A stretch of DNA of 64,000 nucleotides from a virus: positions 50,928 through 114,927 of IMG/VR virus record IMGVR_UViG_3300008259_000003. One strand, given 5' to 3'. The position numbers were made by a program, and so were the translations under genes. The notes under the pieces were generated by a model. It searched no databases. It saw only the letters and a program-made list of their open reading frames with translations, and was not told the origin of the DNA. Below, in pieces: positions 1 to 64,000 of this stretch. Positions within the stretch are counted from its first letter, which is position 1; every line of letters starts with the position of its first letter.

Positions 1-294
1 TAGGATGTGAATCTCTTGACAAACGATTCTATGTCTGAATTCCGCTATATTATCAAACCCACCGAATGACCAATCACCCAAGTGAATCAAAACATCATCC
101 TGTCCAACAACCTCATTGATGTTGTTTACAATCGCGGCGTTCATCTTATCAAGAGTTGCGAAGTCTCTCGTTTGATTAACGGGAATACTACCGTCAGGCA
201 TTCTCCAATTAGTAATTCCTCTACATATATTAGTATGTGAGTAATGCGTGTCAGACGTTATCCAAACTTTTCTATTGTTATCTATTCTTAACAT
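1..294 (-). CDS. Calcineurin-like metallophosphoesterase, N-terminal part (runs off the left edge)
   Basis: The frame is open from an ATG at 294 to the left edge, giving the first 98 residues. Residues 14-20 read SDTHYSH, the metal-binding D-x-H motif I of calcineurin-like phosphoesterases. Residues 75-80 read GDWSFG, the second metal motif in the form seen in small phage and bacterial phosphoesterases. The later GNH and HGH motifs lie outside the window. The family hydrolyses phosphomono- or diesters with two metal ions; the substrate cannot be told from this fragment. Only 1 nt separates it from the stop codon of the gene upstream, so the two are probably co-transcribed. It is distinct from the SbcD-like protein at 48 kb. 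Confidence 0.85.
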   Translation of the reverse strand, partial: MLRIDNNRKVWITSDTHYSHTNICRGITNWRMPDGSIPVNQTRDFATLDKMNAAIVNNINEVVGQDDVLIHLGDWSFGGFDNIAEFRHRIVCQEIHIL

Positions 295-295
295 A

Positions 296-802
296 TTAAC
301 TAAAATCAACTGATGTACTCACACGAAGTCCATCGATTATTAAATCATCATATTTTTCGTTGTCCATCCAAAACATTCCGTGGCCTTTCGACCTTTGGTC
401 TCTCCTGTATTCTTCATTTACAACCCAACCATCTGGTTGACCCCACTCAAGAGCCATGGTGATAAACTCTTCAACATTCCATTCTTCACCATATTCATCC
501 ACAATTCTTCCTGAACGAATAAATGAAAGTAGTTCTTCTTTATTTGAATAATGTTTATTATTATGAAAATTCCAACAAAACTTCCACCCACCACTTCTTT
601 TACCTAAATGAATTGATGTACCATCTCTGAATATGTCCCAAGGGCTAACTATCTCCCAAGATTCTTTAAATGGGTCAATAAAGGGAAATCCACGTTCAAT
701 ATCACTAGGTGACATTGTCATCTTTTCTATATCTCTTTGGAGACGTGATTTACGTGACTCCATTTCCTCTGCGGTCGGTATACGATAATAATTTGTACCC
801 AT
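296..802 (-). CDS. Conserved phage protein of unknown function, MGTNYY type
   Basis: An upstream ATG at 823 would add seven residues. I prefer the ATG at 802 because the protein then starts MGTNYYRI, the usual start of this phage family as I know it. A conserved-looking block reads IHLGKRSGGWKFCWNFH, rich in Gly, Trp and aromatic residues, like a small beta-rich fold. No catalytic motif or membrane segment is visible. It follows the terminator at 861-887 and precedes the metallophosphoesterase by 1 nt, so it may begin a new short transcript. Function unknown. Confidence 0.75.
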   Translation of the reverse strand: MGTNYYRIPTAEEMESRKSRLQRDIEKMTMSPSDIERGFPFIDPFKESWEIVSPWDIFRDGTSIHLGKRSGGWKFCWNFHNNKHYSNKEELLSFIRSGRIVDEYGEEWNVEEFITMALEWGQPDGWVVNEEYRRDQRSKGHGMFWMDNEKYDDLIIDGLRVSTSVDFS

Positions 803-860
803 TTTAAAATTAATATGGGCCAAATATATGAAATAATTTTGGATATACCAAAATATTGCA

Positions 861-887
861 AAAAAAAATCCCGATTTCTCGGGATTT
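861..887 (-). terminator. Rho-independent terminator, minus strand
   Basis: A 9-bp perfect stem (866-874 with 879-887) closes a 4-nt loop. On the minus strand it is followed by a run of eight T. It lies just after the stop codon of the gene at 902-2095 and would end that transcript. Confidence 0.85.
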
Positions 888-901
888 AATTTGGTTTTAA
901 T

Positions 902-2095
902 TTATTTGACCACTTTTTGAACTATTCGACTCACCAATTTATTTTTTATTGATTCGTTAAGTTCATTTTGGTTTGGACCCCCAACTTGGTATCTTTTTAC
1001 TGTTGCGCTTTTAAGATTGTCTTTTGGATTTAATGATAAAATCTGTGTTTTTAAATCATTAATAACTTCCATTAACGCATCCACAACTTGTTTATCGTTC
1101 ATTACCGTATAATTATCATTGAATGTTGTTCCAGGTCTAAGTTGTGCGGTTGCAGATGATTGAATTAATTTATCATCGAGAAACCCACCTTTTAATCCAC
1201 TTTCGCTTTCAAGTTTTTTACCTAACTTGGTTTGAGCTCTAGCGGTCCACGCAAAACTATTTTCACCAATTAATTCTCCTTTAAGTTCAAAATCCATTCT
1301 AACTGTAACGTCTATGTTTTTTTCCTCAAGACCATATGCGTCTAACATATATTTTGGTGTTTTACCAGCATATTGTTTCAACATTTTTTTGTCTGCTCTC
1401 CAGTTATTGTAATTTTTATTGTACTGACGAGCCATATAAAATGTTTTCATTTCATCAGTATCTTTACCCTGAACTCGAGCCACTGCCGATAATAAAAAAT
1501 CCCTTACTGTTGGGTAAGCATTATAGTTATGTGTTGAGTATTCAATTAATTGATTTGTAAATTTACCATATTGGTCGACATTCTTTCTATCTCTAGCAAC
1601 CACAGCAGGAATACTTCTTTTGTTAAGTTCTTGAACAAACGATTCGTCTTCAAAAGTATTTGCAATGATTGTGAATAGTCTTCTCTTAATTGTTTCTTGT
1701 TCTTTATATGTGTCACCTGTGGGTTTATATCCACCCTCAACATATTTTTCAATAGGTCTATGGTACTTTCCTCTCTTACAAGCGGCTAATTGTGGTTCTA
1801 AATTGTGGAGTTCTTTGATTTTTTCTAAGAATTCTTTGTTTGCATTTTTAAACGCTTCAAGTTCCTGACAATCTAATGGTACCACTAATATCTCACCACC
1901 CTCTTGTAAGGTGGGGTTTGCAATCCAATAATCAGGGATATCTGTGTCATTATCTTCTTTGAAGAAAGGTTTATATTTTACTAGTTTACCTTTGTCATCC
2001 CTGACACCCTTTTGTTTGTATGCCATTTCCTCCACATCAGAGATATAAGATTCAGAAATGATACGTCTTAAATATTTTTCGGTTAATTTATCCAT
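902..2095 (-). CDS. Putative structural or head-associated protein with (I/L)xE motifs
   Basis: I do not recognise a family for this 397-residue protein. It begins with an amphipathic segment, KYLRRIISESY, and ends with LNESIKNKLVSRIVQKVVK. Similar short helices with I-x-E or L-x-E steps recur in other proteins of this window (36781-38106, 2419-3747, 38849-39394). In T4, proteins destined for the head carry propeptides cut by the prohead protease after (L/I)-x-E, so this may be an internal head or scaffold protein; that is inference. The middle is Lys- and Tyr-rich, with no membrane segment or enzyme motif. It has its own upstream motif (2113-2121) and its own terminator, so it is probably expressed as a single gene. 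Confidence 0.75.
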   Translation of the reverse strand: MDKLTEKYLRRIISESYISDVEEMAYKQKGVRDDKGKLVKYKPFFKEDNDTDIPDYWIANPTLQEGGEILVVPLDCQELEAFKNANKEFLEKIKELHNLEPQLAACKRGKYHRPIEKYVEGGYKPTGDTYKEQETIKRRLFTIIANTFEDESFVQELNKRSIPAVVARDRKNVDQYGKFTNQLIEYSTHNYNAYPTVRDFLLSAVARVQGKDTDEMKTFYMARQYNKNYNNWRADKKMLKQYAGKTPKYMLDAYGLEEKNIDVTVRMDFELKGELIGENSFAWTARAQTKLGKKLESESGLKGGFLDDKLIQSSATAQLRPGTTFNDNYTVMNDKQVVDALMEVINDLKTQILSLNPKDNLKSATVKRYQVGGPNQNELNESIKNKLVSRIVQKVVK

Positions 2096-2112
2096 AGAAA
2101 TAATTCTTTACA

Positions 2113-2121
2113 TATAAATAC
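2113..2121 (-). promoter_or_regulatory. Putative late-type promoter element GTATTTATA
   Basis: Read on the minus strand, this 9-mer lies 17 nt before the ATG at 2095. The identical 9-mer precedes the starts at 53639 and 60454. It is a position-based candidate only, in an AT-rich genome. Confidence 0.3.
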
Positions 2122-2138
2122 AACCAAAAACAGAATTG

Positions 2139-2363
2139 TTAATACTTATCGGACAATCTTCTGACTTTTTCACCCAATTCCATATCGTTTGGTGTATCCC
2201 TAATTAAATCAATTGGAACACATAAGTTTTTAGTCTCATCGGAACGATTACATTTCTCACACAATTGACCTAATCCCTCAACGTAACCGTATCTCAAATC
2301 AATATGAGTTTCAAATTCATATGGTGTCTCAACACCACAAATTACACAGGTATCTTTTGCCAT
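2139..2363 (-). CDS. Small zinc-finger-like phage protein
   Basis: This 74-residue protein has two Cys pairs, CVIC near residue 6 and CEKC near residue 36, spaced like a zinc ribbon. Between them is HIDLRYGYVEGLGQLC, which resembles a conserved phage small-protein signature. The C-terminal half is acidic and probably helical. It may bind zinc and act in nucleic-acid or protein contacts; no function is established. It stands between the putative head protein and the endolysin, all on the same strand. Confidence 0.75.
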   Translation of the reverse strand: MAKDTCVICGVETPYEFETHIDLRYGYVEGLGQLCEKCNRSDETKNLCVPIDLIRDTPNDMELGEKVRRLSDKY

Positions 2364-2418
2364 AACTTTTTGTTTTATGAAAAGATATGAAAGAAAAAGA
2401 AAAAGTAAAATTAATTTT

Positions 2419-3747
2419 TTACGCTAAAGATTTGATTTTTGGACTGGCACCTCTTTCGTAACCATCTACAACTTTGGCAACCAAAGTACCAGTACCCCAA
2501 GTCTTAAGTGATTCACACTTAGCAATTTCCGCAGCACCAATATCATTTACCAAACCATCAACAATACAAGTATAAAGACCATTTCTCAATGTTTTGATGG
2601 TTGCTTTCATACCGTCTTCTAAAGATTTGTAATTTTTAACACCAACACTATTTGCGTTAGTGGAACCCGGTAAATCCCATGTGGTATTAAATGGATTATA
2701 TTTTCCACCCGAACCTTCTGACTGTCTCCAAGCGTATAAGAATTTTAAGTTTTCCTCACTTTCGGGTGCACCTAAATTTTCAAGTAGTTTTTTATAAAAA
2801 TTGATGTCCGTTAAACCGTCAACATTGATTTGTGAATTTTTAGCCGCTTGGTCAAGGTATTGTTTTAACTCTTCGGATTTAACACCTTTAGCTTTTAATA
2901 ATTCCAATAACTTATTTAACATTTCAGGTGTGGCATTTTCAGAAGTACCACTACTAGAAGATGATTTACCACCATATTGTAAATGAAAATGACCACCAGT
3001 TGCGGCTTTGGTTGGATTGGTGTATTCATCTATGTATGAAAAATTACCATCACTACTTTTTGTTGAGTTGAGTAATTTTATAAAATCGGAAGCGTTTTTT
3101 GAATTATATGGATTTAAAACCAAATCAATTGCATTTCCTTTGGTGTGTTGACTTACGTAATTTAAATTATGGTGGAATTTATCGTTACCTGCGGTTATGG
3201 TAACCTCAACATCAGGATTACTTTGACTGTACTTGTCAAGAATTTGACTAACAATATCTGTGAGTTTGTCATTAATAGAACCACCACTGGTTAACTCATT
3301 ACCTTTTTCGGTGTAACCTAAATCATCTAATTTATCTCTTAATGAATCGGCACTTTCTTTGATTACAGAATTATCTGATTTGAATTTTCTAACAGCACTT
3401 GCGGTTTCAGGACCAAATAAACCATCAACACCAAATTTAGGTAACTCATAACCCAAGAGTATTAAACCAATTTGCATAGTTTCGACACCTTTTTGATATT
3501 CCATAGAACCTCTTGGTTGTTCTGATAACCCACCCTGAGCTGCGGTATCTTCTAATGTCTTATAAAATTCTGCAACGTCAGGTGAAACTAAGTCCGCCTT
3601 TTTGGGGTCGTCTATTTTTTTTTCGTCTTTTTTACCTAACCCAATTTTACCCAATAAATCATCGATAAAATTTTCATTTACCATTGATTTACCGTAGGTA
3701 ATTTCATGGATTCGTTGTAATTCTTCTTGTAGTGTGGGTTTTTTCAT
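2419..3747 (-). CDS. Modular endolysin or tail lysin: peptidoglycan-binding, M15-like peptidase and lysozyme-like domains
   Basis: Three cell-wall modules can be read in 442 residues. Residues 85-124 are a peptidoglycan-binding domain type 1 (GVDGLFGPET, then AVRKF). Residues about 155-260 resemble an M15-type D,D-peptidase: HTKGNAID gives the His201 and Asp208 zinc ligands and GGHFHLQY gives His253/His255. Residues about 310-430 look like a lysozyme/transglycosylase fold with a candidate catalytic Glu344. The protein should cut both peptide stems and glycan chains. There is no signal peptide. The N-terminus (EELQRIHEITYGK then VNEN) resembles the (I/L)xE leader segments of the putative head proteins, so a virion-associated lysin is as likely as a free endolysin. 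Confidence 0.85.
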   Translation of the reverse strand: MKKPTLQEELQRIHEITYGKSMVNENFIDDLLGKIGLGKKDEKKIDDPKKADLVSPDVAEFYKTLEDTAAQGGLSEQPRGSMEYQKGVETMQIGLILLGYELPKFGVDGLFGPETASAVRKFKSDNSVIKESADSLRDKLDDLGYTEKGNELTSGGSINDKLTDIVSQILDKYSQSNPDVEVTITAGNDKFHHNLNYVSQHTKGNAIDLVLNPYNSKNASDFIKLLNSTKSSDGNFSYIDEYTNPTKAATGGHFHLQYGGKSSSSSGTSENATPEMLNKLLELLKAKGVKSEELKQYLDQAAKNSQINVDGLTDINFYKKLLENLGAPESEENLKFLYAWRQSEGSGGKYNPFNTTWDLPGSTNANSVGVKNYKSLEDGMKATIKTLRNGLYTCIVDGLVNDIGAAEIAKCESLKTWGTGTLVAKVVDGYERGASPKIKSLA

Positions 3748-3766
3748 TAAAACAATTCTATACTTA

Positions 3767-3775
3767 AATAAATAT
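3767..3775 (-). promoter_or_regulatory. Putative promoter element ATATTTATT
   Basis: On the minus strand this 9-mer lies 19 nt before the endolysin ATG at 3747 and matches the RTATTTATN pattern seen before several other starts. Evidence is positional only. Confidence 0.25.
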
Positions 3776-3798
3776 CCCTACGTTTAGAAACGGTGTAA

Positions 3799-4371
3799 TT
3801 AAGTAAGGTAATCGATAATCTTTTGTTTTATACCAGATTGTTTGATACCTAAAGTAGATGATGGAGTTAATACAAAATTATCTAAACCCCAATCTTTCCA
3901 GTCCTCTCCATTTTTACCCATATCCAAATCATCAACAGAAACCCAATGAGTAACTTCAGGGTGGTCGTGTAAAAATTGTTTAATCTCGATAACGCGAGTC
4001 ATCTCCAAATCCCATCTCGGTGACCAAACCCATACTTTATCATTATACCAATTACACTGACCTAAATTAGGTGTGAGAGCGATTGGTTTTTTAGAGATAC
4101 CTTTTGATTCGTAGTATTCACCCATTTCTTCGAGATTTGCCCACCTCTTCCAATCAGATGACGTTACAATTTCCGCACCTGTTTTTTCGATGATTTGGTT
4201 TAATACCTTAACCGCTTTTTGATTGAAATTATCAAATCGGTATTCTAGTGGCATTTCTGATGTTGTCATAGATAATTTACGACCACCCCATTTTTCTTGT
4301 TTCTTGAATCGACCACCCCATTCTGACGACAAACAAATTACACCGTCGTGGTCTAAAAATATAACTTTCAT
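3799..4371 (-). CDS. HAD-superfamily phosphatase, Swiss-army-knife RNA-repair type
   Basis: This 190-residue HAD-fold protein has motif I FLDHDGVI (Asp7 nucleophile, Asp9 acid/base), motif II TSSDWKRW (Ser/Thr near 71) and motif IV VDDLDMG (Asp147-148). The SSDW form after motif II is typical of the HAD family found in 'Swiss army knife' RNA-repair proteins, which remove phosphates from nucleic-acid ends. It could trim RNA or DNA ends or act on small phosphates. Its start overlaps the stop of the metalloprotease-like gene by 4 nt, so the pair is translationally coupled. Confidence 0.8.
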   Translation of the reverse strand: MKVIFLDHDGVICLSSEWGGRFKKQEKWGGRKLSMTTSEMPLEYRFDNFNQKAVKVLNQIIEKTGAEIVTSSDWKRWANLEEMGEYYESKGISKKPIALTPNLGQCNWYNDKVWVWSPRWDLEMTRVIEIKQFLHDHPEVTHWVSVDDLDMGKNGEDWKDWGLDNFVLTPSSTLGIKQSGIKQKIIDYLT

Positions 4372-5054
4372 TTATTGAATCTTTTAAATATTTTAATAAA
4401 GTCTGACGAATATTTTTCATAGACAGAATCTTTCCATTCATGATGTTTACCTGTTGACATGTATGCTTGAATCTCGTCATCAATAATCGTTTTGTCGTCA
4501 GAATATCCACCTTTAATTAAAACTTTTTTCAAATGTTCATAATCTCTATGATTAATATCTCCAATTAAATAATCGACCTCAACTTTGTATTGTGGGTTTG
4601 TATAATAAAATCCGTGAGCTATTTCATGATTCATTACACCACTTTTTACTTTATCAGCGCCGATAAGATACCAAGAATGTTGTTCACCACGATTCTTTAT
4701 TCTACACTCTCTTTCACAGTATTCAATAATTTCATACATAGTATAATCATATTGGGTTCGAGGTAAACCAAACGTATTTTTTGCCTCTAAAAGAACTTTC
4801 GAGGGTATATTATAACCAGTCCAATCGCTTGGATACGTAAAATGAGGTTTTTTATTTGTATCAATGTACAACTTCATGTATTGTTCTAAAGTGAAAAACT
4901 TACCTCTAATCTGTGGGTATGGAGATTCGTAAAATTCTTGGTATCTACAAAACAAGCTAGACCTATCATATTGGTTTTTAACGATAACAGCAAATATGAA
5001 AGGTTTTATTTCTCTCACTTCACCTTCAATTAATGAATTTGAAATACGCATCAT
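4368..5054 (-). CDS. HEXXH-type putative zinc metalloprotease
   Basis: Residues 143-147 read HEIAH, the zincin zinc-binding motif, preceded by MN and followed by GFYYTNPQY. A downstream Glu194 in DDEIQAY could be the third ligand, as in gluzincin-like enzymes. The rest of the 228 residues show no known domain, signal peptide or membrane segment, so it would act in the cytoplasm. A small phage family with the same HE-x-A-H-x-x-x-Y-x-N pattern exists to my knowledge but is uncharacterised. It heads a two-gene unit with the HAD phosphatase (4-nt overlap). A peptidase role is inferred from the motif alone. Confidence 0.75.
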   Translation of the reverse strand: MMRISNSLIEGEVREIKPFIFAVIVKNQYDRSSLFCRYQEFYESPYPQIRGKFFTLEQYMKLYIDTNKKPHFTYPSDWTGYNIPSKVLLEAKNTFGLPRTQYDYTMYEIIEYCERECRIKNRGEQHSWYLIGADKVKSGVMNHEIAHGFYYTNPQYKVEVDYLIGDINHRDYEHLKKVLIKGGYSDDKTIIDDEIQAYMSTGKHHEWKDSVYEKYSSDFIKIFKRFNK

Positions 5055-5112
5055 TTTAAGATTTTTTAGTAAATATAACTATTTTTTTTCAAATTATCAC
5101 TATATTTGACTT

Positions 5113-5580
5113 GTGAATATATTCTTTCTTGATAAAGATGTAAAAAAATGTGCCGAATATCATTGCGACAAACACGTTGTGAAAATGATATTGGAAACTG
5201 CACAACTTTTGTGTGGGGCTCATCACATGACCGAACAAGTAACCGGTCAAGTACCGTACAAGTTGTCACATAAAAATCACCCGTGTTCAATATGGGTAAG
5301 AGAATCCTTGACAAACTATCTAATACTCTGTGAATTGGGTTTAGAACTTTGTAAAGAGTACACTTACCGTTATGGTAAACGTCATAAATCTCAAGAAGTT
5401 ATTGAGTGGTGTGTCACAAATAAATTAAAAATTTGTGACAAAGGTTTGACTACACCACCAAAAGCAATGCCAATAGAGTATAAAACAGATTGTGTGATTG
5501 AATCTTACAGAAACTACTACAGGGGTGCAAAATCAAAATTCACAACATGGAAAAATAGAGATGTACCTCCTTGGTTTTAG
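5113..5580 (+). CDS. Conserved phage protein, CDKHVVKMILE family
   Basis: This 155-residue gene starts at a GTG (MNIFFLDKD) and is a lone plus-strand gene. Its block EYHCDKHVVKMILETAQLL, together with HPCSIWVRES and CKEYTYRYGK, is the hallmark of a widespread phage family of unknown function. It is rich in His and Cys, with possible metal ligands, and ends VPPWF. There is no membrane segment. The sequence tatatttg (5102-5109) just upstream matches the TAnnTTTG -7 element of Bacteroidota promoters. Its 3' end overlaps the small convergent gene by 4 nt. Confidence 0.85.
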   Translation: MNIFFLDKDVKKCAEYHCDKHVVKMILETAQLLCGAHHMTEQVTGQVPYKLSHKNHPCSIWVRESLTNYLILCELGLELCKEYTYRYGKRHKSQEVIEWCVTNKLKICDKGLTTPPKAMPIEYKTDCVIESYRNYYRGAKSKFTTWKNRDVPPWF

Positions 5581-5723
5581 TAGAAATTTTGTTCGGTATG
5601 TTGTTTATTATCGTCCCAAGTATAATCATTATCTGATTCATAATTCTCCTGAATTATTTCATCATTTACAATTGGGTTATCTTCTTTAATGACCTGATTA
5701 TTAATTTCTTTTGGACTTTTCAT
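5577..5723 (-). CDS. Small acidic protein, unknown
   Basis: Translation from the ATG at 5723 gives 48 residues (MKSPKEINNQ...), strongly acidic and Asn-rich with no recognisable domain. An earlier in-frame ATG at 5777 would lie inside the upstream gene, so I chose the shorter form, 11 nt after that gene's stop. Its 3' end overlaps the convergent plus-strand gene by 4 nt. It fits the tight local packing but has no other support. Confidence 0.5.
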   Translation of the reverse strand: MKSPKEINNQVIKEDNPIVNDEIIQENYESDNDYTWDDNKQHTEQNFY

Positions 5724-5734
5724 GAAAATAAATA

Positions 5735-6109
5735 TTAAGGTCCGACAAAATATTTTGACCTCCAAAATTGATACCATTTTCTCTTTTGGATTGGTTTACA
5801 TTTTGAGAACGGATTGTCCCCAAAATTTACTCTTCCTTGATATCTTGAAGATAAAACATTTAAAAATATTTCATGGTATTCAGGTGGTATAGTATTAAAG
5901 TCTGCCTTTATTTCAACTCGTAAAGAAACTGGTCCCTCATCGTGTTGAACTACCAAATAATCATTTAGGGTGATTATTGTTGATTTTCTAATATTAATCC
6001 ATTCACCACTAATACCAATATCCTGATTGTTTTCATTTGATGGGTCAACAACTATCATCTCTTCTTCTTTTTGTGGTTCGACTTTTTGTTTTGTCTTATT
6101 CTGTCTCAT
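5735..6109 (-). CDS. Unknown phage protein
   Basis: Translation from the ATG at 6109 gives 124 residues, beginning MRQNKTKQKVEPQ. The longer form from 6202 would overlap the upstream membrane protein by over 100 nt; the chosen start overlaps it by 14 nt, a spacing typical of this genome. After a charged N-terminal tail (about 20-40) comes a beta-rich region (residues about 55-105, e.g. GPVSLRVEIKADF). The C-terminus is basic and aromatic (KRKWYQFWRSKYF). No function is assigned. Confidence 0.65.
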   Translation of the reverse strand: MRQNKTKQKVEPQKEEEMIVVDPSNENNQDIGISGEWINIRKSTIITLNDYLVVQHDEGPVSLRVEIKADFNTIPPEYHEIFLNVLSSRYQGRVNFGDNPFSKCKPIQKRKWYQFWRSKYFVGP

Positions 6110-6368
6110 TTGATAATATGTGGTCAAATTCTTCGGCAGCTTTTGGGTTTCTTTCATAGAACATATCATACGCCATCGCGAACCTATTATATTCAGTTTC
6201 AAATAAAAATAGATAGGTTTGTAAACTATCCATTTCCTGTTTGGTTCTTGATAGTTCCGTTTTTAATTTATTTTCTCTATGTATGGATTTTTGGAGAAGA
6301 ATACCCATAGAGATGGCAAACAACATGGTGAGTACCAAATAAAATTTGATATCTTGAATGAATTTCAT
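6096..6368 (-). CDS. Small inner-membrane protein with coiled coil
   Basis: This 90-residue protein has one N-terminal membrane segment (residues about 9-26, YLVLTMLFAISMGILLQ) and then a charged heptad-like helix (about 28-65) with no Cys. The topology fits a membrane-anchored periplasmic or cytoplasmic coiled coil, such as an accessory lysis or spanin-like factor, but nothing decides this. The next gene starts inside its last codons. Confidence 0.65.
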   Translation of the reverse strand: MKFIQDIKFYLVLTMLFAISMGILLQKSIHRENKLKTELSRTKQEMDSLQTYLFLFETEYNRFAMAYDMFYERNPKAAEEFDHILSNETE

Positions 6369-6380
6369 GGTTAATACAAT

Positions 6381-6545
6381 TTAAAAGATTTCTTCCGCGA
6401 TACCGAGTATCTCCGCCACAAAAAATAAAATTGCCGCAGTTTCTAAATTGGTAAAAAATAAGAAATAACAAGCCACGATTCTCAAACCTGACTTGGCCAA
6501 ACTTATATTGAAGTGAGAATTAGATTTTGATTCTTTTGGTTCCAT
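6381..6545 (-). CDS. Small membrane protein, 54 residues
   Basis: An ATG at 6545 opens a 54-codon frame ending at 6381. After a polar N-terminus (MEPKESKSNSHFN) the text ISLAKSGLRIVAC leads into a hydrophobic stretch (residues about 22-50) that could span the membrane once or form a hairpin. The SLAKSGLRI segment looks like a conserved start of a phage small membrane protein. It fills the gap between two minus-strand genes neatly. Function unknown. Confidence 0.65.
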   Translation of the reverse strand: MEPKESKSNSHFNISLAKSGLRIVACYFLFFTNLETAAILFFVAEILGIAEEIF

Positions 6546-6609
6546 GATTAAGGGGTTTTACCAACCAAATATAGAAAAGAAAAATTTGATTTCCAAAAAA
6601 ATCCTAAAA

Positions 6610-8013
6610 TTATTTTGAAATATATTCATATTTTTCTTTAGTCCATGTCATATTGGAATATTTCATCATTTTTTTTGATATTTCATTTATTGCGGGATTG
6701 AAATAAGACTCAACAGGACTATTGGCCTTACCAAAAGACATTATCAAACTACCTTTTTTATATTCTAAATTAATCTTTGTTCGATTACATTTCATGGAAA
6801 GATAGATATAGACCACACCTTTGCTGAATTGTTTAGACATACAATTTTTCATCATAAATCCTTCAGTGAAAAAATCCTCTTCGGTTTTGAGTATTTTGGT
6901 TTGAAAAACTTTATTGTCAATTATAATGTCAGATTCTATTTCATTTATGAACTCCTCATTAAATGAATATCTTGTTTTGTAACCCCTTTTAAAATGATTT
7001 TTTATGTTTTCAAATTTATTTAAAAGTAATTCTACAGAGTCGGAATCGCTCGCATTAAATTTACAGGGGATATTTTTGGATTCTATGAATTCTCGAAGAT
7101 TCATTAATTTGTTCACCAACTCAACAAAATTATCTTTATATAGGTTTGTGGTTTCCCAATCATTAATAACCTTGACCATCATGGATTTTTCTTTATCATT
7201 TTTCAAAGTGTGGAATTTTCTGAAATTAGAATTACGTTTTACAATGTCGTGCCACTTAGTTTGTCTTAAATAATCAACGTAACCATCACCAAAAAGTTTA
7301 CATAGAAAGCTTAGACTTTTAATATTCACATCAAAGTTTTGTGGTTTATTTAATTCAGCAATCAAGTACTTTGATTTAATTCCATACGAATCTAAAATAG
7401 AAGGTAAAAATTTATTATCATTTAATTTTAACCATTTTTTCTGTGGATACTCTTGTTGAATTGTGGTGTAAACAGTATCATGGTATTTTATATTTTTCTT
7501 TGATAAATGAAAATCAACTAACAAATCATATAGTGGATTAATATAGCATTTCTCTTGATAATTCTTTTCAATATTAAAATTTGACTCAGATTGTATTTTG
7601 GATATTAAAATATTAATAATGTCCTGAATTGATTTATTATACCTTTTACCCCAATAATCTTTTCTCTTTTCACCCTTGTACATGCCGTTTTCTATTAGTG
7701 CAAGTATTGAATCAAAATTATTCTTCTTTCTATTATTTTTACTTCTACCTTTATCACCTTCACTCACTGAATAGTTTGATAATTGGTAGTAAGTATTTAT
7801 GTCCCCGTTTTTTAAATTAACCGTGAACCCGTGATGGATGGTAAGGATGTTTTTTATTCCGTATCGTAAATAATCGAAAGAAAAATCCGCGATATAGTGT
7901 ATCAAACTATCATATTGATACAACTGTAATTCACAAATCGAAACCGAATTGTTCGTTTTGGATTTTTTGTTTTGATAATGTCTAAGTAACAAATCCATGT
8001 ATAAAATATACAT
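6610..8013 (-). CDS. PcfJ-like protein, divergent paralogue A
   Basis: This 467-residue protein is a diverged paralogue of the next gene upstream (8037-9872). Both carry an SILDSYGI-type block (here PSILDSYGIKSKYL) followed by a CKLFGDGYVDYL-like stretch. Near residues 385-440 it has DFFTEGFMMKNCMSKQF, the position where PcfJ-family proteins have EG-x-x-M-x-HCV; here the His-Cys is changed to Asn-Cys. PcfJ-like proteins occur on conjugative plasmids and phages and their biochemical role is unknown. Start is uncertain: ATGs at 8013 and 7998 both lie inside a perfect inverted repeat (7994-8016). Confidence 0.7.
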   Translation of the reverse strand: MYILYMDLLLRHYQNKKSKTNNSVSICELQLYQYDSLIHYIADFSFDYLRYGIKNILTIHHGFTVNLKNGDINTYYQLSNYSVSEGDKGRSKNNRKKNNFDSILALIENGMYKGEKRKDYWGKRYNKSIQDIINILISKIQSESNFNIEKNYQEKCYINPLYDLLVDFHLSKKNIKYHDTVYTTIQQEYPQKKWLKLNDNKFLPSILDSYGIKSKYLIAELNKPQNFDVNIKSLSFLCKLFGDGYVDYLRQTKWHDIVKRNSNFRKFHTLKNDKEKSMMVKVINDWETTNLYKDNFVELVNKLMNLREFIESKNIPCKFNASDSDSVELLLNKFENIKNHFKRGYKTRYSFNEEFINEIESDIIIDNKVFQTKILKTEEDFFTEGFMMKNCMSKQFSKGVVYIYLSMKCNRTKINLEYKKGSLIMSFGKANSPVESYFNPAINEISKKMMKYSNMTWTKEKYEYISK

Positions 8014-8016
8014 GGA
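7994..8016. promoter_or_regulatory. Perfect 10-bp inverted repeat over the start of a PcfJ-like gene
   Basis: The arms tccatgtata (7994-8003) and tatacatgga (8007-8016) are exact inverted copies with a 3-nt AAA centre. The repeat covers both candidate start codons of the gene at 6610-8013 and lies in the gap after its paralogue. It could be a protein operator or, as RNA, a hairpin hiding the start codon. Confidence 0.45.
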
Positions 8017-8036
8017 CTAAATTTAATTATGTAGTA

Positions 8037-9872
8037 TTAAAACTCTATGTCACCATTCATCAGTTGTTCAAATAAATCAGGTTCTCTTTGGTTGACTTCC
8101 TTCCCATTTATTTTAACTTTCACCTTTTTAATATCAATGTGGTTCAATAATCTTTGTGACGCAAATTTTCTAACTCTTTGTTTTAATATTTCTAATGATT
8201 CACCAAAATACTCAGGTGGTAACTTATTACAAAAATGTCTCTCCTGAATACAGTCACCTGTTTTTTTGTTAAACTCACATGTTACTCTATCTGAACCACC
8301 GTTGGTCCTCAATGAAATTATCATTGATGATTCTTTGTTTGCGTAACTGGCAACACAGTGGTGCATAAATGTACCCTCTTCCGAATATTCTTCTTCTCTC
8401 TTTAATATCACAGGAGAAAAAATATGATTGTCGTTCTCAAATCGAGTCTTTATTTGTTCCTCCACTAATCTCACCATTCTGTTGTCATATTGATATTCGA
8501 TTGACCAACCCTTTTTGATTAATGAACATGTCTTGGATAGTTCAATGTGCTCTGTATGAAAGTCCGTGTAATTTGTTGCCCTCATTTTTATGTTAGGGTC
8601 AAATTCACGAATCTTTTCAATCATATCGAAGTGGTCTTTTATCAAAGTGTATATACCTCGAGTAACCGACGATACTGAATGGTCTCCTGCCGGTTTGGGA
8701 ATCAGGGAATTTAAAATTTTAATGATATTTTCCCTATCAACATTATCAATAAACAGGTGTCGGTGGTGATTTTTAGCACCTCTCAATTCAAGCGGTACCA
8801 TAGAATGTGCATTACCATTATCTACCATAAAAAGATTAAAACATTCACTTTTCAAAGAACCGAGGTATTTTGGATAATCCTTTCCAAGTAAATCACACAT
8901 ACATGAAAACTCTTGTAAATTTAATTTTGGATTTTCATGGAAAAGTTTCAAGGTAAATTTTGAATTTATTCCGTAACTATCCAAAATAGATTGCATTAAT
9001 TTTCTCTGATTCTTTTTAAGGTATTTTTCAGTTGGGTAATGTATTTTAATAAGTGGTACAAAGTCGTTTGGTGTTTTTATTTTTTTCTTTTCCGCAAAGA
9101 ATTCAATAAAACTAGTTATAAAAAAATGTTTATCAAATAAGTTTCCAACGTTAGTAGGTAAGTTTGGAATGTGATTTTTAATAACATTTACAAATTCGTG
9201 TTCATTAAATGTGTCATCAAATTCCTTAGCGATTTTAAGATTGTTACTAAACTCTTTTTTTAAATTGAAAAGACTGTTTGAACCCAACAAGATTTCTAAC
9301 GTAGTAAATGAATTTTTTCTAAATCTTTTGGATTTTATCTTTCCAAAATTCATATCCCCAATCGTAAAATCTCCCTTCTGTAAATCAATTGTTAACGTCA
9401 TTACCTTGGAAGATTTACGGAAATATTTCCAATTAAAATCACGATATCTGGTATTCTTGTAACACCTTATGTAAAGTTTACCTTCTCTAAGTTCTATTGT
9501 TCTTTCAAATGTTACAATTTGTATTGATGAGAAAGGATTCCCATAATGTCTTTTTAAATGTTTTTCACTTGTTGTGTAACAAGGTTCTTTTGTCAATTTT
9601 ATGAAAGAAACGTATTCTTTTTCTTTTTCACCATAAAAATATTTTGTCCTCGCACCCTTTGATGGTCTTGGTTCCAATTTTATGGTTTCAAATTTGGTAT
9701 CCCTATTTACAACGGGCTCAAGTGTCTTAACCTGTTCAGTAAATAAAAAATCATCATCCAGTTCTTTACCATCAGATACAACAATTGGTATTGGTCTATC
9801 TTCAGACAACATACAATTATCCCTAACTAAATCTATTCTGAAATAAGAAAATCTTTGTTTGATGAGTTGCAT
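8037..9872 (-). CDS. PcfJ-like protein, paralogue B
   Basis: In this 611-residue protein, residues about 490-520 read EEEYSEEGTFMHHCVASYA followed by SSMIISLR, the PcfJ-family core (MHHCV, then a strand). The central region has SILDSYGINSKF and CDLLGKDYPKYL, shared with paralogue A. The N-terminal ~200 residues form a beta-rich, Lys-rich region with no known match. No membrane segment or nuclease motif is seen. The paired HHC and later Cys residues could bind metal. It lies 23 nt upstream of its paralogue and diverges from the small basic gene at 9942. Confidence 0.8.
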   Translation of the reverse strand: MQLIKQRFSYFRIDLVRDNCMLSEDRPIPIVVSDGKELDDDFLFTEQVKTLEPVVNRDTKFETIKLEPRPSKGARTKYFYGEKEKEYVSFIKLTKEPCYTTSEKHLKRHYGNPFSSIQIVTFERTIELREGKLYIRCYKNTRYRDFNWKYFRKSSKVMTLTIDLQKGDFTIGDMNFGKIKSKRFRKNSFTTLEILLGSNSLFNLKKEFSNNLKIAKEFDDTFNEHEFVNVIKNHIPNLPTNVGNLFDKHFFITSFIEFFAEKKKIKTPNDFVPLIKIHYPTEKYLKKNQRKLMQSILDSYGINSKFTLKLFHENPKLNLQEFSCMCDLLGKDYPKYLGSLKSECFNLFMVDNGNAHSMVPLELRGAKNHHRHLFIDNVDRENIIKILNSLIPKPAGDHSVSSVTRGIYTLIKDHFDMIEKIREFDPNIKMRATNYTDFHTEHIELSKTCSLIKKGWSIEYQYDNRMVRLVEEQIKTRFENDNHIFSPVILKREEEYSEEGTFMHHCVASYANKESSMIISLRTNGGSDRVTCEFNKKTGDCIQERHFCNKLPPEYFGESLEILKQRVRKFASQRLLNHIDIKKVKVKINGKEVNQREPDLFEQLMNGDIEF

Positions 9873-9915
9873 TTTTGATATTTTTTACAAATATACCACT
9901 TTTTTAATGATATCC

Positions 9916-9924
9916 ATATTTATT
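9916..9924 (+). promoter_or_regulatory. Putative promoter element ATATTTATT
   Basis: This RTATTTATN-pattern 9-mer lies in the divergent gap 9873-9941, 17 nt before the plus-strand ATG at 9942. Positional evidence only. Confidence 0.25.
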
Positions 9925-9941
9925 TTTATAAAATTATTAAC

Positions 9942-10094
9942 ATGGCAGCAGGAAAAAGTTCAAAAGGTAAATCATCAAACGCATCTATAAAGGTGAATTT
10001 TGGTAAAAGAAGATTAGGTAAAGCTAAAAAATCTTTTAATAAACACGATAAAAGTGAGAAAAACTACCGTGGACAGGGTAGGAGAACTAATTAA
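9942..10094 (+). CDS. Small highly basic protein, 50 residues
   Basis: An ATG at 9942 opens a 50-codon frame (MAAGKSSKGKSS...) ending TAA at 10094. It is very rich in Lys, Arg, Ser and Gly; the blocks VNFGKRRLGKAKK and YRGQGRR look conserved in a family of small phage basic proteins as I recall it. The charge suggests nucleic-acid binding or condensation. It is one of few plus-strand genes here, has an RTATTTATN element upstream, and its stop overlaps the convergent gene by 4 nt. Confidence 0.75.
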   Translation: MAAGKSSKGKSSNASIKVNFGKRRLGKAKKSFNKHDKSEKNYRGQGRRTN

Positions 10095-10402
10095 AAAATA
10101 CTCCCCAATAACCCAATTAAAGTATAAGATAACTTATACCCTGTGAACGCACCCAATGCCGAAGGGATTGGGAAAACTATCAACTTACCTAAATCTGTAA
10201 CGTACTTTGGTCGATTAACTATCCGACCCATGTAATAATAGTAGACAATATAACCGATAAGAACAGCAAAGTCGGTTCTTGTTGCAATAAAAACAACAAG
10301 TGTCGCTCCGATGAAACCGAAAGTAAAATTGTCTCTAATTCCTTCCCATATCTCATAAGTTGTAGCATTTTTATATTCTTTTACGATTTTACGGAGCTTC
10401 AC
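10091..10402 (-). CDS. Small multi-pass membrane protein
   Basis: This 103-residue protein has hydrophobic segments at about 27-41 (FTFGFIGATLVVFIA), 44-60 (DFAVLIGYIVYYYYMG) and 73-101, with a basic N-terminus (MKLRKIVKEYKN). It probably spans the inner membrane two or three times. Its size and place would fit a phage membrane or holin-like protein, but no lysis gene is adjacent, so I leave the role open. Confidence 0.7.
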   Translation of the reverse strand: MKLRKIVKEYKNATTYEIWEGIRDNFTFGFIGATLVVFIATRTDFAVLIGYIVYYYYMGRIVNRPKYVTDLGKLIVFPIPSALGAFTGYKLSYTLIGLLGSIF

Positions 10403-10421
10403 TTGTTGTTATTTTATGTTA

Positions 10422-11798
10422 TTACTTATCAGAATTCAAGTTACCTTGAATTGACCATGTGAAATCTAATTTAACATCATTCTTAAATAACGATGTGTCC
10501 ATCATATCAATGTATTGATTTGTGGTGTATCCATTCTTACCCGTCATAGTCGACAATGCGTGACATGACATACAGTTTGTTTGCATTCCATACACAAAAT
10601 CAGGTCTGAATTTGTTTTGTAAACTGAAAACTTTTGGACCAAATCCACCCTCTAAATAAGGATTGAAAGCAAGTATCGGTCTAGCGTTGTTGTCAGAACC
10701 GCCACTCACAGGTTGATTCGGCCAAACCATTGCGTATGCTGTACTAACTGCGTAGTGTGAAGCGGCGCCTTTAAGTTCTTTAGGTCTAAGACCTGCTTCA
10801 AATTTAGAACTTGGTGAAGGAGGGTTAGACGGGTCAGGGCACCAAAAATAAGTTTGCCATGTCCAATTTTTAAATTCTTTTGTTGTTACGTGCATGGCTA
10901 CCAACAACACATAGTCACCTTCGATAAATTGTCTACTTGGTGTAGTTCCAACGTCTTGGTGACTATTGAGATAGTCCGCACCTACTCTATCAATTTTATA
11001 ATTAATAAAATCATTTACGTTACAGGTCGCATCTTTAATTTGTTCCTCTGTGGGATTTGATGTTGTTACAGGTACTAACTTTTTATTCGGTTCCTGTTTA
11101 TTATTAACATCGGCGTAAACCCATTGTTGCCATTCATTATATCTATACGCTTTGGCCGGATTTGGTGATACCCAAACAGGTACTCTAATCAAACCGTTTT
11201 TACTTGGTACACCAGCATAATATGTTGGTTTGGTGGTGATTGAAGTATTAGGAAATTCAGGTACCGCACCAATTCCATCTTTTACCAAATATTTGTTCAA
11301 TGACGATTGATTAAATAATTTGTTTGATGTTGCAAAATGTGCCGCAGATGGGTCATAAGAAACTGTTTCCAACACAGTGAAGTTTGTGTCAATCTTTTGT
11401 CCCGCGAAAAGTTTACCATGTACAAATTGTTTCGGGATGTTAAGTTCAGTTCTGTTTGATTTTTCCATTGAACTTGAAACTTGACCCTGTGCAGACATTG
11501 CAGATAGTTCTTGAACACCCATCCAAGTTTCAAAAACCAACAATGTTTGACCATTGTATTTTTGTTTTGTTGGTTGAGTAAGTCCAGCCCAAATACCCCA
11601 CGCGTGATTTACAATACTGGTTGTATCTTGATTCTCTAACCATCCGTAAATTTTCGTAGAGTCTTCAGGAAAATTGAATCCCGAAATACCTAAGTCCGTT
11701 GGGAACTCTTGTGGTTTAATTGTTTTACTCGTGTCAGAACATGAGTATACGATTGTAAACAATCCTAAAATTAATAATAGTGTTTTTGTAATTTTCAT
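10422..11798 (-). CDS. Lipoprotein with a single c-type heme motif (cytochrome c-like)
   Basis: Residues 1-20 form a lipoprotein signal peptide with lipobox VYSC (Cys20), so the 458-residue product should be exported and lipid-anchored. Residues 409-413 read CMSCH, a canonical CxxCH heme c attachment site, followed by a Met-rich stretch (MTGKNG, DMMD) that could supply the axial ligand. The large N-terminal part (e.g. GLTQPTKQKY, LVFETWMG) resembles bacterial cytochrome-family proteins with a C-terminal heme site, as far as I can judge. In a phage this is very unusual; it looks like a gene taken from a bacterial host. It could join a surface or periplasmic redox chain, or the heme site may be vestigial. 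Confidence 0.8.
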   Translation of the reverse strand: MKITKTLLLILGLFTIVYSCSDTSKTIKPQEFPTDLGISGFNFPEDSTKIYGWLENQDTTSIVNHAWGIWAGLTQPTKQKYNGQTLLVFETWMGVQELSAMSAQGQVSSSMEKSNRTELNIPKQFVHGKLFAGQKIDTNFTVLETVSYDPSAAHFATSNKLFNQSSLNKYLVKDGIGAVPEFPNTSITTKPTYYAGVPSKNGLIRVPVWVSPNPAKAYRYNEWQQWVYADVNNKQEPNKKLVPVTTSNPTEEQIKDATCNVNDFINYKIDRVGADYLNSHQDVGTTPSRQFIEGDYVLLVAMHVTTKEFKNWTWQTYFWCPDPSNPPSPSSKFEAGLRPKELKGAASHYAVSTAYAMVWPNQPVSGGSDNNARPILAFNPYLEGGFGPKVFSLQNKFRPDFVYGMQTNCMSCHALSTMTGKNGYTTNQYIDMMDTSLFKNDVKLDFTWSIQGNLNSDK

Positions 11799-11802
11799 TT
11801 TT

Positions 11803-12051
11803 TTATTTGTTTTTATTTTTATTTTCTATAACTATGAACTTATTTATTTCGTGAAGAACTTCGGCAGTATCATATCTTACACTATAAACCACGTCCCATA
11901 TTGTTCTATCATTATAAGAAGGGTGTAATCTTGATTGGGCCCATTTTTTGGCTTTATTAAAATCCTCTACTGACCATTTTACTGGTTCAACTATTGTTGG
12001 GGAATTTAAACGCCTAAGTTTCATCAATAGCAGTTTTAAAAATTTAATCAT
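11803..12051 (-). CDS. Small unknown protein
   Basis: This 82-residue protein has a hydrophobic-basic N-terminus (MIKFLKLLLMKLRRL) and a helical body (WSVEDFNKAKKWAQ, YDTAEVLHEINKF). It is separated by 4 nt from the lipoprotein gene. No family is recognised. The N-terminus may touch the membrane. Confidence 0.6.
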   Translation of the reverse strand: MIKFLKLLLMKLRRLNSPTIVEPVKWSVEDFNKAKKWAQSRLHPSYNDRTIWDVVYSVRYDTAEVLHEINKFIVIENKNKNK

Positions 12052-12064
12052 CTATATTTTTCAA

Positions 12065-12220
12065 TTATCTGTTATGTTTTGGTGTATAACCAATAACCAA
12101 TTGATAACTAAACCAACCAATTATTAATTCATAATCACCATTTAACCAACTGTTATATGTTATTTTAACATATGGTAAAATATAAGATTGATATACAACT
12201 TTGTCAATACTTATTTTCAT
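12065..12220 (-). CDS. Small unknown protein, 51 residues
   Basis: An ATG at 12220, 3 nt after the thyA stop codon, opens a 51-codon frame rich in Tyr, Trp and Ile (e.g. YNSWLNGDYELIIGWFSYQL). It looks like a small beta-strand protein. It fills the gap in a row of minus-strand genes. Function unknown. Confidence 0.6.
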   Translation of the reverse strand: MKISIDKVVYQSYILPYVKITYNSWLNGDYELIIGWFSYQLVIGYTPKHNR

Positions 12221-12223
12221 AGT

Positions 12224-13549
12224 TTAATTACTTAAGGGTGCTTTAATCGATGGGTGTGATTGATAATTTTCGATTTGAAAATCCTTATTTTCCAAATGAG
12301 TTATTAAAGATGAGTCTTCAGATAATGATTTATAAAATTCATCGGTCTTCATATGTTTTAGTTTGGGTAATTTATAAGGTTCTCTTGTGTATCGTGGTAT
12401 TTTATATATCTCATAATATTCAGACATACCTCCACCAAATGGTGCTAAGTCTTTCAACGCACTTTTATAACCATTAGGACCCATCGCCTCTTTTAACATA
12501 CCTTCTCTCTCTTCATGTGTATACTTTCTACCGATTTGTTCTCTTGCTTGTTCAACATGGTTACTATACAAATGAGTATCACCTAAATTACCAATCAACT
12601 CATCAGGTACCATATTTACTTCTTTAGCAATAATCTCAAGTAACAAACCGTAAGAAGCAATATTGAATGGTAGACCTAAGAATGTGTCTACTGAGCGTTG
12701 ATTCCACATTAAAGAGATTGCTCGTTTAGGAACTCTTAAACTATCCATGTGAACATCGTGATAATCACTACTTTGATTTAAAGGGTCTTTTGTTGAGTTA
12801 TAATAATTAATCCTTTCATCTAAACTCAACTCTCTCGTATAAACTTGAAATCCATAATGACAAGGTGGAAGAACCATTTGGTCCAGCTCTCCAACATTCC
12901 AAGCATTGACCATTAATCGTCTTGAGTCTGGATTTGTTTTAAGGTCGTTGATTAGGTTTGTGATTTGGTCTATTGAATTGTTTTGGTATTCTATTTTGAC
13001 ACCATACTTGGTAACATCTTCACCGATTTCAATTGCTTTTAGTACTCTGTGTTGGTCAGAACCTTTTACATCCTTTAAGTCGTAATTAGTCACATTCTTT
13101 CTACCCCATCTTCTCCATTGCTTACCATACACAGGTCCGAGGTCACCCCACTTCTTAGCAAACTCATCATCGGTTTTTATTTTGTTGATGAATTCTTCTT
13201 TTGTTAATCGAAATCCTAACTCTAACATTTTTTCTTTTGACATATTAGGTAAGATTTTGGCATCTTCAATTAGATAGTTCTTATACGCATCACCATCCCA
13301 AATATGACAATTGTTATCAACAAGGAACTTGATGTTTGTATCACCACGAAGGAACCATAACAATTCGGTTACCATCGTCTTCCACGCCATTTTCTTGGTT
13401 GTAAGTAATGGAAACCCATCGGACATTTTATGACGGATTGTATAACCAAAAATAGATTTGGTTCCTGTACCTGTACGGTCTTTCTTTTCTACCCCATAAT
13501 CTATAATAGTTTGGAGTAAGTCTGTGTATTGTTTATCTAATTTGTTCAT
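12224..13549 (-). CDS. thyA: Thymidylate synthase ThyA
   Basis: A complete folate-dependent thymidylate synthase. It converts dUMP to dTMP with methylene-tetrahydrofolate. Signatures include DRTGTGT near residue 24, YGKQWRRWG at 141-149, PDSRRLMVNAWNVGEL at 207-222, the catalytic Cys230 in PPCHYGF, GLPFNIASYGLL near 292 and GDTHLYSNH near 323. At 441 residues it is much longer than the usual 264-320; extra segments lie at about 95-135 (before YGKQW), 155-185 and 240-262, plus a long tail segment. The order and overlaps with a HAD phosphatase (1-nt overlap upstream) suggest a nucleotide-pool unit supplying dTTP for phage DNA. Confidence 0.97.
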   Translation of the reverse strand: MNKLDKQYTDLLQTIIDYGVEKKDRTGTGTKSIFGYTIRHKMSDGFPLLTTKKMAWKTMVTELLWFLRGDTNIKFLVDNNCHIWDGDAYKNYLIEDAKILPNMSKEKMLELGFRLTKEEFINKIKTDDEFAKKWGDLGPVYGKQWRRWGRKNVTNYDLKDVKGSDQHRVLKAIEIGEDVTKYGVKIEYQNNSIDQITNLINDLKTNPDSRRLMVNAWNVGELDQMVLPPCHYGFQVYTRELSLDERINYYNSTKDPLNQSSDYHDVHMDSLRVPKRAISLMWNQRSVDTFLGLPFNIASYGLLLEIIAKEVNMVPDELIGNLGDTHLYSNHVEQAREQIGRKYTHEEREGMLKEAMGPNGYKSALKDLAPFGGGMSEYYEIYKIPRYTREPYKLPKLKHMKTDEFYKSLSEDSSLITHLENKDFQIENYQSHPSIKAPLSN

Positions 13550-14163
13550 TACTCAAATGTTTGAATTTTTGCGTCTACTTCTTTTAATTCAGACCACGTT
13601 CCAAGATACGTAATCGCTCTGACTTTTCTATTATCAATCCACACATATTCTTGGTCATCTTTGATTCTTGGTTTGTCCATAACCAATCCGTGATATTTAA
13701 AACCTTTTTCTTTTAACCATGTTTCGGTTACTTCACGGTCTTTACTTTCACGAGCGGTAAAAAATGTAATTACATTTCCCTCATCGTACCATTTGTTGAT
13801 GATACCCAACGCGTTTGGGTAATGGTTAGCTGTCGGATAAAGATGTGAATCTTCATTTTTAATGTCGTCACAAATTGTCCCATCAATATCAATCAGAAAA
13901 ACCCGACTAACCATTTTTTGCGTTATTATGATGTCAGCAATTGTACTATGAAAAATATCATCGTACATTACTTGACAATTTGTTTTTAAAACATACTCGA
14001 CTTCATCACCGTCTTTTACATCATATTTTCCGCTTTTTATTTTTTCTAAAGTTTCTTTTGATGCTTCAAAATTCTTTGATGAATCTTCAGAAACAATAAA
14101 CCATCCTTCGACACTGTTAATAAGTTCGTCAGATTTTTTTTGATATATTAATTTACCTTTCAT
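13549..14163 (-). CDS. HAD-like phosphatase fused to an N-terminal unknown domain
   Basis: The C-terminal half of this 204-residue protein is a HAD phosphatase: DIDGTICDD (residues 92-100), TFFTAR (near 135) and VWIDNRK near 178. The first ~80 residues form a separate beta-rich domain (GWFIVSEDS, DEVEYVLK) of unknown type. An internal Met at 84 could give a HAD-only form. The family includes deoxynucleotidases and phage 5' nucleotidases. Its 1-nt overlap with thyA suggests work on deoxynucleotides, for example recycling host dNMPs, but the substrate is not proven. Confidence 0.8.
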   Translation of the reverse strand: MKGKLIYQKKSDELINSVEGWFIVSEDSSKNFEASKETLEKIKSGKYDVKDGDEVEYVLKTNCQVMYDDIFHSTIADIIITQKMVSRVFLIDIDGTICDDIKNEDSHLYPTANHYPNALGIINKWYDEGNVITFFTARESKDREVTETWLKEKGFKYHGLVMDKPRIKDDQEYVWIDNRKVRAITYLGTWSELKEVDAKIQTFE

Positions 14164-14557
14164 TTCTAACCCATTTTCTATCTGAATTTAATGTAAAAGC
14201 ACCAATAAAATCGTCACCCCGATTCCAATCTTTTGGTGATAATAATGATAATGTATTTACACCATTAAAATTATATAAGTAATATGTTTCACCAACAATT
14301 GGGTCAAAAGAAATTTTTGATTCCCAAACCATTATTGAATCCACATACTCTCTTTGAAGTTTTTCTATTGATTGAATGATTTCTTCTCTTTGACGATTAA
14401 AGACATCAATCATTTTTTTTGAGGACTCTTTTTTTACGAGACCCACATTAGGTAATTCAAATTTTGGCGAACCGATACTGGTAGGATAATGCTTTCTATT
14501 AGCGTCGTACCCATTTGTTTCATCCCAAACAACAATATCAGGTTTCTTTTTATTCAT
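14153..14557 (-). CDS. DUF2452 family protein
   Basis: This 134-residue protein matches the DUF2452 pattern: an N-terminal charged part, a long helix around residues 48-80 (RQREEIIQSIEKLQREYVDS), then SFDPIVGETYYLY (84-96) and LSLLSPKDW, ending in a strand NSDRKWV. The family is found in bacteria and phages and its role is unknown. It starts 4 nt inside the small gene upstream and overlaps the HAD gene by 11 nt. Confidence 0.75.
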   Translation of the reverse strand: MNKKKPDIVVWDETNGYDANRKHYPTSIGSPKFELPNVGLVKKESSKKMIDVFNRQREEIIQSIEKLQREYVDSIMVWESKISFDPIVGETYYLYNFNGVNTLSLLSPKDWNRGDDFIGAFTLNSDRKWVRNER

Positions 14558-14723
14558 CCTCCAAACCGTCCATTAAAGTTACGTCCCAATCTGAAAAATC
14601 GTCACCTAATTCCATACCCAATTTCAAATTTTCCAAAAAATTTTTTTCCCATTCCTCATAAGAAAGATTTGAGTTGGGATTTTGTTTAATGTAAATTTTA
14701 TATTGTCTTTTAAGGGTTGACAT
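14550..14723 (-). CDS. Small acidic phage protein, 57 residues
   Basis: An ATG at 14723, inside the last codons of the thioesterase gene, opens a 57-codon frame. It reads NLSYEEWEKNFL and then FSDWDVTLMDGLED, a pattern I associate with a conserved small phage protein. It is acidic and likely helical, with no known function. Overlaps of 14 nt upstream and 8 nt downstream make it part of the same operon. Confidence 0.7.
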   Translation of the reverse strand: MSTLKRQYKIYIKQNPNSNLSYEEWEKNFLENLKLGMELGDDFSDWDVTLMDGLEDE

Positions 14724-15138
14724 CGTTTTGTTCAGAATCTCTTATGTCAATTAATTTTTGAATTCTACTCCTACCTTTTTCACCAATTGGTACCGGATTA
14801 CCTTCTTCATCAATCCTAACAAACCTTATGTTTGTTTTCAAGATGACAATTTGGTTACCTGTGTAAACATTATGTGCTCTTGCTTCCATATACAAGGTAA
14901 CTGAAGTATTCCCTAATTTACTTGGTGACCCGTAAATTTTAATCAACTGACCCTCTTTGGCTGGTTTTTCAAAAAAACATTTATCAATTGATACGGTAAC
15001 TAATCTTGGTGAATCACACAATTGCATGGAGTATCCCGCAGCCGCCGCGTCAATCCACGCTAAAAGTTTTCCACCGAATAAATTTCCGTGGAATCCTAAA
15101 TCCGACTTTTTTATGGGGTGTGAATTCAAAAATTCCAT
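14710..15138 (-). CDS. Acyl-CoA thioesterase, hot-dog fold (YciA type)
   Basis: This 142-residue hot-dog protein reads HPIKKSDLGFHGNLFGGKLLAWIDAAAAG-like residues at 7-35 (key FGG and Asp31), then the YciA-type VTVSIDKCFFEKPAKEGQ near 47-64. Such enzymes hydrolyse acyl-CoA to free fatty acid and CoA, acting in the cytosol. It may alter host lipid or CoA pools during infection. A 1-nt overlap with the small gene upstream (TAATG) indicates coupling. The fold call is firm; the substrate is not known. Confidence 0.85.
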   Translation of the reverse strand: MEFLNSHPIKKSDLGFHGNLFGGKLLAWIDAAAAGYSMQLCDSPRLVTVSIDKCFFEKPAKEGQLIKIYGSPSKLGNTSVTLYMEARAHNVYTGNQIVILKTNIRFVRIDEEGNPVPIGEKGRSRIQKLIDIRDSEQNDVNP

Positions 15139-15308
15139 TACTCAAAAGTTATTTGTTCTCTAATAATGTATTCTTTTAATGCGTTTTCCGCTTCTATTTT
15201 AGTTGCAAAAACCCCAATAGTTTGGTCAAATTCTGTTGGGTCGGACACACCAAATTGTCCGTTTAATGTTTCATAAATGAACGTATCTAAAATTTGTTGA
15301 CTTACCAT
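15138..15308 (-). CDS. Small unknown protein, 56 residues
   Basis: An ATG at 15308 opens a 56-codon frame whose stop overlaps the thioesterase start by one nucleotide. It reads LDTFIYETLNGQFGVSD, then FATKIEAENALKEYI. The mix of strands and a helix resembles a small SPOR- or PepSY-like unit but no family is clear. Confidence 0.65.
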   Translation of the reverse strand: MVSQQILDTFIYETLNGQFGVSDPTEFDQTIGVFATKIEAENALKEYIIREQITFE

Positions 15309-15315
15309 AATTAAT

Positions 15316-15480
15316 TTATATTTCTTGATTTTTATTTGATTCCGATTCTTGATTTATTGATTCAGAATTTTTAGTCTCTTGCATTTTCTTAAATAAATTC
15401 ATCAATGTGGACTCTTCTCTCTTTAATCTTTGATTACGAGCTTGAACTTTTTTTCTATGTTCTTTGTCTTTTTTTCCCAT
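15316..15480 (-). CDS. Small charged helical protein, 54 residues
   Basis: An ATG at 15480 opens a 54-codon frame beginning MGKKDKEHRKKVQARNQR. It is Lys/Arg-rich at the N-terminus and Glu/Ser-rich at the C-terminus, predicted all-helical. A similar MGKKDKEHRKKV start occurs in small phage proteins as I recall. It sits 6 nt after the glutamine synthetase stop. Confidence 0.65.
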   Translation of the reverse strand: MGKKDKEHRKKVQARNQRLKREESTLMNLFKKMQETKNSESINQESESNKNQEI

Positions 15481-15486
15481 GGTATT

Positions 15487-16611
15487 TTATTCTTCTTCAT
15501 CTTTTCGATAACTTTCCAAGAGTTCCTCCCCTGAAAGTGTACCGTATTTATTTACAATTTTTTCGGTGTCTATTTCAACATTCATCATGTGATGAACATT
15601 ATTTAATTCTTCGGCTAATGATAAACTATCACTAATCACTTTAACGATTTTATATGGGTCCGCGTGTGATGCTGGTCTCCTGTCTTCAAGATAACCCTTC
15701 CATGTCTCACCAACGGATTTTGGTACACGGATAGATGCACCTCTGTCTGAGACACCCCAACTAAATTTATCAATAGATTGTGTCTCAAAATGACCTGTTA
15801 ATCTCAAATGGTTATCAGAACCATAAGAGTCAATATGTTCTTGTGTTCTTGATTCAAAAGACCTAAAAATTGCATTGAAGTATTGTTCACCACCCTCTTC
15901 TCTCATTTTTTGATTTGAGAAATTTGTATGTAAACCTGAACCGTTCCATTCTCCGTGGGTCATCGGTTTGGGATGTAACTCAATAGAACGACCATATTTC
16001 TCAGCAATTTTATGTAAAAAATATCTACTCATCCATAAATCATCAGAAGCGGCAATTTTACCTGTTGCAAAAATTTGGTATTCCCATTGACCTAATGCAA
16101 CCTCTGAATTGGTTCCCTCCACATTGATGTCATATTTTAAACACATGTTCAAATGTTCATCAGAAATATTTCGACCAACAATATGTCCACCTACACCACA
16201 ATAATAAATTCCTTGACCGTCAATGATACCATTTCTTTCAAATCCAAGAATTGGATTATTATGTGAAGAACGAATAAAATATTCCTGTTCAAATCCAACC
16301 CAAAAATTTACATCTTCCTCACCTACTTTTGCTCTATGATTTGATGGATGAATTTCATTATTACCATCTAAAACCTCACATAATACATATACTGTATCAA
16401 GTGAACTATTTGTATGATATAATTTTACTGGCTTAAGATAACAATCTGAAAAGTTACCTTCCGCTTGTTTAGTTGAGCTTCCGTCAAACCCCCAATTGGG
16501 GATGTGTTTCAATTCAAATGGTGCCGGTAGGTCCACAATTTTTATTTTACTTCTGAGATTTGGCTCAGGGGAATACCCATCAAGCCATACGTATTCTACT
16601 TTTGTTTTCAT
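15487..16611 (-). CDS. Glutamine synthetase, type II (GSII)
   Basis: A complete 374-residue enzyme of the GSII (eukaryote-like) family, which joins ammonia and glutamate to glutamine using ATP. Motifs in order: WGFDGSST (40-47), FEQEYF (107-112, metal-binding Glu residues), HIVGRNISDEH (143-153), EGTNSEVALGQWEYQIF (165-181), NGSGLHTNFS (223-232), DRGASIRVP (289-297) and LEDRRPASHADPY (308-320). All catalytic residues I know for the family appear intact. It has the short, single-domain size of GSII and not the 440-470 residues of GSI. In a phage it would keep nitrogen assimilation going or feed purine and pyrimidine synthesis. It is next to ThyA and thioesterase genes in the same transcription direction. 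Confidence 0.96.
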   Translation of the reverse strand: MKTKVEYVWLDGYSPEPNLRSKIKIVDLPAPFELKHIPNWGFDGSSTKQAEGNFSDCYLKPVKLYHTNSSLDTVYVLCEVLDGNNEIHPSNHRAKVGEEDVNFWVGFEQEYFIRSSHNNPILGFERNGIIDGQGIYYCGVGGHIVGRNISDEHLNMCLKYDINVEGTNSEVALGQWEYQIFATGKIAASDDLWMSRYFLHKIAEKYGRSIELHPKPMTHGEWNGSGLHTNFSNQKMREEGGEQYFNAIFRSFESRTQEHIDSYGSDNHLRLTGHFETQSIDKFSWGVSDRGASIRVPKSVGETWKGYLEDRRPASHADPYKIVKVISDSLSLAEELNNVHHMMNVEIDTEKIVNKYGTLSGEELLESYRKDEEE

Positions 16612-16817
16612 TTTTTATAATATATGTTTTTCTGTATCTGAATACCGACCATAAAAATTAAGAATCTCAAAGCCAAACCCCAGCTTGGTGAGGTTGCACC
16701 GGTTTCAAAAAACGTGTCTTTACGGTAGTAAAATATGGGAGTTGGTAAAAGAAACCAATGGTATTTCTTTCTTATTACAAAAAAATCCGTGATGTATTTC
16801 TTTTCTTTATTTGACAT
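16608..16817 (-). CDS. Small membrane-associated protein
   Basis: This 69-residue protein overlaps the glutamine synthetase start by 4 nt. It is aromatic and basic (VIRKKYHWFLLPTPIFYY) with a hydrophobic stretch (SWGLALRFLIFMVGIQI, about 44-60) that could span a membrane once. No family is known. Possible coupling with GSII is by position only. Confidence 0.6.
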   Translation of the reverse strand: MSNKEKKYITDFFVIRKKYHWFLLPTPIFYYRKDTFFETGATSPSWGLALRFLIFMVGIQIQKNIYYKK

Positions 16818-16983
16818 TTTTTTTCTTTTTTAAATAATCTAAAACTATATTGAATGAACCAAGAGAAATTATACCAAATCCAAAATATTTTTCAATCTCG
16901 GGATTACTGGTGTTCATTCCGTATTTTTCAATTATGATTCCCGTCAGAATCATCAGTACGTAAATTATTGTCCTTATATTCAT
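16807..16983 (-). CDS. Small membrane protein, 58 residues
   Basis: An ATG at 16983 gives 58 residues with two hydrophobic stretches (residues 3-18 and 34-50) and a basic end (YLKKKKNVK), consistent with a two-pass membrane protein. A second ATG at 16953 would cut the overlap with the upstream gene from 56 to 26 nt and may be the true start. Its stop overlaps the next gene by 11 nt. Confidence 0.55.
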   Translation of the reverse strand: MNIRTIIYVLMILTGIIIEKYGMNTSNPEIEKYFGFGIISLGSFNIVLDYLKKKKNVK

Positions 16984-17173
16984 ATGTTTTTAAGTATTGA
17001 ATTGTTTTATATAACGTGTGTGTTTCCCTCATGTTAAAAACACCGGAATAATGACCATGTTGTAAACCCATTTCAATAATTTGAATTGCCATCTGTGGGT
17101 TTAAATTATCTAAAACCATTTCCAATTCATCATTATTGTCAAAATTTAATTGGTCGTTGAATAGTCCTTTCAT
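16928..17173 (-). CDS. Small acidic helical protein
   Basis: This 81-residue acidic protein has a repeat-like pattern of helices (DNNDELEMVLDNLNPQMA, IQIIEMGLQHGHY) and a polar tail. It is the first gene of the minus-strand run that begins at the divergent gap 17174-17224. No family is recognised. Confidence 0.65.
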   Translation of the reverse strand: MKGLFNDQLNFDNNDELEMVLDNLNPQMAIQIIEMGLQHGHYSGVFNMRETHTLYKTIQYLKTYEYKDNNLRTDDSDGNHN

Positions 17174-17210
17174 GATATTAAAATATAGTAAACAAATATG
17201 ATAAAGTCAA

Positions 17211-17219
17211 ATATTTATA
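17211..17219 (+). promoter_or_regulatory. Putative promoter element ATATTTATA
   Basis: This copy lies in the divergent gap and ends 5 nt before the ATG at 17225, which would make the DUF192 mRNA nearly leaderless. Positional evidence only. Confidence 0.25.
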
Positions 17220-17224
17220 AAAAT

Positions 17225-17593
17225 ATGTCAGTGATTATTAATAATACAAAGTTCCCTGCGGAATACCTATCCGAACCTGAAGAAATTAGTCAAGGTATGA
17301 TGGGTAGAGATAATTTAAATGGTTGTATGGTTTTTAATATGGGTGGTGTTGGTCACCATTCTTTTTGGATGAAAAACTGTTTAATACCTTTGGATATTGT
17401 TTTTGTATTGAAAAATAGAATCAGTAAAATACATAGAAATTGTGAACCCGCTGGTCAAAATGAATTGAACCCAAAAAGATACACCGGCATAGGTGACCAT
17501 GTTATTGAGTTTCCCGCCGGTGTTACTGATAAATTTAAAGAAGGTGACCGAGTTAATATGTATTTGGGAACACCTATGAATCCTGTCCGTTAA
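17225..17593 (+). CDS. DUF192 family protein
   Basis: The core motifs MMGRDNL, then HSFWMKNCLIPLDIVFV and a following CEPA are diagnostic for DUF192 (PF02643), a small beta-barrel family of unknown function. Starting at the ATG at 17225 gives 122 residues; an ATG at 17198 would add nine. I prefer the shorter form because an RTATTTATN element ends just before it. Bacterial members are often exported; this copy has no signal peptide. It converges on the methyltransferase gene with a 2-nt gap. Confidence 0.88.
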   Translation: MSVIINNTKFPAEYLSEPEEISQGMMGRDNLNGCMVFNMGGVGHHSFWMKNCLIPLDIVFVLKNRISKIHRNCEPAGQNELNPKRYTGIGDHVIEFPAGVTDKFKEGDRVNMYLGTPMNPVR

Positions 17594-17595
17594 TT

Positions 17596-18450
17596 TTATT
17601 CTTCAAACATTACCAGTTGTTTCTTTTGGTTATCATAATCAATCAATCTCTGTTGAGATATCTTTGTGTAAGATTCTGATAACTCAAAACCAATATAATT
17701 TCTATTCAGCTTCTTAGCTGACAAAGCGGTGGTTCCACTTCCTGAAAAACAATCAACAATCAGGTCATTTTGATAGGAAAGTATTTTTATTGCTTTCATT
17801 GGGATGTCCATGGAGAATGTGGCTTTAGTTAAAGATTTTGTGTCGTTGAAGTATTTCCATTGACCAAAGACTAATTCCATGAATTCGTTTTTGTCTTTAT
17901 CTGAATAAACCCTTTTGTTTTTAAAATTACCTTCCTCGTTTTCGACCTCAATCTGATTATAAGACCATTGAGATATACCTTTTTCTTTCTTTTTGTAATC
18001 TTTCTTATATGCAAGAATTACACATTCTTTTGGATTGTATATGTATGGTGATGATGGTGACATCCAAGAACCCCAAGCGGTTGTTTTAGAACGGTGTGGA
18101 GAATCCTCCTCTAAGTCCACAACACCAAAGAATCCAAAACCAATCTCTTTCATCATCTGCCAATATTCAGATACTAAGAAAATTCTCCCACCTCTTTCTC
18201 TAACGTTTATTTCATATGGTATATTCAAGGCAATTCTACCATCATCTTTTAATGTACGGTAAACTTCGGATAACCATTTCTTACACCACTCAAAATACTC
18301 ATCCATCGGAGCATCGTCTTTGTGCACATCATAACTAATACCGACATTGTACGGTGGACTCGTAACAAAGAGGTCTACAGTACCGTCATTTAACTCCTTA
18401 AACAGTTCTAAGCAGTCACCCTGATAAATTTTATTCATTTCCATTGACAA
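17596..18450 (-). CDS. Site-specific DNA methyltransferase (N6-adenine or N4-cytosine), beta class
   Basis: TSPPYN (residues 30-35) is catalytic motif IV and FSGSGTT (235-241) is the AdoMet-binding motif I. Motif IV comes first, so it is a beta-class enzyme of the PF01555 family. The 284-residue length suits a single-subunit methylase. No matching restriction endonuclease gene is next to it, so it probably marks phage DNA against host restriction or regulates transcription. The start may be Met5 (MNKIYQGDC), which fits the family better. Confidence 0.92.
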   Translation of the reverse strand: MSMEMNKIYQGDCLELFKELNDGTVDLFVTSPPYNVGISYDVHKDDAPMDEYFEWCKKWLSEVYRTLKDDGRIALNIPYEINVRERGGRIFLVSEYWQMMKEIGFGFFGVVDLEEDSPHRSKTTAWGSWMSPSSPYIYNPKECVILAYKKDYKKKEKGISQWSYNQIEVENEEGNFKNKRVYSDKDKNEFMELVFGQWKYFNDTKSLTKATFSMDIPMKAIKILSYQNDLIVDCFSGSGTTALSAKKLNRNYIGFELSESYTKISQQRLIDYDNQKKQLVMFEE

Positions 18451-18507
18451 ATTGTTTTCTATTTATTATTATTACAAAAGATAACGAATAAAAAACAATA
18501 AACCAAA

Positions 18508-18516
18508 ATATTTATA
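18508..18516 (+). promoter_or_regulatory. Putative promoter element ATATTTATA
   Basis: This copy lies in the divergent gap 18451-18531 and ends 15 nt before the ATG at 18532. Same pattern as other RTATTTATN sites; positional evidence only. Confidence 0.3.
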
Positions 18517-18531
18517 AAAAAACTTAAAATC

Positions 18532-18717
18532 ATGGGATGCGGATGTAAAAAAAGAAACCAACCTGTTAGTAATCAAACGGTAAACATTCAACTAACCGAA
18601 GGTGGTTCAACACCTCCACAGGAGATTACAATTATGGAACAACAACTTGACCAAATCATAAAAAAGGTTGAGGAGATTAACAATCAAACTAACGAAGAAA
18701 ACACAGAAGGACAATAA
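18532..18717 (+). CDS. Small protein with Cys-rich N-terminus (MGCGCKKR type)
   Basis: The 61-residue product begins MGCGCKKRNQ and continues as a polar, Gln/Asn/Glu-rich helix (QQLDQIIKKVEEINNQ). A second gene with a similar start (MGCSNCKQKK) lies at 34319. The two Cys near the N-terminus could bind metal or be acylated. It is expressed alone: a promoter-like element precedes it and a strong terminator follows it. Confidence 0.7.
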   Translation: MGCGCKKRNQPVSNQTVNIQLTEGGSTPPQEITIMEQQLDQIIKKVEEINNQTNEENTEGQ

Positions 18718-18721
18718 ATTG

Positions 18722-18756
18722 TATCGGACAGTCTAATAAATTGTCCGATATTTTTT
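18722..18756 (+). terminator. Rho-independent terminator, plus strand
   Basis: A 9-bp perfect stem (18722-18730 with 18742-18750) is followed by a run of six T. It ends the transcript of the small Cys-rich gene and isolates the following regulator and glycan operon. Confidence 0.9.
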
Positions 18757-18793
18757 GTCTTTTATAATATATATAAATTTATATACTTATATT

Positions 18794-18994
18794 ATGCCTA
18801 AACAACAAACAAAACTAACCAGCGTTAACATCATAGATGATGTTTATAAAAGATTTAAGATAAAAAGTGTAGATGGTTCAATCAATCTACAAAAATTAGT
18901 AAACCGAGCTCTTGACCTATATAACACTAGAGAAGATTTTAGAAAACAAATTGATAATCACAACGGTCTTGCACCAAACGGTTCCAAATTTTAA
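18794..18994 (+). CDS. Ribbon-helix-helix-like DNA-binding protein
   Basis: From the ATG at 18794 the protein has 66 residues (MPKQQTKLTS...). The sequence KLTSVNIIDDVYKRFK followed by INLQKLVNRALDLY has the strand-helix-helix pattern of Arc/MetJ-type repressors. It ends 49 nt before the glycan operon on the same strand and could regulate it or itself. The first in-frame ATG (18755) would add a hydrophobic 13-residue stretch and lies inside the terminator T-run, so I reject it. Confidence 0.7.
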   Translation: MPKQQTKLTSVNIIDDVYKRFKIKSVDGSINLQKLVNRALDLYNTREDFRKQIDNHNGLAPNGSKF

Positions 18995-19043
18995 GTTGTG
19001 AATTTTATTTCTTATATTATCATCAATATTTTAAAACAAAAAA

Positions 19044-20501
19044 ATGATTACAATAGGTTACAGTACAAGAGAGTCCAACCCAAAATTTCAAGAATATTTA
19101 AAAAAAACTTGTGGACACCCCAAAGTTCAAGTTATTGAAAAAGTAAACAATGGTGAAAAAAGTCTTTCACAAACTTACAATGAAATTATTCAAGAGTCGA
19201 TTCATGATATTGTCGTACTTTGTCATGATGACATTTACTTTAATACGACTTCGTGGGGTAGAAAATTAGTCAAACATTTTGAAGAATCTGACTACGGGAT
19301 TCTCGGTGTTGCCGGTACAACCAATATTCATGAGAGTGGTAGGTGGTGGACAGATAATACCAAAATGGTTGGTATTGTTAATCATGAAAATGAGGGTAAA
19401 AAATGGGAATCGAGATATGCAAATGGAATCCCAAATTCAATTCACGAAGTTTGTTTAGTGGATGGTTTATTCATTGGAATCCACAAAAACAGAATAAAAC
19501 ACACTTTTGATGAGTCAGTACCGGGTTTTCATTTTTATGATATGGTATTCTGTACTAGCAATCACTTAAGTGAGGTAAACATCGGTGTTATATACAACAT
19601 AAGAATCACTCACAAATCAATCGGAATGACCAATGATTCTTGGGAAAAGAATAGGGAATTTTACATTGAAAAATTTAAAGAGAACCTACCAATTAATATA
19701 ACACCAAAAATTGATTATGACATAACCAAACCAAAACAGTTTAAAGATAAATTTAATTTAATAGTTCAAACATCAAACGATAATGAAAATTTAATTCAGT
19801 TTTTTGAAAACATAAAAAAATTACCAGTGTTTGATAGTTTACAGATTTCACTCATCTCGACGGATACCAATATAGACAATATTAGAGAATTTGAATCTGA
19901 AAATATTAAAATTTACGAGGGTTTTTTTGATACATTAAATAAAAACTTATCAGTACTGAAATGGGATGAATCGTTTATGGAATCAAAAACAGATTTGTTA
20001 TTTTTCAGTAATGATACTGTTACCGTATTGAACGACGTTTTCTCAAGTATGTATTCAATATTTAAGAGTGAAAAAAATACTTTTGGGTGCGTCTTTCCTA
20101 CAGTATTAGAAAACGACCGAACAATTTTTTCAAATGGATTGGATATAGTTCAAAACAACGAACAGTTCAATTTAATTTTTAAAAACAAATCATCTTTTTT
20201 CAATATTTTACACGGACACTTTCCAAACAATTTTGGTAGTATTAGTGACTTTTTTGCCACTACATCTACAAATTTAAAAATGATTGATTGGTTTGATATT
20301 AATTTAGAAACATCAATTTATAACTTAGATTTTGCGTTGAAAACTTTACTTAAAAAACGTAAAACATTCATTGACACAAACAGTGTGGTAATGATTGATA
20401 TGGCATCAAAATTTGAAAAGGTTGATGTTGAATTAAAACAAGTCTTAGGTCAGTACATAAACTCACCTGAAATTAGAAAAAATATCAAACAATTAAGATG
20501 A
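19044..20501 (+). CDS. Glycosyltransferase, GT-A fold, first gene of the glycan operon
   Basis: This 485-residue protein has a GT-A-like N-terminal domain: ITIGYSTRES, SLSQTYNEII near residue 43, then VVLCHDDIYF (about 57-66) with the HDD metal site of family 2-like enzymes. The block RWWTDNTKM and VCLVDGLFIG, then HFYDMVFC, is typical of glycosyltransferases acting on surface glycans. A second, weaker domain (about 230-480) repeats the pattern (LIVQTSND, LLFFSNDTV), so it may be a two-domain enzyme. Donor and acceptor are unknown. The next gene starts inside its stop codon. Confidence 0.85.
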   Translation: MITIGYSTRESNPKFQEYLKKTCGHPKVQVIEKVNNGEKSLSQTYNEIIQESIHDIVVLCHDDIYFNTTSWGRKLVKHFEESDYGILGVAGTTNIHESGRWWTDNTKMVGIVNHENEGKKWESRYANGIPNSIHEVCLVDGLFIGIHKNRIKHTFDESVPGFHFYDMVFCTSNHLSEVNIGVIYNIRITHKSIGMTNDSWEKNREFYIEKFKENLPINITPKIDYDITKPKQFKDKFNLIVQTSNDNENLIQFFENIKKLPVFDSLQISLISTDTNIDNIREFESENIKIYEGFFDTLNKNLSVLKWDESFMESKTDLLFFSNDTVTVLNDVFSSMYSIFKSEKNTFGCVFPTVLENDRTIFSNGLDIVQNNEQFNLIFKNKSSFFNILHGHFPNNFGSISDFFATTSTNLKMIDWFDINLETSIYNLDFALKTLLKKRKTFIDTNSVVMIDMASKFEKVDVELKQVLGQYINSPEIRKNIKQLR

Positions 20502-21277
20502 TAAAAATTGTATCGGGATTTACAGAAAAAGGTGGTTCTACCACTTTTTTTATAAACTTAACAAATTTCTTAAATGAAAATGGTATTGATTGCACATTTT
20601 ACGGTAATCAGAATTACCATTTAGACAAATGTAAATCAGGGAACATTGAAAAAGATTTAAAGTATGAATCTGATGATATTGTAATTACCCATTTTTTACA
20701 ACTACAGGAAAGACCACCTGTTAAAAAAGTTATTTTGTCTTGTCATGAAAAATGGTGGTTCCCTGTTGGTAAAATTAAACAGTATTGGGACCTGTGCGTG
20801 TTTTTACATGAAGAGCATCGAAAATATCACTCGGATTACAGGGGTGATTATGTAATAATACCAAACATCAAAGAAAATTTAATTATTTCAAATAAAGAGC
20901 TGGTAAGAAATATTGCAGGAATTATTGGTACAATTGAAGACAGAAAACAGACCCATGTGTCAATACAAAGAGCATTAAAAGACAGGTGTGAAAAAATCTA
21001 TTTGTTCGGTCACATCGGTGACCAAAACTATTTTGACAAATTGGTAAAACCTTTAATGAATCCAAGAGTAATTCATTACGGTCACACCACCAATAAACAA
21101 GAAATGTACGATATGATTGGTAAGGTATATCACTCATCAAAGGGTGAGGTTGCTTGTTTGGTTAAAGATGAATGTTATTTAACCGGTACAGAGTTTTATG
21201 GTAATGAAGAGACTATGAATGAAGTTTCTAAATTAAGTAACGAAGAGATATTAACACTTTGGAAAAACATATTTTAA
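20498..21277 (+). CDS. Glycosyltransferase-like protein, GT-B type
   Basis: The start FTEKGGSTTFFINLTNFL matches the N-terminal Gly-rich loop of GT-B (group 1) glycosyltransferases. The middle (YVIIPNIKEN, then IAGIIGTIEDRKQTH, KIYLFGHIGD) is the Rossmann-like donor half. At 259 residues it is shorter than normal group 1 enzymes (350-400), and I do not see the usual E-x7-E motif, so it may be reduced or act with a partner. It overlaps the upstream gene by 4 nt. Confidence 0.75.
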   Translation: MIKIVSGFTEKGGSTTFFINLTNFLNENGIDCTFYGNQNYHLDKCKSGNIEKDLKYESDDIVITHFLQLQERPPVKKVILSCHEKWWFPVGKIKQYWDLCVFLHEEHRKYHSDYRGDYVIIPNIKENLIISNKELVRNIAGIIGTIEDRKQTHVSIQRALKDRCEKIYLFGHIGDQNYFDKLVKPLMNPRVIHYGHTTNKQEMYDMIGKVYHSSKGEVACLVKDECYLTGTEFYGNEETMNEVSKLSNEEILTLWKNIF

Positions 21278-21278
21278 A

Positions 21279-22001
21279 ATGAAGATACACGCACATATAC
21301 TGTCATGGAATGAAGAAAAAATATTACCATTCACATTGGATTACTATAGTACAATCTGTGAAAAAATATTCATATACGATAATATGTCAACGGACTCCTC
21401 TGATGAGATTTATAAGAGGTACCCAAAAGTTGAGGTTATTAAATGGGATAGTGGTAATGAAATAAATGAAATTAATTACGTAAACATTAAATCCGAAGAG
21501 TATAAAAAAAGAAGTAGAGGTCAGGGTGTTGATTGGGTTATAGTTTGTGACTGTGATGAGTTTATATACCATGAAAATCTTATGGATAAACTTCAAGAGT
21601 ACAAAGAAATGGGTATAACCGTCCCAAGAATAGACGGTCACGACATGGTTAGTACTGAATTTCCAATATACGACGGTGAATTCATTACAACAAAAATTAA
21701 AACAGGTTCACAAACGTATGAACCAATGTGTAAAAATATAATTTTTCATCCTGATTTAGATATAAAATACGGCATTGGTGGTCACAGTTTTAATTCTGTT
21801 GATGGTAAATTTTCGGATGAGCGGGAAATAAAACTTCTTCACTATAAATTCTTGGGTAAAGACTACGTGAAGAACATTTACATTTCAAGAGCAAAGAGAT
21901 TGTCATCGTTCAATAAACAACATAAATTCGGTGAACATTATTTTAATTTACCATTCAATTACATGGACAGCATGTTAAAAGAAAATTATCAAGTTATATG
22001 A
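21279..22001 (+). CDS. Glycosyltransferase family 2, PF13704 type
   Basis: The start HILSWNEEKILPFTLDYY followed by IFIYDNMSTDSSDEI is the donor-binding start of Glyco_tranf_2_4 (PF13704). VIVCDCDEFIY (about residues 86-96) holds the metal-binding D-x-D. It has 240 residues and no membrane segment. Substrate unknown. The gene starts 1 nt after the previous stop and the next overlaps it by 4 nt. Confidence 0.88.
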   Translation: MKIHAHILSWNEEKILPFTLDYYSTICEKIFIYDNMSTDSSDEIYKRYPKVEVIKWDSGNEINEINYVNIKSEEYKKRSRGQGVDWVIVCDCDEFIYHENLMDKLQEYKEMGITVPRIDGHDMVSTEFPIYDGEFITTKIKTGSQTYEPMCKNIIFHPDLDIKYGIGGHSFNSVDGKFSDEREIKLLHYKFLGKDYVKNIYISRAKRLSSFNKQHKFGEHYFNLPFNYMDSMLKENYQVI

Positions 22002-22819
22002 GGAAAATACTTATATCGGATTTTACCATTAAAGAAGTACCTCACGGTGGTTCTGAATGGGTGAATCAAGTTTTAATTGATAGATTTAATCTTGAGTTTG
22101 AATATTCAAACCAAGTCAAGTCATTTGATTACAACGCCCTGTATATTATATCAAATATTTCTTTGATGAACCCAAACTTGGTTAATCAAATACAAAATTT
22201 GAACTACGTCATTATTGAAAACGATTATAAAATATGTGCAAGTAGACACCCATGGAGATATACCGACAACATAATTCCGATTGAGGAAAGAACCAACTAT
22301 TCTCTTTACCGGAATGCAAAAGCGGTATTTGTTCAAACAACCGACCACATGAACGTTTATCTTAAAAACGATGTTGTTGCTAATTTTATAAATCTGAATA
22401 GTTCGATATGGTCAAATGAGGACTTAGAATTATTGAGGAATTTAAATAAATCCAACAATGTTAAAAACGACAAATATTCTGTTTACTATACAAATAATTG
22501 GATAAAGAACACCCAAGGTAGTCTGAAGTATTGTTCTGAAAATAAATTACCGGTCCATATTCTTAAAGAATCTAAAGACAGAGTTGAATTTTTAAGTAAT
22601 ATGGCCAAATGTAAAGGTATTGTGTTTTTCCCGATAGCAAGAGAAACTTTTTGTAGACTGGTTGTTGAGGCAAAATGTTTAGGTTTGGAAGTAATAACGA
22701 CACAAAATTATGGTGCAAGTTTAGAAGAATGGTTTAATAGGTTATCAGGTGATGAATTAATTGATTTCTTAGAAACTAACACTTTAAAAAATTTAGAAAT
22801 CATTTCAACTTATATATGA
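21998..22819 (+). CDS. Glycosyltransferase-like protein, GT-B type
   Basis: The N-terminus (ISDFTIKEVPHGGSEWVNQVL) has the Gly-Gly loop of GT-B enzymes. The C-terminal stretch FFPIARETFCRLVVEAKCLG near residues 208-228 has the E-x7-E pattern (E-T-F-C-R-L-V-V-E) used to bind the nucleotide sugar. In 273 residues the acceptor half is small. It overlaps both neighbours by 4 nt. Confidence 0.8.
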   Translation: MRKILISDFTIKEVPHGGSEWVNQVLIDRFNLEFEYSNQVKSFDYNALYIISNISLMNPNLVNQIQNLNYVIIENDYKICASRHPWRYTDNIIPIEERTNYSLYRNAKAVFVQTTDHMNVYLKNDVVANFINLNSSIWSNEDLELLRNLNKSNNVKNDKYSVYYTNNWIKNTQGSLKYCSENKLPVHILKESKDRVEFLSNMAKCKGIVFFPIARETFCRLVVEAKCLGLEVITTQNYGASLEEWFNRLSGDELIDFLETNTLKNLEIISTYI

Positions 22820-23808
22820 TATTATTTTGTTACGGCACAAGACCTGAGTATATTAAAATAAAAAAATTAATAGAAATGTGTGGGGAAAGTATTCCCCATA
22901 AAATTTTATATGTTACCCAACACAAAGATATTGTATTGGGTGATTTTGATTATAAATTATCCATTGATGATACGTGTGAAAATAGATTGGATAGTATTAT
23001 GTCATCCGTATTTTTAAATTTTAAAAAAGAATTTTTGGAAGGGGTTACACATATACTTATCCAAGGGGACACCGCAACCGCTCTTTCATTATCCCTAATA
23101 GGATTACACCATAAAAAAGAAGTGATTCATTTAGAAGCGGGATTACGGACATATGACTACAATCACCCTTACCCCGAAGAAATGTATCGGCAGTTAATTA
23201 GTAGAATTTCAAACTATAATCTTTGCCCAACAGAAAGTAACAAGATGAACTTAGAAAATGAAAAAGTTCAGGGTAAAAATTTTGTAGTTGGCAATACCGT
23301 ATTAGATAATCTTAATAAAGAAAATATTACATACGAAAATAAAGTCTTAATCACTTTACATAGAAGAGAGAATCATGAGATGATGTCGGAGTGGTTTGAT
23401 GTTATCAATCGATTAGCAAAGAATAATCCTGAATTAAAATTCATTCTTCCAATACACCCAAACCCAAACGTCATAAAACACAAACATATATTGACACATG
23501 TTGATGTTATTGAACCATTAACCCATGATAAATTTATTGAGGAATTCAAATCCTGTAAATTACTAATTTCAGATAGTGGGGGTGTTCAAGAAGAGGCGTC
23601 GTTCCTAAATAAGAAAGTTATTGTATGTAGAGAAAAAACTGAGAGACCTGAGTCCTTGGGTAAAACGTCTTTTATATGTAAAAAACCCATTGACTTAGAA
23701 GGTATTTTTTACGATATTATTAACGATTTCCAAACAGAATATGATTGTCCTTTTGGTGATGGTAATTCTTGTGAAAGAATCATTGAAATATTTAGAAAAA
23801 TTGTATGA
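22816..23808 (+). CDS. wecB: UDP-N-acetylglucosamine 2-epimerase (non-hydrolysing)
   Basis: This 330-residue enzyme interconverts UDP-GlcNAc and UDP-ManNAc. Family motifs: GTRPEYIK (7-14), then IQGDTATAL, HLEAGLRT, PYPEEMYRQLISRI, TLHRRENHE and SDSGGVQEEASFLNKKV with REKTERPE. Key catalytic Asp, Glu and His residues appear intact. It is slightly shorter than bacterial WecB (about 375). It provides a sugar donor (ManNAc, possibly leading to ManNAcA) for the operon, supporting a role in glycan synthesis and not in simple glucosylation of DNA. Confidence 0.93.
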   Translation: MILFCYGTRPEYIKIKKLIEMCGESIPHKILYVTQHKDIVLGDFDYKLSIDDTCENRLDSIMSSVFLNFKKEFLEGVTHILIQGDTATALSLSLIGLHHKKEVIHLEAGLRTYDYNHPYPEEMYRQLISRISNYNLCPTESNKMNLENEKVQGKNFVVGNTVLDNLNKENITYENKVLITLHRRENHEMMSEWFDVINRLAKNNPELKFILPIHPNPNVIKHKHILTHVDVIEPLTHDKFIEEFKSCKLLISDSGGVQEEASFLNKKVIVCREKTERPESLGKTSFICKKPIDLEGIFYDIINDFQTEYDCPFGDGNSCERIIEIFRKIV

Positions 23809-24533
23809 GTATAACGGTAATATTAAATGGGTATAAAAGACCACATGTTCTCCAAAAACAATTGGAATCAATTAGAAATCAAAGTGTCCAACCCGAATCA
23901 ATTTTATTTTGGCAAAATTCTGGTTCTCAATTTGATGAGGGACTAACCAAAGATTTAATTCACGCATCTTGTAATAGTAATTTAGGTGTGTGGGCAAGAT
24001 TTGCATTTGCTTTAAATGCCAACACAGAATATATTTGTGTTTTTGATGATGACACAATACCGGGTAAACTATGGTTAGAAAACTGTCTAAACACCATGAA
24101 AATTCAAGAAGGTTTATTAGGAACTATCGGTGTAAAATTTCACACAAAAAACTCTTATTGGCCAGCAACAAGAGTCGGTTGGGACCAACCTAACGAAGAA
24201 ATTGAAAAGGTCGACATTGTTGGTCACTCGTGGTTCTTTAAAAGAGAATGGTTATCGATATTTTGGAGAGAATTACCTGAAATCAATCAGAGTAAATTAG
24301 TTGGTGAGGATATGCACTTTTCATATACATTACAGAAATACGCAAATATCGGAACTTACGTTCCTCCCCATCCTAAAGAAAATAGAGAAATGTGGGGTAG
24401 TATACCAGAATATGCATGGGAACATGGAACTGATTCCAACGCAATTTCCGTAAATCATTCAAATATGAATTTAATGGGTGAAGTTTACCGTGGGTATGTA
24501 AATAAAGGATTTAAGACAATATTAAATGATTGA
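23805..24533 (+). CDS. Glycosyltransferase family 2-like
   Basis: The start VILNGYKRPHVLQKQLESI is a GT2-like donor site and YICVFDDDTIPG (near residues 75-86) carries the D-x-D metal motif. It continues to HSWFFKREWL and LVGEDMHFSYTLQK, the acceptor-side E-D motif of GT2 enzymes. It has 242 residues. It overlaps the next gene by 8 nt. Confidence 0.85.
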   Translation: MSITVILNGYKRPHVLQKQLESIRNQSVQPESILFWQNSGSQFDEGLTKDLIHASCNSNLGVWARFAFALNANTEYICVFDDDTIPGKLWLENCLNTMKIQEGLLGTIGVKFHTKNSYWPATRVGWDQPNEEIEKVDIVGHSWFFKREWLSIFWRELPEINQSKLVGEDMHFSYTLQKYANIGTYVPPHPKENREMWGSIPEYAWEHGTDSNAISVNHSNMNLMGEVYRGYVNKGFKTILND

Positions 24534-25245
24534 AAAGTATATTGAAGATTTTAATTCGTTTTGGGAAAAGATAGATAGTCGAACTAACTTTTCTTTTGTT
24601 AGATATGCCGATGGTGAAGTGATGTTAATGAATAATTCACCGATAGAAAAGAATACACAAGCGTATCAAAACGATAAATGGTTTTCGAGTGGGGGACAAA
24701 CCAAATTAGGTGTGGATTTAAATGAATGTATAGGGTTGAACGACCCAAATTTTTATTTTGCAATATCCTCCAAAACTGATAGTATTAGAGACTATAATTT
24801 TTTATATGATAGAATACAAAATAAATCAAACATTACATTTGCTAACCTATGGATTAACGCAAATTACAAAGAAAATATATCAAGAATAAGAAATATAAAT
24901 CGAGATGTTGTTTTAATTTGTAATGAAAATTGTGATTTAAAAAACATACCATTTAGTGTATCAGAATTTGTACCGTTCCCTAATGATTGTGTAAACTATT
25001 GGGAAGAACATAGAGATTCGTTTTTAGAAAAAATATACAATGTTTCTTCAAAATATAAAGATACTTTATTTATCGTATGTTGTGGACCAACATCTGCTGT
25101 TATCATAAAACATATGTTTACAAATAATAGTAATAACACTTATATTGATTTTGGTTCCGCATTAGATGTATTCATACATAATAAAATAACTAGACCATAC
25201 ATGTATGAAGGGTCACAATATCATAATCACATATCAAAATTTTAA
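24526..25245 (+). CDS. GT-D fold glycosyltransferase-like protein
   Basis: Residues near 22-32 read FSFVRYADGEV, the R-x-G/A-D-G-E signature of GT-D (formerly DUF1792-like) glycosyltransferases. The C-terminal LFIVCCGPTSAVI and YIDFGSALDVF also match that fold (conserved G-P and D-x-G). The family includes the third glucosyltransferase of serine-rich adhesin glycosylation in streptococci. Its presence beside Thr-rich fibre genes is suggestive. It has 239 residues. Confidence 0.78.
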   Translation: MIEKYIEDFNSFWEKIDSRTNFSFVRYADGEVMLMNNSPIEKNTQAYQNDKWFSSGGQTKLGVDLNECIGLNDPNFYFAISSKTDSIRDYNFLYDRIQNKSNITFANLWINANYKENISRIRNINRDVVLICNENCDLKNIPFSVSEFVPFPNDCVNYWEEHRDSFLEKIYNVSSKYKDTLFIVCCGPTSAVIIKHMFTNNSNNTYIDFGSALDVFIHNKITRPYMYEGSQYHNHISKF

Positions 25246-25251
25246 TTCAGT

Positions 25252-25842
25252 ATGAATAATGATTTTTGTGTCATAGTACAAGGACCTTCAGACTACGTTA
25301 AAGAATTAAAAAACGCTTGGACTGGTTATGATTTGATTTGGTCAACATGGCAAGGTGAAGAATCAAAATACGATACTAATGATGTTGTCTTATTCAACAG
25401 TATTCCACACGATAGGGGTGTACAAAATATAGCACTACAAAAAATATCAACTTTGAATGGAATAATGAAAGCCAAAGAAATAGGTTACAACAGAGTCCTT
25501 AAATGGAGAAGTGATTTACTACCATCTAATGCAAATAGATTAGTTTCCACATTTAAAAAAGAGTGTGTAAATTTTTTGACTTGGCATAATGAAGGAAAAT
25601 ATTTTGTTGATTATTTTGTGGAGGGTGAAATAGATACGGTGTTTGATATTTGGAATGTATCTACCATACACGATGAGTATTCGGAAAAAATAATCACGGA
25701 AAATATAATATCACTTAACTATAAAAATATAAACTTTATGGGTGGCGAATTAAGTAATGATAATGAAATTTTTTGGTTAAAACGAAATATTAATTTGTCC
25801 ACATATAAAGACGCACCATGTTATAGTATGGTGGTGATTTAA
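25252..25842 (+). CDS. WavE-like polysaccharide synthesis protein
   Basis: The N-terminus CVIVQGPSDY, LIWSTWQGE and NIALQKISTLNGIMKAKEIG then VLKWRSDLL match the WavE lipopolysaccharide synthesis family (PF07507), whose members are believed to be sugar transferases for LPS core. Here 196 residues cover the conserved part. The substrate is unknown. It starts 6 nt after the previous gene. Confidence 0.8.
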   Translation: MNNDFCVIVQGPSDYVKELKNAWTGYDLIWSTWQGEESKYDTNDVVLFNSIPHDRGVQNIALQKISTLNGIMKAKEIGYNRVLKWRSDLLPSNANRLVSTFKKECVNFLTWHNEGKYFVDYFVEGEIDTVFDIWNVSTIHDEYSEKIITENIISLNYKNINFMGGELSNDNEIFWLKRNINLSTYKDAPCYSMVVI

Positions 25843-25853
25843 AAATTATAAAA

Positions 25854-26588
25854 ATGATAGATAATTCAAAATTTATTGACGACGCATTTACTCAAGATGA
25901 ATTAAATAGGGGTGCCTTTACCGATTTGAATGGTAGATGTCCATTATGGACAACAAAAATGATTAATGTTATAAAAGATAAAATTGACTTTAATGATGTC
26001 AACACAATATTAGATATTGGGTCAAGAGATGGTTGCCAAAGTTTAGAGTTAAATAGATGGTTTCCACATGCTAAAATATATGCGTTTGAACCAGTAAAAG
26101 AAAACTACGAATTTACAGTTAAGAACGTTGAGAAAATTAATAACATAAAAGTTTACCAATACGCAATAAACAATTACAACGGTAAAACTAAATTTTACGA
26201 AGTTTATAATGGAAATGTGGGTGCCAGTTCTTTATTACAGACAACAAACCACTGGCGTTCATCTCAGTGGGCCCAAAAGGAAACTGAGGTTGACTGTATT
26301 GTTCTTAGTGATTGGTTAAAAGAAAATGATATTAAAAGTGTTGATTTGATTTGGATGGATGTTCAAGGTGCAGAAAATATCGTATTAGACTCTCTAAAAG
26401 AATATTTAAATGATGTAAAAATAATAACCACCGAAGTAGGGTTACAGGAATTATATCGTGGTTCTACAAGTAAATCTGAACTAGATGAAAAACTAAATAG
26501 GTTTATACCAATAGACGAGTCGCCAGAATCTTCAAACACAGAAATGGATGTGGTTTATATCAACAAAAATTTAACACCTTATGGATAA
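25854..26588 (+). CDS. FkbM-family SAM-dependent methyltransferase
   Basis: The AdoMet site reads ILDIGSRDGCQS (near residues 57-68), followed by IYAFEPVKENY and later DLIWMDVQGAE (conserved D-V-Q-G of the FkbM family) and ITTEVGL. FkbM enzymes methylate hydroxyls, commonly sugar O-methylation in phage and bacterial glycan clusters. It has 244 residues. It precedes a glycosyltransferase with an 8-nt overlap. Confidence 0.9.
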   Translation: MIDNSKFIDDAFTQDELNRGAFTDLNGRCPLWTTKMINVIKDKIDFNDVNTILDIGSRDGCQSLELNRWFPHAKIYAFEPVKENYEFTVKNVEKINNIKVYQYAINNYNGKTKFYEVYNGNVGASSLLQTTNHWRSSQWAQKETEVDCIVLSDWLKENDIKSVDLIWMDVQGAENIVLDSLKEYLNDVKIITTEVGLQELYRGSTSKSELDEKLNRFIPIDESPESSNTEMDVVYINKNLTPYG

Positions 26589-27282
26589 TAAAATTTGTTA
26601 CGTTACTTATACAAATTCAAAATGTTCAGATATTTTGGATATGTTCTTGTTAGAACAAAAAAAGTACACAAACTTACCGATGTATTTTATTACAGATGTA
26701 ATGATACCCGAGCAAATTTGTTTTTTATATGAAAATCAAGAACCTTATTATGAATCATGGTTAAAGTGTTTATCTTCAATACCATATGACTATTTTATAT
26801 ACTTACAAGAAGACTTTATTCTTTATAACAATGTCAGTCATGATAAAATTTTTAATTACCTCGATTTTTTACATGATAACCAAGAATATTCGTTCATTAG
26901 ATTGTTAAAATCGGGGTCTGTTAAAGATAAAAAAATTTATGAGACCTTATATGAAATAGAATCCGACAATAAAGATATATTTTCTATGCAACCAACTATT
27001 TGGAAAAAAGATGATTACATTAAAATCATGAAAGGTACCAAAAATAATATGTGGTTAGAGAATGAAACATATAGAAATTTTATGATAGAAAACAACATCA
27101 AAGGTTTATATCATTACGATGGTGAAAACAAAAGGGGGTTGAATCATTTTGATAGTTCTGTTTATCCATATATAGCAACGGCTTTAGTTAGAGGTAAATG
27201 GAATTTATCTGAATACCCTAATGAACTCTCTCCATTAATAAATGAATATGAAATAAACGTAAATGTTCGGGGGATACATTAA
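26581..27282 (+). CDS. Glycosyltransferase-like protein, GT-A type
   Basis: A GT-A-type start (CYVTYTNSKCSDIL) and YFIYLQEDFILY near residues 65-76, with E-D in place of D-x-D at the metal site. Later IKGLYHYDGENKRG and the C-terminal WNLSEYPNELSPLI resemble small unassigned transferases found in marine phage clusters. It has 233 residues. Its context makes a sugar-transfer role likely; the motif is imperfect. Confidence 0.7.
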   Translation: MDNKICYVTYTNSKCSDILDMFLLEQKKYTNLPMYFITDVMIPEQICFLYENQEPYYESWLKCLSSIPYDYFIYLQEDFILYNNVSHDKIFNYLDFLHDNQEYSFIRLLKSGSVKDKKIYETLYEIESDNKDIFSMQPTIWKKDDYIKIMKGTKNNMWLENETYRNFMIENNIKGLYHYDGENKRGLNHFDSSVYPYIATALVRGKWNLSEYPNELSPLINEYEINVNVRGIH

Positions 27283-27284
27283 TA

Positions 27285-27959
27285 ATGAAAATTGTTCTAT
27301 CTTTTTACACCAACAATAAATTTAGTAACACCGTTCAAAAATTAATCGGATATTATAATTCACGTGGTTTCAATGATATCCGAGGATTTAAATCTGAAGA
27401 TGTTAAGAAAGGTATTTTTTATGAAAACCATAAAGAAATATTAGATTGTGAAACGGGTGATGGATTTTGGTTGTGGAAACCAAAAATTATTTTAGATATT
27501 TTGAATGAATTAGAAGATGGGGATGCATTAATTTATACCGATGCCGGTGATTTAGTTGATGTTGATTATAATACGATTGCAAATTATTTGAAAGATAATG
27601 ATTATTATTTTACAAATTGGAATGGAAATCGTTGGCCTCAAAAAATATGTACAAAAAGAGACTGTTTTATCTTGATGGATTGTGATGAAGAAAAGTTTCA
27701 TGAAACACCACAGATGGAAGCAGGATTTATCATCATTAAAAAAACCAAACAAATGATGGAATTTGTTCACGATTATTTTAAGTATTGTAGTATTAAACAG
27801 ATAGTTGACAATGAACCAAATCAAATTGGTGAGAATTTTCCAAATTGGCAATTCCATAGAAATGACCAAAGTATATTAACTAACTTGGTTGTGAAACATA
27901 ATTTAAAATTTGATTATTGTCTCGATTATAGAATAAAATACAACGTATATATACCATGA
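27285..27959 (+). CDS. Glycosyltransferase-like protein (WLWKP type)
   Basis: The block GDGFWLWKPKIILDIL is followed by GDALIYTDAGDLVDVD (residues about 85-100), which holds the D-A-G-D metal site of capsule-type GT-A enzymes in this WKP family. The C-terminal MEAGFIIIKKTKQM and FHRNDQSILTNLV match the acceptor side. It has 224 residues. It overlaps the following gene by 4 nt. Confidence 0.78.
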   Translation: MKIVLSFYTNNKFSNTVQKLIGYYNSRGFNDIRGFKSEDVKKGIFYENHKEILDCETGDGFWLWKPKIILDILNELEDGDALIYTDAGDLVDVDYNTIANYLKDNDYYFTNWNGNRWPQKICTKRDCFILMDCDEEKFHETPQMEAGFIIIKKTKQMMEFVHDYFKYCSIKQIVDNEPNQIGENFPNWQFHRNDQSILTNLVVKHNLKFDYCLDYRIKYNVYIP

Positions 27960-28717
27960 AATTTATTGCATTAAATTATAATTATGACTTAAATAAAATG
28001 TCCCAAATCGGTCGGAAATGGGCGTTTGATGTCTACAAAAATAAAGAGTTTATATCTGATTATTCATCAGCATCTTATGCTTCATTTATTGATAAGAATA
28101 GAAAAAGTATTTTACATCTTTATACTGATGATGTTGAGGGTATGAAAGAAAAAATGAACAAGTATAACATTGACCAAGACAGAATTATTTATATTGATTA
28201 CACGGAACAACTTACCAAATACAATGAAAGTCTTAATTATAGTTTTACAGTTTTAAATGATTTTATTAATTATGCAAAATCAGAAACTGAGTACACTGTA
28301 AAAATCGATAATGATTTATTTTTTCATTCGGAATTACCACAAATTGATGATAATTCTATTATGGTTTGGAAGTATGAAAGAATCGTTAGGAATGGTGACC
28401 CGAGATGGGGTGAAATAAAAATATGTAAACAGGTTACAAATGATTTAGATTTTAAAATTTATAATTTAGGTATTTTTGGGTTGCCCGCGGATTACAATAT
28501 TCACCAAGCAAAAAAAATTATGGAAGATATGATATCGGTAGACATTTCAGATGTGACTGATACAGACTCGAAGATTTATCATTGTTGTGAGCAAACGGCA
28601 AATAATTGGATTTTTCACAAAGAAAATTATAACGTGATTGAAACGTATAATTATGTTGACCACCTGTTTGATAGAAAAGGTGATTGTATAGAATTATCAA
28701 AATATCTTTTAAAATGA
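27956..28717 (+). CDS. Glycosyltransferase-like protein, GT-A type
   Basis: In this 253-residue protein ETEYTVKIDNDLFFHSE carries an IDNDLFF site at a position expected for a GT-A D-x-D, and IFGLPADYNIHQAKKIM lies further on. The sequence pattern fits the operon but I cannot name its family. The next gene's start lies inside its stop (ATGA overlap). Confidence 0.65.
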   Translation: MKFIALNYNYDLNKMSQIGRKWAFDVYKNKEFISDYSSASYASFIDKNRKSILHLYTDDVEGMKEKMNKYNIDQDRIIYIDYTEQLTKYNESLNYSFTVLNDFINYAKSETEYTVKIDNDLFFHSELPQIDDNSIMVWKYERIVRNGDPRWGEIKICKQVTNDLDFKIYNLGIFGLPADYNIHQAKKIMEDMISVDISDVTDTDSKIYHCCEQTANNWIFHKENYNVIETYNYVDHLFDRKGDCIELSKYLLK

Positions 28718-29481
28718 AAACATCAGTAGTATTGACAATTCACAACAAGGAATTCTTAATGAACCAAGTGGTGAGTAACTTGGTAAATAATTTATCAGAA
28801 CTGAATGACCAGATTGTAATAGTTTTTGATGGTTGTACAGATAATAGTGAAGGTATTGTTCGTGACAATTTAAAGAGAGTTAGTAATAAAAAAATTGATT
28901 ACCTGTATGCCGACAATGTTTTTGAAACCAAAGCAAATAATATTGGTCTAAAGTCTGTTATAAATGATTATGTGGTCTTAATCCAAGATGATATGGTTGT
29001 CACAGAAAAAGATTTTGATAAGAGGATGTTGGAACCGTTCATAAAATATAGTGATGTGTTCGCTGTAACATCTTTTGTTGCTCACAATAACATCTATAAT
29101 GAACAAACAAAACAAATAAATTACATCGATATTGCACATAAAGATAACTCATCAAGAGATATTTTTTATGCTAGAGAATATGGTAACAGAGGTCCACTAA
29201 TGTACAACTATAATGACGTGGTCAAATTAAATTTTTTAGACGAATATTTTTCACCCCAAAATTATGATGATATGGATATGTCCATGAGAGCATTCAAAGA
29301 ACTCGGAAAAGTGTCAGGTTTATATACGATAGATTATATTTCCGAACCTGGATGGGGGACCACTAGACAAAAAAATCAATCATTACATAATAATTTAGTT
29401 TACGTAAACGCAGCAAAAATACTTGAAAAACACAGGGATTTATTGTATAATAAAGACAAATATAAAGAGGATAGAGAATGA
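28714..29481 (+). CDS. Glycosyltransferase family 2
   Basis: From the ATG at 28714 (MKTSVVLTIHNKEFL) the protein has 255 residues; an ATG at 28684 would extend into the upstream gene by over 30 nt and is rejected. VVLTIHNKE, VIVFDGCTDNSEGI and YVVLIQDDMVV are the three classic GT2 (PF00535) blocks, with D-D-M metal site. The acceptor-side PQNYDDMDMSMRAF has the E/D-D motif. It overlaps the following gene by 4 nt. Confidence 0.9.
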   Translation: MKTSVVLTIHNKEFLMNQVVSNLVNNLSELNDQIVIVFDGCTDNSEGIVRDNLKRVSNKKIDYLYADNVFETKANNIGLKSVINDYVVLIQDDMVVTEKDFDKRMLEPFIKYSDVFAVTSFVAHNNIYNEQTKQINYIDIAHKDNSSRDIFYAREYGNRGPLMYNYNDVVKLNFLDEYFSPQNYDDMDMSMRAFKELGKVSGLYTIDYISEPGWGTTRQKNQSLHNNLVYVNAAKILEKHRDLLYNKDKYKEDRE

Positions 29482-30095
29482 ATAATATAGAGCTAAAGAC
29501 ATTTATGATTAATCATAATGTTAATATCCATGGTGTGATTCACGTTGGTGCACATTTTGGTCAAGAAGATGAAGTTTATAAGGAATTGGGTATTTCAAAC
29601 AGAATATACTTTGAACCTCTATCGTCTAATTTTGAGACCTTAAAAGAAAAAATAGATGATGACGCAATTTTAGTTAAACTGGCGTTAGGTAATGAAAAGA
29701 GAAAAGTTTCTATGTTTGTAGAATCCTTTAATAAAGGTATGTCATCCTCAATATTAGAACCGAAATTACATTCTGTTCAATTTCCTCATATCGTTTTTGA
29801 TTCTGTAGAAGAAGTTGAAATGGATAGATTGGATGATTTAAATTACGATTTTTCAAAATACAACATGATGAATATCGATGTTCAAGGTTTTGAATTAGAG
29901 GTTCTCAAAGGTTCCGTGAATACATTAATCAACATTGACTACGTTATTGTAGAAATAAACAGAGCCGAATTATATAAAGGTTGTCCACACTTTGATGAAA
30001 TAAACAATTGGATGACACATCATGGGTTTACCTGTGTTGAACAATTTTGGTGGGGTAATAATTTTGGTGAGGGATTTTTTAAAAAAATAAAATGA
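29478..30095 (+). CDS. FkbM-family methyltransferase
   Basis: VIHVGAHFGQEDEVYKELG near residue 21 is the AdoMet-binding Gly-rich loop in the HVGAHxGQE form common in phage FkbM proteins. IYFEPLSSNFETLK and MMNIDVQGFELEVLKG (D-V-Q-G-x-E) follow. It has 205 residues. It is a second sugar O-methyltransferase in the operon, differing from the first in length and motif type. Confidence 0.9.
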   Translation: MNNIELKTFMINHNVNIHGVIHVGAHFGQEDEVYKELGISNRIYFEPLSSNFETLKEKIDDDAILVKLALGNEKRKVSMFVESFNKGMSSSILEPKLHSVQFPHIVFDSVEEVEMDRLDDLNYDFSKYNMMNIDVQGFELEVLKGSVNTLINIDYVIVEINRAELYKGCPHFDEINNWMTHHGFTCVEQFWWGNNFGEGFFKKIK

Positions 30096-31153
30096 AACGA
30101 GTATTAGTATTGGGTGGTGGCGGATTTATTGGTGGTCACCTAGCAAAAAGATTAAAAAATGAAGGAAACTACGTAAGAGTAGTTGATATAAAAAGACACG
30201 AATATTTTGATGAGAAAGACTTTTGTGACGAATTCTTAATATATGACCTTACGGACCCAAAAAACGTATCATCAGTAATGAGATTAGAAGAATTAAATGG
30301 TACGATATTACCGTTTAATTATTACAAACAACCATATTCAACTGAGGTCCCATTTGATGAGGTTTATCAATTAGCTGCCGATATGGGTGGTGCTGGTTAC
30401 ATCTTCACTGGTGAAAATGACGCGAATGTTATGCACAATTCTGCAATGATAAATTTAAATGTTGTAAATGAATCAGTGAAGACAAAAGTTAAGAAGATTT
30501 TTTATTCATCATCGGCATGTATGTATCCTGAACACAATCAATTAGACCCTAACAACCCAAATTGTGAAGAATCATCAGCATATCCCGCGAATCCTGATTC
30601 AGAATATGGTTGGGAAAAACTTTTTTCGGAAAGGTTGTACTTGGCTTTTCACAGAAATCACGGTTTGGATGTTCGAATTGCTAGATTTCATAACATATTT
30701 GGTCCATATGGTACGTGGAAAGGTGGTAAAGAAAAAGCACCAGCAGCTATGTGTAGAAAAGTTGCCGAAATGTTAGACGGTGGAGAAATTGAAGTTTGGG
30801 GTGATGGTCAACAGACTCGTTCATTCTTATATGTGGATGAATGTGTTGAAGCGGTTTTAAGACTAATGAGACAAGACTCTTTTTTGGGTCCTGTAAACAT
30901 TGGTTCTGAAGAGAAAGTAACAATTAATGATTTGGCTCAAATGGCTATAGATATTTCAGGTAAAGAAATTTATATCAGAAATATTGGTGGGGAAGAATTT
31001 AAACAGAAGTATGGATATAAATGTCCTGTTGGTGTGAGGGGAAGAAATTCAGACAATAAATTATACCACGAAAAAATAGGTTGGGTTGTTAGTGAACCTC
31101 TGTTCTATGGAATGGAAAAAACCTATAAATGGATTAATAGTTTAGTTAAATAA
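30092..31153 (+). CDS. NAD-dependent sugar epimerase, GDP-mannose 3,5-epimerase-like
   Basis: LVLGGGGFIGGHLAKRL (residues 5-21) is the Rossmann NAD loop of extended SDR enzymes. EVYQLAADMGGAGYI, SSSACMYPEHNQ and YGWEKLFSERLY (active-site YxxxK variant) match GDP-mannose 3,5-epimerase, as do ARFHNIFGPYGTWKGGKEKAP and VWGDGQQTRSFLYVDEC. The product in the known enzymes is GDP-L-galactose or gulose. At 353 residues it is full length. It closes the operon, 4-nt overlap upstream and a terminator downstream. Confidence 0.9.
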   Translation: MKRVLVLGGGGFIGGHLAKRLKNEGNYVRVVDIKRHEYFDEKDFCDEFLIYDLTDPKNVSSVMRLEELNGTILPFNYYKQPYSTEVPFDEVYQLAADMGGAGYIFTGENDANVMHNSAMINLNVVNESVKTKVKKIFYSSSACMYPEHNQLDPNNPNCEESSAYPANPDSEYGWEKLFSERLYLAFHRNHGLDVRIARFHNIFGPYGTWKGGKEKAPAAMCRKVAEMLDGGEIEVWGDGQQTRSFLYVDECVEAVLRLMRQDSFLGPVNIGSEEKVTINDLAQMAIDISGKEIYIRNIGGEEFKQKYGYKCPVGVRGRNSDNKLYHEKIGWVVSEPLFYGMEKTYKWINSLVK

Positions 31154-31186
31154 AAAAGGGGGTTATTGACCCCCTTCTTTTTTTTC
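31154..31186. terminator. Bidirectional rho-independent terminator
   Basis: A 7-bp stem with five G-C pairs (31156-31162 with 31170-31176) has A6 on its left and a T-rich run on its right, so it works in both directions. It separates the plus-strand glycan operon from the convergent glutaredoxin-like gene. Confidence 0.92.
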
Positions 31187-31456
31187 AATGTATTTTAATA
31201 TAATTGCTAACGCCTCGTCGTCCCCATTAAAATCTTTTTCGGGACAAAAAAAGGGTCCTTTACCAGTGTCGTCTTTTTTAATGTAAAAGGCGGGTAAATA
31301 TTCATTACCCGTTTGTTCAATTACTTTATTCCAAATCTCTTTATTCTTACCAACTTCAACTTCTCGGTAAGGTAATGATTCTTTTTGGAGTCTCTCTTTT
31401 AATCTTTTACAACCTCCACAACCCTCAAGTGTAAATAGAAGTAATTCATTCGCCAT
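31163..31456 (-). CDS. Glutaredoxin-like protein
   Basis: This 97-residue thioredoxin-fold protein has the redox pair C13-GG-C16 after LLLFTLEG, then the strand PYREVEVG and a cis-Pro-like YLPAFYI. The CGGC active site differs from the common CPYC of glutaredoxins. It probably reduces disulfides or ribonucleotide reductase; no reductase gene is seen in this window. Next to it lies the thioredoxin gene, 1 nt away, giving a redox pair. Confidence 0.85.
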   Translation of the reverse strand: MANELLLFTLEGCGGCKRLKERLQKESLPYREVEVGKNKEIWNKVIEQTGNEYLPAFYIKKDDTGKGPFFCPEKDFNGDDEALAIILKYIEKKEGGQ

Positions 31457-31457
31457 A

Positions 31458-31763
31458 TTATAAAGTGTTTAATATTTCTTTGTAAAAAGAATCGGGTCTA
31501 ACACCTGATGTTCTTGATACTTCGTTATTACCATTAAATATCATTACCGTTGGTACTGAACGTACCCCATATTCTTGAGAACCTGACATTTCAGAATCAA
31601 CATTAACCTTGACGAATTTAACATCAGGGTATTCGTGTTGTAGTAAATCTAATTTTGGTAATAACATTTTACATGGTCCACACCATTCAGCGTAAAAGTC
31701 GGCAAGAACTTTCTCACCGTTTTGTTTCATTTCATTTAGTTTTTCAACTGTTACTAATTCCAT
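31458..31763 (-). CDS. Thioredoxin
   Basis: In this 101-residue thioredoxin, WCGPCK (Cys28-Cys31) is the canonical active site, after VLADFYAE and before ML-P. VRSVPTVMIF supplies the cis-Pro loop. The length and motifs are those of standard thioredoxins. It may supply electrons for nucleotide reduction or protect cysteine-rich virion proteins; the second is speculative. Confidence 0.95.
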   Translation of the reverse strand: MELVTVEKLNEMKQNGEKVLADFYAEWCGPCKMLLPKLDLLQHEYPDVKFVKVNVDSEMSGSQEYGVRSVPTVMIFNGNNEVSRTSGVRPDSFYKEILNTL

Positions 31764-31775
31764 TTTTCTTTAATT

Positions 31776-32843
31776 TTAAAATCCTATTTGTTTTTTATTT
31801 TCAACTCGAACCACGTCTTCATCGATATTATAAATATCCGCAAGTGTAGTTGGTTTATCAACTGTTTTTTTCTTACCTAAGTGTTTTAATAATTTGTTAG
31901 ATTCTTCAACACTTAGAGGTTCAAATTTATGTTCACAAATTAATCTACCCTTTCTCAGTAGGGCTTGGTCAATTTTTTCTTTTTTCATATTGAAGGTAGC
32001 AACGATTTGAATATTCAAACAATCCCCAAGAATACCATCTGTTATGTTTAATATATTAGAAACACCAACAGAAGAACCGTTTAATTCTCTATCTGAAATT
32101 ACTTTCTCGGCATCTTCAATAATCAGAATAGAGTTTTTATGTTCCATCAAGAATGGAATAATTGAGGGTTCTGAAAGAGATTCGGCCATAGATGGTGGAA
32201 TAAATAGTATCTCTTTATCGACAATCAATCTTGTAAGGTACTTTATATACGAAGTTTTGCCCGTGCCGGGGTCTCCATGAAATAACACAATACCTTTATC
32301 ATTTTTCTTGTTCAGTCGAGTGACAATAGTATCGTGTAGTTTTACAAACTTATCACCGTAATTTAATTTTATGTCAACATCAGGTACATTTAATTCATAT
32401 TCCTCGGTGTCCATATGACCATGTTCAGATTTTACTAAACTAATACCACTCTTTTTTAATTCAAACTCAAATCCTGATATTTTTTTCAAATCAAAATTTG
32501 TATCAAATATACCATGAGATAATGTGTAATAAAATTCTAACTCAAATAATAATTCTTCTTTTTCATATTTTGATTTTAATAATATTGCAGTTTTATTATT
32601 ATCATTAAGAAGAAAAATTTCTGTATTTGGTTTATGTACTCTTCTTTTAGAGGTTGAATTTAATTCACATATAGGTCTATATCCATCTGATATGAAATAA
32701 TCCATTACATCTGATGTATACACCTTCTCCGTCTTATAAACAGATGGTATTTCATCAAAGGTGTGAAGATACAATTGATTCGTTGGTACGTCGGTACCAT
32801 ACGATGTTTCATAAATAAAATATTGGTCTGGTGTTTTTCTCAT
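31776..32843 (-). CDS. AAA+ ATPase with unique N-terminal domain
   Basis: The C-terminal half of this 355-residue protein is AAA+: Walker A HGDPGTGKTS (189-198), Walker B ILIIEDAE (239-246), sensor IQIVATFN and an arginine-finger region LLRKGRL near 300. The N-terminal ~180 residues have no known match. The spacing resembles BCS1/FtsH-like unfoldases or phage ATPases that remodel protein complexes. It sits 12 nt upstream of thioredoxin. Confidence 0.88.
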   Translation of the reverse strand: MRKTPDQYFIYETSYGTDVPTNQLYLHTFDEIPSVYKTEKVYTSDVMDYFISDGYRPICELNSTSKRRVHKPNTEIFLLNDNNKTAILLKSKYEKEELLFELEFYYTLSHGIFDTNFDLKKISGFEFELKKSGISLVKSEHGHMDTEEYELNVPDVDIKLNYGDKFVKLHDTIVTRLNKKNDKGIVLFHGDPGTGKTSYIKYLTRLIVDKEILFIPPSMAESLSEPSIIPFLMEHKNSILIIEDAEKVISDRELNGSSVGVSNILNITDGILGDCLNIQIVATFNMKKEKIDQALLRKGRLICEHKFEPLSVEESNKLLKHLGKKKTVDKPTTLADIYNIDEDVVRVENKKQIGF

Positions 32844-32844
32844 T

Positions 32845-33135
32845 CTATTTGTAATAAAATTTTAAATCCGTTGATTCATAAAAGTAAATTCCATTAAATT
32901 CACTATCTTCTACTTTTTTAAAAATCATCAAAGATACTCTTAGAAATTCAAGTTGTTCCTGTGTTAATTGAGGTTCACCTGTTTTTCTAAAATTATTTTC
33001 AGCGACTTTTAAAATACTATTATAAAACTCATCTTCGTTCAAGTTTGATAAAAAATATTTTCTCGCTTCCTCATTACTTTCAAAGTAATTTTTAATTGTT
33101 TGCAAATATATCAAACTTTCAGGAGAAAAATCCAT
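32845..33135 (-). CDS. Small unknown protein
   Basis: This 96-residue protein is largely helical with acidic character (residues about 5-40), then a Gln-rich middle (LTQEQLEFLRVSLM) and a strand-rich end. It starts 2 nt after the methylase stop and its stop is 1 nt before the AAA+ gene start, so all three are one operon. No family known. Confidence 0.65.
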   Translation of the reverse strand: MDFSPESLIYLQTIKNYFESNEEARKYFLSNLNEDEFYNSILKVAENNFRKTGEPQLTQEQLEFLRVSLMIFKKVEDSEFNGIYFYESTDLKFYYK

Positions 33136-33137
33136 TT

Positions 33138-34028
33138 TTAATAATTCATAATCAGTAATTCAATACCTTCGTTTTGTGTTCCGTCTTTTTTAGCGGCAGC
33201 CGCCTTTTTGAAAGTTTCTTTAGCCCATTTGTAACCAGTTGGTTGAAACATCAAAAGTTGTCCATTTTTACCAATACCAACACCATTTTCGGGGAACCAA
33301 TCATGAAGTTGTTTAAACTCATAATAAGATAAACTAAATTTACCTTGTATACCCTTTAATGTGTTTGCCAACCTTTCATGGTCATTACTATCAAAATCAT
33401 GATTTGAATAATAATTTTCTGTTTTCCAATAAGGGGGGTCCATGTAAAAATATGTTTTTGGCGAATCATACTTTTCAACAACTTTTTGGAAATCCATGTT
33501 TTCGACAAACGTGATTCTATCTAAATGTGCTCTATATTCAGGATGTTTGAGTTTGTCCATAAAGATTAACACCTTACATCTGTACTTACCCTTGTAATCA
33601 GTATAACTAGAAGTTTCGGGTTTGGAACCTGAGAAAACTTGAGTTAATACGTAAACGTATTTTGCGGCAACATCAAAATTGGGCTCATCCCCAATGACTA
33701 ATTCTTCGTTGAATACTTCTTTTTGGTATGTACGGAACATTTGTTCATATTCAGGTGGGGTGTTTTCCACACCTAATTGTTGACATGGGTATTTCGCGAG
33801 TTCATCCCATAACCTATCGTAATGTTTAGCACATTTAAAAAGGTTTGCGTTCAATCGATTAAAGTCATTGTAAACGACTGTTTTGAGATTGGGGTATTTC
33901 TTTAGGTCCATATTAAAAAAGACCCAAAACATACCCGAAAACCCCTCCACGTAGGTTTCAATATCATTAGGTATGAACGGAACAATCCACTTACCTATTC
34001 TAGCTTTTCCTCCAATGTAAGATATCAT
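33138..34028 (-). CDS. DNA adenine methylase, D12 class (Dam-like)
   Basis: This 296-residue enzyme has SYIGGKARIG (residues 3-12, motif X/I region), YVEGFSGMFWVFFN (motif I, 26-39) and DPPYW (197-201, catalytic motif IV), as in PF02086 adenine methylases. These transfer a methyl group to adenine N6 in a short site. It differs in class from the beta-class methylase at 17.6 kb, so two modification specificities are likely. A restriction partner is absent. Confidence 0.92.
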   Translation of the reverse strand: MISYIGGKARIGKWIVPFIPNDIETYVEGFSGMFWVFFNMDLKKYPNLKTVVYNDFNRLNANLFKCAKHYDRLWDELAKYPCQQLGVENTPPEYEQMFRTYQKEVFNEELVIGDEPNFDVAAKYVYVLTQVFSGSKPETSSYTDYKGKYRCKVLIFMDKLKHPEYRAHLDRITFVENMDFQKVVEKYDSPKTYFYMDPPYWKTENYYSNHDFDSNDHERLANTLKGIQGKFSLSYYEFKQLHDWFPENGVGIGKNGQLLMFQPTGYKWAKETFKKAAAAKKDGTQNEGIELLIMNY

Positions 34029-34113
34029 TTATAATTTTATATTTTGCGTTATTAGTCCTCTAACTATAAAAATATAAGAAACTTTTTTCAAAAATGGAAA
34101 TCAGTGCGCACTT

Positions 34114-34281
34114 TTATTTTACCGGCTGAGATTTGGTCTTTCCACCTTTCTGTCTTTTTCTTCTCGCGGCGCAGTGGGCTTTTTGAGAAAAACCTTTTGG
34201 ATTGCTACAATCTATGGTCTTTTTATATTTCATTGACCATTTTTCAACCACCATGTCTTCCAACAATTCAATCAATTTCAT
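34114..34281 (-). CDS. Small basic protein with NPKGFSQKAHC motif, 55 residues
   Basis: An ATG at 34281 opens a 55-codon frame: MKLIELLEDM, then KTIDCSNPKGFSQKAHCAAR and a Lys/Arg-rich tail. The block IDC-x-NPKGFSQ-x-AHC-x-x-R-KR is familiar to me from tails of many phage proteins of unknown role and here is a free-standing gene. The two Cys and a His suggest a metal site. It is preceded by GTATTTATC and lies in a divergent pair with the gene at 34319. Confidence 0.75.
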   Translation of the reverse strand: MKLIELLEDMVVEKWSMKYKKTIDCSNPKGFSQKAHCAARRKRQKGGKTKSQPVK

Positions 34282-34318
34282 ATTGATAAATACTTATTTA
34301 TTACTTATTTTTTGTATT

Positions 34319-34483
34319 ATGGGATGTTCTAATTGTAAACAGAAGAAAGAAATGGCTCCTCCAACAAAGGAGTCATTGGAAAGATTAGCACAAAAGACAG
34401 AAAAGGTGATGTATGGTGCTTTTATTATTTGGAGTGTTTTCGCGGTTTACGGAATCTACTCCTTTGTTAAAAACTTTCTATGA
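34319..34483 (+). CDS. Small Cys-start membrane protein (MGCSNCKQKK type)
   Basis: From the ATG at 34319 the protein has 54 residues: MGCSNCKQKKEM, a short helix, then one membrane segment (AFIIWSVFAVYGIYSFV). It is similar at the N-terminus to the gene at 18532 but adds a membrane anchor. The CxxC could bind metal. Its stop overlaps the next gene by 4 nt. Confidence 0.75.
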   Translation: MGCSNCKQKKEMAPPTKESLERLAQKTEKVMYGAFIIWSVFAVYGIYSFVKNFL

Positions 34484-35118
34484 AAAATGGAAAATACTTT
34501 GTAGTTCTCTTTTGTAACAAGAAAAGAGTTAAAATTCTATACAGGTGTCAAAAAAGGACAACTGTGTACGAGTATTGGCATGAATATAAGACAGAGAAAA
34601 AACCAAGATTTGTAAAAACACAAAACAGAAAAAGAAACAACGAAGTAGTTTATGAACTTGCGTTAATTTTTCCTAACAATAGGTGGGCGACTAAAACATT
34701 TGTCAAGGATAGTTTGGGGAGATTGATTGAGGCTAAGTACGAAGATGATAAATTCAGAATCAAAGAGATAATTCCTTATTGGAAAGAAGAACTAATATAC
34801 GATTTTCAAAAGAAGGAAAGAATTAGATATCATGAATTGTTAGAACAAATAACATCTATAAATGAAATAGGTCAAATATTCACATTGAATAATAAACTAT
34901 TTGTTCAAAACGATGATAATATACTGTTGTTTGGAAATAAGAACATCCGTGACGCTAAAAGGTTGTTTGAATTGATAAGAGAGGACGTTCTAAAAAAGAA
35001 GAAAGGTAATTTCATATTCATAAAAGACGTGTCAACCGCACAAAGAAAATTGTTATATCAACTACTTGAATCCAAAGGATTTAAAAAATCAGAATTATTT
35101 AGACACTACTCTTATTAA
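34480..35118 (+). CDS. Conserved phage protein of unknown function
   Basis: This 212-residue protein is basic (FVVLFCNKKRVKILYRC, KTQNRKRNNEVVYELALIF) with a mixed alpha/beta pattern and a helical C-terminal end. It resembles an uncharacterised family in T4-like phages as I recall it. Plus strand with the small gene upstream (4-nt overlap). Its 3' end overlaps the convergent gene by 20 nt. Confidence 0.75.
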   Translation: MKNGKYFVVLFCNKKRVKILYRCQKRTTVYEYWHEYKTEKKPRFVKTQNRKRNNEVVYELALIFPNNRWATKTFVKDSLGRLIEAKYEDDKFRIKEIIPYWKEELIYDFQKKERIRYHELLEQITSINEIGQIFTLNNKLFVQNDDNILLFGNKNIRDAKRLFELIREDVLKKKKGNFIFIKDVSTAQRKLLYQLLESKGFKKSELFRHYSY

Positions 35119-35338
35119 AGATGATATCCACCTGACCAATTTTAATTGTAAAAGTTTTGTCGGGTTTAACCATTCGACTATTTTGTTTTTTTGAGATATA
35201 ATCAAAAGTTTGTAGAAACTTTTCGTTTTCTAACTCAATAACCAATGTGCACGATTTAGTATCCAAATTAATTTTTTCAATTAAATCTGATATTATTGCC
35301 AATTGATTTATCAAGTCACCTTTTTTTTCCATATCCAA
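35099..35338 (-). CDS. Small unknown protein
   Basis: This 79-residue protein has a helix (LINQLAIISDLIEKINL) and several strands (TLVIELENEKFLQTFDYI). It overlaps the convergent gene end by 20 nt and the upstream gene by 23 nt. No family known. Confidence 0.6.
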   Translation of the reverse strand: MDMEKKGDLINQLAIISDLIEKINLDTKSCTLVIELENEKFLQTFDYISKKQNSRMVKPDKTFTIKIGQVDIIFNKSSV

Positions 35339-35432
35339 AAATTATAGAAAGTCTTTTAAAAAAAGAAAGTTTTTCTTTTTTAGGGGTCTCAAACATTTTG
35401 GTTTTATCCAATTTTTTGATTTCCTCAATCAT
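35316..35432 (-). CDS. Small basic protein, 38 residues
   Basis: The ATG at 35432 gives MIEEIKKLDKTKMFE followed by a basic C-terminus (RLSIIFGYGKKR). An earlier ATG at 35528 would overlap the upstream gene by over 100 nt, so I prefer the short form with an 8-nt overlap. Support is weak beyond packing. Confidence 0.4.
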   Translation of the reverse strand: MIEEIKKLDKTKMFETPKKEKLSFFKRLSIIFGYGKKR

Positions 35433-35880
35433 TTGATTCTTGTGGGATTGTATCTCCTTGGAGTCCCTCTCCACTTCCCGATTCAACCAATTTAATCCCT
35501 GTTGTATTCTCTTGTCTTGCATCCTCAATAAATGATATTTCTTTTAACTTATCAAGTGTCTGGTGTTGAAACAAAACTTCTAACTCTTTAATCTTTTGTT
35601 GTAAGAGTCTTTGTTTCTCTTCCATTTCTTTATTCATGGTTATTATTTCTTTTGCACAAGAAAAAACAACATCATAACCATCAGCGGTTGCATTACTGAT
35701 TAATGAAACCAAAGTAAATTTCTCATTTTTATCTTGTATCTTATATTTGATAGATTTGTATTGAGAAATTATTGATTCGATTTTCCAAGTAACAGGAAGT
35801 TTAATGTCTAAACTTACGTTATTGTCTATTTCTCTCAAAGAGAAAAAATATGGTCTTAAATGTCTTATATTGTCAAACAC
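35425..35880 (-). CDS. Unknown phage protein with coiled coil
   Basis: The first half of this 151-residue protein is beta-rich (VSLDIKLPVTWKIESI) and the second half is a coiled coil (residues about 80-120, KEMEEKQRLLQQKIKELEVL) with a polar acidic tail. No enzyme motif. It lies between a membrane protein and the small basic gene. Confidence 0.65.
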   Translation of the reverse strand: MFDNIRHLRPYFFSLREIDNNVSLDIKLPVTWKIESIISQYKSIKYKIQDKNEKFTLVSLISNATADGYDVVFSCAKEIITMNKEMEEKQRLLQQKIKELEVLFQHQTLDKLKEISFIEDARQENTTGIKLVESGSGEGLQGDTIPQESND

Positions 35881-35884
35881 TAAA

Positions 35885-36067
35885 TTATATTATTAAAAAT
35901 GTTATTATGTAAGAAACCGCAAGATAAAACAAAACAGATTCTATTTTGGTCAACTTTAATATTGAGGGTTGTTCTGAGAAGAATTTTATCAAAAATTCAA
36001 CACAGAACCTTAGTACGTAAATGGTACTCAATACCATCAAAAAAATAAAGATATAATTAATCATCAT
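35885..36067 (-). CDS. Small two-pass membrane protein
   Basis: This 60-residue protein has two hydrophobic segments at about 3-22 and 43-60, with a short hydrophilic loop (EFLIKFFSEQPSILKLTKIES). It could be a holin-like or other membrane helper, but nothing decides this. It overlaps the Hc1-like gene upstream by 11 nt. Confidence 0.6.
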   Translation of the reverse strand: MMINYIFIFLMVLSTIYVLRFCVEFLIKFFSEQPSILKLTKIESVLFYLAVSYIITFLII

Positions 36068-36239
36068 GTTTTTTTATTTCTTGTAATAGTTCTTTTCTAT
36101 AAAGAGGAATTAACTCTTTTATTTCTTGAGCATATTTTCTAGCTCGAATAGATGCACTTCTATTACCCTTTTCGAATACCTTGGTGGTATCAACAGACAT
36201 TTTTTCCACCAAGTCTTTGATTTGTTTAAGTGTGTCCAT
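36057..36239 (-). CDS. Hc1-like histone-type small protein
   Basis: The 60 residues (MDTLKQIKDLVEKM... KGNRSASIRARKYAQEIKEL) match the Hc1-like pattern in Bacteroidota: an N-terminal helix, a conserved FEKGNRSAS-x-RARK block and a helical end. Homologues bind or condense DNA, although in Bacteroidota that role is assumed from the family. It may pack or regulate phage or host DNA. Confidence 0.7.
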   Translation of the reverse strand: MDTLKQIKDLVEKMSVDTTKVFEKGNRSASIRARKYAQEIKELIPLYRKELLQEIKKHDD

Positions 36240-36274
36240 TTTTCCGTTTTTATATATAGTATACGGAAAATAAA

Positions 36275-36739
36275 CTACTTTTTCAAGTTTTGTTCGAATA
36301 ATTTATAAATTTCTGTGAGAATGTCCAACTCGGACCTTGACTTTTGATATCTAAAATCAAATAACTTGTAAAAGTATTCAGATATTCTATTTTCTTTTTC
36401 TTCCAATTTAACAAAATAGTACGCCTCATAGAAAAAATTCCACATATATTCATAGTGGGTTCCTTTCTCCTTGAAGAATATTTTTTCTTTATCAAAATTG
36501 GTGATTATTTTATTCCAACACCAATTAAAATGGTTTCGTTGGTCTATTTCGTCATAAAGTACATCAGAACCTAAAAAGGTTTCGTCTACTAAATCATATA
36601 AAGAAGATAGGAAATCATAAAATAATATTATTTTATCCCTATTAATGTTGTAGGTTCTATACCAAATGTCTATTTGATGTTTGTATTTTTCAGAAATATC
36701 TGACTCAATATACTCTTCTCTATTTTCCATAATCCTCAT
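36275..36739 (-). CDS. Unknown phage protein
   Basis: This 154-residue protein is rich in aromatic and acidic residues with several helices (IILFYDFLSSLYDLVDE, YMWNFFYEAYYFVKLEE). No domain is recognised. An alternative start is 9 nt in (Met4). It is the first gene downstream of a 41-nt spacer after the putative head protein. Confidence 0.65.
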   Translation of the reverse strand: MRIMENREEYIESDISEKYKHQIDIWYRTYNINRDKIILFYDFLSSLYDLVDETFLGSDVLYDEIDQRNHFNWCWNKIITNFDKEKIFFKEKGTHYEYMWNFFYEAYYFVKLEEKENRISEYFYKLFDFRYQKSRSELDILTEIYKLFEQNLKK

Positions 36740-36780
36740 CTGTTAAAATATAAGGATAAAAGAAAACAAAAAAAAGAAGA

Positions 36781-38106
36781 TTACTGAGTACTTTCGTTGT
36801 ATCCGATGATTTTTTTCATTCTCGAGATTTCCTCATTCACAATTGAAGTCATTGTAGTTTTAGATTCATTCACACTCTTTACTTTTAAAGGTTGAACTCC
36901 TCTTGCTCCATGGAATGCTTCAGGTGCGTCTTTCTCTTTTTCTTTTTTTCTTTCAGCCGATTTACTTAATCTCTCTCCTGTTTTTGTTTTTATAACGTTA
37001 GCAGCATTTTGTGAGTTACCCATTTTTGAGTCACCTTCTAATGCCATTTTTAATCTTTTTTTGAATGATTCTGATGGTTCAAAATCATAATTTAAATCTA
37101 AAAGGGTACCACCCTTCATATTATCATCAATATACTCTTCTTGTTTCTCAGTTGGGTTTACCGCCATTTTTTCACCTTTACCAACTTGTTTTGGAAACTC
37201 AGGATTATCATTACCATCAAATGTTGATGCTTTTTTCAGTTTTTTCTGAACATCTTTAATTGCGTCGTCATTTTCTTTTTTAGAACCACTCTGAGCTTTC
37301 TTAGTTACCGCAATACCGGGTACCGCCTCACTTAGATTTTTTTTTGAATCAATTACCATTTTTTTAATCAAAGAAACCATTTCACTTTCAGTAAGTCTAA
37401 GAACCGATTTCTTAGATTCATACATACCAGTACCACACTCTGAACACATTCCTTCCTCATTCATGGGTGAACCACACTCACTACACGTACCCATTTCACC
37501 TTCATTTGTATCAATATCTTTAGTGATTGTTACTTTATGCATTTTACCACTTCCTTTAGGGAATTCGAATTCTTTTTTACCAGCATCTCTCGCTTTATCA
37601 GCAGCCAAAACAAACGCGCTTGATTCCTCCACATTTGTTTCTTCTTCCATATAACCTTGTCCACACTCATCACAAACACCTTCCTCTTCTTCAAGTTGTT
37701 TCCATGATTCTTCAACATTATGTACTTTTCCGTTAAATTTAATTTCTTTTAGACCTTTTTCTTTAGCGGATAAAATGGCTTCTGCCATGCTCGATACTTT
37801 AATTTTTTTCATTTTTGTGGTTTCTTTATTTTCTTCTAATTCTTCTCCCATCTGGTCTAATTTATCAATCATTTCAGTTGGTGAATTATATTTTACTTTT
37901 TCGATTATGAACTCCTTTTTAGGATGTTTCTTTTTATAAATATCCAAATGTTGCATTGCAATTTCTTCGGATTCAAATGTTTCAACGGGTTCTCCCTCGC
38001 AAGTAATTTGAAACATATCTTGAGATTTTTTATTTTCTTTTAATATGGTTCTTTTTACTTCGTCAAATAATGACTCCGAAATGATATTTGATATATTCTT
38101 TTTCAT
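36781..38106 (-). CDS. Putative head/scaffold protein with zinc-ribbon pairs and (I/L)xE motifs
   Basis: I read three kinds of segment in these 441 residues. First, amphipathic leader-like helices with (I/L)-x-E steps at the start (ISNIISESLF, TILKENKK), in the middle (LRLTESEMVSLIKKMV, KNLSEAV) and at the end (SIVNEEISRMKKIIGYNES). Second, three Cys pairs in the middle (GVCDECGQGY, GTCSECGSP, GMCSECGTG), typical of zinc ribbons. Third, long charged linkers. Such a composition suits a scaffold or core protein that is processed by a prohead protease, but no such protease is seen in this window. Neighbour genes look like virion genes. Confidence 0.7.
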   Translation of the reverse strand: MKKNISNIISESLFDEVKRTILKENKKSQDMFQITCEGEPVETFESEEIAMQHLDIYKKKHPKKEFIIEKVKYNSPTEMIDKLDQMGEELEENKETTKMKKIKVSSMAEAILSAKEKGLKEIKFNGKVHNVEESWKQLEEEEGVCDECGQGYMEEETNVEESSAFVLAADKARDAGKKEFEFPKGSGKMHKVTITKDIDTNEGEMGTCSECGSPMNEEGMCSECGTGMYESKKSVLRLTESEMVSLIKKMVIDSKKNLSEAVPGIAVTKKAQSGSKKENDDAIKDVQKKLKKASTFDGNDNPEFPKQVGKGEKMAVNPTEKQEEYIDDNMKGGTLLDLNYDFEPSESFKKRLKMALEGDSKMGNSQNAANVIKTKTGERLSKSAERKKEKEKDAPEAFHGARGVQPLKVKSVNESKTTMTSIVNEEISRMKKIIGYNESTQ

Positions 38107-38610
38107 TTACTTAATAAATATCTTATTTATTTCATTTATTACAATTTTCTCGACCTGAGAATACGGTAATCCTAATTTTTTTGATACATTATAAACGGAT
38201 TCTTTCAATTCTTGGTCTTCAAAAAAATCTAAACTTTTGATATCACCCTGATTACAGTAAGGATATTTTTTACATCTTTCTTTTACCTTTACATAAACAC
38301 CACCAGGACCTCCCCATTTTGGGAAATTTTTATCTTTTACCGCTCGACTGTTCATGATACTATTGGGACCATTGATTTTTAATGGGTTCGACCTACCAGC
38401 ACTATAAGAAGTGTCATATTGTCCTGAAGAAGAAGAGTCTGTAACTTCACTTAATTCTTCTTCAAAATTATGAATCTTTTTTATTTTCCTTTTAACTAAT
38501 GGACCGCTCAGAGCTCCCTCAAATGAACCTGAGGAATCTGCAGAAGTTTCATTTGTATCTTTTGGGGAAGATTTTTTCCCTCTCAATATTTTCTCGAAAT
38601 TATATGACAT
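38107..38610 (-). CDS. Putative virion protein
   Basis: The N-terminal half of this 167-residue protein is Ser-rich and disordered. The middle reads NPLKINGPNSIMNSRAV, then FPKWGGPGGVYVKVKERCKKYPYCNQGD, a segment I recall from conserved phage structural proteins. The C-terminal helix (LPYSQVEKIVINEINKIF) has an I-N-E step and may be a docking tail. It overlaps the next gene by 1 nt. Confidence 0.65.
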   Translation of the reverse strand: MSYNFEKILRGKKSSPKDTNETSADSSGSFEGALSGPLVKRKIKKIHNFEEELSEVTDSSSSGQYDTSYSAGRSNPLKINGPNSIMNSRAVKDKNFPKWGGPGGVYVKVKERCKKYPYCNQGDIKSLDFFEDQELKESVYNVSKKLGLPYSQVEKIVINEINKIFIK

Positions 38611-38849
38611 TATCTAACACTTTTTAAGGGTTGTTCCCAAAAAGACTTACGTTGCCATAGTGTTTTGAAAAGTTCCACAACAACTTTAGATGATAGGTCA
38701 ACGATTCTTTCATCAACTGACCTAGCACCTATCTCTTTTTGTATTATTTTCATTACAATGGTATGTGCTTGAGTGGTCTCAAGAAAATCTTTCATTTCTT
38801 TTCTTGCAATCTTTTCAATTTCTTTAACATCGGTGTTTGTAAGTGCCAT
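38610..38849 (-). CDS. Conserved small phage protein
   Basis: This 79-residue helical protein (KEIEKIARKEMKDFLE, DERIVDLSSKVVVELFKTLW) resembles a conserved small protein near head genes in T4-like phages; the name is not known to me. It overlaps the genes on both sides by 1 nt. Confidence 0.7.
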   Translation of the reverse strand: MALTNTDVKEIEKIARKEMKDFLETTQAHTIVMKIIQKEIGARSVDERIVDLSSKVVVELFKTLWQRKSFWEQPLKSVR

Positions 38850-39394
38850 TATGCGTTCATTCTATCTCTAATTAATGGCTCCATAGCCGATGTGAAAGTT
38901 GGTTCAAATTTTCTCAATTTTTCTAACATGTCCATTGTTTCGTCGTCTAATAATAACATGTCGCCATTTATGTATAACCCACTACCTTCACCCGAAATCA
39001 TAACAAAATTAATTTCTAAGTCTGTAATTTCACCATCAAGTCTGATTTCAGTCTCGGTTATGGTAATTCCAGGTTCTAAACTTGCAATTTGTGAAACTTG
39101 TTGTCTAAATGAATCAATTATTTGTGATAAGGCGGTTTTTTCTTCAGGTTTAAGTTTTATATCCTCTTGGTCAGAAGACAATAATTTAACATCCACATCA
39201 TTAACAACCTCCACGTTATCGTACTGTTTTTTGTTTAACTCGTTATCGGTATTTTGTGTATTGGTATTAGGTTGTTGAGTTTCATCCTCTTCCTTAATCA
39301 AATTCTTGTTGGTGTACACGGTTTCATTAAGAGACCTTAACGTCTTTAACATACCTTTTATCTCGTCGTACCCCGATGTTTTTCTATTGTTCAT
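38849..39394 (-). CDS. Putative head-associated protein
   Basis: The N-terminus of this 181-residue protein (IKGMLKTLRSLNETVY, then KNLIKEED) is again an amphipathic helix with an (I/L)-x-E step. A Gln/Asn-rich acidic linker (about 35-60) leads to a beta-rich domain (GITITETEIRLDGEITDLE). The pattern repeats that of the 36.8 and 0.9 kb genes. No enzyme motif. Its start lies inside the last codons of the amidase-like gene (11-nt overlap). Confidence 0.65.
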   Translation of the reverse strand: MNNRKTSGYDEIKGMLKTLRSLNETVYTNKNLIKEEDETQQPNTNTQNTDNELNKKQYDNVEVVNDVDVKLLSSDQEDIKLKPEEKTALSQIIDSFRQQVSQIASLEPGITITETEIRLDGEITDLEINFVMISGEGSGLYINGDMLLLDDETMDMLEKLRKFEPTFTSAMEPLIRDRMNA

Positions 39395-39989
39395 TTTTAA
39401 AAATTAGTCTAAAATTAAATGATGGGTTTATATCTGTATAAATATTTGAGAAATTAGATTTACACACTACACCATTAAATTTAATAGCGCTTTCAAGATA
39501 TCCCTGAGAAGGTACTATATTTTTTGGTATACCGTGGGATTCACATATATGTTCACACAATGATGAAATTGATAATACTTGGTCATCATTATACCTATCC
39601 CAAAAATAATGGTTTCTCCAATTTCTAACGAAAGGTTCACATCTGTAAGGGTCTCCAATCCAATTATGCATGAAACCTGTTACGGTATTTTTACTTAACC
39701 ATCCTAAATTTTCAACCGCAATTTTAATAAATTGTTTGTCAATATAAGGTTCGTCAAATGTATTTGAATAATAGTTGGTATCGAAAAGTTGGTAGATTGT
39801 ACCTAATTTAGTGACAATAAAGTGTGGTATTTCGTCGTATTTACCACACTTCCTGTACTTTAATTTATTAATGAAATCGTCCGCACGTCTATTAGTGTCG
39901 TACAGTAATATTTGGGTTTTTTTCGTTCTGCGACGAACAACATTTAAAGTTTTATCATCTAAACCTTCTACGTTGTGTATTTCCAACAT
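39384..39989 (-). CDS. N-acetylmuramoyl-L-alanine amidase-like protein
   Basis: In this 201-residue protein residues near 53-70 read IPHFIVTKLGTIYQLFD, the amidase_2 strand with the first zinc His. GWLSKNTVTGFMHNWIGD and later FSNIYTDINPSFNF fit the rest of the fold in shifted form; the second zinc ligands are not clear. It would cut the amide bond between sugar and peptide stem, or be a structural relative. The paired lysin at 2.4 kb makes two different wall enzymes. Confidence 0.6.
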   Translation of the reverse strand: MLEIHNVEGLDDKTLNVVRRRTKKTQILLYDTNRRADDFINKLKYRKCGKYDEIPHFIVTKLGTIYQLFDTNYYSNTFDEPYIDKQFIKIAVENLGWLSKNTVTGFMHNWIGDPYRCEPFVRNWRNHYFWDRYNDDQVLSISSLCEHICESHGIPKNIVPSQGYLESAIKFNGVVCKSNFSNIYTDINPSFNFRLIFKNEQ

Positions 39990-40104
39990 TTCTAGTTAAC
40001 CTTTTACTGATAACAGAAGAAATGTCGTTGTCTTCTGTATTATTTATTTCCCCATTGTCCAAACCAAAGTTTTCCAACGATTCCTCCTGTTGTGGGGACT
40101 CTTC
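39955..40104 (-). other. Possible out-of-frame C-terminal extension of the Glu/Pro-rich membrane protein
   Basis: Past the stop codon of the gene at 40104-41213, a shift by one base at an A10 run gives 50 more codons in the same acidic, charged style (LEESPQQEES...), ending TGA at 39955 and overlapping the amidase-like start by 35 nt. This would fill the 114-nt gap otherwise empty between the two genes. It is either programmed slippage on the A run or a homopolymer-length error. Confidence 0.4.
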
Positions 40105-41213
40105 TAATTTTTTTTTTCTTCCTCAATGGGAAGTTGTTCATCTTGTATTGGTTCCTCAACAATCGGTTCAGGTGTTTCAATTATTTCCTCAACAATCGGT
40201 TCAGGTGTAACAATTGGTTCTTCAATTACTATCGGTTGTTCTTCAACTATTACAGGTTGTTCTTCAACAATTGGTTCTTCAATTACTATCGGTTGTTCTT
40301 CAACTATTACAGGTTGTTCTTCAACAATTGGTTCAGGAGTAATAGTTGTTTCTTCAATTACTATCGGTTGTTCTTCAACAATTGGTTCAGGTGCAATAGT
40401 TGGTTCAGGTGTGACAATTGGTTCTTCAACTATTACAGGTTGTTCTTCAACAATTGGTTCAGGAGTAATAGTTGTTTCTTTAACAACCACCGGTTCTTCT
40501 TTAATTAAATGGTCCTCAATTAAAAAAACATCTGATGAGTCATTATCCTCTTCTTCCTCAGGAGTTTCAACATCTTTTGGTTGGGGGGTTTTGTTAAGTA
40601 ATTTTTCTAAAATATCTAAATCTTCTTGAGAGATTCTAACTCGAGAGACTTCACCAACAATGTCTTTAGCATCTACCACCGGTGTTTCTTCACCAACGGG
40701 TTCAGGAGCGTCTTTTACCACTGGTTGTTCAACCTCTACAGTATTTTTCTCACTCTGAGTAAACTTAACTAACATATGTAGAAAAGAAAGTGAAATGATT
40801 GGTAACATACCTCCAGCGAAAAACGCTAAAAATCTTTTGTGACCAATCATGTCTGTAGGGTCAACACCAATATATTCTAAAAGTGGTGAAACTAACTCAA
40901 CCCAAGAAATAAATGCTTGACTCGTAATATCAATATATGAATAGGCGAAATAAATATTACCAATAAATTGAATGAGGGTTACAATACCAAATGGGAAATA
41001 TACTTTTCTACCCATATCAGCTGATATTGCAGCCAACGCAGATAATGCGGCAATTTCGATACCTATTGATAAATAGATAGCCCAACTAATTGGGTTTGAA
41101 ATTCCGTACCATTTAGTTACGTGTGATATTGAAACCAACGCAACAGTTATAATTGGTATTAAAAACGCAGATACTATTAATGTTTTATAATTTTTATTAA
41201 TCCAATTTTTCAT
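40104..41213 (-). CDS. Membrane protein with four helices and a Glu/Pro-rich repeat tail
   Basis: The N-terminal 155 residues of this 369-residue protein hold four hydrophobic segments (about 10-30, 38-65, 71-95, 128-150), the second Ala-rich (IGIEIAALSALAAISA). After a linker with a charged helix comes a tail of about 150 residues with repeated units of the form TPEPIVEEQPVIVEE. The tail is strongly acidic and likely cytoplasmic. Role unknown; it may anchor or scaffold a complex at the membrane. See the frame note at 39955-40104. Confidence 0.75.
   Translation of the reverse strand: MKNWINKNYKTLIVSAFLIPIITVALVSISHVTKWYGISNPISWAIYLSIGIEIAALSALAAISADMGRKVYFPFGIVTLIQFIGNIYFAYSYIDITSQAFISWVELVSPLLEYIGVDPTDMIGHKRFLAFFAGGMLPIISLSFLHMLVKFTQSEKNTVEVEQPVVKDAPEPVGEETPVVDAKDIVGEVSRVRISQEDLDILEKLLNKTPQPKDVETPEEEEDNDSSDVFLIEDHLIKEEPVVVKETTITPEPIVEEQPVIVEEPIVTPEPTIAPEPIVEEQPIVIEETTITPEPIVEEQPVIVEEQPIVIEEPIVEEQPVIVEEQPIVIEEPIVTPEPIVEEIIETPEPIVEEPIQDEQLPIEEEKKN
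40130..40500 (-). repeat. Glu/Pro/Val repeat region, including two exact 57-bp tandem copies
   Basis: The coding strand carries repeated units of EEPI/EEQPIV/EEQPVIV type. Inside it a 57-bp block (19 codons) is present twice in exact tandem at 40211-40267 and 40268-40324. The unit length keeps the frame. Confidence 0.9.
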
Positions 41214-41497
41214 TTAACACTATTTTCCAACTTGCTTATTTCATTATCAATTTCAGTTTGACGGTTTACATCTAAAATTTTTCTATCAGTTGCTTGAATC
41301 ATTCTTTTTTCTGATTTCAATCCTTCAATTCTTAACCTAACATCCAATTCTTCTTTGGTGTAGGTAGAATCTTTAATTGACTCAATTTCCTTTCTCATTT
41401 TAGAGAGTTCTCTTCCGTCGCCACAACTTTTAAAAAATCCTAAAAGTGCAACAACCAAAACGATTATTGTGAAATTTTTTTGAATAAAATTTTTCAT
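41210..41497 (-). CDS. Small membrane-anchored coiled-coil protein
   Basis: One membrane segment (residues about 8-23, FTIIVLVVALLGFFKSC) leads into a charged helix (residues 30-95), with a Cys25 just after the segment that could be a lipid site only if a signal were cut there. It overlaps the next gene start by 4 nt. No function is assigned. Confidence 0.65.
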   Translation of the reverse strand: MKNFIQKNFTIIVLVVALLGFFKSCGDGRELSKMRKEIESIKDSTYTKEELDVRLRIEGLKSEKRMIQATDRKILDVNRQTEIDNEISKLENSVK

Positions 41498-41506
41498 GTT
41501 TTTTAT

Positions 41507-42319
41507 TTATAAATAGTTTAATAATCCATAACTGTCGTTACGAAGTTTCTTTAGTGCTTTATCACGTAGTTGTCTAATACGTTCTTTAGTGCATCCGAAT
41601 TCATCACCCAAGTCTTCTAAATTCATTTCAATACCGTTCAACCCATAAGACTTTTCAATAATGACCTTTTCTCTATCGTCAAGGATTGAAAGCATTTGAG
41701 AAACTCTTTTTTTAATTTCTTCAGACGTATTTAAAATGTCTTCAGGGTTATCAGCGTTGACATTAATGATGGTATCGATTAATTGGTCTCCCTCTTCATT
41801 TATTTCATCATTCAAGTTTACACAATGAGGTAGTACTATTTCTGCCCCATTATCTTCATAATTGATAAAGAAAGGGTCATCAACATTTAACTGTTCATTT
41901 TTCTTTCTTTTTTGATTTTCCTGAATAATGTTTGACGGCAGTCTTATCATCCTTGAATTCTCGTTTAGAGAAGCCATAATAGATTGTTTAATCCACCAAA
42001 CAGCATATGAAATAAATTTGTAACCACTGTTAGGGTCAAATCTTTCGGCGGCTCGTATGAGACCGATATTACCTTCGGATATTAAATCAATTAAATCCAT
42101 ACCATTGTTTTGATATGATTTAGCGACGGTGATTACAAAACGTAGATTACCCACTACGAGTTCGTTTAACAAATCGACTCTTTCCTTCTTAGGTAGGTCT
42201 TTATTTTTTAAGAGTTCGAAGACTTCATCCTGTCTTTGGTGAGTAATTACCTTAATCTTTCGGATGTCTTTGATGTAGTTCTGAATTTCTTCAGTGTTGA
42301 TTAGTAATGTTTTGGCCAT
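41507..42319 (-). CDS. Sigma-70 family RNA polymerase sigma factor
   Basis: This 270-residue factor has region 2 (about 54-115): NELVVGNLRFVITVAKSYQ, then DLIDLISEGNIGLIRAAERFD and FISYAVWWIKQSI, which bind the -10 element and core enzyme. Region 3 is around 120-180 and region 4 (206-261) ends in LEDLGDEFGCTKERIRQLRD, a helix-turn-helix that reads the -35 element. A long region 1 is absent. It is close to the short primary sigma factors of Bacteroidota. It should redirect host polymerase to late phage genes, as T4 gp55 does, but it has a full region 4. Confidence 0.95.
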   Translation of the reverse strand: MAKTLLINTEEIQNYIKDIRKIKVITHQRQDEVFELLKNKDLPKKERVDLLNELVVGNLRFVITVAKSYQNNGMDLIDLISEGNIGLIRAAERFDPNSGYKFISYAVWWIKQSIMASLNENSRMIRLPSNIIQENQKRKKNEQLNVDDPFFINYEDNGAEIVLPHCVNLNDEINEEGDQLIDTIINVNADNPEDILNTSEEIKKRVSQMLSILDDREKVIIEKSYGLNGIEMNLEDLGDEFGCTKERIRQLRDKALKKLRNDSYGLLNYL

Positions 42320-42363
42320 GAATGTTCGGTTTGTGGTTCATGGGTAAAAATATGTAAAAAAAA

Positions 42364-42825
42364 TCAATTTTGGAAGCCATCCAAGAATTTTTTTTCGTCA
42401 GGAGTCAAACTGTCTATCCCCTCCTGTTCAATTTTCTCTAAAATATTATCAAGGTCCATTGTTTCGTTAGGGTTCTCGGTGTTTTCTTTTTTATTATATT
42501 CTAACCTTAATGAACTATATTCTTCACTTGGCTTAAACATAAAGTCCTTCATCTGTATAGGTAAATTGGCACTATATATACTTTCTCTTTCGAAGAGGAA
42601 GTAAAATTTCACATCCTCCATAGAAATAATATTGTGAAGTTCTTCAGAGAGCTCTTTTCTATTTGATTCGGATTCAAATATAACTATTATACTTTTAGAC
42701 GTATCTTCAATAACAAACCTAACCTTGGCAATTTTTGGACTAACTCCAAGAACTTCCAAACAAAAAAATTCAATGTCTTCGTGGTCTTCGAAATTCGCGA
42801 ATAAAAATAAAAGATATGTCTTCAT
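42364..42825 (-). CDS. Unknown phage protein with LDEIL-type C-terminal motif
   Basis: The last 35 of these 153 residues (DLDNILEKIEQEGIDSLTPDEKKFLDGF) match a small motif found at the C-terminus of rhomboid-like proteins in Bacteroidota (DUF6576 pattern as I recall). The first 100 residues are alpha/beta and may be a separate small domain. No catalytic motif. It supports a Bacteroidota link. Confidence 0.6.
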   Translation of the reverse strand: MKTYLLFLFANFEDHEDIEFFCLEVLGVSPKIAKVRFVIEDTSKSIIVIFESESNRKELSEELHNIISMEDVKFYFLFERESIYSANLPIQMKDFMFKPSEEYSSLRLEYNKKENTENPNETMDLDNILEKIEQEGIDSLTPDEKKFLDGFQN

Positions 42826-42834
42826 TCAAATAAA

Positions 42835-43263
42835 TTACTGTACGATTAAAAATACGGATAAAATTGCAATAAGTCCACCCCCAACGATGGTTTTGAACTT
42901 ATTTTTCACCTTTTCTTTCTTCAACTGTAATTCTAAATTTTTTGTGTGATTTTCTAAAATTTGATATTTTTCGTCTTGAGATTTAATTATTGTTAAATAA
43001 TTTTCCTCTTTCTTCTGCATGGTAACAATTACACTATCTTTCAGTGAAACCTTTTCCTCTAATTTTGTGATTTGTTCATTTGATAATTTCAATTCAGCAA
43101 TCGCAGAATCACCTCTTAATAAGTCTTTAGCAATTGACTTAAATGTAGAAACCGGTAAACATTTTACTGGTTCGGGGGTTCGATTTTTATTATTTGTATC
43201 TGTCTGAGAAAAAGCTATCAAGCTCTGGCTCAGTAAAATTAGAAACACGATTAATTTTTTCAT
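42835..43263 (-). CDS. Exported coiled-coil protein, spanin-like candidate (outer subunit)
   Basis: The 142 residues begin with a signal peptide (MKKLIVFLILLSQSLIAFSQ) with a likely cleavage after AFSQ. They continue with CLPVSTFKSIAKDLLRGD, a coiled coil (residues about 58-120) and end in a hydrophobic segment (TIVGGGLIAILSVFLIV). It overlaps the next upstream gene by 74 nt out of frame, which is the classic arrangement of a two-gene spanin. A lipobox Cys is lacking, unlike o-spanins, so the call stays tentative. Confidence 0.55.
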   Translation of the reverse strand: MKKLIVFLILLSQSLIAFSQTDTNNKNRTPEPVKCLPVSTFKSIAKDLLRGDSAIAELKLSNEQITKLEEKVSLKDSVIVTMQKKEENYLTIIKSQDEKYQILENHTKNLELQLKKEKVKNKFKTIVGGGLIAILSVFLIVQ

Positions 43264-43582
43264 GATATACTTCCTTTACTATTGTTTTTTGATTTTTAAT
43301 TTTATCGATACTATTATCAACTTCTCCAATTTCTTTATTGATGTTGTCGATTTTATCGTCTAACATTTCTTGTTCTTTATACATGTTATTAATTACAACA
43401 TTCAAAGAATCAATCTTCGCCTTATCTTCAGGTGACATACCCACTCGAGGTGTTAAAATGAAAATCATCCAATACAGAACGAACAACCCGAACACAACCA
43501 TTAAAACGGTTTTATAGTTCTTTGCAAGAAAACCTGCAATTTTATTTGTATTTTCTTTTGCGTTTAAAAGTCTTTCGTCCAT
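43190..43582 (-). CDS. Inner-membrane coiled-coil protein, spanin-like candidate (inner subunit)
   Basis: One membrane segment (residues about 24-45, TVLMVVFGLFVLYWMIFIL) is followed by a coiled coil (residues about 55-110) that would extend into the periplasm. That is the layout of an i-spanin (Rz). The gene overlaps the exported coiled-coil gene by 74 nt. The pair would join the inner and outer membranes during lysis. The pattern is positional; no sequence match to known spanins is claimed. Confidence 0.55.
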   Translation of the reverse strand: MDERLLNAKENTNKIAGFLAKNYKTVLMVVFGLFVLYWMIFILTPRVGMSPEDKAKIDSLNVVINNMYKEQEMLDDKIDNINKEIGEVDNSIDKIKNQKTIVKEVYHEKINRVSNFTEPELDSFFSDRYK

Positions 43583-43604
43583 ATGATATAAATATTAATA
43601 ATAA

Positions 43605-44279
43605 TTATTTTTTCTTTCTAATTATCTCATCGATAATGCCATAACTCAACGCATCTTCTGATGATAACCACAAATCTCTCGACGCATCCTCCATGACAAC
43701 TTCGGATGGTTTGTTACAATATTCACCCAATAGGTCAAATAGAATTTTATTTAATTTTTCCCATTCTTTCATATTAATCTTAGCATCCTGAATATTACCT
43801 TCAAAACCTCCTGAAGACTGATGTAACATTGTTCTACTGAATCTTAGTGAACATCTCTTACCTTTTGTACCCGCACCAAGTAAAACCGAACCCATAGATG
43901 CTGCCATTCCAGTGTTGATTGTACGAATATCCGAGTTGATATAATCCATTACATCCACCATTGATAATCCACTTTTTACAGAACCACCAGGACTATCAAT
44001 GTGCATTGTGATATCAGTATTATCGATACTGTCTAAAAACATAAGTTGAGCTTGAACCACTGTCGACATGTTATCGTTTACAACACCCGCAACCCATATG
44101 ATTCTTTCCATCATCAATCGTGAGAATACATCCATCACGGTTACGTTCATTTGTCTCTCTTCCAATATGTATGGAGTTAAACTGTCTTCAACTTGTTTGT
44201 TGTAGTGATGTAAATTTAAACCGCTAATCCCTTTGTCCTTAGCGAATAGTCCGAAGTCTTTATATAGTTTACTGTTCAT
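43605..44279 (-). CDS. clpP: ClpP-like serine protease
   Basis: This 224-residue protein carries the ClpP triad: Ser128 in GMAASMGSVLL, His153 in RTMLHQSSGG and Asp202 in DASRDLWLS. MHIDSPGGSVKSG is the substrate-binding loop. It has an N-terminal extension of about 35 residues compared with E. coli ClpP. In phages, ClpP-like proteases often act as head maturation proteases or as host Clp subunits; no ClpX or ClpA is in the window. It could be the prohead protease for the (I/L)xE proteins, although that cleavage style is known for T4 gp21. Confidence 0.95.
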   Translation of the reverse strand: MNSKLYKDFGLFAKDKGISGLNLHHYNKQVEDSLTPYILEERQMNVTVMDVFSRLMMERIIWVAGVVNDNMSTVVQAQLMFLDSIDNTDITMHIDSPGGSVKSGLSMVDVMDYINSDIRTINTGMAASMGSVLLGAGTKGKRCSLRFSRTMLHQSSGGFEGNIQDAKINMKEWEKLNKILFDLLGEYCNKPSEVVMEDASRDLWLSSEDALSYGIIDEIIRKKK

Positions 44280-44318
44280 GTGAATTATTTTTTTTAAATC
44301 TAAGAAAAAAAAGTGATA

Positions 44319-46685
44319 TTAAGAAATTTTTGGTGTGATAAAATCAATTGAACTAATGTTGTTATCTTTTTTGACCATAACCAAATTGTCCGACCAGTTT
44401 CTAATTAATGGGTTATGGGAAATAACAAATATGTGTTCAAAATAATCTTTAATTTTTTTGAAGAACTCTCCCACCATTTCCAAATTCTCATCCGCAATTT
44501 TACCAAATACTTCATCCATTACAACAATATTTGGTTTGGGTAATGACGATATCTTGGTTAATACGCTTCGAAGGGCAAGTGATGAAATAGTTCTTTCATA
44601 ACCCGAACCACTAACGAGTGGTTTTACTACTCTAGTTTCAGTATCAATCATTATAAATTCAACCTCGTTTCTCTCGTTGATGTTCAATTCTAAAATAAAG
44701 TGACAACTATCAACTAAAAGTCTGTACAACTCTTGGTTAATTAGTGGGACCATATTTTTTAAAATAACCTTTGAGATTCCATTCTTACCGAAAACGGTTA
44801 GGTAAACCTTGAAGATAGATTGAGTTTCATTTTCAACTTTTATCTTTCTAATTAAATCCTTATTAGTTTCAATTTTTTCAGTTAAAGTTTGATTCTGATT
44901 TTTTAATCTTTCAATAGTAGTGCCATAACTTCTTAGATTTGCATTGAGGGTTTCAATTTGAGACTTTAAACCCACAATTTCAGCATCTATTCTTTGATTC
45001 TCTTCTAACTTTTGTTTGTTGCGGTCATAGTTATCAAGTTTTGTTTGTAACTTTTCAATTTCTATTTTTTTCTGCTCGACCTCCAACTCATACCTTGTCT
45101 TTTTAATTTTGTTTTTTTCGTACCCATCGTACTCTTTTTTCAAATCAATAAAGACCTTTTCCTTTTCAGTTAATTCATCATACTTCTTACGATTATCTGT
45201 TTGAATTTTCCTAATTGATTCGACCAATTCTTTTAATTTATTTATTTCATCAGTGTGGTCAACCTCAGCTAATGCTCTTTTACAGGTCGGACATATTTGT
45301 CCTTCCTCTAATTGTTTTATTAGTTCTTCGTTTCGTTTAATGGAGTCAGCATTTACTCTACCTTCCACAACTATTCCATTCATTTCATCTTTTAGTAACA
45401 AATGATTTTCCTCAAGATAAAACTGTGAAGGTTCTTTTACATTAACAGAATCGGCGTTAGTAATTGAAACTTGTTTTTGTTTTTCCAAATTACTAATATC
45501 AACCTTTATTTGACTTGTATTGGTACGAATTAAATCTTGGTCAATATCTGTGTTTCTTTTTGACAACAAATCATCTCTTTTATTTTCCGCATTTTTTAAG
45601 GTTGACTGAGTTTTTGTTGTTTCAATTTCTAATCTAGATATTTCTGATTTGTTTTCATCGATACCTTCTTGAAAAGAAGTAATCTCTGTTTCCAAATCAT
45701 TCATATTATGATTATTGGAAATCAATTTTTTACTCCATTCACTTTGAATTGTTTTACAGATTTCTTCTTTTTCTTTAAGAATTTCTAAACCTAAAAACTT
45801 TGTAAGTATTAAACCTCTTGCAGTAGGTTTTGATTCAATGAGTTCTTCTAAATTATTTCCAGTTGTTAATATTGTTGATAGAAAATCTTCCTCTGTGCCG
45901 ATTGCCTTTGTTATAAAATCTTCAGTTTCTCTACGTTGTTCACCTGTTAAATTTTCAATCGTACCATCTTGATTTTTTTTATAAAAATCCAATTTATTTG
46001 TGACGGTATAATCACCACTTTTTGTTTTCTTACGTGAGCTTATTCTCTCAATAATGTAGTCCTCATTGTCTATGGTTATGTATCCCTTAACTTTTACTTC
46101 GTCATTGTTACTGAACCTATTGAAAATTTCTGAATTGGTTTTAGTTTTTGTGGTTTTATTAAAAAATAAAAACATCATTAAATCAACTGTTGCAGTTGAC
46201 TTACCACCAAAATTTTTGGGTGTAGATTCTACAACTGTGATGCCGGGTAATATGGTAAAATCAATCTCATTGTTTCCCCCATAGGACAGGAAATTTGAAA
46301 ATTCAACCTTTTTGATATACCATTTAGTGTATTTGATTCTATCACCGTTTTTACGGATGAATTCTTCATTTACTTTATTGTCAAGATTATTAAGTCTTTC
46401 TAATGATATATTGATTTCATTCTCCTCAACGAAATCTTTCATCAAAGTTTTTTGGTACTGAAAATCAGAAATATTTTCTGTTATGTCTAATGACGCTAAT
46501 TTTGTTTGGTCATCATTGGATATAACTTTAGTTATAATTTGAACGTACTTTGTGTTGTATTTCTTTTGAAAATATGATTTAACTCTATTGAGTTTTTCAG
46601 AGGTGAAGTTCTCATGTGTATCCTGCCATGTAACTTTAATGTAGGGATTTTTAAGATTGGTTACTTCTTTCTTTGTAGTGTCCAT
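44319..46685 (-). CDS. Rad50/SbcC-like recombination ATPase (gp46 type)
   Basis: This 788-residue SMC-type protein has a P-loop near 155-164 (TPKNFGGKST), long coiled coils (about 310-460 and 480-640), a zinc-hook C465-PT-C468 and a Walker B NIVVMDE (719-725) with a signature region SGSGYERTISSLALRSVL near 690. It is the ATPase partner of the gp47-like nuclease at 48.1 kb and processes DNA ends for recombination-dependent replication. The first ~125 residues (e.g. NPYIKVTWQDTHENF) form an extra domain not found in Rad50. The P-loop lacks the usual first Gly (here T-P-K-N-F-G-G-K-S). Confidence 0.92.
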   Translation of the reverse strand: MDTTKKEVTNLKNPYIKVTWQDTHENFTSEKLNRVKSYFQKKYNTKYVQIITKVISNDDQTKLASLDITENISDFQYQKTLMKDFVEENEINISLERLNNLDNKVNEEFIRKNGDRIKYTKWYIKKVEFSNFLSYGGNNEIDFTILPGITVVESTPKNFGGKSTATVDLMMFLFFNKTTKTKTNSEIFNRFSNNDEVKVKGYITIDNEDYIIERISSRKKTKSGDYTVTNKLDFYKKNQDGTIENLTGEQRRETEDFITKAIGTEEDFLSTILTTGNNLEELIESKPTARGLILTKFLGLEILKEKEEICKTIQSEWSKKLISNNHNMNDLETEITSFQEGIDENKSEISRLEIETTKTQSTLKNAENKRDDLLSKRNTDIDQDLIRTNTSQIKVDISNLEKQKQVSITNADSVNVKEPSQFYLEENHLLLKDEMNGIVVEGRVNADSIKRNEELIKQLEEGQICPTCKRALAEVDHTDEINKLKELVESIRKIQTDNRKKYDELTEKEKVFIDLKKEYDGYEKNKIKKTRYELEVEQKKIEIEKLQTKLDNYDRNKQKLEENQRIDAEIVGLKSQIETLNANLRSYGTTIERLKNQNQTLTEKIETNKDLIRKIKVENETQSIFKVYLTVFGKNGISKVILKNMVPLINQELYRLLVDSCHFILELNINERNEVEFIMIDTETRVVKPLVSGSGYERTISSLALRSVLTKISSLPKPNIVVMDEVFGKIADENLEMVGEFFKKIKDYFEHIFVISHNPLIRNWSDNLVMVKKDNNISSIDFITPKIS

Positions 46686-47167
46686 TTGTTCTTCTTTAAG
46701 TTATAGGTTTGAACGTGTTCTTTTTTAAATGACATCCATTTTTCTATCTCTTCACTATTGTTTGGTTTGAATTCTGTGAAAAGTATTTTGTCTTTATTCT
46801 TAATTGTGGTTGGTTTTATTAATATAACTTGAGTAAAATCTCTGTTTGTTCTAATAAACCAATGCTTATTTTTGTTTGGGGTTATAGTATCACCTACTTT
46901 ATCGTACCAATACTTTACCTTCCGTATTGGAATATTAACAGTCCTAAAATCATAACCACTAATCAAGGAATATTCATTCTCCCAAAAATCACCAATCCAA
47001 CCCCCTCTTTCCAACTCCACACCAAATGAATTATCGTCAACACAAATTAAATCAATTGCTTTTGAATTAGGATGTGACTCGAACAAAATGTTAAAAACTT
47101 CTTTAATGAAAATTTTAGCAAAATTTCTTACTTCAGTGTCATCAAAACTTCTTTTTATGTAACCCAT
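46661..47167 (-). CDS. Unknown phage protein, possible PD-(D/E)XK fold
   Basis: In this 168-residue protein a block AIDLICVDDNSFGVELERGGWIGDFW is followed by IPIRKVKYWYD and HWFIRTNRDFTQVILIK. The Asp-Glu then Lys order recalls the PD-(D/E)XK fold but is not convincing. It starts 28 nt after the next upstream membrane gene and overlaps the SbcC-like start by 25 nt. Confidence 0.55.
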   Translation of the reverse strand: MGYIKRSFDDTEVRNFAKIFIKEVFNILFESHPNSKAIDLICVDDNSFGVELERGGWIGDFWENEYSLISGYDFRTVNIPIRKVKYWYDKVGDTITPNKNKHWFIRTNRDFTQVILIKPTTIKNKDKILFTEFKPNNSEEIEKWMSFKKEHVQTYNLKKNKWTLQRKK

Positions 47168-47195
47168 TTAAAATTTTTGAACATCCCGTCAGGGT

Positions 47196-47540
47196 TTATT
47201 TATTGAATCTACTTTCTTCAAAGAATTCAACTATTCCATTTATAGCCCATACACTTCCCGCGGTAAACATACCGTCAAAGAAAATAGATGGTAACCAATG
47301 AATACCAAAATGAGTTGTCATTCCCCCGAGACAGATTGAAAAGAAGAATCCAACCCATGTTGATGTACATAACATACAACTAATCAATCCTGAAATAAAA
47401 TTTCCAACTCCTTGTAAAGGAGCGTATTCATTTTTGGCCCAATTATGTATGGAATCTCTTACAGAGTCAAAAATAGAACCGTAAACGATTATAGTGCTCA
47501 TTCCATATGCTGCCATAATCCAAATAAAAATGTTTGTCAT
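47196..47540 (-). CDS. DUF1360-like membrane protein
   Basis: The 114-residue protein has four possible membrane segments and reads GLISCMLCTSTWVGFFFS, a C-x-x-C in a membrane helix like the DUF1360 family. Role unknown. It lies inside the recombination block, so it may work with membrane-bound replication or simply be carried along. Confidence 0.65.
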   Translation of the reverse strand: MTNIFIWIMAAYGMSTIIVYGSIFDSVRDSIHNWAKNEYAPLQGVGNFISGLISCMLCTSTWVGFFFSICLGGMTTHFGIHWLPSIFFDGMFTAGSVWAINGIVEFFEESRFNK

Positions 47541-47588
47541 GTTTGAATGTATTTTATAAAATATATGAAAAAAAAATCAATAAAAAAA

Positions 47589-48110
47589 TTATTCACCATA
47601 TAAAGATGAGAGGTTACTGTCCTTCATAAATTTACCCTTTCTGCCGAGACCCTCTAATGATTTTGTTAGACTTTCCAATTCAGACTTTAATTTCTCATTT
47701 TCAACTTTTAAAGTGTTTAATTCTTCGTCATTTTTTACCTCAATAATCTTTTCAATTGGGACTTCTTTTATAACCTCTCTTACTACAATCTGAGTATCCC
47801 CTTTTATCTCCACCGGTACCTCTTTAATAACTTCAACAGGTACCTCTTTAATAACTTCTCGAATAATTTCAATTGGTTTTTCAATTATCCTATCTACGGG
47901 AATCTCTTTAATAATTTCTTTGATTACTTCCTTCTCTACTATCTTTTCACCAGATGAAAATCCAAATGGTACTTCACCGTACTTTACAATATTGAAACCT
48001 TTTTTAAAAACTTGTTCCGCAAATTCTTGAGGATTCTCAATTTTGTTTAATTCACAATACTTTATGAATTCATTATCTAATATTAAGTAGTTTTTCTGAT
48101 TCATTGTCAA
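47589..48110 (-). CDS. Coiled-coil protein with EVIKEVPVE repeats
   Basis: The N-terminal ~50 of 173 residues are globular (EFIKYCELNKIENPQEF). Residues about 55-128 are a run of E-V-I-K-E-V-P-V-E type repeats, then a coiled coil (130-165) to a Ser-rich end. It overlaps the SbcD-like gene end by 38 nt in another frame. The repeats may form an extended rod with charged sides. No enzyme motif. Confidence 0.65.
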   Translation of the reverse strand: MTMNQKNYLILDNEFIKYCELNKIENPQEFAEQVFKKGFNIVKYGEVPFGFSSGEKIVEKEVIKEIIKEIPVDRIIEKPIEIIREVIKEVPVEVIKEVPVEIKGDTQIVVREVIKEVPIEKIIEVKNDEELNTLKVENEKLKSELESLTKSLEGLGRKGKFMKDSNLSSLYGE

Positions 48111-48879
48111 TATCTAATATGTCAGATATGGAGAAATGTAGAAAAGGTTGTTCATTCTCTATATCATAAGTATGGTATTCATCGTTTACCACGTCATAAA
48201 CACCGTATCCGTGATAATTAACTGTCTCACCAAAATTTTGTTGAATCAGAGAACCAATCATGATAGCTTTACCTCCGTTGGGTAAGTCAAACATTTGTCT
48301 TTTATGGATATCACCACAAAGTAATAAATCCAAACCAACAAAGTTTAATGGTGAGTAGGCATTTTCAAACTCGAACCCTAAATCAGTGGACAAACCTTGT
48401 ATTGGTCCATGAAATAAACCAACATAAAATTTATTATCCTCTTTTTCAAAATCGGGTTTTTGATTGTGTTGATATAAAGAGTAAACCACCCAATTAATGT
48501 TCTCATCCTCATATACCCCACTGTTTTTGAAATATTTGACATTTTCATTATTCAACATTTCAACAATTGGGGTAATACTATCCAATCTACTCACATTATT
48601 TTCTAAAAAATCATGGTTTCCTGGTATTATTATAACAGGTCCGATGTTTTCGTGTAACTGTGTTAGGAACCAAGATGTGAGCATCATTTGTTCGTTTGAG
48701 ATATTAATTTTTTGATGAGCAATGTCACCAGTAATGACCACTCTTATCTCATCGTAATTACAATCTTCCACTCTTCTCATCGCATCGTCAATTACCATCT
48801 TGAATTGTTTCTTATACATGTCATGTAATTGAAAGGTCCTGATGTGTAAATCAGATATGTGTATAATTTTTCTTATCAT
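48073..48879 (-). CDS. Mre11/SbcD-like nuclease (gp47 type)
   Basis: The five phosphoesterase motifs are seen in order in 268 residues: ISDLH (8-12), GDIAH (51-55), GNHDF (87-91), FHGP (near 155) and CGDIHKR (near 189). It is the nuclease partner of the SbcC-like ATPase at 44.3 kb and should trim double-strand ends. T4 gp47 is 339 residues, so this copy lacks part of the C-terminal capping domain. It overlaps the next gene upstream by 4 nt. Confidence 0.92.
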   Translation of the reverse strand: MIRKIIHISDLHIRTFQLHDMYKKQFKMVIDDAMRRVEDCNYDEIRVVITGDIAHQKINISNEQMMLTSWFLTQLHENIGPVIIIPGNHDFLENNVSRLDSITPIVEMLNNENVKYFKNSGVYEDENINWVVYSLYQHNQKPDFEKEDNKFYVGLFHGPIQGLSTDLGFEFENAYSPLNFVGLDLLLCGDIHKRQMFDLPNGGKAIMIGSLIQQNFGETVNYHGYGVYDVVNDEYHTYDIENEQPFLHFSISDILDIDNESEKLLNIR

Positions 48880-49730
48880 TTTAAGTATTTTTTTATATCC
48901 ATTTGTAAAATCGAATTGGTCATGTCCGATGGGACTTTGTATTCCGTAAACGTCCCATTATCTTTAAGATGTGTAATGACACAACCTAATAATTTGATAT
49001 CTGAAAACTTACTACCTTCCAACATTTTTAATAATAGTTTACCATACAATGGTAGTTGAACATAATAGTGACTTAGAGCGGTATCATAATAGTTTTCAAA
49101 AGGGTGTAACATTTTTGAAGTATAGGGTTGTATTTGAAAATTCTTTTCTTGGTTTGTTTTCCAATCCGTAACAACAATTCCAAATCCGTCTTTTTGTTTG
49201 TTCATCATCAGCCAGCATTTATCAGGTTGACCAACATATCCTAGTTCAGGGTCACCCAACACCATTTCAGTATCTAAGAGTACCGCACCTCTTTCTTCCA
49301 TCAAGGTTAAAAAATCTTTACCCGCTGATATCATACTGTCACTCTTCATGATTTGTTGATTGTCACATTCAAAAATTGGTTGTCTCACATCTTTATAATT
49401 ACCATATCTACCAACTAAATCAGTTTCTAACATGTAATGAACCCTACTACCTAAATTTGTAGAGTAATCACCCGCTTTCTTCCATTTTTCTAACAATAAA
49501 CGAGTTTCTTCCTCGTCACCATCTGTCATTTGGTAAGCTTTAGATTCTGCATCAAATGGGATGTAAAATTTTTTAATGACTTTTGATACGGATGGAAAAT
49601 TATTTCTATGTTTTCCATCTAAATCTCTCATAAAATAAATGTGTTCATCTTCATAAAAAGTAAGTTCTAACTCCTTTTTTCTAATTTCAACACACTCTCT
49701 GATTTCCTGTGCTATTTCTGTTAAATTCAT
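48876..49730 (-). CDS. PD-(D/E)XK nuclease, RecB/Cas4 type
   Basis: Motifs across the 284 residues: GSRVHYML (94-101, His for metal binding), GQPDK (167-171) and TDWKTN (188-193, the D-x-K active site), then ALSHYYVQLPLYGKLL (219-234) holding the Q-x-x-x-Y motif IV of RecB-like nucleases. The family includes exonucleases that work with helicases at DNA ends. It lies between the Mre11-like nuclease and the primase, in the recombination block. Confidence 0.88.
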   Translation of the reverse strand: MNLTEIAQEIRECVEIRKKELELTFYEDEHIYFMRDLDGKHRNNFPSVSKVIKKFYIPFDAESKAYQMTDGDEEETRLLLEKWKKAGDYSTNLGSRVHYMLETDLVGRYGNYKDVRQPIFECDNQQIMKSDSMISAGKDFLTLMEERGAVLLDTEMVLGDPELGYVGQPDKCWLMMNKQKDGFGIVVTDWKTNQEKNFQIQPYTSKMLHPFENYYDTALSHYYVQLPLYGKLLLKMLEGSKFSDIKLLGCVITHLKDNGTFTEYKVPSDMTNSILQMDIKKYLK

Positions 49731-49731
49731 T

Positions 49732-50670
49732 TTAATCTAATTTAAATTCTTTGTATTCGGTTAAGTTTCCTTGTAAATCTGCAATGTCTTTGTCTTTAGG
49801 TAGTTTCACGATGTTTATCTTACCCAATAGTTTACCACAATTTAATTTGTGATATAATTTTTCTGCGTCGTCCCACGCATCACCATCTAACAATATTGTC
49901 ACTTCACATCTAAGGTCATATATTTTATTAAAGAGTAAATCACTTATGTACTTACCTAACATTGGGACGGCATTATCTAAAAAAATAGAGTCAAACGCAC
50001 CCTCGACTAAATAAATTTTTTTTGACCAATCTATCAAACTTTCATTAAAAATAATTGTCTCTTTTTGTACGTCAGGATTTTTATATTTTAATTTAGTTTT
50101 TGACAAAAATGAACGTGCAACAAAGTAATTGATTTGTCTCCATTCATTATAAGATGGAATTATTATTCTATTCTCATATGGTCCTGAGAATGCAAACCCT
50201 ATATTGTGTTTTCTTATTATTTTGTCAGTAACGTTTCTCTTTTTTAGATACGCCATGGCTTGTCTATAGTGGTGAGTCAATTTAACACCGTCACTTGGAT
50301 TGTTAAGTGCAATAAATTCTTTGGGTAATTCAACTTGTTTGAATTGTTTTACCACAAGTTCTACCTCATCAGGTTTTAATAACTCATATCTTTTTAGATG
50401 TTTTTCGTTTCCATATTTTTTTATGAGTTTGTAAACCGAGCCATGGGTATTGTATAATTCAGAACATGACCAACACTTATAAACCAACATTTTGTAATTG
50501 ATTTCCAAGTTACCTTTACCATCACCGTGGTCTAATCCTTTGATTTCGTGGGAACATACTGGACAATCAAACGCCAACTGTCCTTTGTATTCGTTGTGCA
50601 TTCTACAGTCACCAAGAATATCTTCAAGGATGTCAATAACAGGTTTGTATTCAATGGCAACTGATGGCAT
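49732..50670 (-). CDS. DNA primase with zinc-ribbon and Toprim domains (gp61-like)
   Basis: From the ATG at 50670 the protein has 312 residues. The zinc ribbon is CPVC (36-39) and CWSC (66-69). The Toprim part has IYLVEGAFDSIFL and ILLDGDAWDDA, the E and D-x-D metal residues. It makes RNA primers for lagging-strand replication. An ATG at 50712 would add a hydrophobic 14-residue stretch, which I reject. No replicative helicase is seen in this window. Confidence 0.9.
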   Translation of the reverse strand: MPSVAIEYKPVIDILEDILGDCRMHNEYKGQLAFDCPVCSHEIKGLDHGDGKGNLEINYKMLVYKCWSCSELYNTHGSVYKLIKKYGNEKHLKRYELLKPDEVELVVKQFKQVELPKEFIALNNPSDGVKLTHHYRQAMAYLKKRNVTDKIIRKHNIGFAFSGPYENRIIIPSYNEWRQINYFVARSFLSKTKLKYKNPDVQKETIIFNESLIDWSKKIYLVEGAFDSIFLDNAVPMLGKYISDLLFNKIYDLRCEVTILLDGDAWDDAEKLYHKLNCGKLLGKINIVKLPKDKDIADLQGNLTEYKEFKLD

Positions 50671-50710
50671 AGATAAAATATACAAAATAAAAATTGTAAA
50701 ACCAAACCGC

Positions 50711-50751
50711 ATAAAAAAAGGTGGGGGTTATACACCAAAACCTCCCACCTT
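50711..50751 (-). terminator. Rho-independent terminator, minus strand
   Basis: An imperfect 12-bp stem (50718-50729 with 50739-50751, one bulge) is followed by T7 on the minus strand. It lies between the RuvC-like gene and the primase, so the RuvC-like transcript ends here and the primase needs its own promoter or read-through. The 129-nt gap 50713-50841 holds nothing else visible. Confidence 0.85.
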
Positions 50752-50841
50752 ATGTCAAAATACTAATGCTATCTTGACATTATTAGTTATTGAATCAAAT
50801 TCTTTTCAAAGTATACACAATCATTTTCATAAAAACAAATT

Positions 50842-51450
50842 TTAATTGGAAATACCTAATTTTTGCATGTTCACAAATCCAATCACCGCTGTTGCCGCAT
50901 CACTCATATCGTAGTTTTCTTTTTTCAATTGACCGTTTTTACCATACAACCACTCTACCTCAGGACAAACGGTATTTACGTTTTCCCATATAATGTGTTT
51001 CTTGTCTATATCTTTAGGTAAACCACCAAATAAAACATTCTTACCCTTATCGTTTTTACCAACTAAGCTTGGAAATGCATATTTTCTTGCATTGTAGGTG
51101 GTAATGAAAGTAGGTACAATACCTAAAATCTCATAACACGATTTGAGAATCATTGTGTTGTATCTCAATAATGTTCCAACAGTGTAAATGTTATTTGAAT
51201 TTAATAGTGGTTCCTCAATAACAACTCGTGTTATCCCCACATCTTTATAATCTTCTAAATGTTTTTTAAACGCCTGTGCCTTCTTTAGAAGTTCCTCAAT
51301 CTTATCTTCAGGTTGAGGTTTTATTTTAGGAGAAAAGTGTGTCAATTCTAAAAGTCGCGAAGAATTAACATCAAATAGCGCCCATCCGATGGTCTTGGTT
51401 GAAATGTCTAATCCCAAAATTTTGGGTGCATTCTTAAATTTTATACTCAT
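50842..51450 (-). CDS. RuvC-like Holliday junction resolvase
   Basis: LGLDISTKTIGWALFD (12-27, Asp15), VVIEEPL (76-82, Glu79/Glu80) and DMSDAATAVIGF (181-192, Asp181 and Asp184) supply the four acidic residues of the RuvC-type RNase H fold. The 202-residue length is close to bacterial RuvC with an insert (residues about 125-175). It should cut branched DNA before packaging, as T4 gp49 does with another fold. Confidence 0.9.
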   Translation of the reverse strand: MSIKFKNAPKILGLDISTKTIGWALFDVNSSRLLELTHFSPKIKPQPEDKIEELLKKAQAFKKHLEDYKDVGITRVVIEEPLLNSNNIYTVGTLLRYNTMILKSCYEILGIVPTFITTYNARKYAFPSLVGKNDKGKNVLFGGLPKDIDKKHIIWENVNTVCPEVEWLYGKNGQLKKENYDMSDAATAVIGFVNMQKLGISN

Positions 51451-51488
51451 ATAAAAATTATATGAGATATCATTTAAATTGTAAAGAG

Positions 51489-53639
51489 TTAGAAATCTAT
51501 TTTTATTGCGAATACTTGTGTTCCGCTTCTTTTTACAGGATTGGCGGTCTTACCTATTGCCAACACTTCTTTATTTTCGTTCAATAAAGCAACTTCTGTA
51601 ATTCTCTTATCTTGACCTGTAGTATACGTTGGATTTTGTGTAACATTAAATTGACTAGCCGGTAAGTTCACCAAGAAATTCATTTTCTCAATATCCGTTG
51701 CTCTTACCAATTTAATACTACCAGGAAAAGGTTGTTCATCACCAAACTGTGGTGCTGTTGATGGTTGATTTGGTATCTCACCAATATAAGATTCTAAATC
51801 AAATATTGTAGTATCATTATCGTACATGTCAAAAGTAACTTGAAATGAATAATCAACTAAGTTCGCAGGGTTAATTGTGTTACCAACAGTATGATTTGGT
51901 ATATATTGAGTCATATCCAATAATTTCCAAAGATTTGGTTCAGGTAAATCACCATAATTGGTAACTTGAATTAATAATTGGAACTGATTAGCTATAAACC
52001 CATTTTTAAAATTACAAGTACTACCTGTTACCATATCTGTGAAATAACCATTTGCGAACTTGACATATAACTGACAGGGAGTTGTATAATAGGTACTACC
52101 TGTTGTTGTTTCGAATTTAGTATAGTAGTTACAAGGTAATCCATTCATTTGGGTATCACCCGTGTAGTTTAACATGTATGTTAACCATATAGTCTGTTCA
52201 GTTGAACCAGAATAAAAAGATTGTGCGGCTGGTAAATCACTTGGTAATAAGTTTATTTTTGGTGAAGGTAGTGTGTACTTTCTGTTAGATTTATAATCCA
52301 TAACAGCAACCAACTCTTGGTCGTCAATGACAACTACTTTATTGTTTACGAAAATTTTACCAACTCTATTTCCAATCTCATCTAATAGATATCTGTACTT
52401 GATTTTTTGGTATGCGTTTTTCTTCGAACTAACAAAGTAATCTGTTGTGTCCATAGTAAGTAAAGCACCTATTGTTGTACCAGTATTTCTATGGTATTGA
52501 ATAAATGGGATATATACTTCAAAATATTCTAAATCTGTTATCGTGTTACCAATTGAGTCTTCTAACAATGCTTGAGATTCCGTATTATTTGTGCTTATAT
52601 AATCGTCGTACTTATAGAATCTTTCAGGGTCATTTTTTAAATCTCCGAGTTCTGAATAATGGATTACAGCAATACATCTTTGTTCCTCAGGAGTAACTTC
52701 AATCACTTCATTATATGAATTTTTATAAGAAGTGGGGTTAGTTACCGTGGTACCTGAACTTGTTGTAAATGTTTGACCACTTGATGTTGTATAACCTAAA
52801 AATTGTTTAGTTGATACGTGTTTGTTTGATGTAAAACCTGTTATGTTTTCGTCCACACCATTAACGTCAAAACCGATTGGTTTCATACCCCAAACGACAT
52901 TCATGGTCCATGAATTTAATTGTTGTGTTGGGTCAATTTCCGCGGGTTTACAGTTTGGATTATATGTTACACTTACAGGATATTCATTTTCACAAGAATT
53001 ACATACCACTTGAGCGGGACCTGTACATCCTGAAAAATTAGGTGTCGCTCTATCAAGATAAAGTGTATTTCCTGTTACACCTGTAATTTTATATGTTAAA
53101 CTGTTTGTTTCACCAGTGATTACAGGATGATTTGGGTCATTACCACAAAATCCACCATAAACTATTGTAATATACTCACAGTCATTAAAACTAGCACCTG
53201 TTAATACGGTCACACTATTATCACCTGTCATCGCGGATAATGATATTTGTTGAGTTTCACACTCAACACTCGTTCCTGTACAATTACTACTATCATAATC
53301 AATATACTCGGTTACAAAACCGGCAGGACCCATAACGTTTCTTAAAGTATCGGTGGTTGAAGATTGTACGGGAATACCATAAACCGTAGAACCCGTGTTA
53401 CTACTATCTAATTTATAGGGATATTTTACACCCCCTTCTTTATCAAAGGGTGCAAAGACCATTTGAAATGGTTGTGAGTTTAATCCTGTAAAATTATCAA
53501 ACGGTGATGTGTAATCAAATTCAGAATCCCCAATTTGAAAATATGCGATGTTAAAACTACCTTTTGCAATAGAATTTCTACCCTTTTGGGTGATTCTAAC
53601 TGATAAAAATTCTGAATTATTATTACTTAAAAAACTCAT
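51489..53639 (-). CDS. Virion protein, putative baseplate/tail or fibre-linked component
   Basis: The start (SVRITQKGRNSIAKGSFNI) and end (ITEVALLNENKEVLAIGKT) of this 716-residue protein look like conserved virion segments of T4-like phages. Between them lie beta-rich stretches with Cys-rich parts (residues about 115-235, e.g. NCTGTS, GGFCGNDP, CENEYP) resembling the modules in the downstream fibre genes. No enzyme motif. It is 38 nt from the fibre array and has the GTATTTATA element upstream, so it probably belongs to the same late set. Confidence 0.7.
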   Translation of the reverse strand: MSFLSNNNSEFLSVRITQKGRNSIAKGSFNIAYFQIGDSEFDYTSPFDNFTGLNSQPFQMVFAPFDKEGGVKYPYKLDSSNTGSTVYGIPVQSSTTDTLRNVMGPAGFVTEYIDYDSSNCTGTSVECETQQISLSAMTGDNSVTVLTGASFNDCEYITIVYGGFCGNDPNHPVITGETNSLTYKITGVTGNTLYLDRATPNFSGCTGPAQVVCNSCENEYPVSVTYNPNCKPAEIDPTQQLNSWTMNVVWGMKPIGFDVNGVDENITGFTSNKHVSTKQFLGYTTSSGQTFTTSSGTTVTNPTSYKNSYNEVIEVTPEEQRCIAVIHYSELGDLKNDPERFYKYDDYISTNNTESQALLEDSIGNTITDLEYFEVYIPFIQYHRNTGTTIGALLTMDTTDYFVSSKKNAYQKIKYRYLLDEIGNRVGKIFVNNKVVVIDDQELVAVMDYKSNRKYTLPSPKINLLPSDLPAAQSFYSGSTEQTIWLTYMLNYTGDTQMNGLPCNYYTKFETTTGSTYYTTPCQLYVKFANGYFTDMVTGSTCNFKNGFIANQFQLLIQVTNYGDLPEPNLWKLLDMTQYIPNHTVGNTINPANLVDYSFQVTFDMYDNDTTIFDLESYIGEIPNQPSTAPQFGDEQPFPGSIKLVRATDIEKMNFLVNLPASQFNVTQNPTYTTGQDKRITEVALLNENKEVLAIGKTANPVKRSGTQVFAIKIDF

Positions 53640-53647
53640 GGTTATAA

Positions 53648-53656
53648 TATAAATAC
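53648..53656 (-). promoter_or_regulatory. Putative late-type promoter element GTATTTATA
   Basis: This exact 9-mer lies on the minus strand 8 nt before the ATG at 53639, identical to copies at 2113 and 60471. Positional evidence only. Confidence 0.35.
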
Positions 53657-53676
53657 TTTAGTTGAGATAATCAATT

Positions 53677-56598
53677 TTAATTACATGTTCCAGTGCTTGT
53701 AAAAGTACCGTCACCATCATTCGTAACTTGAGGTGTTGGTGTTAAATAACCACAGTATGTCTCAGTTGTACCATTCCCAACAGTAATAAATTGAAGGGTA
53801 CCGGTACAGTCAGTATAACTAAATGTGGTATGACCTCCTGTTCCTGTCGTTCCTCCATCGAATTCCCATAGTATGTCACATGGAGTAGCCGAACTGGTTG
53901 GGGTGAGTGTTGGTGTTGGGGTATTTGTTGGTGTTACTGTATTGGTAGAAGTCACGGTCGGTGTTGGTGTTACAGTTTCAGTTGGTGTAACTGTATTAGT
54001 AGGTGTTACAGTATTCGTTGGGGTTACGGTCGGTGTTGGTGTTACAGTTTCAGTTGGTGTAACTGTATTAGTAGGTGTTATTGTTGGTGTTGATGTGGGC
54101 GAACCACCGGGTGATGTTGTAATTGTTGGAGTTACTGTATTAGTAGGTGTTACAGTATTCGTTGGGGTTACGGTCGGTGTTGGTGTTAAAGTATTGGTGG
54201 GTGTGGGTGTTACAAGTGGTATGATTGAATCGGAGCAAATACCCACCCTAGAACCTGAGGCACCACCATTACCTGATATGGTCATCGAGATAAATGGTGT
54301 TGAATTTGTTATTATGAATTTTCCACCACCATTGACAAAAAGTGGTGCGGTTGAGCCACCAATAATTGTGTTACCTGTTATTGTTACATAACAACTTAAC
54401 GGTGAAGATATTGTGGGGGTACCTGTATTTGTTGTAAATGTGAAATCTTCATCACTAGTACCACCCATACCGGTTATAAAAACAACTAAATCATTTACTG
54501 GTGAACTAAAATTGTATCTATATGAGAAAGGTCCTGAATTTCCTAAAAAGTTATGATAGTCGGTCATTACAATAGTGTCACCAACACAGGATGACGTGTA
54601 TCCAGATGTATTTTCGGTAACACTACCACTATATGTTGATGTTATAGAAACACCGTTCACTGTCGAGGGGACATAAACGCTATCGTTACAAGTATACCCT
54701 GTTGATGGTGTACTACTAACAGTTGGTGTTGGGGTAAGTGTTGGTGTATTCGTAGGAGTCGCACTCTGAGTCGGTGTTACTGTTGGGGTGGGTGATGATA
54801 TCGGTGTCGACGAACTATCACAACAATCATCCAAATTAACTCTAAAAACTTGTTCACAACAACCTTCACAATCAATTCTAACATATATCTCCATTAATGT
54901 TGGGTCTATACCTGTAATATCACAAATATCTCCTGTGGACATACTTGTACATGAAGTTATACCTGTTATGTTAGTTGAAGTTAATCCGGTATAGACCGTA
55001 CAATTTGTATAATTAGAACCGGAATTAAATGAAATCTTAACGCCTTTTGGGGTGACCAAATCGTTTACACAACCTGAAGGTGTAACAGTAGGTGTAGGGG
55101 TTTTTGTTGGGGTGTTGGTGGGTGTTGGGGTTGGCGAACCACCAGGTGTTGATGTAACTGATGGTGTAACGCTAGGTGTTAGAGTCGGTGTTGATGTTAC
55201 TGTAAGTGTAACTGTCGGTGTTAAAGACGGAGTTGTTGAAGGTGTTTCACTTGGTGTATTAGAGGGTGTTGCCGATGGTGAAGTAGTTGGTGTGGGCGAA
55301 CCTCCTGGTGATGAAGTAACTGTAGGTGTAACTGTATTTGTAGGGGTTGATGTATTGGTTGGAGTTACTGATGGTGAGGTAGTTGGTGTGGGTGTAGGTG
55401 AATCGCCTGGTGATGAAGTAACTGTAGGTGTAACTGTATTTGTGGGAGTTGATGTATTGGTTGGTGTAGGTGAACCGCCAGGTGAAGTTGTGACTGTAGG
55501 TGTAACTGTATTTGTAGGAGTTACTGTTGGTGTGACAGATACAGTTGAAACCGGCGAACTTGTTGGTGTTACTGTTGGTGTTACTGTTGGTGTGACAGAT
55601 ACAGTTGAAGCTGGTGAACTTGTTGGTTCAGGAGTGACTGTAGGTGTGACTGTCGGAGTACTAGTTAATGTAGGTGTTGGGACCGGTAGTGAGTCACAAT
55701 TTTGGTAGTCCTCACAACCACCATTAGGATTCACAACTATATTAGTTGGGTCACTGAATGTAATTGTTTGATTGTCAAAACATACACATTGATAAACCGT
55801 AGCAAAAGGTGCGATGGTTCCGGAAGTTTGAAGCAAACCATAACAATCAGTATATGAATATGTAATTGTATTTCCATCTTCACTTATGATTTGTTTACAC
55901 ACACAATCCGTACATATTGATGGTGTTGGTGTTGGGGTGGGGGATAGTGTTGGTGTTACAGTGTTAGTTGGTGTGGGTGTAACTGTTTTAGTAAGTGTTG
56001 GAGTTGGGGTTGGGGTTTCTGTGGGTGTTTCTGAAGGTGTTGGGGTTGGGGTTTCTGTGGGTGTTTCTGTTGGAGTTGGGGTTTCTGTGGGTGTTTCTGT
56101 TGGAGTTGGTGTCGGGGTTGGTGAAGGACATGATGGACACTCACCAGCTGTACAACTTGGTTGTGAAACCCACGTCCCAGTGTCGTCAACTGTTGCGGTT
56201 GAAGGGCCCGACGCAACCGCAATATAACAATCCGTATTGTCAGTGTATACACTACCTACTATATAATTTAATCCACTTTGTACTTCATAAATAGTGCCTC
56301 CTTGTTCACAACATTTTTCAAAAAAAGTGGTTTCTTGACATTGTGAACCACTATCATTTGCAGTACTATTCGATGCGGTTAATGGAGAATCGTTTTTAAA
56401 ATAATATAAACTAGGTAATCCATTTTGTATGTCGGTACAAATAGTATAACTACCATTTGAAAAACTTGTTGTTGTAAGTACACCATTACAGTTGTAATAA
56501 GCAACATACACCTTACCATTATTAACAGGGTTAGTGTTACCGGTGGCATTACCGGTATCCAATGAACTTATTGTGACGTTATATAATTGACAAGCCAT
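53677..56598 (-). CDS. Fibre-like protein: cysteine modules joined by Pro-Thr linkers
   Basis: The 973 residues alternate between globular modules and four long Pro-Thr linkers (nt about 53880-54215, 54690-54820, 55075-55690 and 55920-56135). Modules of the type Y-x-D-C-x-G (e.g. ITYSYTDCYG, FSYTDCTG) hold 2-6 Cys each. A beta-sandwich-like module near nt 54215-54690 reads VFITGMGGTSDEDFTF and may be a lectin-like or ligand-binding part. No signal peptide or enzyme motif is visible. The design fits an extended virion surface fibre or adhesin. The boundary of modules is uncertain. Confidence 0.8.
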   Translation of the reverse strand: MACQLYNVTISSLDTGNATGNTNPVNNGKVYVAYYNCNGVLTTTSFSNGSYTICTDIQNGLPSLYYFKNDSPLTASNSTANDSGSQCQETTFFEKCCEQGGTIYEVQSGLNYIVGSVYTDNTDCYIAVASGPSTATVDDTGTWVSQPSCTAGECPSCPSPTPTPTPTETPTETPTPTETPTETPTPTPSETPTETPTPTPTLTKTVTPTPTNTVTPTLSPTPTPTPSICTDCVCKQIISEDGNTITYSYTDCYGLLQTSGTIAPFATVYQCVCFDNQTITFSDPTNIVVNPNGGCEDYQNCDSLPVPTPTLTSTPTVTPTVTPEPTSSPASTVSVTPTVTPTVTPTSSPVSTVSVTPTVTPTNTVTPTVTTSPGGSPTPTNTSTPTNTVTPTVTSSPGDSPTPTPTTSPSVTPTNTSTPTNTVTPTVTSSPGGSPTPTTSPSATPSNTPSETPSTTPSLTPTVTLTVTSTPTLTPSVTPSVTSTPGGSPTPTPTNTPTKTPTPTVTPSGCVNDLVTPKGVKISFNSGSNYTNCTVYTGLTSTNITGITSCTSMSTGDICDITGIDPTLMEIYVRIDCEGCCEQVFRVNLDDCCDSSSTPISSPTPTVTPTQSATPTNTPTLTPTPTVSSTPSTGYTCNDSVYVPSTVNGVSITSTYSGSVTENTSGYTSSCVGDTIVMTDYHNFLGNSGPFSYRYNFSSPVNDLVVFITGMGGTSDEDFTFTTNTGTPTISSPLSCYVTITGNTIIGGSTAPLFVNGGGKFIITNSTPFISMTISGNGGASGSRVGICSDSIIPLVTPTPTNTLTPTPTVTPTNTVTPTNTVTPTITTSPGGSPTSTPTITPTNTVTPTETVTPTPTVTPTNTVTPTNTVTPTETVTPTPTVTSTNTVTPTNTPTPTLTPTSSATPCDILWEFDGGTTGTGGHTTFSYTDCTGTLQFITVGNGTTETYCGYLTPTPQVTNDGDGTFTSTGTCN

Positions 56599-56601
56599 TT
56601 A

Positions 56602-56952
56602 TTACGTTATTTGAACAACATTAACATTAAATGCACATGGGTAGTAACAATCACTACATCTTAAATCAACTAATGCTAATTGATAACCACCTTGCAATTT
56701 TGGTACCGATGATGGTACAGGGTTTATGTGTCCGTCACAGTGTTCCACAAATACAAAAATTTGTGGTATGTTATCCAATAAACTTATATTAAACGTATAT
56801 CCCGTTGATATTGGAATTAAAACTTCAACCCCATTGATATAATTTGCATCATCAATATTATGTGTTAACCCTGTGTAGATATAGTACCCGTTACAAGGTG
56901 TTTGTCCTGAAAAATTTGATATTGTTACTGAGTATGTTACTAATGACGGCAT
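56602..56952 (-). CDS. Small fibre-associated protein, cysteine module
   Basis: This 116-residue protein is one module like those in its neighbours: VTISNFSGQTPCNGYYIYTG, FVFVEHCDGHINPVP and CSDCYYPC near the end. No Pro-Thr linker. It could be a small tip or connector of the fibre. It starts 25 nt after the previous gene and ends 3 nt before the next. Confidence 0.75.
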   Translation of the reverse strand: MPSLVTYSVTISNFSGQTPCNGYYIYTGLTHNIDDANYINGVEVLIPISTGYTFNISLLDNIPQIFVFVEHCDGHINPVPSSVPKLQGGYQLALVDLRCSDCYYPCAFNVNVVQIT

Positions 56953-56957
56953 TATTT

Positions 56958-56966
56958 CATAAATAT
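56958..56966 (-). promoter_or_regulatory. Putative promoter element ATATTTATG
   Basis: On the minus strand this copy lies 5 nt before the ATG at 56952. Positional evidence only. Confidence 0.25.
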
Positions 56967-56977
56967 AAATTCAATGT

Positions 56978-57826
56978 TTAATTACAATAATCGGGATTTA
57001 AATCACAATCTATAAATGCAATACCACAATAGTTAGGGTCTGTTATGGTTCCACTTAAACCGGTTTGTGCAACTAAGTATTCACCAGCACTTGGATTGAG
57101 TGTAATATTTCCACTATCCTGTGATGAACCAATGAATATTTGCCATTGTGGTGATGTGTATACCGCAATTACCACCCCTGAACTATTAACCTTATAAAAA
57201 GTAATTGGGATATTTGAAGTGGCGGTTGTTACACTACCTAAATTATCTTTTAGTGTCCAAGTAACTTCATATTGTATATTTTCATCTATCGTTTCAATAC
57301 TGTACCATAAACAATATGATGAAGGGGTGTTTTGTGTTGGAGTAGGAGTTGGAGTCTTGGTAACTGTTGGGGTTGGTGATAAACCAGGAGTTTTTGTTGG
57401 AGTAGGGGTTGGTGTAATTGAAGCGTTCGGTGTCTTAGATGGTGTAGCGGTAACTGTTGGTGTTTTTGTAACTGTAGGTGTTGGGGTTGGGGTTCTTGTA
57501 ACTGTAGGTGTTGGAGTTGGACTTATTGGTGGGTCACACTGTACCTCAACACTAAAACATAGTGTATCATAACAAGGAAACGCTTTACTATCGTGAGTGT
57601 AAATATTTTTAATTATATAACGACCTGTAGTGTCGTCTGTCATTTTAACCCAATATTGAGTATTAAAACTTAAGTTTGTAATTGTAACAGCTGTAAGAGT
57701 TAAACCTGTTGCGTAAAGTGTAAATGTTGAATTGTTCGTTTCAGGATACGGGCTATCACCGGACTTGTATCTAATTGAGTACGTACCATCATTGATTATA
57801 TTGTATAAACGAACATTTAATCCCAT
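56978..57826 (-). CDS. Fibre-like protein with fibronectin-type start and a Pro-Thr linker
   Basis: Residues 1-100 of this 282-residue protein have the strand pattern of a fibronectin type III-like module ([27 protein letters not shown]). A Pro-Thr linker follows (nt about 57325-57530), then a C-terminal beta module ([12 protein letters not shown], then [14 protein letters not shown]). The role is inferred from its place among the fibre genes. Confidence 0.75.
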
Positions 57827-57851
57827 TTTTTAATTATTGATTTCTATATTT

Positions 57852-57860
57852 GATAAATAT
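57852..57860 (-). promoter_or_regulatory. Putative promoter element ATATTTATC
   Basis: On the minus strand this copy lies 25 nt before the ATG at 57826, in a 63-nt gap. Positional evidence only. Confidence 0.25.
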
Positions 57861-57889
57861 AAAAAATCCTATTTTATAGTAAAGTTATT

Positions 57890-60454
57890 TTAACATCCAT
57901 CACCAATTGTATACTGAGTAGTTACCGAACCAGAAACTACTTCATAAATTACACTTCCAATTTGAAAAAACCCATCAAATGTTGTTGTTAAGTTATTATT
58001 CGTGTAGATGGTAACACCTGAATCATAAATATTGACCACATTTGGTAATGTGTATAATGTTACACTATACGAACCTGAACACAACACAACCCCACTACAG
58101 TAATTTGTACATCCAACCATATTCCATTCTTGATATGTCGGACTAGGTGTTGGTGTAACTGATGGAGTTTTAGTTGGGGTTGGGGTTTTAGTTAAAGTAG
58201 GGGTTGGGGTTGGGGAAACCGCTACCAAGGATGAACCACAAATTTCGTATAGAGCATTATCATTTATACCATATATTGTATTTGTCGGTACATACAAAGG
58301 TTTAGAAATACCGTCACCAATAATTTCACTAAATATACCTGTTGTCGGGTCTAGAACACCTAAGAATCCATCTGACAATGTTGAATATCTGCTAATATAT
58401 AATTTACCGTTATCAGGATTATATATCATAGACCTTGTTGAGCCAAAAATCCAAGTTGCTCCCGATATTGAATTTAAAGTAAGTGTGGTGTTTGTTGCAA
58501 CATCTATTTTGTATACCGTAGACGCACTAACTAAATAAATAATATTGTTCGTCACATCCAAAGCAATTAAACTTGCTGAGGTGATTGGTAGTGATGTACC
58601 ATCTAACGAAATAGTATTACCAGAACAAGAATATATTCTACCACTCTGAGCGAAATATAATTTATTATTATTAGGATTGTAAACAGTCGCTTCAGGGTTT
58701 GATAAAGTTATACCTGTAATTTGGTTTGTAAAAGTATCTGTTGAACCATCTATGACACTAATTTGTGAAACTGAAAAATTTCCACCTGTTTGACTAAATG
58801 CATAAATTTTATTTAAAACAGAATTATATTCAATTTTTCCTAAACCTGATGTTATTCCCGAAATTGATATTGACGATGTTGTGTTTGTGTTTAAATTTCT
58901 TATTAACATTTTAACAGGAAATGATGATTCCCAACTGTATAATTTGTTGTTAGTTGAGTTATATCCTAATAATAAACTACTTCCTGACCATGTAAATTCA
59001 TTTGTTAAACTTGTTGAATTTGGGACAAAAGATTGTACAACACTTGATGCGTTTAGAACGTATGCTTTGTTATTTGATGATGAATAAACCATACCTTGTC
59101 TACCAACGGCAGAATATGAATTCGTTGCGGCAAGAGTATTTCTAACTGAATCACTACAACCACCTGATGGTGTTGGGGTCAGGGTCGGGGTTACGGTATT
59201 AGTAGGTGTTACACTTGGGGTCGCAACTGGATTACCGGATGGACTTGGTGTTGGGGTTTTTGTTGGGGTCGGGGTTGGAGATACAATAGGTACAGGTAAT
59301 GTAAAATTCACAGAATTAGTACACGTACCAGTACTTTGAACTGTAAATGTTGTTATTGAATAACACACAAGTGCGGTATACCCAGATAATAATTGAGATG
59401 TTGTCACACCAGTTGCAATTAATACTATAGTTCCTCCTGTTGTTGTTCCCGAAATATTATAAGGTCCGGCTTGCGTTAAAAAATAAATTGGGTGTAATGA
59501 GAATGTATATTGAGTACATCCTGTAGGTACTAGTGAAGGTGATGGGGTTACTGTGGGTGTTACACTAACAGTTACCGAAGGTGTTAATGAAGGGGTATTT
59601 GTGGGTGTATTTGTTGGTGTAACCGAAGGTGTCGAACCTAACGTACTTGACGGTGTATTTGTGGGTGTATTTGTTGGTGTAACCGAAGGTGTCGGAGTTA
59701 GACTTGGAGTTTTTGTTGGAGTTACAGTATTTGTTGGGGTTGGGGTTTCGGAAGGAGTTTCGGAAGGAGTTTGTGTTAATGTGGGTGTTGGAGTTGGGGT
59801 CACACTCGGACAAACTACAGTACAGAAACCATTGAAAGATATCCCTGCATATGGGTAACTCGGGTCGTAACAAACATATGTTGGTGAAAATGAACCACTA
59901 TGATATACACCACAACAGTCCGTATAATACCAATTTGGTGAATCGGTTATACCTGAGTAACATAAAGTTGGTGTGGGTGTTGGAGTAGGGGTAGGAGTTG
60001 GACTTGGTGGTGTTAAACAGTCAATACAATTTGTAAAAAGAGCATTTTCAGAAATTAATTGTGCAACAGTATAATTGTAAGTGGTGCTACCAGTGCCTTG
60101 TTCATAAACTCCTGTATAGTTGTAACATGTACCATCATAAGAAATTGTTGCACCTGTACTTTGGAAATACTGATTAACTTCTGAATTTTTTAAACCAAAG
60201 TAAACAAATGCCCCTGGTATTTGGCAATGTTCAAATTGCCACCCATTAAAATCGTCGTTACATTGTTCACAGGTTGTATAACCACTAAAAATAACCGTAC
60301 CTGACGGTCCACCTCCGACATTTCCTGTTGAAGACCAACATTGGTAATCAGCAAAAATCGTGTCACCCGATAATACTAAACTGTCATCGACGACAAAATC
60401 ATAGTATGACGCTGGGTCTAAACAATTTTGAAATGTTATTATTTGTGCTGGCAT
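57890..60454 (-). CDS. Fibre-like protein with cysteine modules and a beta-propeller
   Basis: The 854 residues contain two Cys modules at the N-terminus (e.g. YYTDCCGVYHSGSF), Pro-Thr linkers (nt about 59970-60005, 59520-59810, 59165-59285, 58140-58225), and between the last two a run of about 300 residues (nt 58240-59160) with repeated units of the type YNSTNNKLY, YNSVLNKIYAF, YNPNNNKLYFA, YNPDNGKLYIS. That is the blade pattern of YVTN/NHL-type beta-propellers. The propeller could bind a sugar or protein on the host. A final Cys module (SVTLYTLPNVVNIYDSG) ends the protein. Confidence 0.8.
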   Translation of the reverse strand: MPAQIITFQNCLDPASYYDFVVDDSLVLSGDTIFADYQCWSSTGNVGGGPSGTVIFSGYTTCEQCNDDFNGWQFEHCQIPGAFVYFGLKNSEVNQYFQSTGATISYDGTCYNYTGVYEQGTGSTTYNYTVAQLISENALFTNCIDCLTPPSPTPTPTPTPTPTLCYSGITDSPNWYYTDCCGVYHSGSFSPTYVCYDPSYPYAGISFNGFCTVVCPSVTPTPTPTLTQTPSETPSETPTPTNTVTPTKTPSLTPTPSVTPTNTPTNTPSSTLGSTPSVTPTNTPTNTPSLTPSVTVSVTPTVTPSPSLVPTGCTQYTFSLHPIYFLTQAGPYNISGTTTGGTIVLIATGVTTSQLLSGYTALVCYSITTFTVQSTGTCTNSVNFTLPVPIVSPTPTPTKTPTPSPSGNPVATPSVTPTNTVTPTLTPTPSGGCSDSVRNTLAATNSYSAVGRQGMVYSSSNNKAYVLNASSVVQSFVPNSTSLTNEFTWSGSSLLLGYNSTNNKLYSWESSFPVKMLIRNLNTNTTSSISISGITSGLGKIEYNSVLNKIYAFSQTGGNFSVSQISVIDGSTDTFTNQITGITLSNPEATVYNPNNNKLYFAQSGRIYSCSGNTISLDGTSLPITSASLIALDVTNNIIYLVSASTVYKIDVATNTTLTLNSISGATWIFGSTRSMIYNPDNGKLYISRYSTLSDGFLGVLDPTTGIFSEIIGDGISKPLYVPTNTIYGINDNALYEICGSSLVAVSPTPTPTLTKTPTPTKTPSVTPTPSPTYQEWNMVGCTNYCSGVVLCSGSYSVTLYTLPNVVNIYDSGVTIYTNNNLTTTFDGFFQIGSVIYEVVSGSVTTQYTIGDGC

Positions 60455-60470
60455 TTATTACTATTCTTTC

Positions 60471-60479
60471 TATAAATAC
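60471..60479 (-). promoter_or_regulatory. Putative late-type promoter element GTATTTATA
   Basis: This exact 9-mer lies on the minus strand 16 nt before the ATG at 60454. It matches those at 2113 and 53648. Positional evidence only. Confidence 0.35.
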
Positions 60480-60498
60480 TTAAATCATTATTTTATCA

Positions 60499-63400
60499 TT
60501 AACATGCTTCTCCACAAAATGTGTTACAATAATCACCACAACCAGTACCGTATGTATATTGCGAAGTATATATTGGTGGTACGAAGTTTCCTCTAAACAA
60601 TATAAACACATTTGTCACTCTCATAAGACAAACGCTATAATTACCAGGGGCGTTATAACCTTGTGTTGTGAATGTACCATCACAACATTGGTATGCAAAG
60701 TATACTTGATTATCATCTGAGGCTGTTAAATCATTAATATCAACAAAAAAGTCTGTACACAAACAATCACCACAAGCACCATCATACGTTATCTCCCCAC
60801 CATAAGGACCTAATACACTTGGAATACTACATGAACATATCTCAATTGTACCACTTGCTGGGTACACATTTGGGTCAAGTATTTCTGTGGGTGTTCCTCC
60901 ACCGCAACAAGTGGTATAGTTAACTATATTACCAGGTCCTAATCCTGTAATAATATATGACTCACAAACACATGGTGGAGTTGGGGTTGGGGTCGGAGTT
61001 GGAGTTGGGGTTGGGGTTGATGACGGATTTGAAACCGGAGATGGTGTTGGAGTGTTTGTTGGAGTGTTTGTTGGAGTTACAGTCTTGGTTGGTGTATTTG
61101 TAGGAGTATTGGTTGGTGTTAAAGTTGGAGTAACTGTCCTTGTTGGAGTATTTGTAGGGGTAAAGGTTGGAGTTACAGTCTTGGTTGGAGTATTTGTAGG
61201 GGTAAAGGTTGGAGTTACAGTCTTGGTTGGTGTATTTGTAGGGGTAAAGGTTGGAGTTACAGTCTTGGTTGGTGTATTTGTAGGAGTATTGGTTGGTGTT
61301 AAAGTTGGAGTAACTGTCCTTGTTGGTGTATTTGTCGGTGTTTTTGTTGGGGTTAAAGTTGGTGTAACTGTTGGTGTAACTGTTGGGGTTGGTGAAGGAC
61401 AAGGGTGATAAGTTTCACATTCAGTACATGTATTGTATGTACCATACGCAGTGATTGCGGAACCAGGTACTCCTGGTCCGACTGAGTTTGTAACAAAATA
61501 ACAACAACCATTAATTGATATATAACGGTTTACTAAAAGATTTGGGTTAAATCCATTTTGACAACCAAATTGAATTGTATATTGTCCTGTTGTACCACAA
61601 CATCCACATCTTTGTAAATCGAAAATCCAAGTGGCGCATGGGTTAGCTCCAATACATGTTTCACATGTATCAACACTAAATGATGATGGTGGATAATACC
61701 CGTCAACCCCACTAAAGTTTGGTGGTGAGTAGGTTTGACTATAACCTTCAACAAAATAACAACATCCATTTATAACAATAGTTTGACCTTGTGAAATACC
61801 GCTTTGAACATAGGTCAAATTAGTTGTTATACTTAAATAAGAAATAGTATTACCTAAAATACCACCATCACAACATGGTAATAAATAAACATAACCAACC
61901 TGTAAGGATGGTGATGGTGTTACTGTGCTTGTTGGTGTTAATGTAGGAGTTAAAGTTGGTGTAACTGTTTTTGTTGGTGTATTGGTAGGGGTTACGGATG
62001 GTGTTCTCGTAGGAGTAACACTATTGGTTGGGGTGTTAGTCGGGGTTAAAGTTGGTGTAACTGTTCTTGTTGGTGTATTGGTAGGGGTTACCGTAGGGCT
62101 AACAGTGGCGGCTGGAGTTCTTGTTGGAGTAACAGTATTTGTTGGGGTATTGGTTGGTGTGAGAGTTGGTGTAACTGTTCTTGTTGGTGTATTGGTAGGG
62201 GTTACCGTATTCGTAGGTGTAACAGTTCTGGTTGGTGTTGGTGTCGGGGTTGGTGATGGACAAAAATTTAGAGTTTCTCCTAAACATTGTGCACAACTTG
62301 TCTGAACAGTAGTGTAAATCGTACCTCCAGGTCCTACCTGTTGCACATACGTTGCACATAACTGAATGTCTTGTAAATAAAATACCGTACCTAACAATGT
62401 ACCTAATGGTACTTGACCATAATAAACATTGGTGTCACCAGGACAACATGATTCAAATCTAGCAGCAACATACTGAGGACTAGCCGTTGGGGTTACTGTT
62501 TTGGTTGGTGTCAATGTTGGTGTAACAGTATTTGTTGGAGTGTTAGTTGGTGTTACGGTTGGACTAACTGTGGCAGCCGGTGTTCTTGTTGGTGTAACAG
62601 TATTTGTTGGGGTATTTGTTGGAGTTACCGTAGGACTAACAGTGGCTGCTGGAGTTCTTGTTGGGGTATTGGTTGGGGTAACAGTATTTGTGGGGGTTAC
62701 TGTGTTCGTTGGGGTATTGGTAGGTGTATTTGTTGGTGTTAATGTTGGACTAACAGTAGCCGCTGGTGTTCTTGTTGGTGTAACAGTATTTGTTGGGGTA
62801 TTTGTTGGAGTTACCGTATTTGTTGGAGTATTAGTTGGGGTGTTAGTTGGTGTTACAGTGTTGGTTGGTGTATTAGTTGGAGTTAAAGTTGGTGTAACTG
62901 TTCTTGTTGGTGTATTGGTAGGTGTAACTGTATTCGTAGGGGTGACTGTATTAGTTGGAGTGTTGGTTGGAGTATTAGTTGGAGTTAAGGTTGGACTAAC
63001 AGTGGCAGCTGGTGTTCTTGTCGGGGTTACGGTATTAGTAGGGGTATTGGTTGGAGTTACCGTATTTGTTGGAGTATTAGTTGGGGTGTTGGTTGGAGTA
63101 ACAGTGTTGGTTGGGGTGTTAGTAGGGGTGTTGGTCGGTGTAACTGTATTTGTTGGAGTAACAGTATTAGTAGGTGTGTTTGTTGGTGTGTTAGTCGGTG
63201 TTAATGTTGGACTAACAGTAGCCGCTGGTGTTCTCGTAGGAGTTACAGTATTGGTAGGAGTATTGGTAGGAGTAACGGTGTTTGTTGGGGTGTTTGTAGG
63301 AGTATTGGTTGGTGTTACAGTATTGGTTGGAGTATTGGTTGGTGTAAAAGTTGGTGTAACAGTTTTTGTTGGTGTATTAGTAGGAGTATTGGTCGGTGTG

Positions 63401-64000
63401 ACAGTGTTGGTTGGTGTTACTGTATTTGTTGGAGTATTGGTTGGGGTATTGGTTGGTGTAAGGGTAGGACTAACAGTGGCTGCCGGAGTTCTTGTTGGAG
63501 TAACAGTATTGGTTGGGGTATTGGTTGGTGTAACAGTATTAGTCGGCGTATTGGTTGGAGTATTTGTTGGTGTGACTGTATTCGTTGGAGTGTTAGTAGG
63601 TGTAAAAGTTGGTGTGACGGTTCTTGTTGGTGTATTGGTTGGTGTAACGGTATTGGTTGGGGTGTTTGTGGGTGTAAGGGTAGGACTAACAGTGGCGGCC
63701 GGAGTTCTTGTTGGAGTCACTGTATTGGTCGGTGTGTTGGTGGGTGTGACTGTGTTAGTAGGTGTATTTGTAGGTGTATTAGTTGGTGTGACTGTATTTG
63801 TTGGAGTGTTTGTTGGGGTGTTTGTGGGTGTAACAGTATTAGTAGGAGTATTGGTTGGTGTTACAGTTTTGGTTGGAGTGTTAGTAGGTGTAACAGTATT
63901 AGTAGGTGTATTGGTAGGTGTATTGGTTGGTGTAACAGTATTCGTAGGAGTATTTGTTGGAGTATTTGTTGGACTAACAGTAGCTGCTGGTGTTCTTGTT
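60499..64000 (-). CDS. Giant Pro-Thr-repeat fibre protein (runs off the right edge)
   Basis: The frame is open from 63999 to the stop at 60499, giving at least 1166 residues; no start is in the window. A GTG at 63720 is inside the repeats and is not a real start. The protein has three long Pro-Thr arrays (nt 62476-63999, 61905-62262 and 60975-61405) separated by Cys-rich modules (e.g. [44 protein letters not shown]) ending in C-x-x-C. The C-terminus holds three further modules ([11 protein letters not shown]). The repeats form an extended rod. The design suggests a long fibre or whisker. Assembly errors in the array are possible. Confidence 0.8.
61070..61326 (-). repeat. Nested 42-bp and 180-bp tandem repeats in the fibre gene
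   Basis: A 77-bp stretch at 61070-61146 recurs exactly at 61250-61326, 180 bp (60 codons) later. Between them a 42-bp unit (14 codons) repeats at 61159, 61201 and 61243. All periods keep the frame. Confidence 0.9.
62476..63999 (-). repeat. Long Pro-Thr repeat array with recurring TPAATVSP marker
   Basis: About 500 codons of PTNTPTNTV-like units. A marker block [10 protein letters not shown] recurs near nt 62571, 62646, 62758, 63006, 63220, 63480, 63696 and 63983, with irregular spacing of roughly 75-290 bp. This suggests growth by unequal duplication of multi-unit blocks. Confidence 0.9.

Follow-up and report, generated by a model that had tools for sequence, protein, structure and literature searches.

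The 64,000-nucleotide stretch of DNA analyzed here (the window, part of IMG/VR record IMGVR_UViG_3300008259_000003) was found to carry a phage-borne glycan cassette of 15 genes, which is a real and actively maintained gene set. The reading we prefer, to which roughly even chances are given, is that of an operon of cytoplasmic enzymes which, during infection, synthesize or remodel a sugar chain, the changed host surface excluding other phages.

Operon Structure and Boundaries

All 15 ORFs are located on the plus strand in the same orientation (19044–31153), in agreement with the coordinates of an earlier sequence-only reading, which had described fifteen plus-strand genes in a row, mostly overlapping. 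Neighbouring genes overlap at ten of the 14 junctions (4 or 8 nt) and are separated by gaps of 1–11 nt at the remaining four, with ORF13 taken from the ATG at 28714 (4-nt overlap with ORF12; the longest listed frame starts with a TTG at 28684). The operon is closed by a strong intrinsic terminator on the plus strand (31156–31176), which was identified by a terminator scan and had been noted in the earlier reading.

A strong terminator-like hairpin (18721–18751, plus strand) separates the operon from the upstream gene. It is followed by a plus-strand gene for a small ribbon-helix-helix-like protein, a possible regulator (18794–18994; ORF listed from a TTG at 18755). The presence of this gene ahead of the operon had been stated correctly, whereas the family call is weak (PF23807, 17.1 bits, cut-off 27). 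A homologue was found directly 5′ of another cassette type in 11 of the loci listed. Terminator-like sites in the region numbered 17 compared to 5.7 in shuffled sequences, and promoter-like matches in the same scan were at chance level (85 vs 86.8). The T4 late-promoter motif TATAAATA was matched 12 times with 11.06 expected, and the motif TAnnTTTG, present 86 times in the window, preceded only five of 62 genes.

Assignment of the Cassette Genes

Curated Pfam cut-offs were passed by eight of the 15 proteins (ORFs 1, 3, 5, 6, 9, 13, 14, and 15), namely four transferases of the GT2 type, WecB, a pair of FkbM methyltransferases and an enzyme resembling GDP-mannose 3,5-epimerase. The operon reading was to be given up if most members lacked glycosyltransferase folds; ten of the 15, these eight and ORFs 2 and 7, have support by fold or profile as sugar enzymes. 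The original view of a true glycan operon in a T4-like phage, beyond the needs of DNA glucosylation, is supported.

The GT2-type transferases are ORF1 (19044–20501; Glyco_tranf_2_5, PF13712, 2.9e-24), ORF3 (21279–22001; Glyco_tranf_2_4, PF13704, 3.2e-15), ORF6 (23805–24533; PF00535, 1e-6, 29.2 bits, cut-off 23.3) and ORF13 (28714–29481; PF00535, 1.9e-12), all on the plus strand as are the genes below. Six or seven GT-A-like proteins had been proposed before, and ORFs 10, 11, and 12 found no support as such in the searches made. From the two GT-B-like proteins proposed, ORF2 (20498–21277) was retained as a GT4-like transferase with a predicted GT-B fold (Foldseek 2.1e-7; VIA Z 17.2), the model (pLDDT 71, pTM 0.66) being built on three sequences only. 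ORF4 (21998–22819) is a possible GT-B transferase with a weak match below the Pfam cut-off (PF00534, Glycos_transf_1, 17.8 bits, cut-off 26.4). The GT-D-like protein could be assigned to ORF7 (24526–25245), which stays below the cut-off of PF22882 (21.9 bits, cut-off 27) and in a profile search matches the GT-D enzyme GalT1 (4phr) with an E-value of 8.3e-4. Sequence or fold thus identifies six or more cassette proteins as glycosyltransferases (ORFs 1, 2, 3, 6, 7, and 13).

The four remaining Pfam-supported enzymes are those named in the sequence-only reading. ORF5 (22816–23808) is a non-hydrolysing UDP-GlcNAc 2-epimerase (WecB; PF02350, 4e-60, 204 bits, cut-off 30.6; 6vlb, 2.6e-68) and reached 209.9 bits against the NCBIfam equivalog TIGR00236, short of the cut-off of 210.15 by 0.25. 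ORF9 (25854–26588; PF05050, 1e-19) and ORF14 (29478–30095; PF05050, 1.3e-16) are FkbM methyltransferases. ORF15 (30092–31153) is a GDP-mannose 3,5-epimerase-like enzyme (PF01370, 1.1e-40; 2c59, 1.3e-87), and SSAC-YPE, YGWEK and GTWKGGKEKAPAA align with 2c59, so that YxxxK and the segments bearing Cys and Lys are conserved. The predicted product of WecB is UDP-ManNAc and that of ORF15 an epimer of GDP-mannose (GDP-L-galactose or GDP-L-gulose).

No family could be assigned to the other four proteins. ORF8 (25252–25842) had been called WavE-like, for which neither Pfam nor NCBIfam nor the PDB gave support. ORF10 (26581–27282) is without support in the searches made, and its NCBIfam score of 13.8 bits against a cut-off of 70 was taken as noise. 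ORF11 (27285–27959) and ORF12 (27956–28717) showed nothing over the Pfam and NCBIfam cut-offs, and the predicted model of ORF12 (pLDDT 49) was too poor for a fold search. PDB profile searches with ORFs 8, 10, and 11 resulted in no or weak unrelated matches, and a profile-profile comparison of ORFs 10, 11, and 12 among themselves or with ORF3 revealed no relation. In P-TIM68 gp185, homologues of ORF11 and ORF13 form a single fused protein, which indirectly supports a role of ORF11 as a putative transferase.

Phage Genome Context and Host

Judged by its genes, the source is an uncultured giant T4 relative and the cassette belongs to a phage genome of the T4 superfamily. Of seven records, four contain the T4 capsid gene gp23: three from the identical group, one of these with a partial copy at the end of its contig, and one from a diverged relative. 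The identity of gp23 to the nearest named phages is 34–41%, over part of the length. On a 288-kb contig, gp23 lies at ~31–33 kb and the cassette at ~151–172 kb. Two DNA methyltransferase genes were observed near the cassette. Clusters of the P-SSM2 type are positioned near hli03 or phoH. In the relative L053, phoH adjoins the cassette, and none was seen among the annotated part of the window flanks.

The absence of Shine-Dalgarno (SD) signals and the nearest capsids suggest, without proving it, a Bacteroidota host. An SD-like motif preceded 0–10% of the genes in 23 related viral loci (with guessed starts), the highest z being 2.6 (L140, 2 of 22 genes). This test leaves room for a cyanobacterial host, since the cyanophage S-SSM7 itself only weakly exceeds shuffled sequences (11 of 47 vs 8.0). 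No psbA or psbD was found in seven records, and a phage with these genes was therefore rejected.

Assembly Integrity, Relatives and Selection

The strand switch on both sides of the cassette and a gene content like that of bacterial loci could point to a bacterial locus joined to the phage by assembly, the case in which the earlier reading was to be discarded. Against such a chimera, for which next to no chance remains, the block and both flanks were found at 100% identity in 12 other IMG/VR contigs, with 20,990 identical bases over both junctions. In addition, a diverged relative keeps the right half together with the right flank and junction (86.6% nucleotide identity), and the GC content does not change at the cassette.

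In total, 123 other distinct loci were gathered by scans with ORFs 5, 15, 12, and 2 (the best 80 loci for ORF15 and ORF2), so that frequencies over these loci lean toward the ORFs used as queries. The suggested search for a syntenic cluster was successful: among the loci listed, three other distinct phages have most of the 15 families (13, 13, and 14) in largely the same order, with intact reading frames. Homologues of ORF1 were present in 67 of the 123 other groups listed. ORFs 1–4 and ORF15 recur in many of the related phages listed while the intervening genes differ, and recurring ends with a varying middle fit a product diversified by exchange. For ORF12, a scan of genome contigs revealed one bacterial relative (40%), on a contig that encodes homologues of ORFs 5, 6, and 10 as well.

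The dN/dS ratios, determined for ORFs 11–15 only, are 0.035–0.077 compared to 0.030–0.069 for five flanking genes, with dS of ORFs 11 and 12 near saturation (1.3–1.4). Filler DNA without function, kept for headful packaging, was once considered for cyanophage clusters (PMC3037559), and the variation of the cassette from phage to phage would suit it. Given that the five genes compared are under purifying selection and that the frames are intact in the three other phages, this explanation is barely credible. Cassettes comparable to the cyanophage clusters are thus kept under strong purifying selection in phages other than these, which speaks against filler.

Export Functions and Proposed Role

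In eight records representing six phages (G000, G001, and G002 are one population; records may be fragments), no flippase (PF01943), initiating sugar-phosphate transferase (PF02397) or GtrA flippase (PF04138) was detected, while 13, 9, and 7 of 14 bacterial controls were positive, respectively. The search comprised these three families. None of the 15 cassette proteins has a transmembrane (TM) segment. Furthermore, a measure that gives 9, 6, and 5 segments for E. coli Wzx, Wzy, and WcaJ gave at most three candidate TM segments per protein when applied to 92 related loci among those listed (1,219 ORFs), near-identical loci having been removed by a hand-made list and the runs extending beyond the cassettes. 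Since flippase, initiating transferase and GtrA are missing, the enzymes are regarded as cytoplasmic, needing either host carriers and export or acceptors among virion proteins.

In the proposed mechanism, the transferases would extend a host glycan (LPS core, or a chain linked to a lipid) that is put together on the cytoplasmic side of the membrane, and the FkbM enzymes may then methylate it. The glycan would be exported by the transporters of the host, and the altered surface could stop the adsorption of other phages.

The missing export and initiation families fit virion glycosylation equally well, in which a methylated glycan is built in the cytoplasm on capsid, tail or fibre proteins and hides the particle or tunes adsorption. 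Membrane export is not needed in this case, in line with the lack of TM segments in the cassette and with at most one candidate TM segment per protein in the P-SSM2, S-SSM7, and P-TIM68 clusters. We rate it as unlikely, though a serious contender, as a combination of WecB with an NDP-sugar epimerase and FkbM enzymes is typical of surface-polysaccharide loci and the cassette is not beside the capsid gene.

Glucosylation or hypermodification of the phage DNA is highly improbable. Phage transferases can act on DNA and the methyltransferase genes mentioned above are near, but the sugar enzymes far exceed this need. The one dCMP hydroxymethylase/thymidylate synthase homologue within the window keeps FNIASY, presumably typical of thymidylate synthase and not of dCMP hydroxymethylase, and looks like a thymidylate synthase. 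Synthesis of a small glycan or glycosylated metabolite that is soluble or secreted, e.g., a toxin or signal, is improbable, since no biosynthetic backbone enzyme was recognised among the 15 proteins; it would suit enzymes that are all cytoplasmic, and a metabolite role was proposed for a second cyanophage cluster in a review (PMC7824862).

We tentatively suggest, as a rather doubtful generalization, a large aquatic T4-superfamily group (few or no SD signals, probably Bacteroidota hosts) with exchangeable glycan cassettes. Its features would be a recurring ORF1–ORF2 opening, a recurring GDP-mannose epimerase, a shuffled middle, a ribbon-helix-helix leader in another subtype and no recognised export gene in those examined. 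Such a general cytoplasmic glycan-building system could serve antigen switching on host lipid-linked chains or virion glycosylation. The two enzymes with clear predicted products make the question testable.

Comparison With Known Systems

Bacterial O-antigen and capsule loci resemble the cassette in their NDP-sugar enzymes, many transferases and variable middle. Unlike them, the cassette phages are without the flippase and initiating transferase families in all eight records, and a complete O-antigen (Wzx/Wzy-type) or capsule locus was rejected for this reason. The GtrABC system of temperate phages likewise consists of phage genes altering host surface glycans, and ORF13 weakly matches a GtrB-like PHROG (1.3e-5). 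It comprises three genes compared to 15 here, and gtrABC serotype conversion was rejected because GtrA was found in none of the eight records.

Pelagimyophages, compared by description only, are T4-like phages of aquatic bacteria that also carry glycosyltransferases. According to the publication, these form a hypervariable region thought to alter the host surface, lying among tail-fibre genes and in small clusters, and freshwater members lacked LPS genes (PMC7029224).

The closest likeness is to the LPS clusters of the T4-like cyanophages P-SSM2, S-SSM7, and S-SM2, and also of P-TIM68, which are long runs of genes for nucleotide-sugar epimerases and transferases. The earlier view that fifteen ordered genes are unusual is not supported, since the P-SSM2 cluster is a single-strand run of the same number (PSSM2_257–271) and runs also occur in S-SSM7 (about 14 genes) and P-TIM68 (about 20 genes). 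ORFs 9, 11, 13, 14, and 15 match genes of P-SSM2, S-SSM7 or P-TIM68, whereas the other ten show no match at an E-value of 1e-3. ORF14 is 41% identical to a gene of the P-SSM2 cluster. ORF15 reaches 57% identity with S-SSM7, and parts of P-TIM68 gp185 are about 36–39% identical to ORFs 11 and 13. In a tblastn search of 50,697 phage records covering ten of the 15 proteins (ORFs 1, 2, 3, 5, 6, and 11–15), ORFs 1, 2, 6, and 12 had no match and ORF3 only two. No cyanomyovirus is among the matches listed for WecB, and the host is probably non-cyanobacterial, which is a further difference.

For the cyanophage clusters, blocking of rival phages has been proposed (PMC2984593), and their function has long been discussed as either a surface change against rivals or filler (PMC3037559, PMC2984593). 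Export genes are missing in both the cassette and the cyanophage clusters, which narrows the possible acceptors; if true, this export-less plan calls for a new look at the products of the latter. No title or abstract on this cassette was found in a literature search with subscription papers mostly outside its reach. The kind of cassette is already known from marine cyanophages, and new are most of the gene set, its modular build and the export-less constraint.

Organization and integrity of the cassette

The 15 plus-strand genes (ORF1 to ORF15) of the polysaccharide operon at window positions 19044–31153 were confirmed at the coordinates proposed by the sequence-only reading. With the start of ORF13 set to the ATG at 28714, overlaps of 4 or 8 nt were found at 10 of the 14 junctions, whereas the remaining four are gaps of 1–11 nt. 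The operon is closed by a strong terminator after ORF15 (31156–31176), and another one (18721–18751) lies upstream of the small ribbon-helix-helix-like (RHH-like) gene (18794–18994, plus strand) preceding ORF1. The larger genes flanking the cassette on either side are encoded on the minus strand. The GC content of the cassette (28–34%) is similar to that of the adjoining DNA.

An assembly artefact was ruled out by 12 other IMG/VR contigs of up to 288 kb, which are 100% identical over 20,990 bases comprising the cassette and both flanks, and, for the right side only, by the diverged contig L017 (86.6% nucleotide identity in the main aligned piece), which begins within ORF10 and retains ORFs 11–15 and the right flank in order. 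The otherwise identical contig L014 lacks approximately 116 bases (36668–36783). The T4 capsid gene gp23 is present in four of seven records, namely the diverged relative and three of the identical group, in one of which it is partial at the contig end. It was not found in the window's own record, which is a fragment of 114,927 bases.

Two DNA methyltransferase genes, of the N4/N6 and D12 types, flank the cassette, one per side (17596–18450 and 33138–34028, both minus strand). Further minus-strand genes of this phage encode a glutamine-synthetase-like protein of 374 aa (15487–16611; PF00120, 3.6e-17; PF03951, 4.1e-9) and a thymidylate synthase of 441 aa (12224–13549) with two matched stretches and extra sequence between and after them.

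Enzyme assignments and selection

Curated Pfam cut-offs were passed by eight of the 15 ORFs: ORFs 1, 3, 6 and 13 (GT2-type), ORF5 (UDP-GlcNAc 2-epimerase), ORFs 9 and 14 (FkbM) and ORF15 (NAD-dependent epimerase). ORF15 matches the plant GDP-mannose 3,5-epimerase 2c59 (1.3e-87), with the segments SSAC-YPE, YGWEK and GTWKGGKEK aligned. ORF5 matches WecB structures (6vlb, 2.6e-68) and falls 0.25 bits short of the TIGR00236 cut-off. By its predicted structure (pLDDT 71, pTM 0.66), ORF2 falls among the GT4 enzymes with a GT-B fold (Foldseek 2.1e-7; VIA Z 17.2, 3.8 Å over 254 residues). ORF7 matches the GT-D enzyme GalT1 (8.3e-4), and the GT-B match of ORF4 is below threshold. No family was assigned to ORFs 8, 10, 11 and 12 by the Pfam and NCBIfam searches. 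In cyanophage P-TIM68, one and the same gene, gp185 (NC_028955, 162993–164594), contains homologues of both ORF11 and ORF13, which indirectly supports a tie of ORF11 to a transferase.

Between the window and L017, ORFs 11–15 are under selection, with dN/dS values of 0.076, 0.077, 0.044, 0.057 and 0.035, respectively (0.030–0.069 for five flanking genes). Filler DNA is therefore an unlikely explanation, at least for those five genes.

Absence of a recognised exporter

By hydropathy, no transmembrane segment is predicted in any of the 15 proteins (maximum 1.51, threshold 1.6). In E. coli controls, the same measure detected nine segments in each of two Wzx proteins, six in Wzy and five in WcaJ. 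Across 92 related loci, candidate segments occur in 45 of 1,219 ORFs, with at most three per protein, and the P-SSM2 (15 genes), S-SSM7 (14) and P-TIM68 (19) clusters have at most one per protein. The Wzx, initiating transferase and GtrA families were found in none of eight records (six phages) and in 13, 9 and 7 of 14 bacterial or archaeal control genomes, respectively. Outside the cassette, the 288-kb contig encodes a nucleotidyltransferase (PF00483) and four additional GT2 matches.

Related loci and modularity

Four scans yielded at least 189 viral loci, merged to at least 124 distinct groups. Among the 123 other groups listed, at least two of the 15 families occur in 86, at least three in 50, at least five in 13, at least nine in four and at least 12 in three. 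The top three contain 13, 13 and 14 families, mostly in the order of the window. In these, WecB and, where present, ORFs 8–9 are placed after ORF15, which is thus not invariably the last gene. Among the matches listed, ORF1 co-occurs with ORF2 in 39 groups and with ORF15 in 39, and the intervening genes vary across 17 loci drawn. The L129 cassette, in which no ORF15 homologue was found, contains a gene resembling, by eye, GDP-mannose 4,6-dehydratase.

In all 11 loci drawn for a second type of cassette (L032, L040, L042, L043, L046, L048, L051, L054, L060, L088 and L092), the gene immediately upstream is a homologue of the RHH-like gene. By eye, this type comprises two GT-B-like proteins of 425–497 aa, further genes and then ORF15. 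The RHH-like gene is possibly a cassette-linked regulator.

A comparison of ten cassette proteins against 50,697 phage records gave no match for ORFs 1, 2, 6 and 12, and 2, 5, 6, 18, 19 and 213 matching records for ORFs 3, 13, 11, 14, 5 and 15, respectively. ORFs 3, 9, 11, 13 and 14 all have homologues in one region (~303,900–334,700) of LR756501, a 735-kb uncultured phage record, in which ORF15 has a weak homologue. The higher-GC bacterial contig JANQFG010000048.1 (L197, from a MAG) carries homologues of ORFs 5, 6, 10 and 12 within 5.1 kb, surrounded by other transferase-like genes, and is a possible bacterial counterpart.

Inside a related phage glycan cassette (IMGVR_UViG_3300042332_001525, L071:12628-13806, plus strand), a RuBisCO large-chain superfamily protein was detected (PF00016, 7.1e-34; PDB 8dht, 7.7e-38). 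It retains the segment GGVNFIKEDE, reaches 188 bits against the rubisco_III cut-off of 497 (NCBIfam) and is probably RuBisCO-like. In the related cassette of L053 (11484–12627), cytidylyltransferase-like and PfkB kinase genes follow the GDP-mannose epimerase and precede phoH, possibly for heptose supply.

Probable host

Of the 62 genes examined in the window, 3 are preceded by a Shine-Dalgarno (SD)-like motif (3.2 for shuffled sequences), as are 0–10% of the genes in 23 related loci. The corresponding values were 2 of 50 (3.3) for Flavobacterium phage immuto, 11 of 47 (8.0) for S-SSM7, 22 of 40 (7.5) for Microcystis phage Mel-JY01 and 30 of 38 (7.7) for T4. The top-ranked named gp23 relatives are Rhodothermus RM378, Flavobacterium immuto and Microcystis Mel-JY01 (34–41% over 56–70% of the protein). 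No family match to psbA or psbD was obtained in seven records. The host likely belongs to the Bacteroidota. Since S-SSM7 is only weakly above its own shuffles, the host may alternatively be a cyanobacterium.

Proposed role and comparison with known systems

The enzyme families, the operon organization, selection on five of the genes and the lack of a recognised exporter are shown by the analyses above; for the substrates, acceptor, export and benefit of the cassette, we infer the following scheme as the most likely. The cassette would supply UDP-ManNAc and an epimer of GDP-mannose, and its enzymes would extend and then methylate a lipid-linked or LPS-core glycan of the host. Host transport would take the modified glycan to the cell surface, where it may block competitors. 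The main rival explanation is glycosylation of the virion.

Large LPS clusters have been reported from P-SSM2, S-SSM7 and S-SM2, their function being left undecided (PMC3037559). The P-SSM2 cluster comprises 15 genes and was proposed to pre-empt other phages (PMC7824862), while another review recounts a pseudolysogeny idea (PMC2984593). Transferases were also described within the hypervariable region of pelagimyophages (PMC7029224). The kind of cassette is thus already known; new in this case are its gene set, its probable host group, a modular family of related cassettes and the constraint of lacking a recognised exporter.
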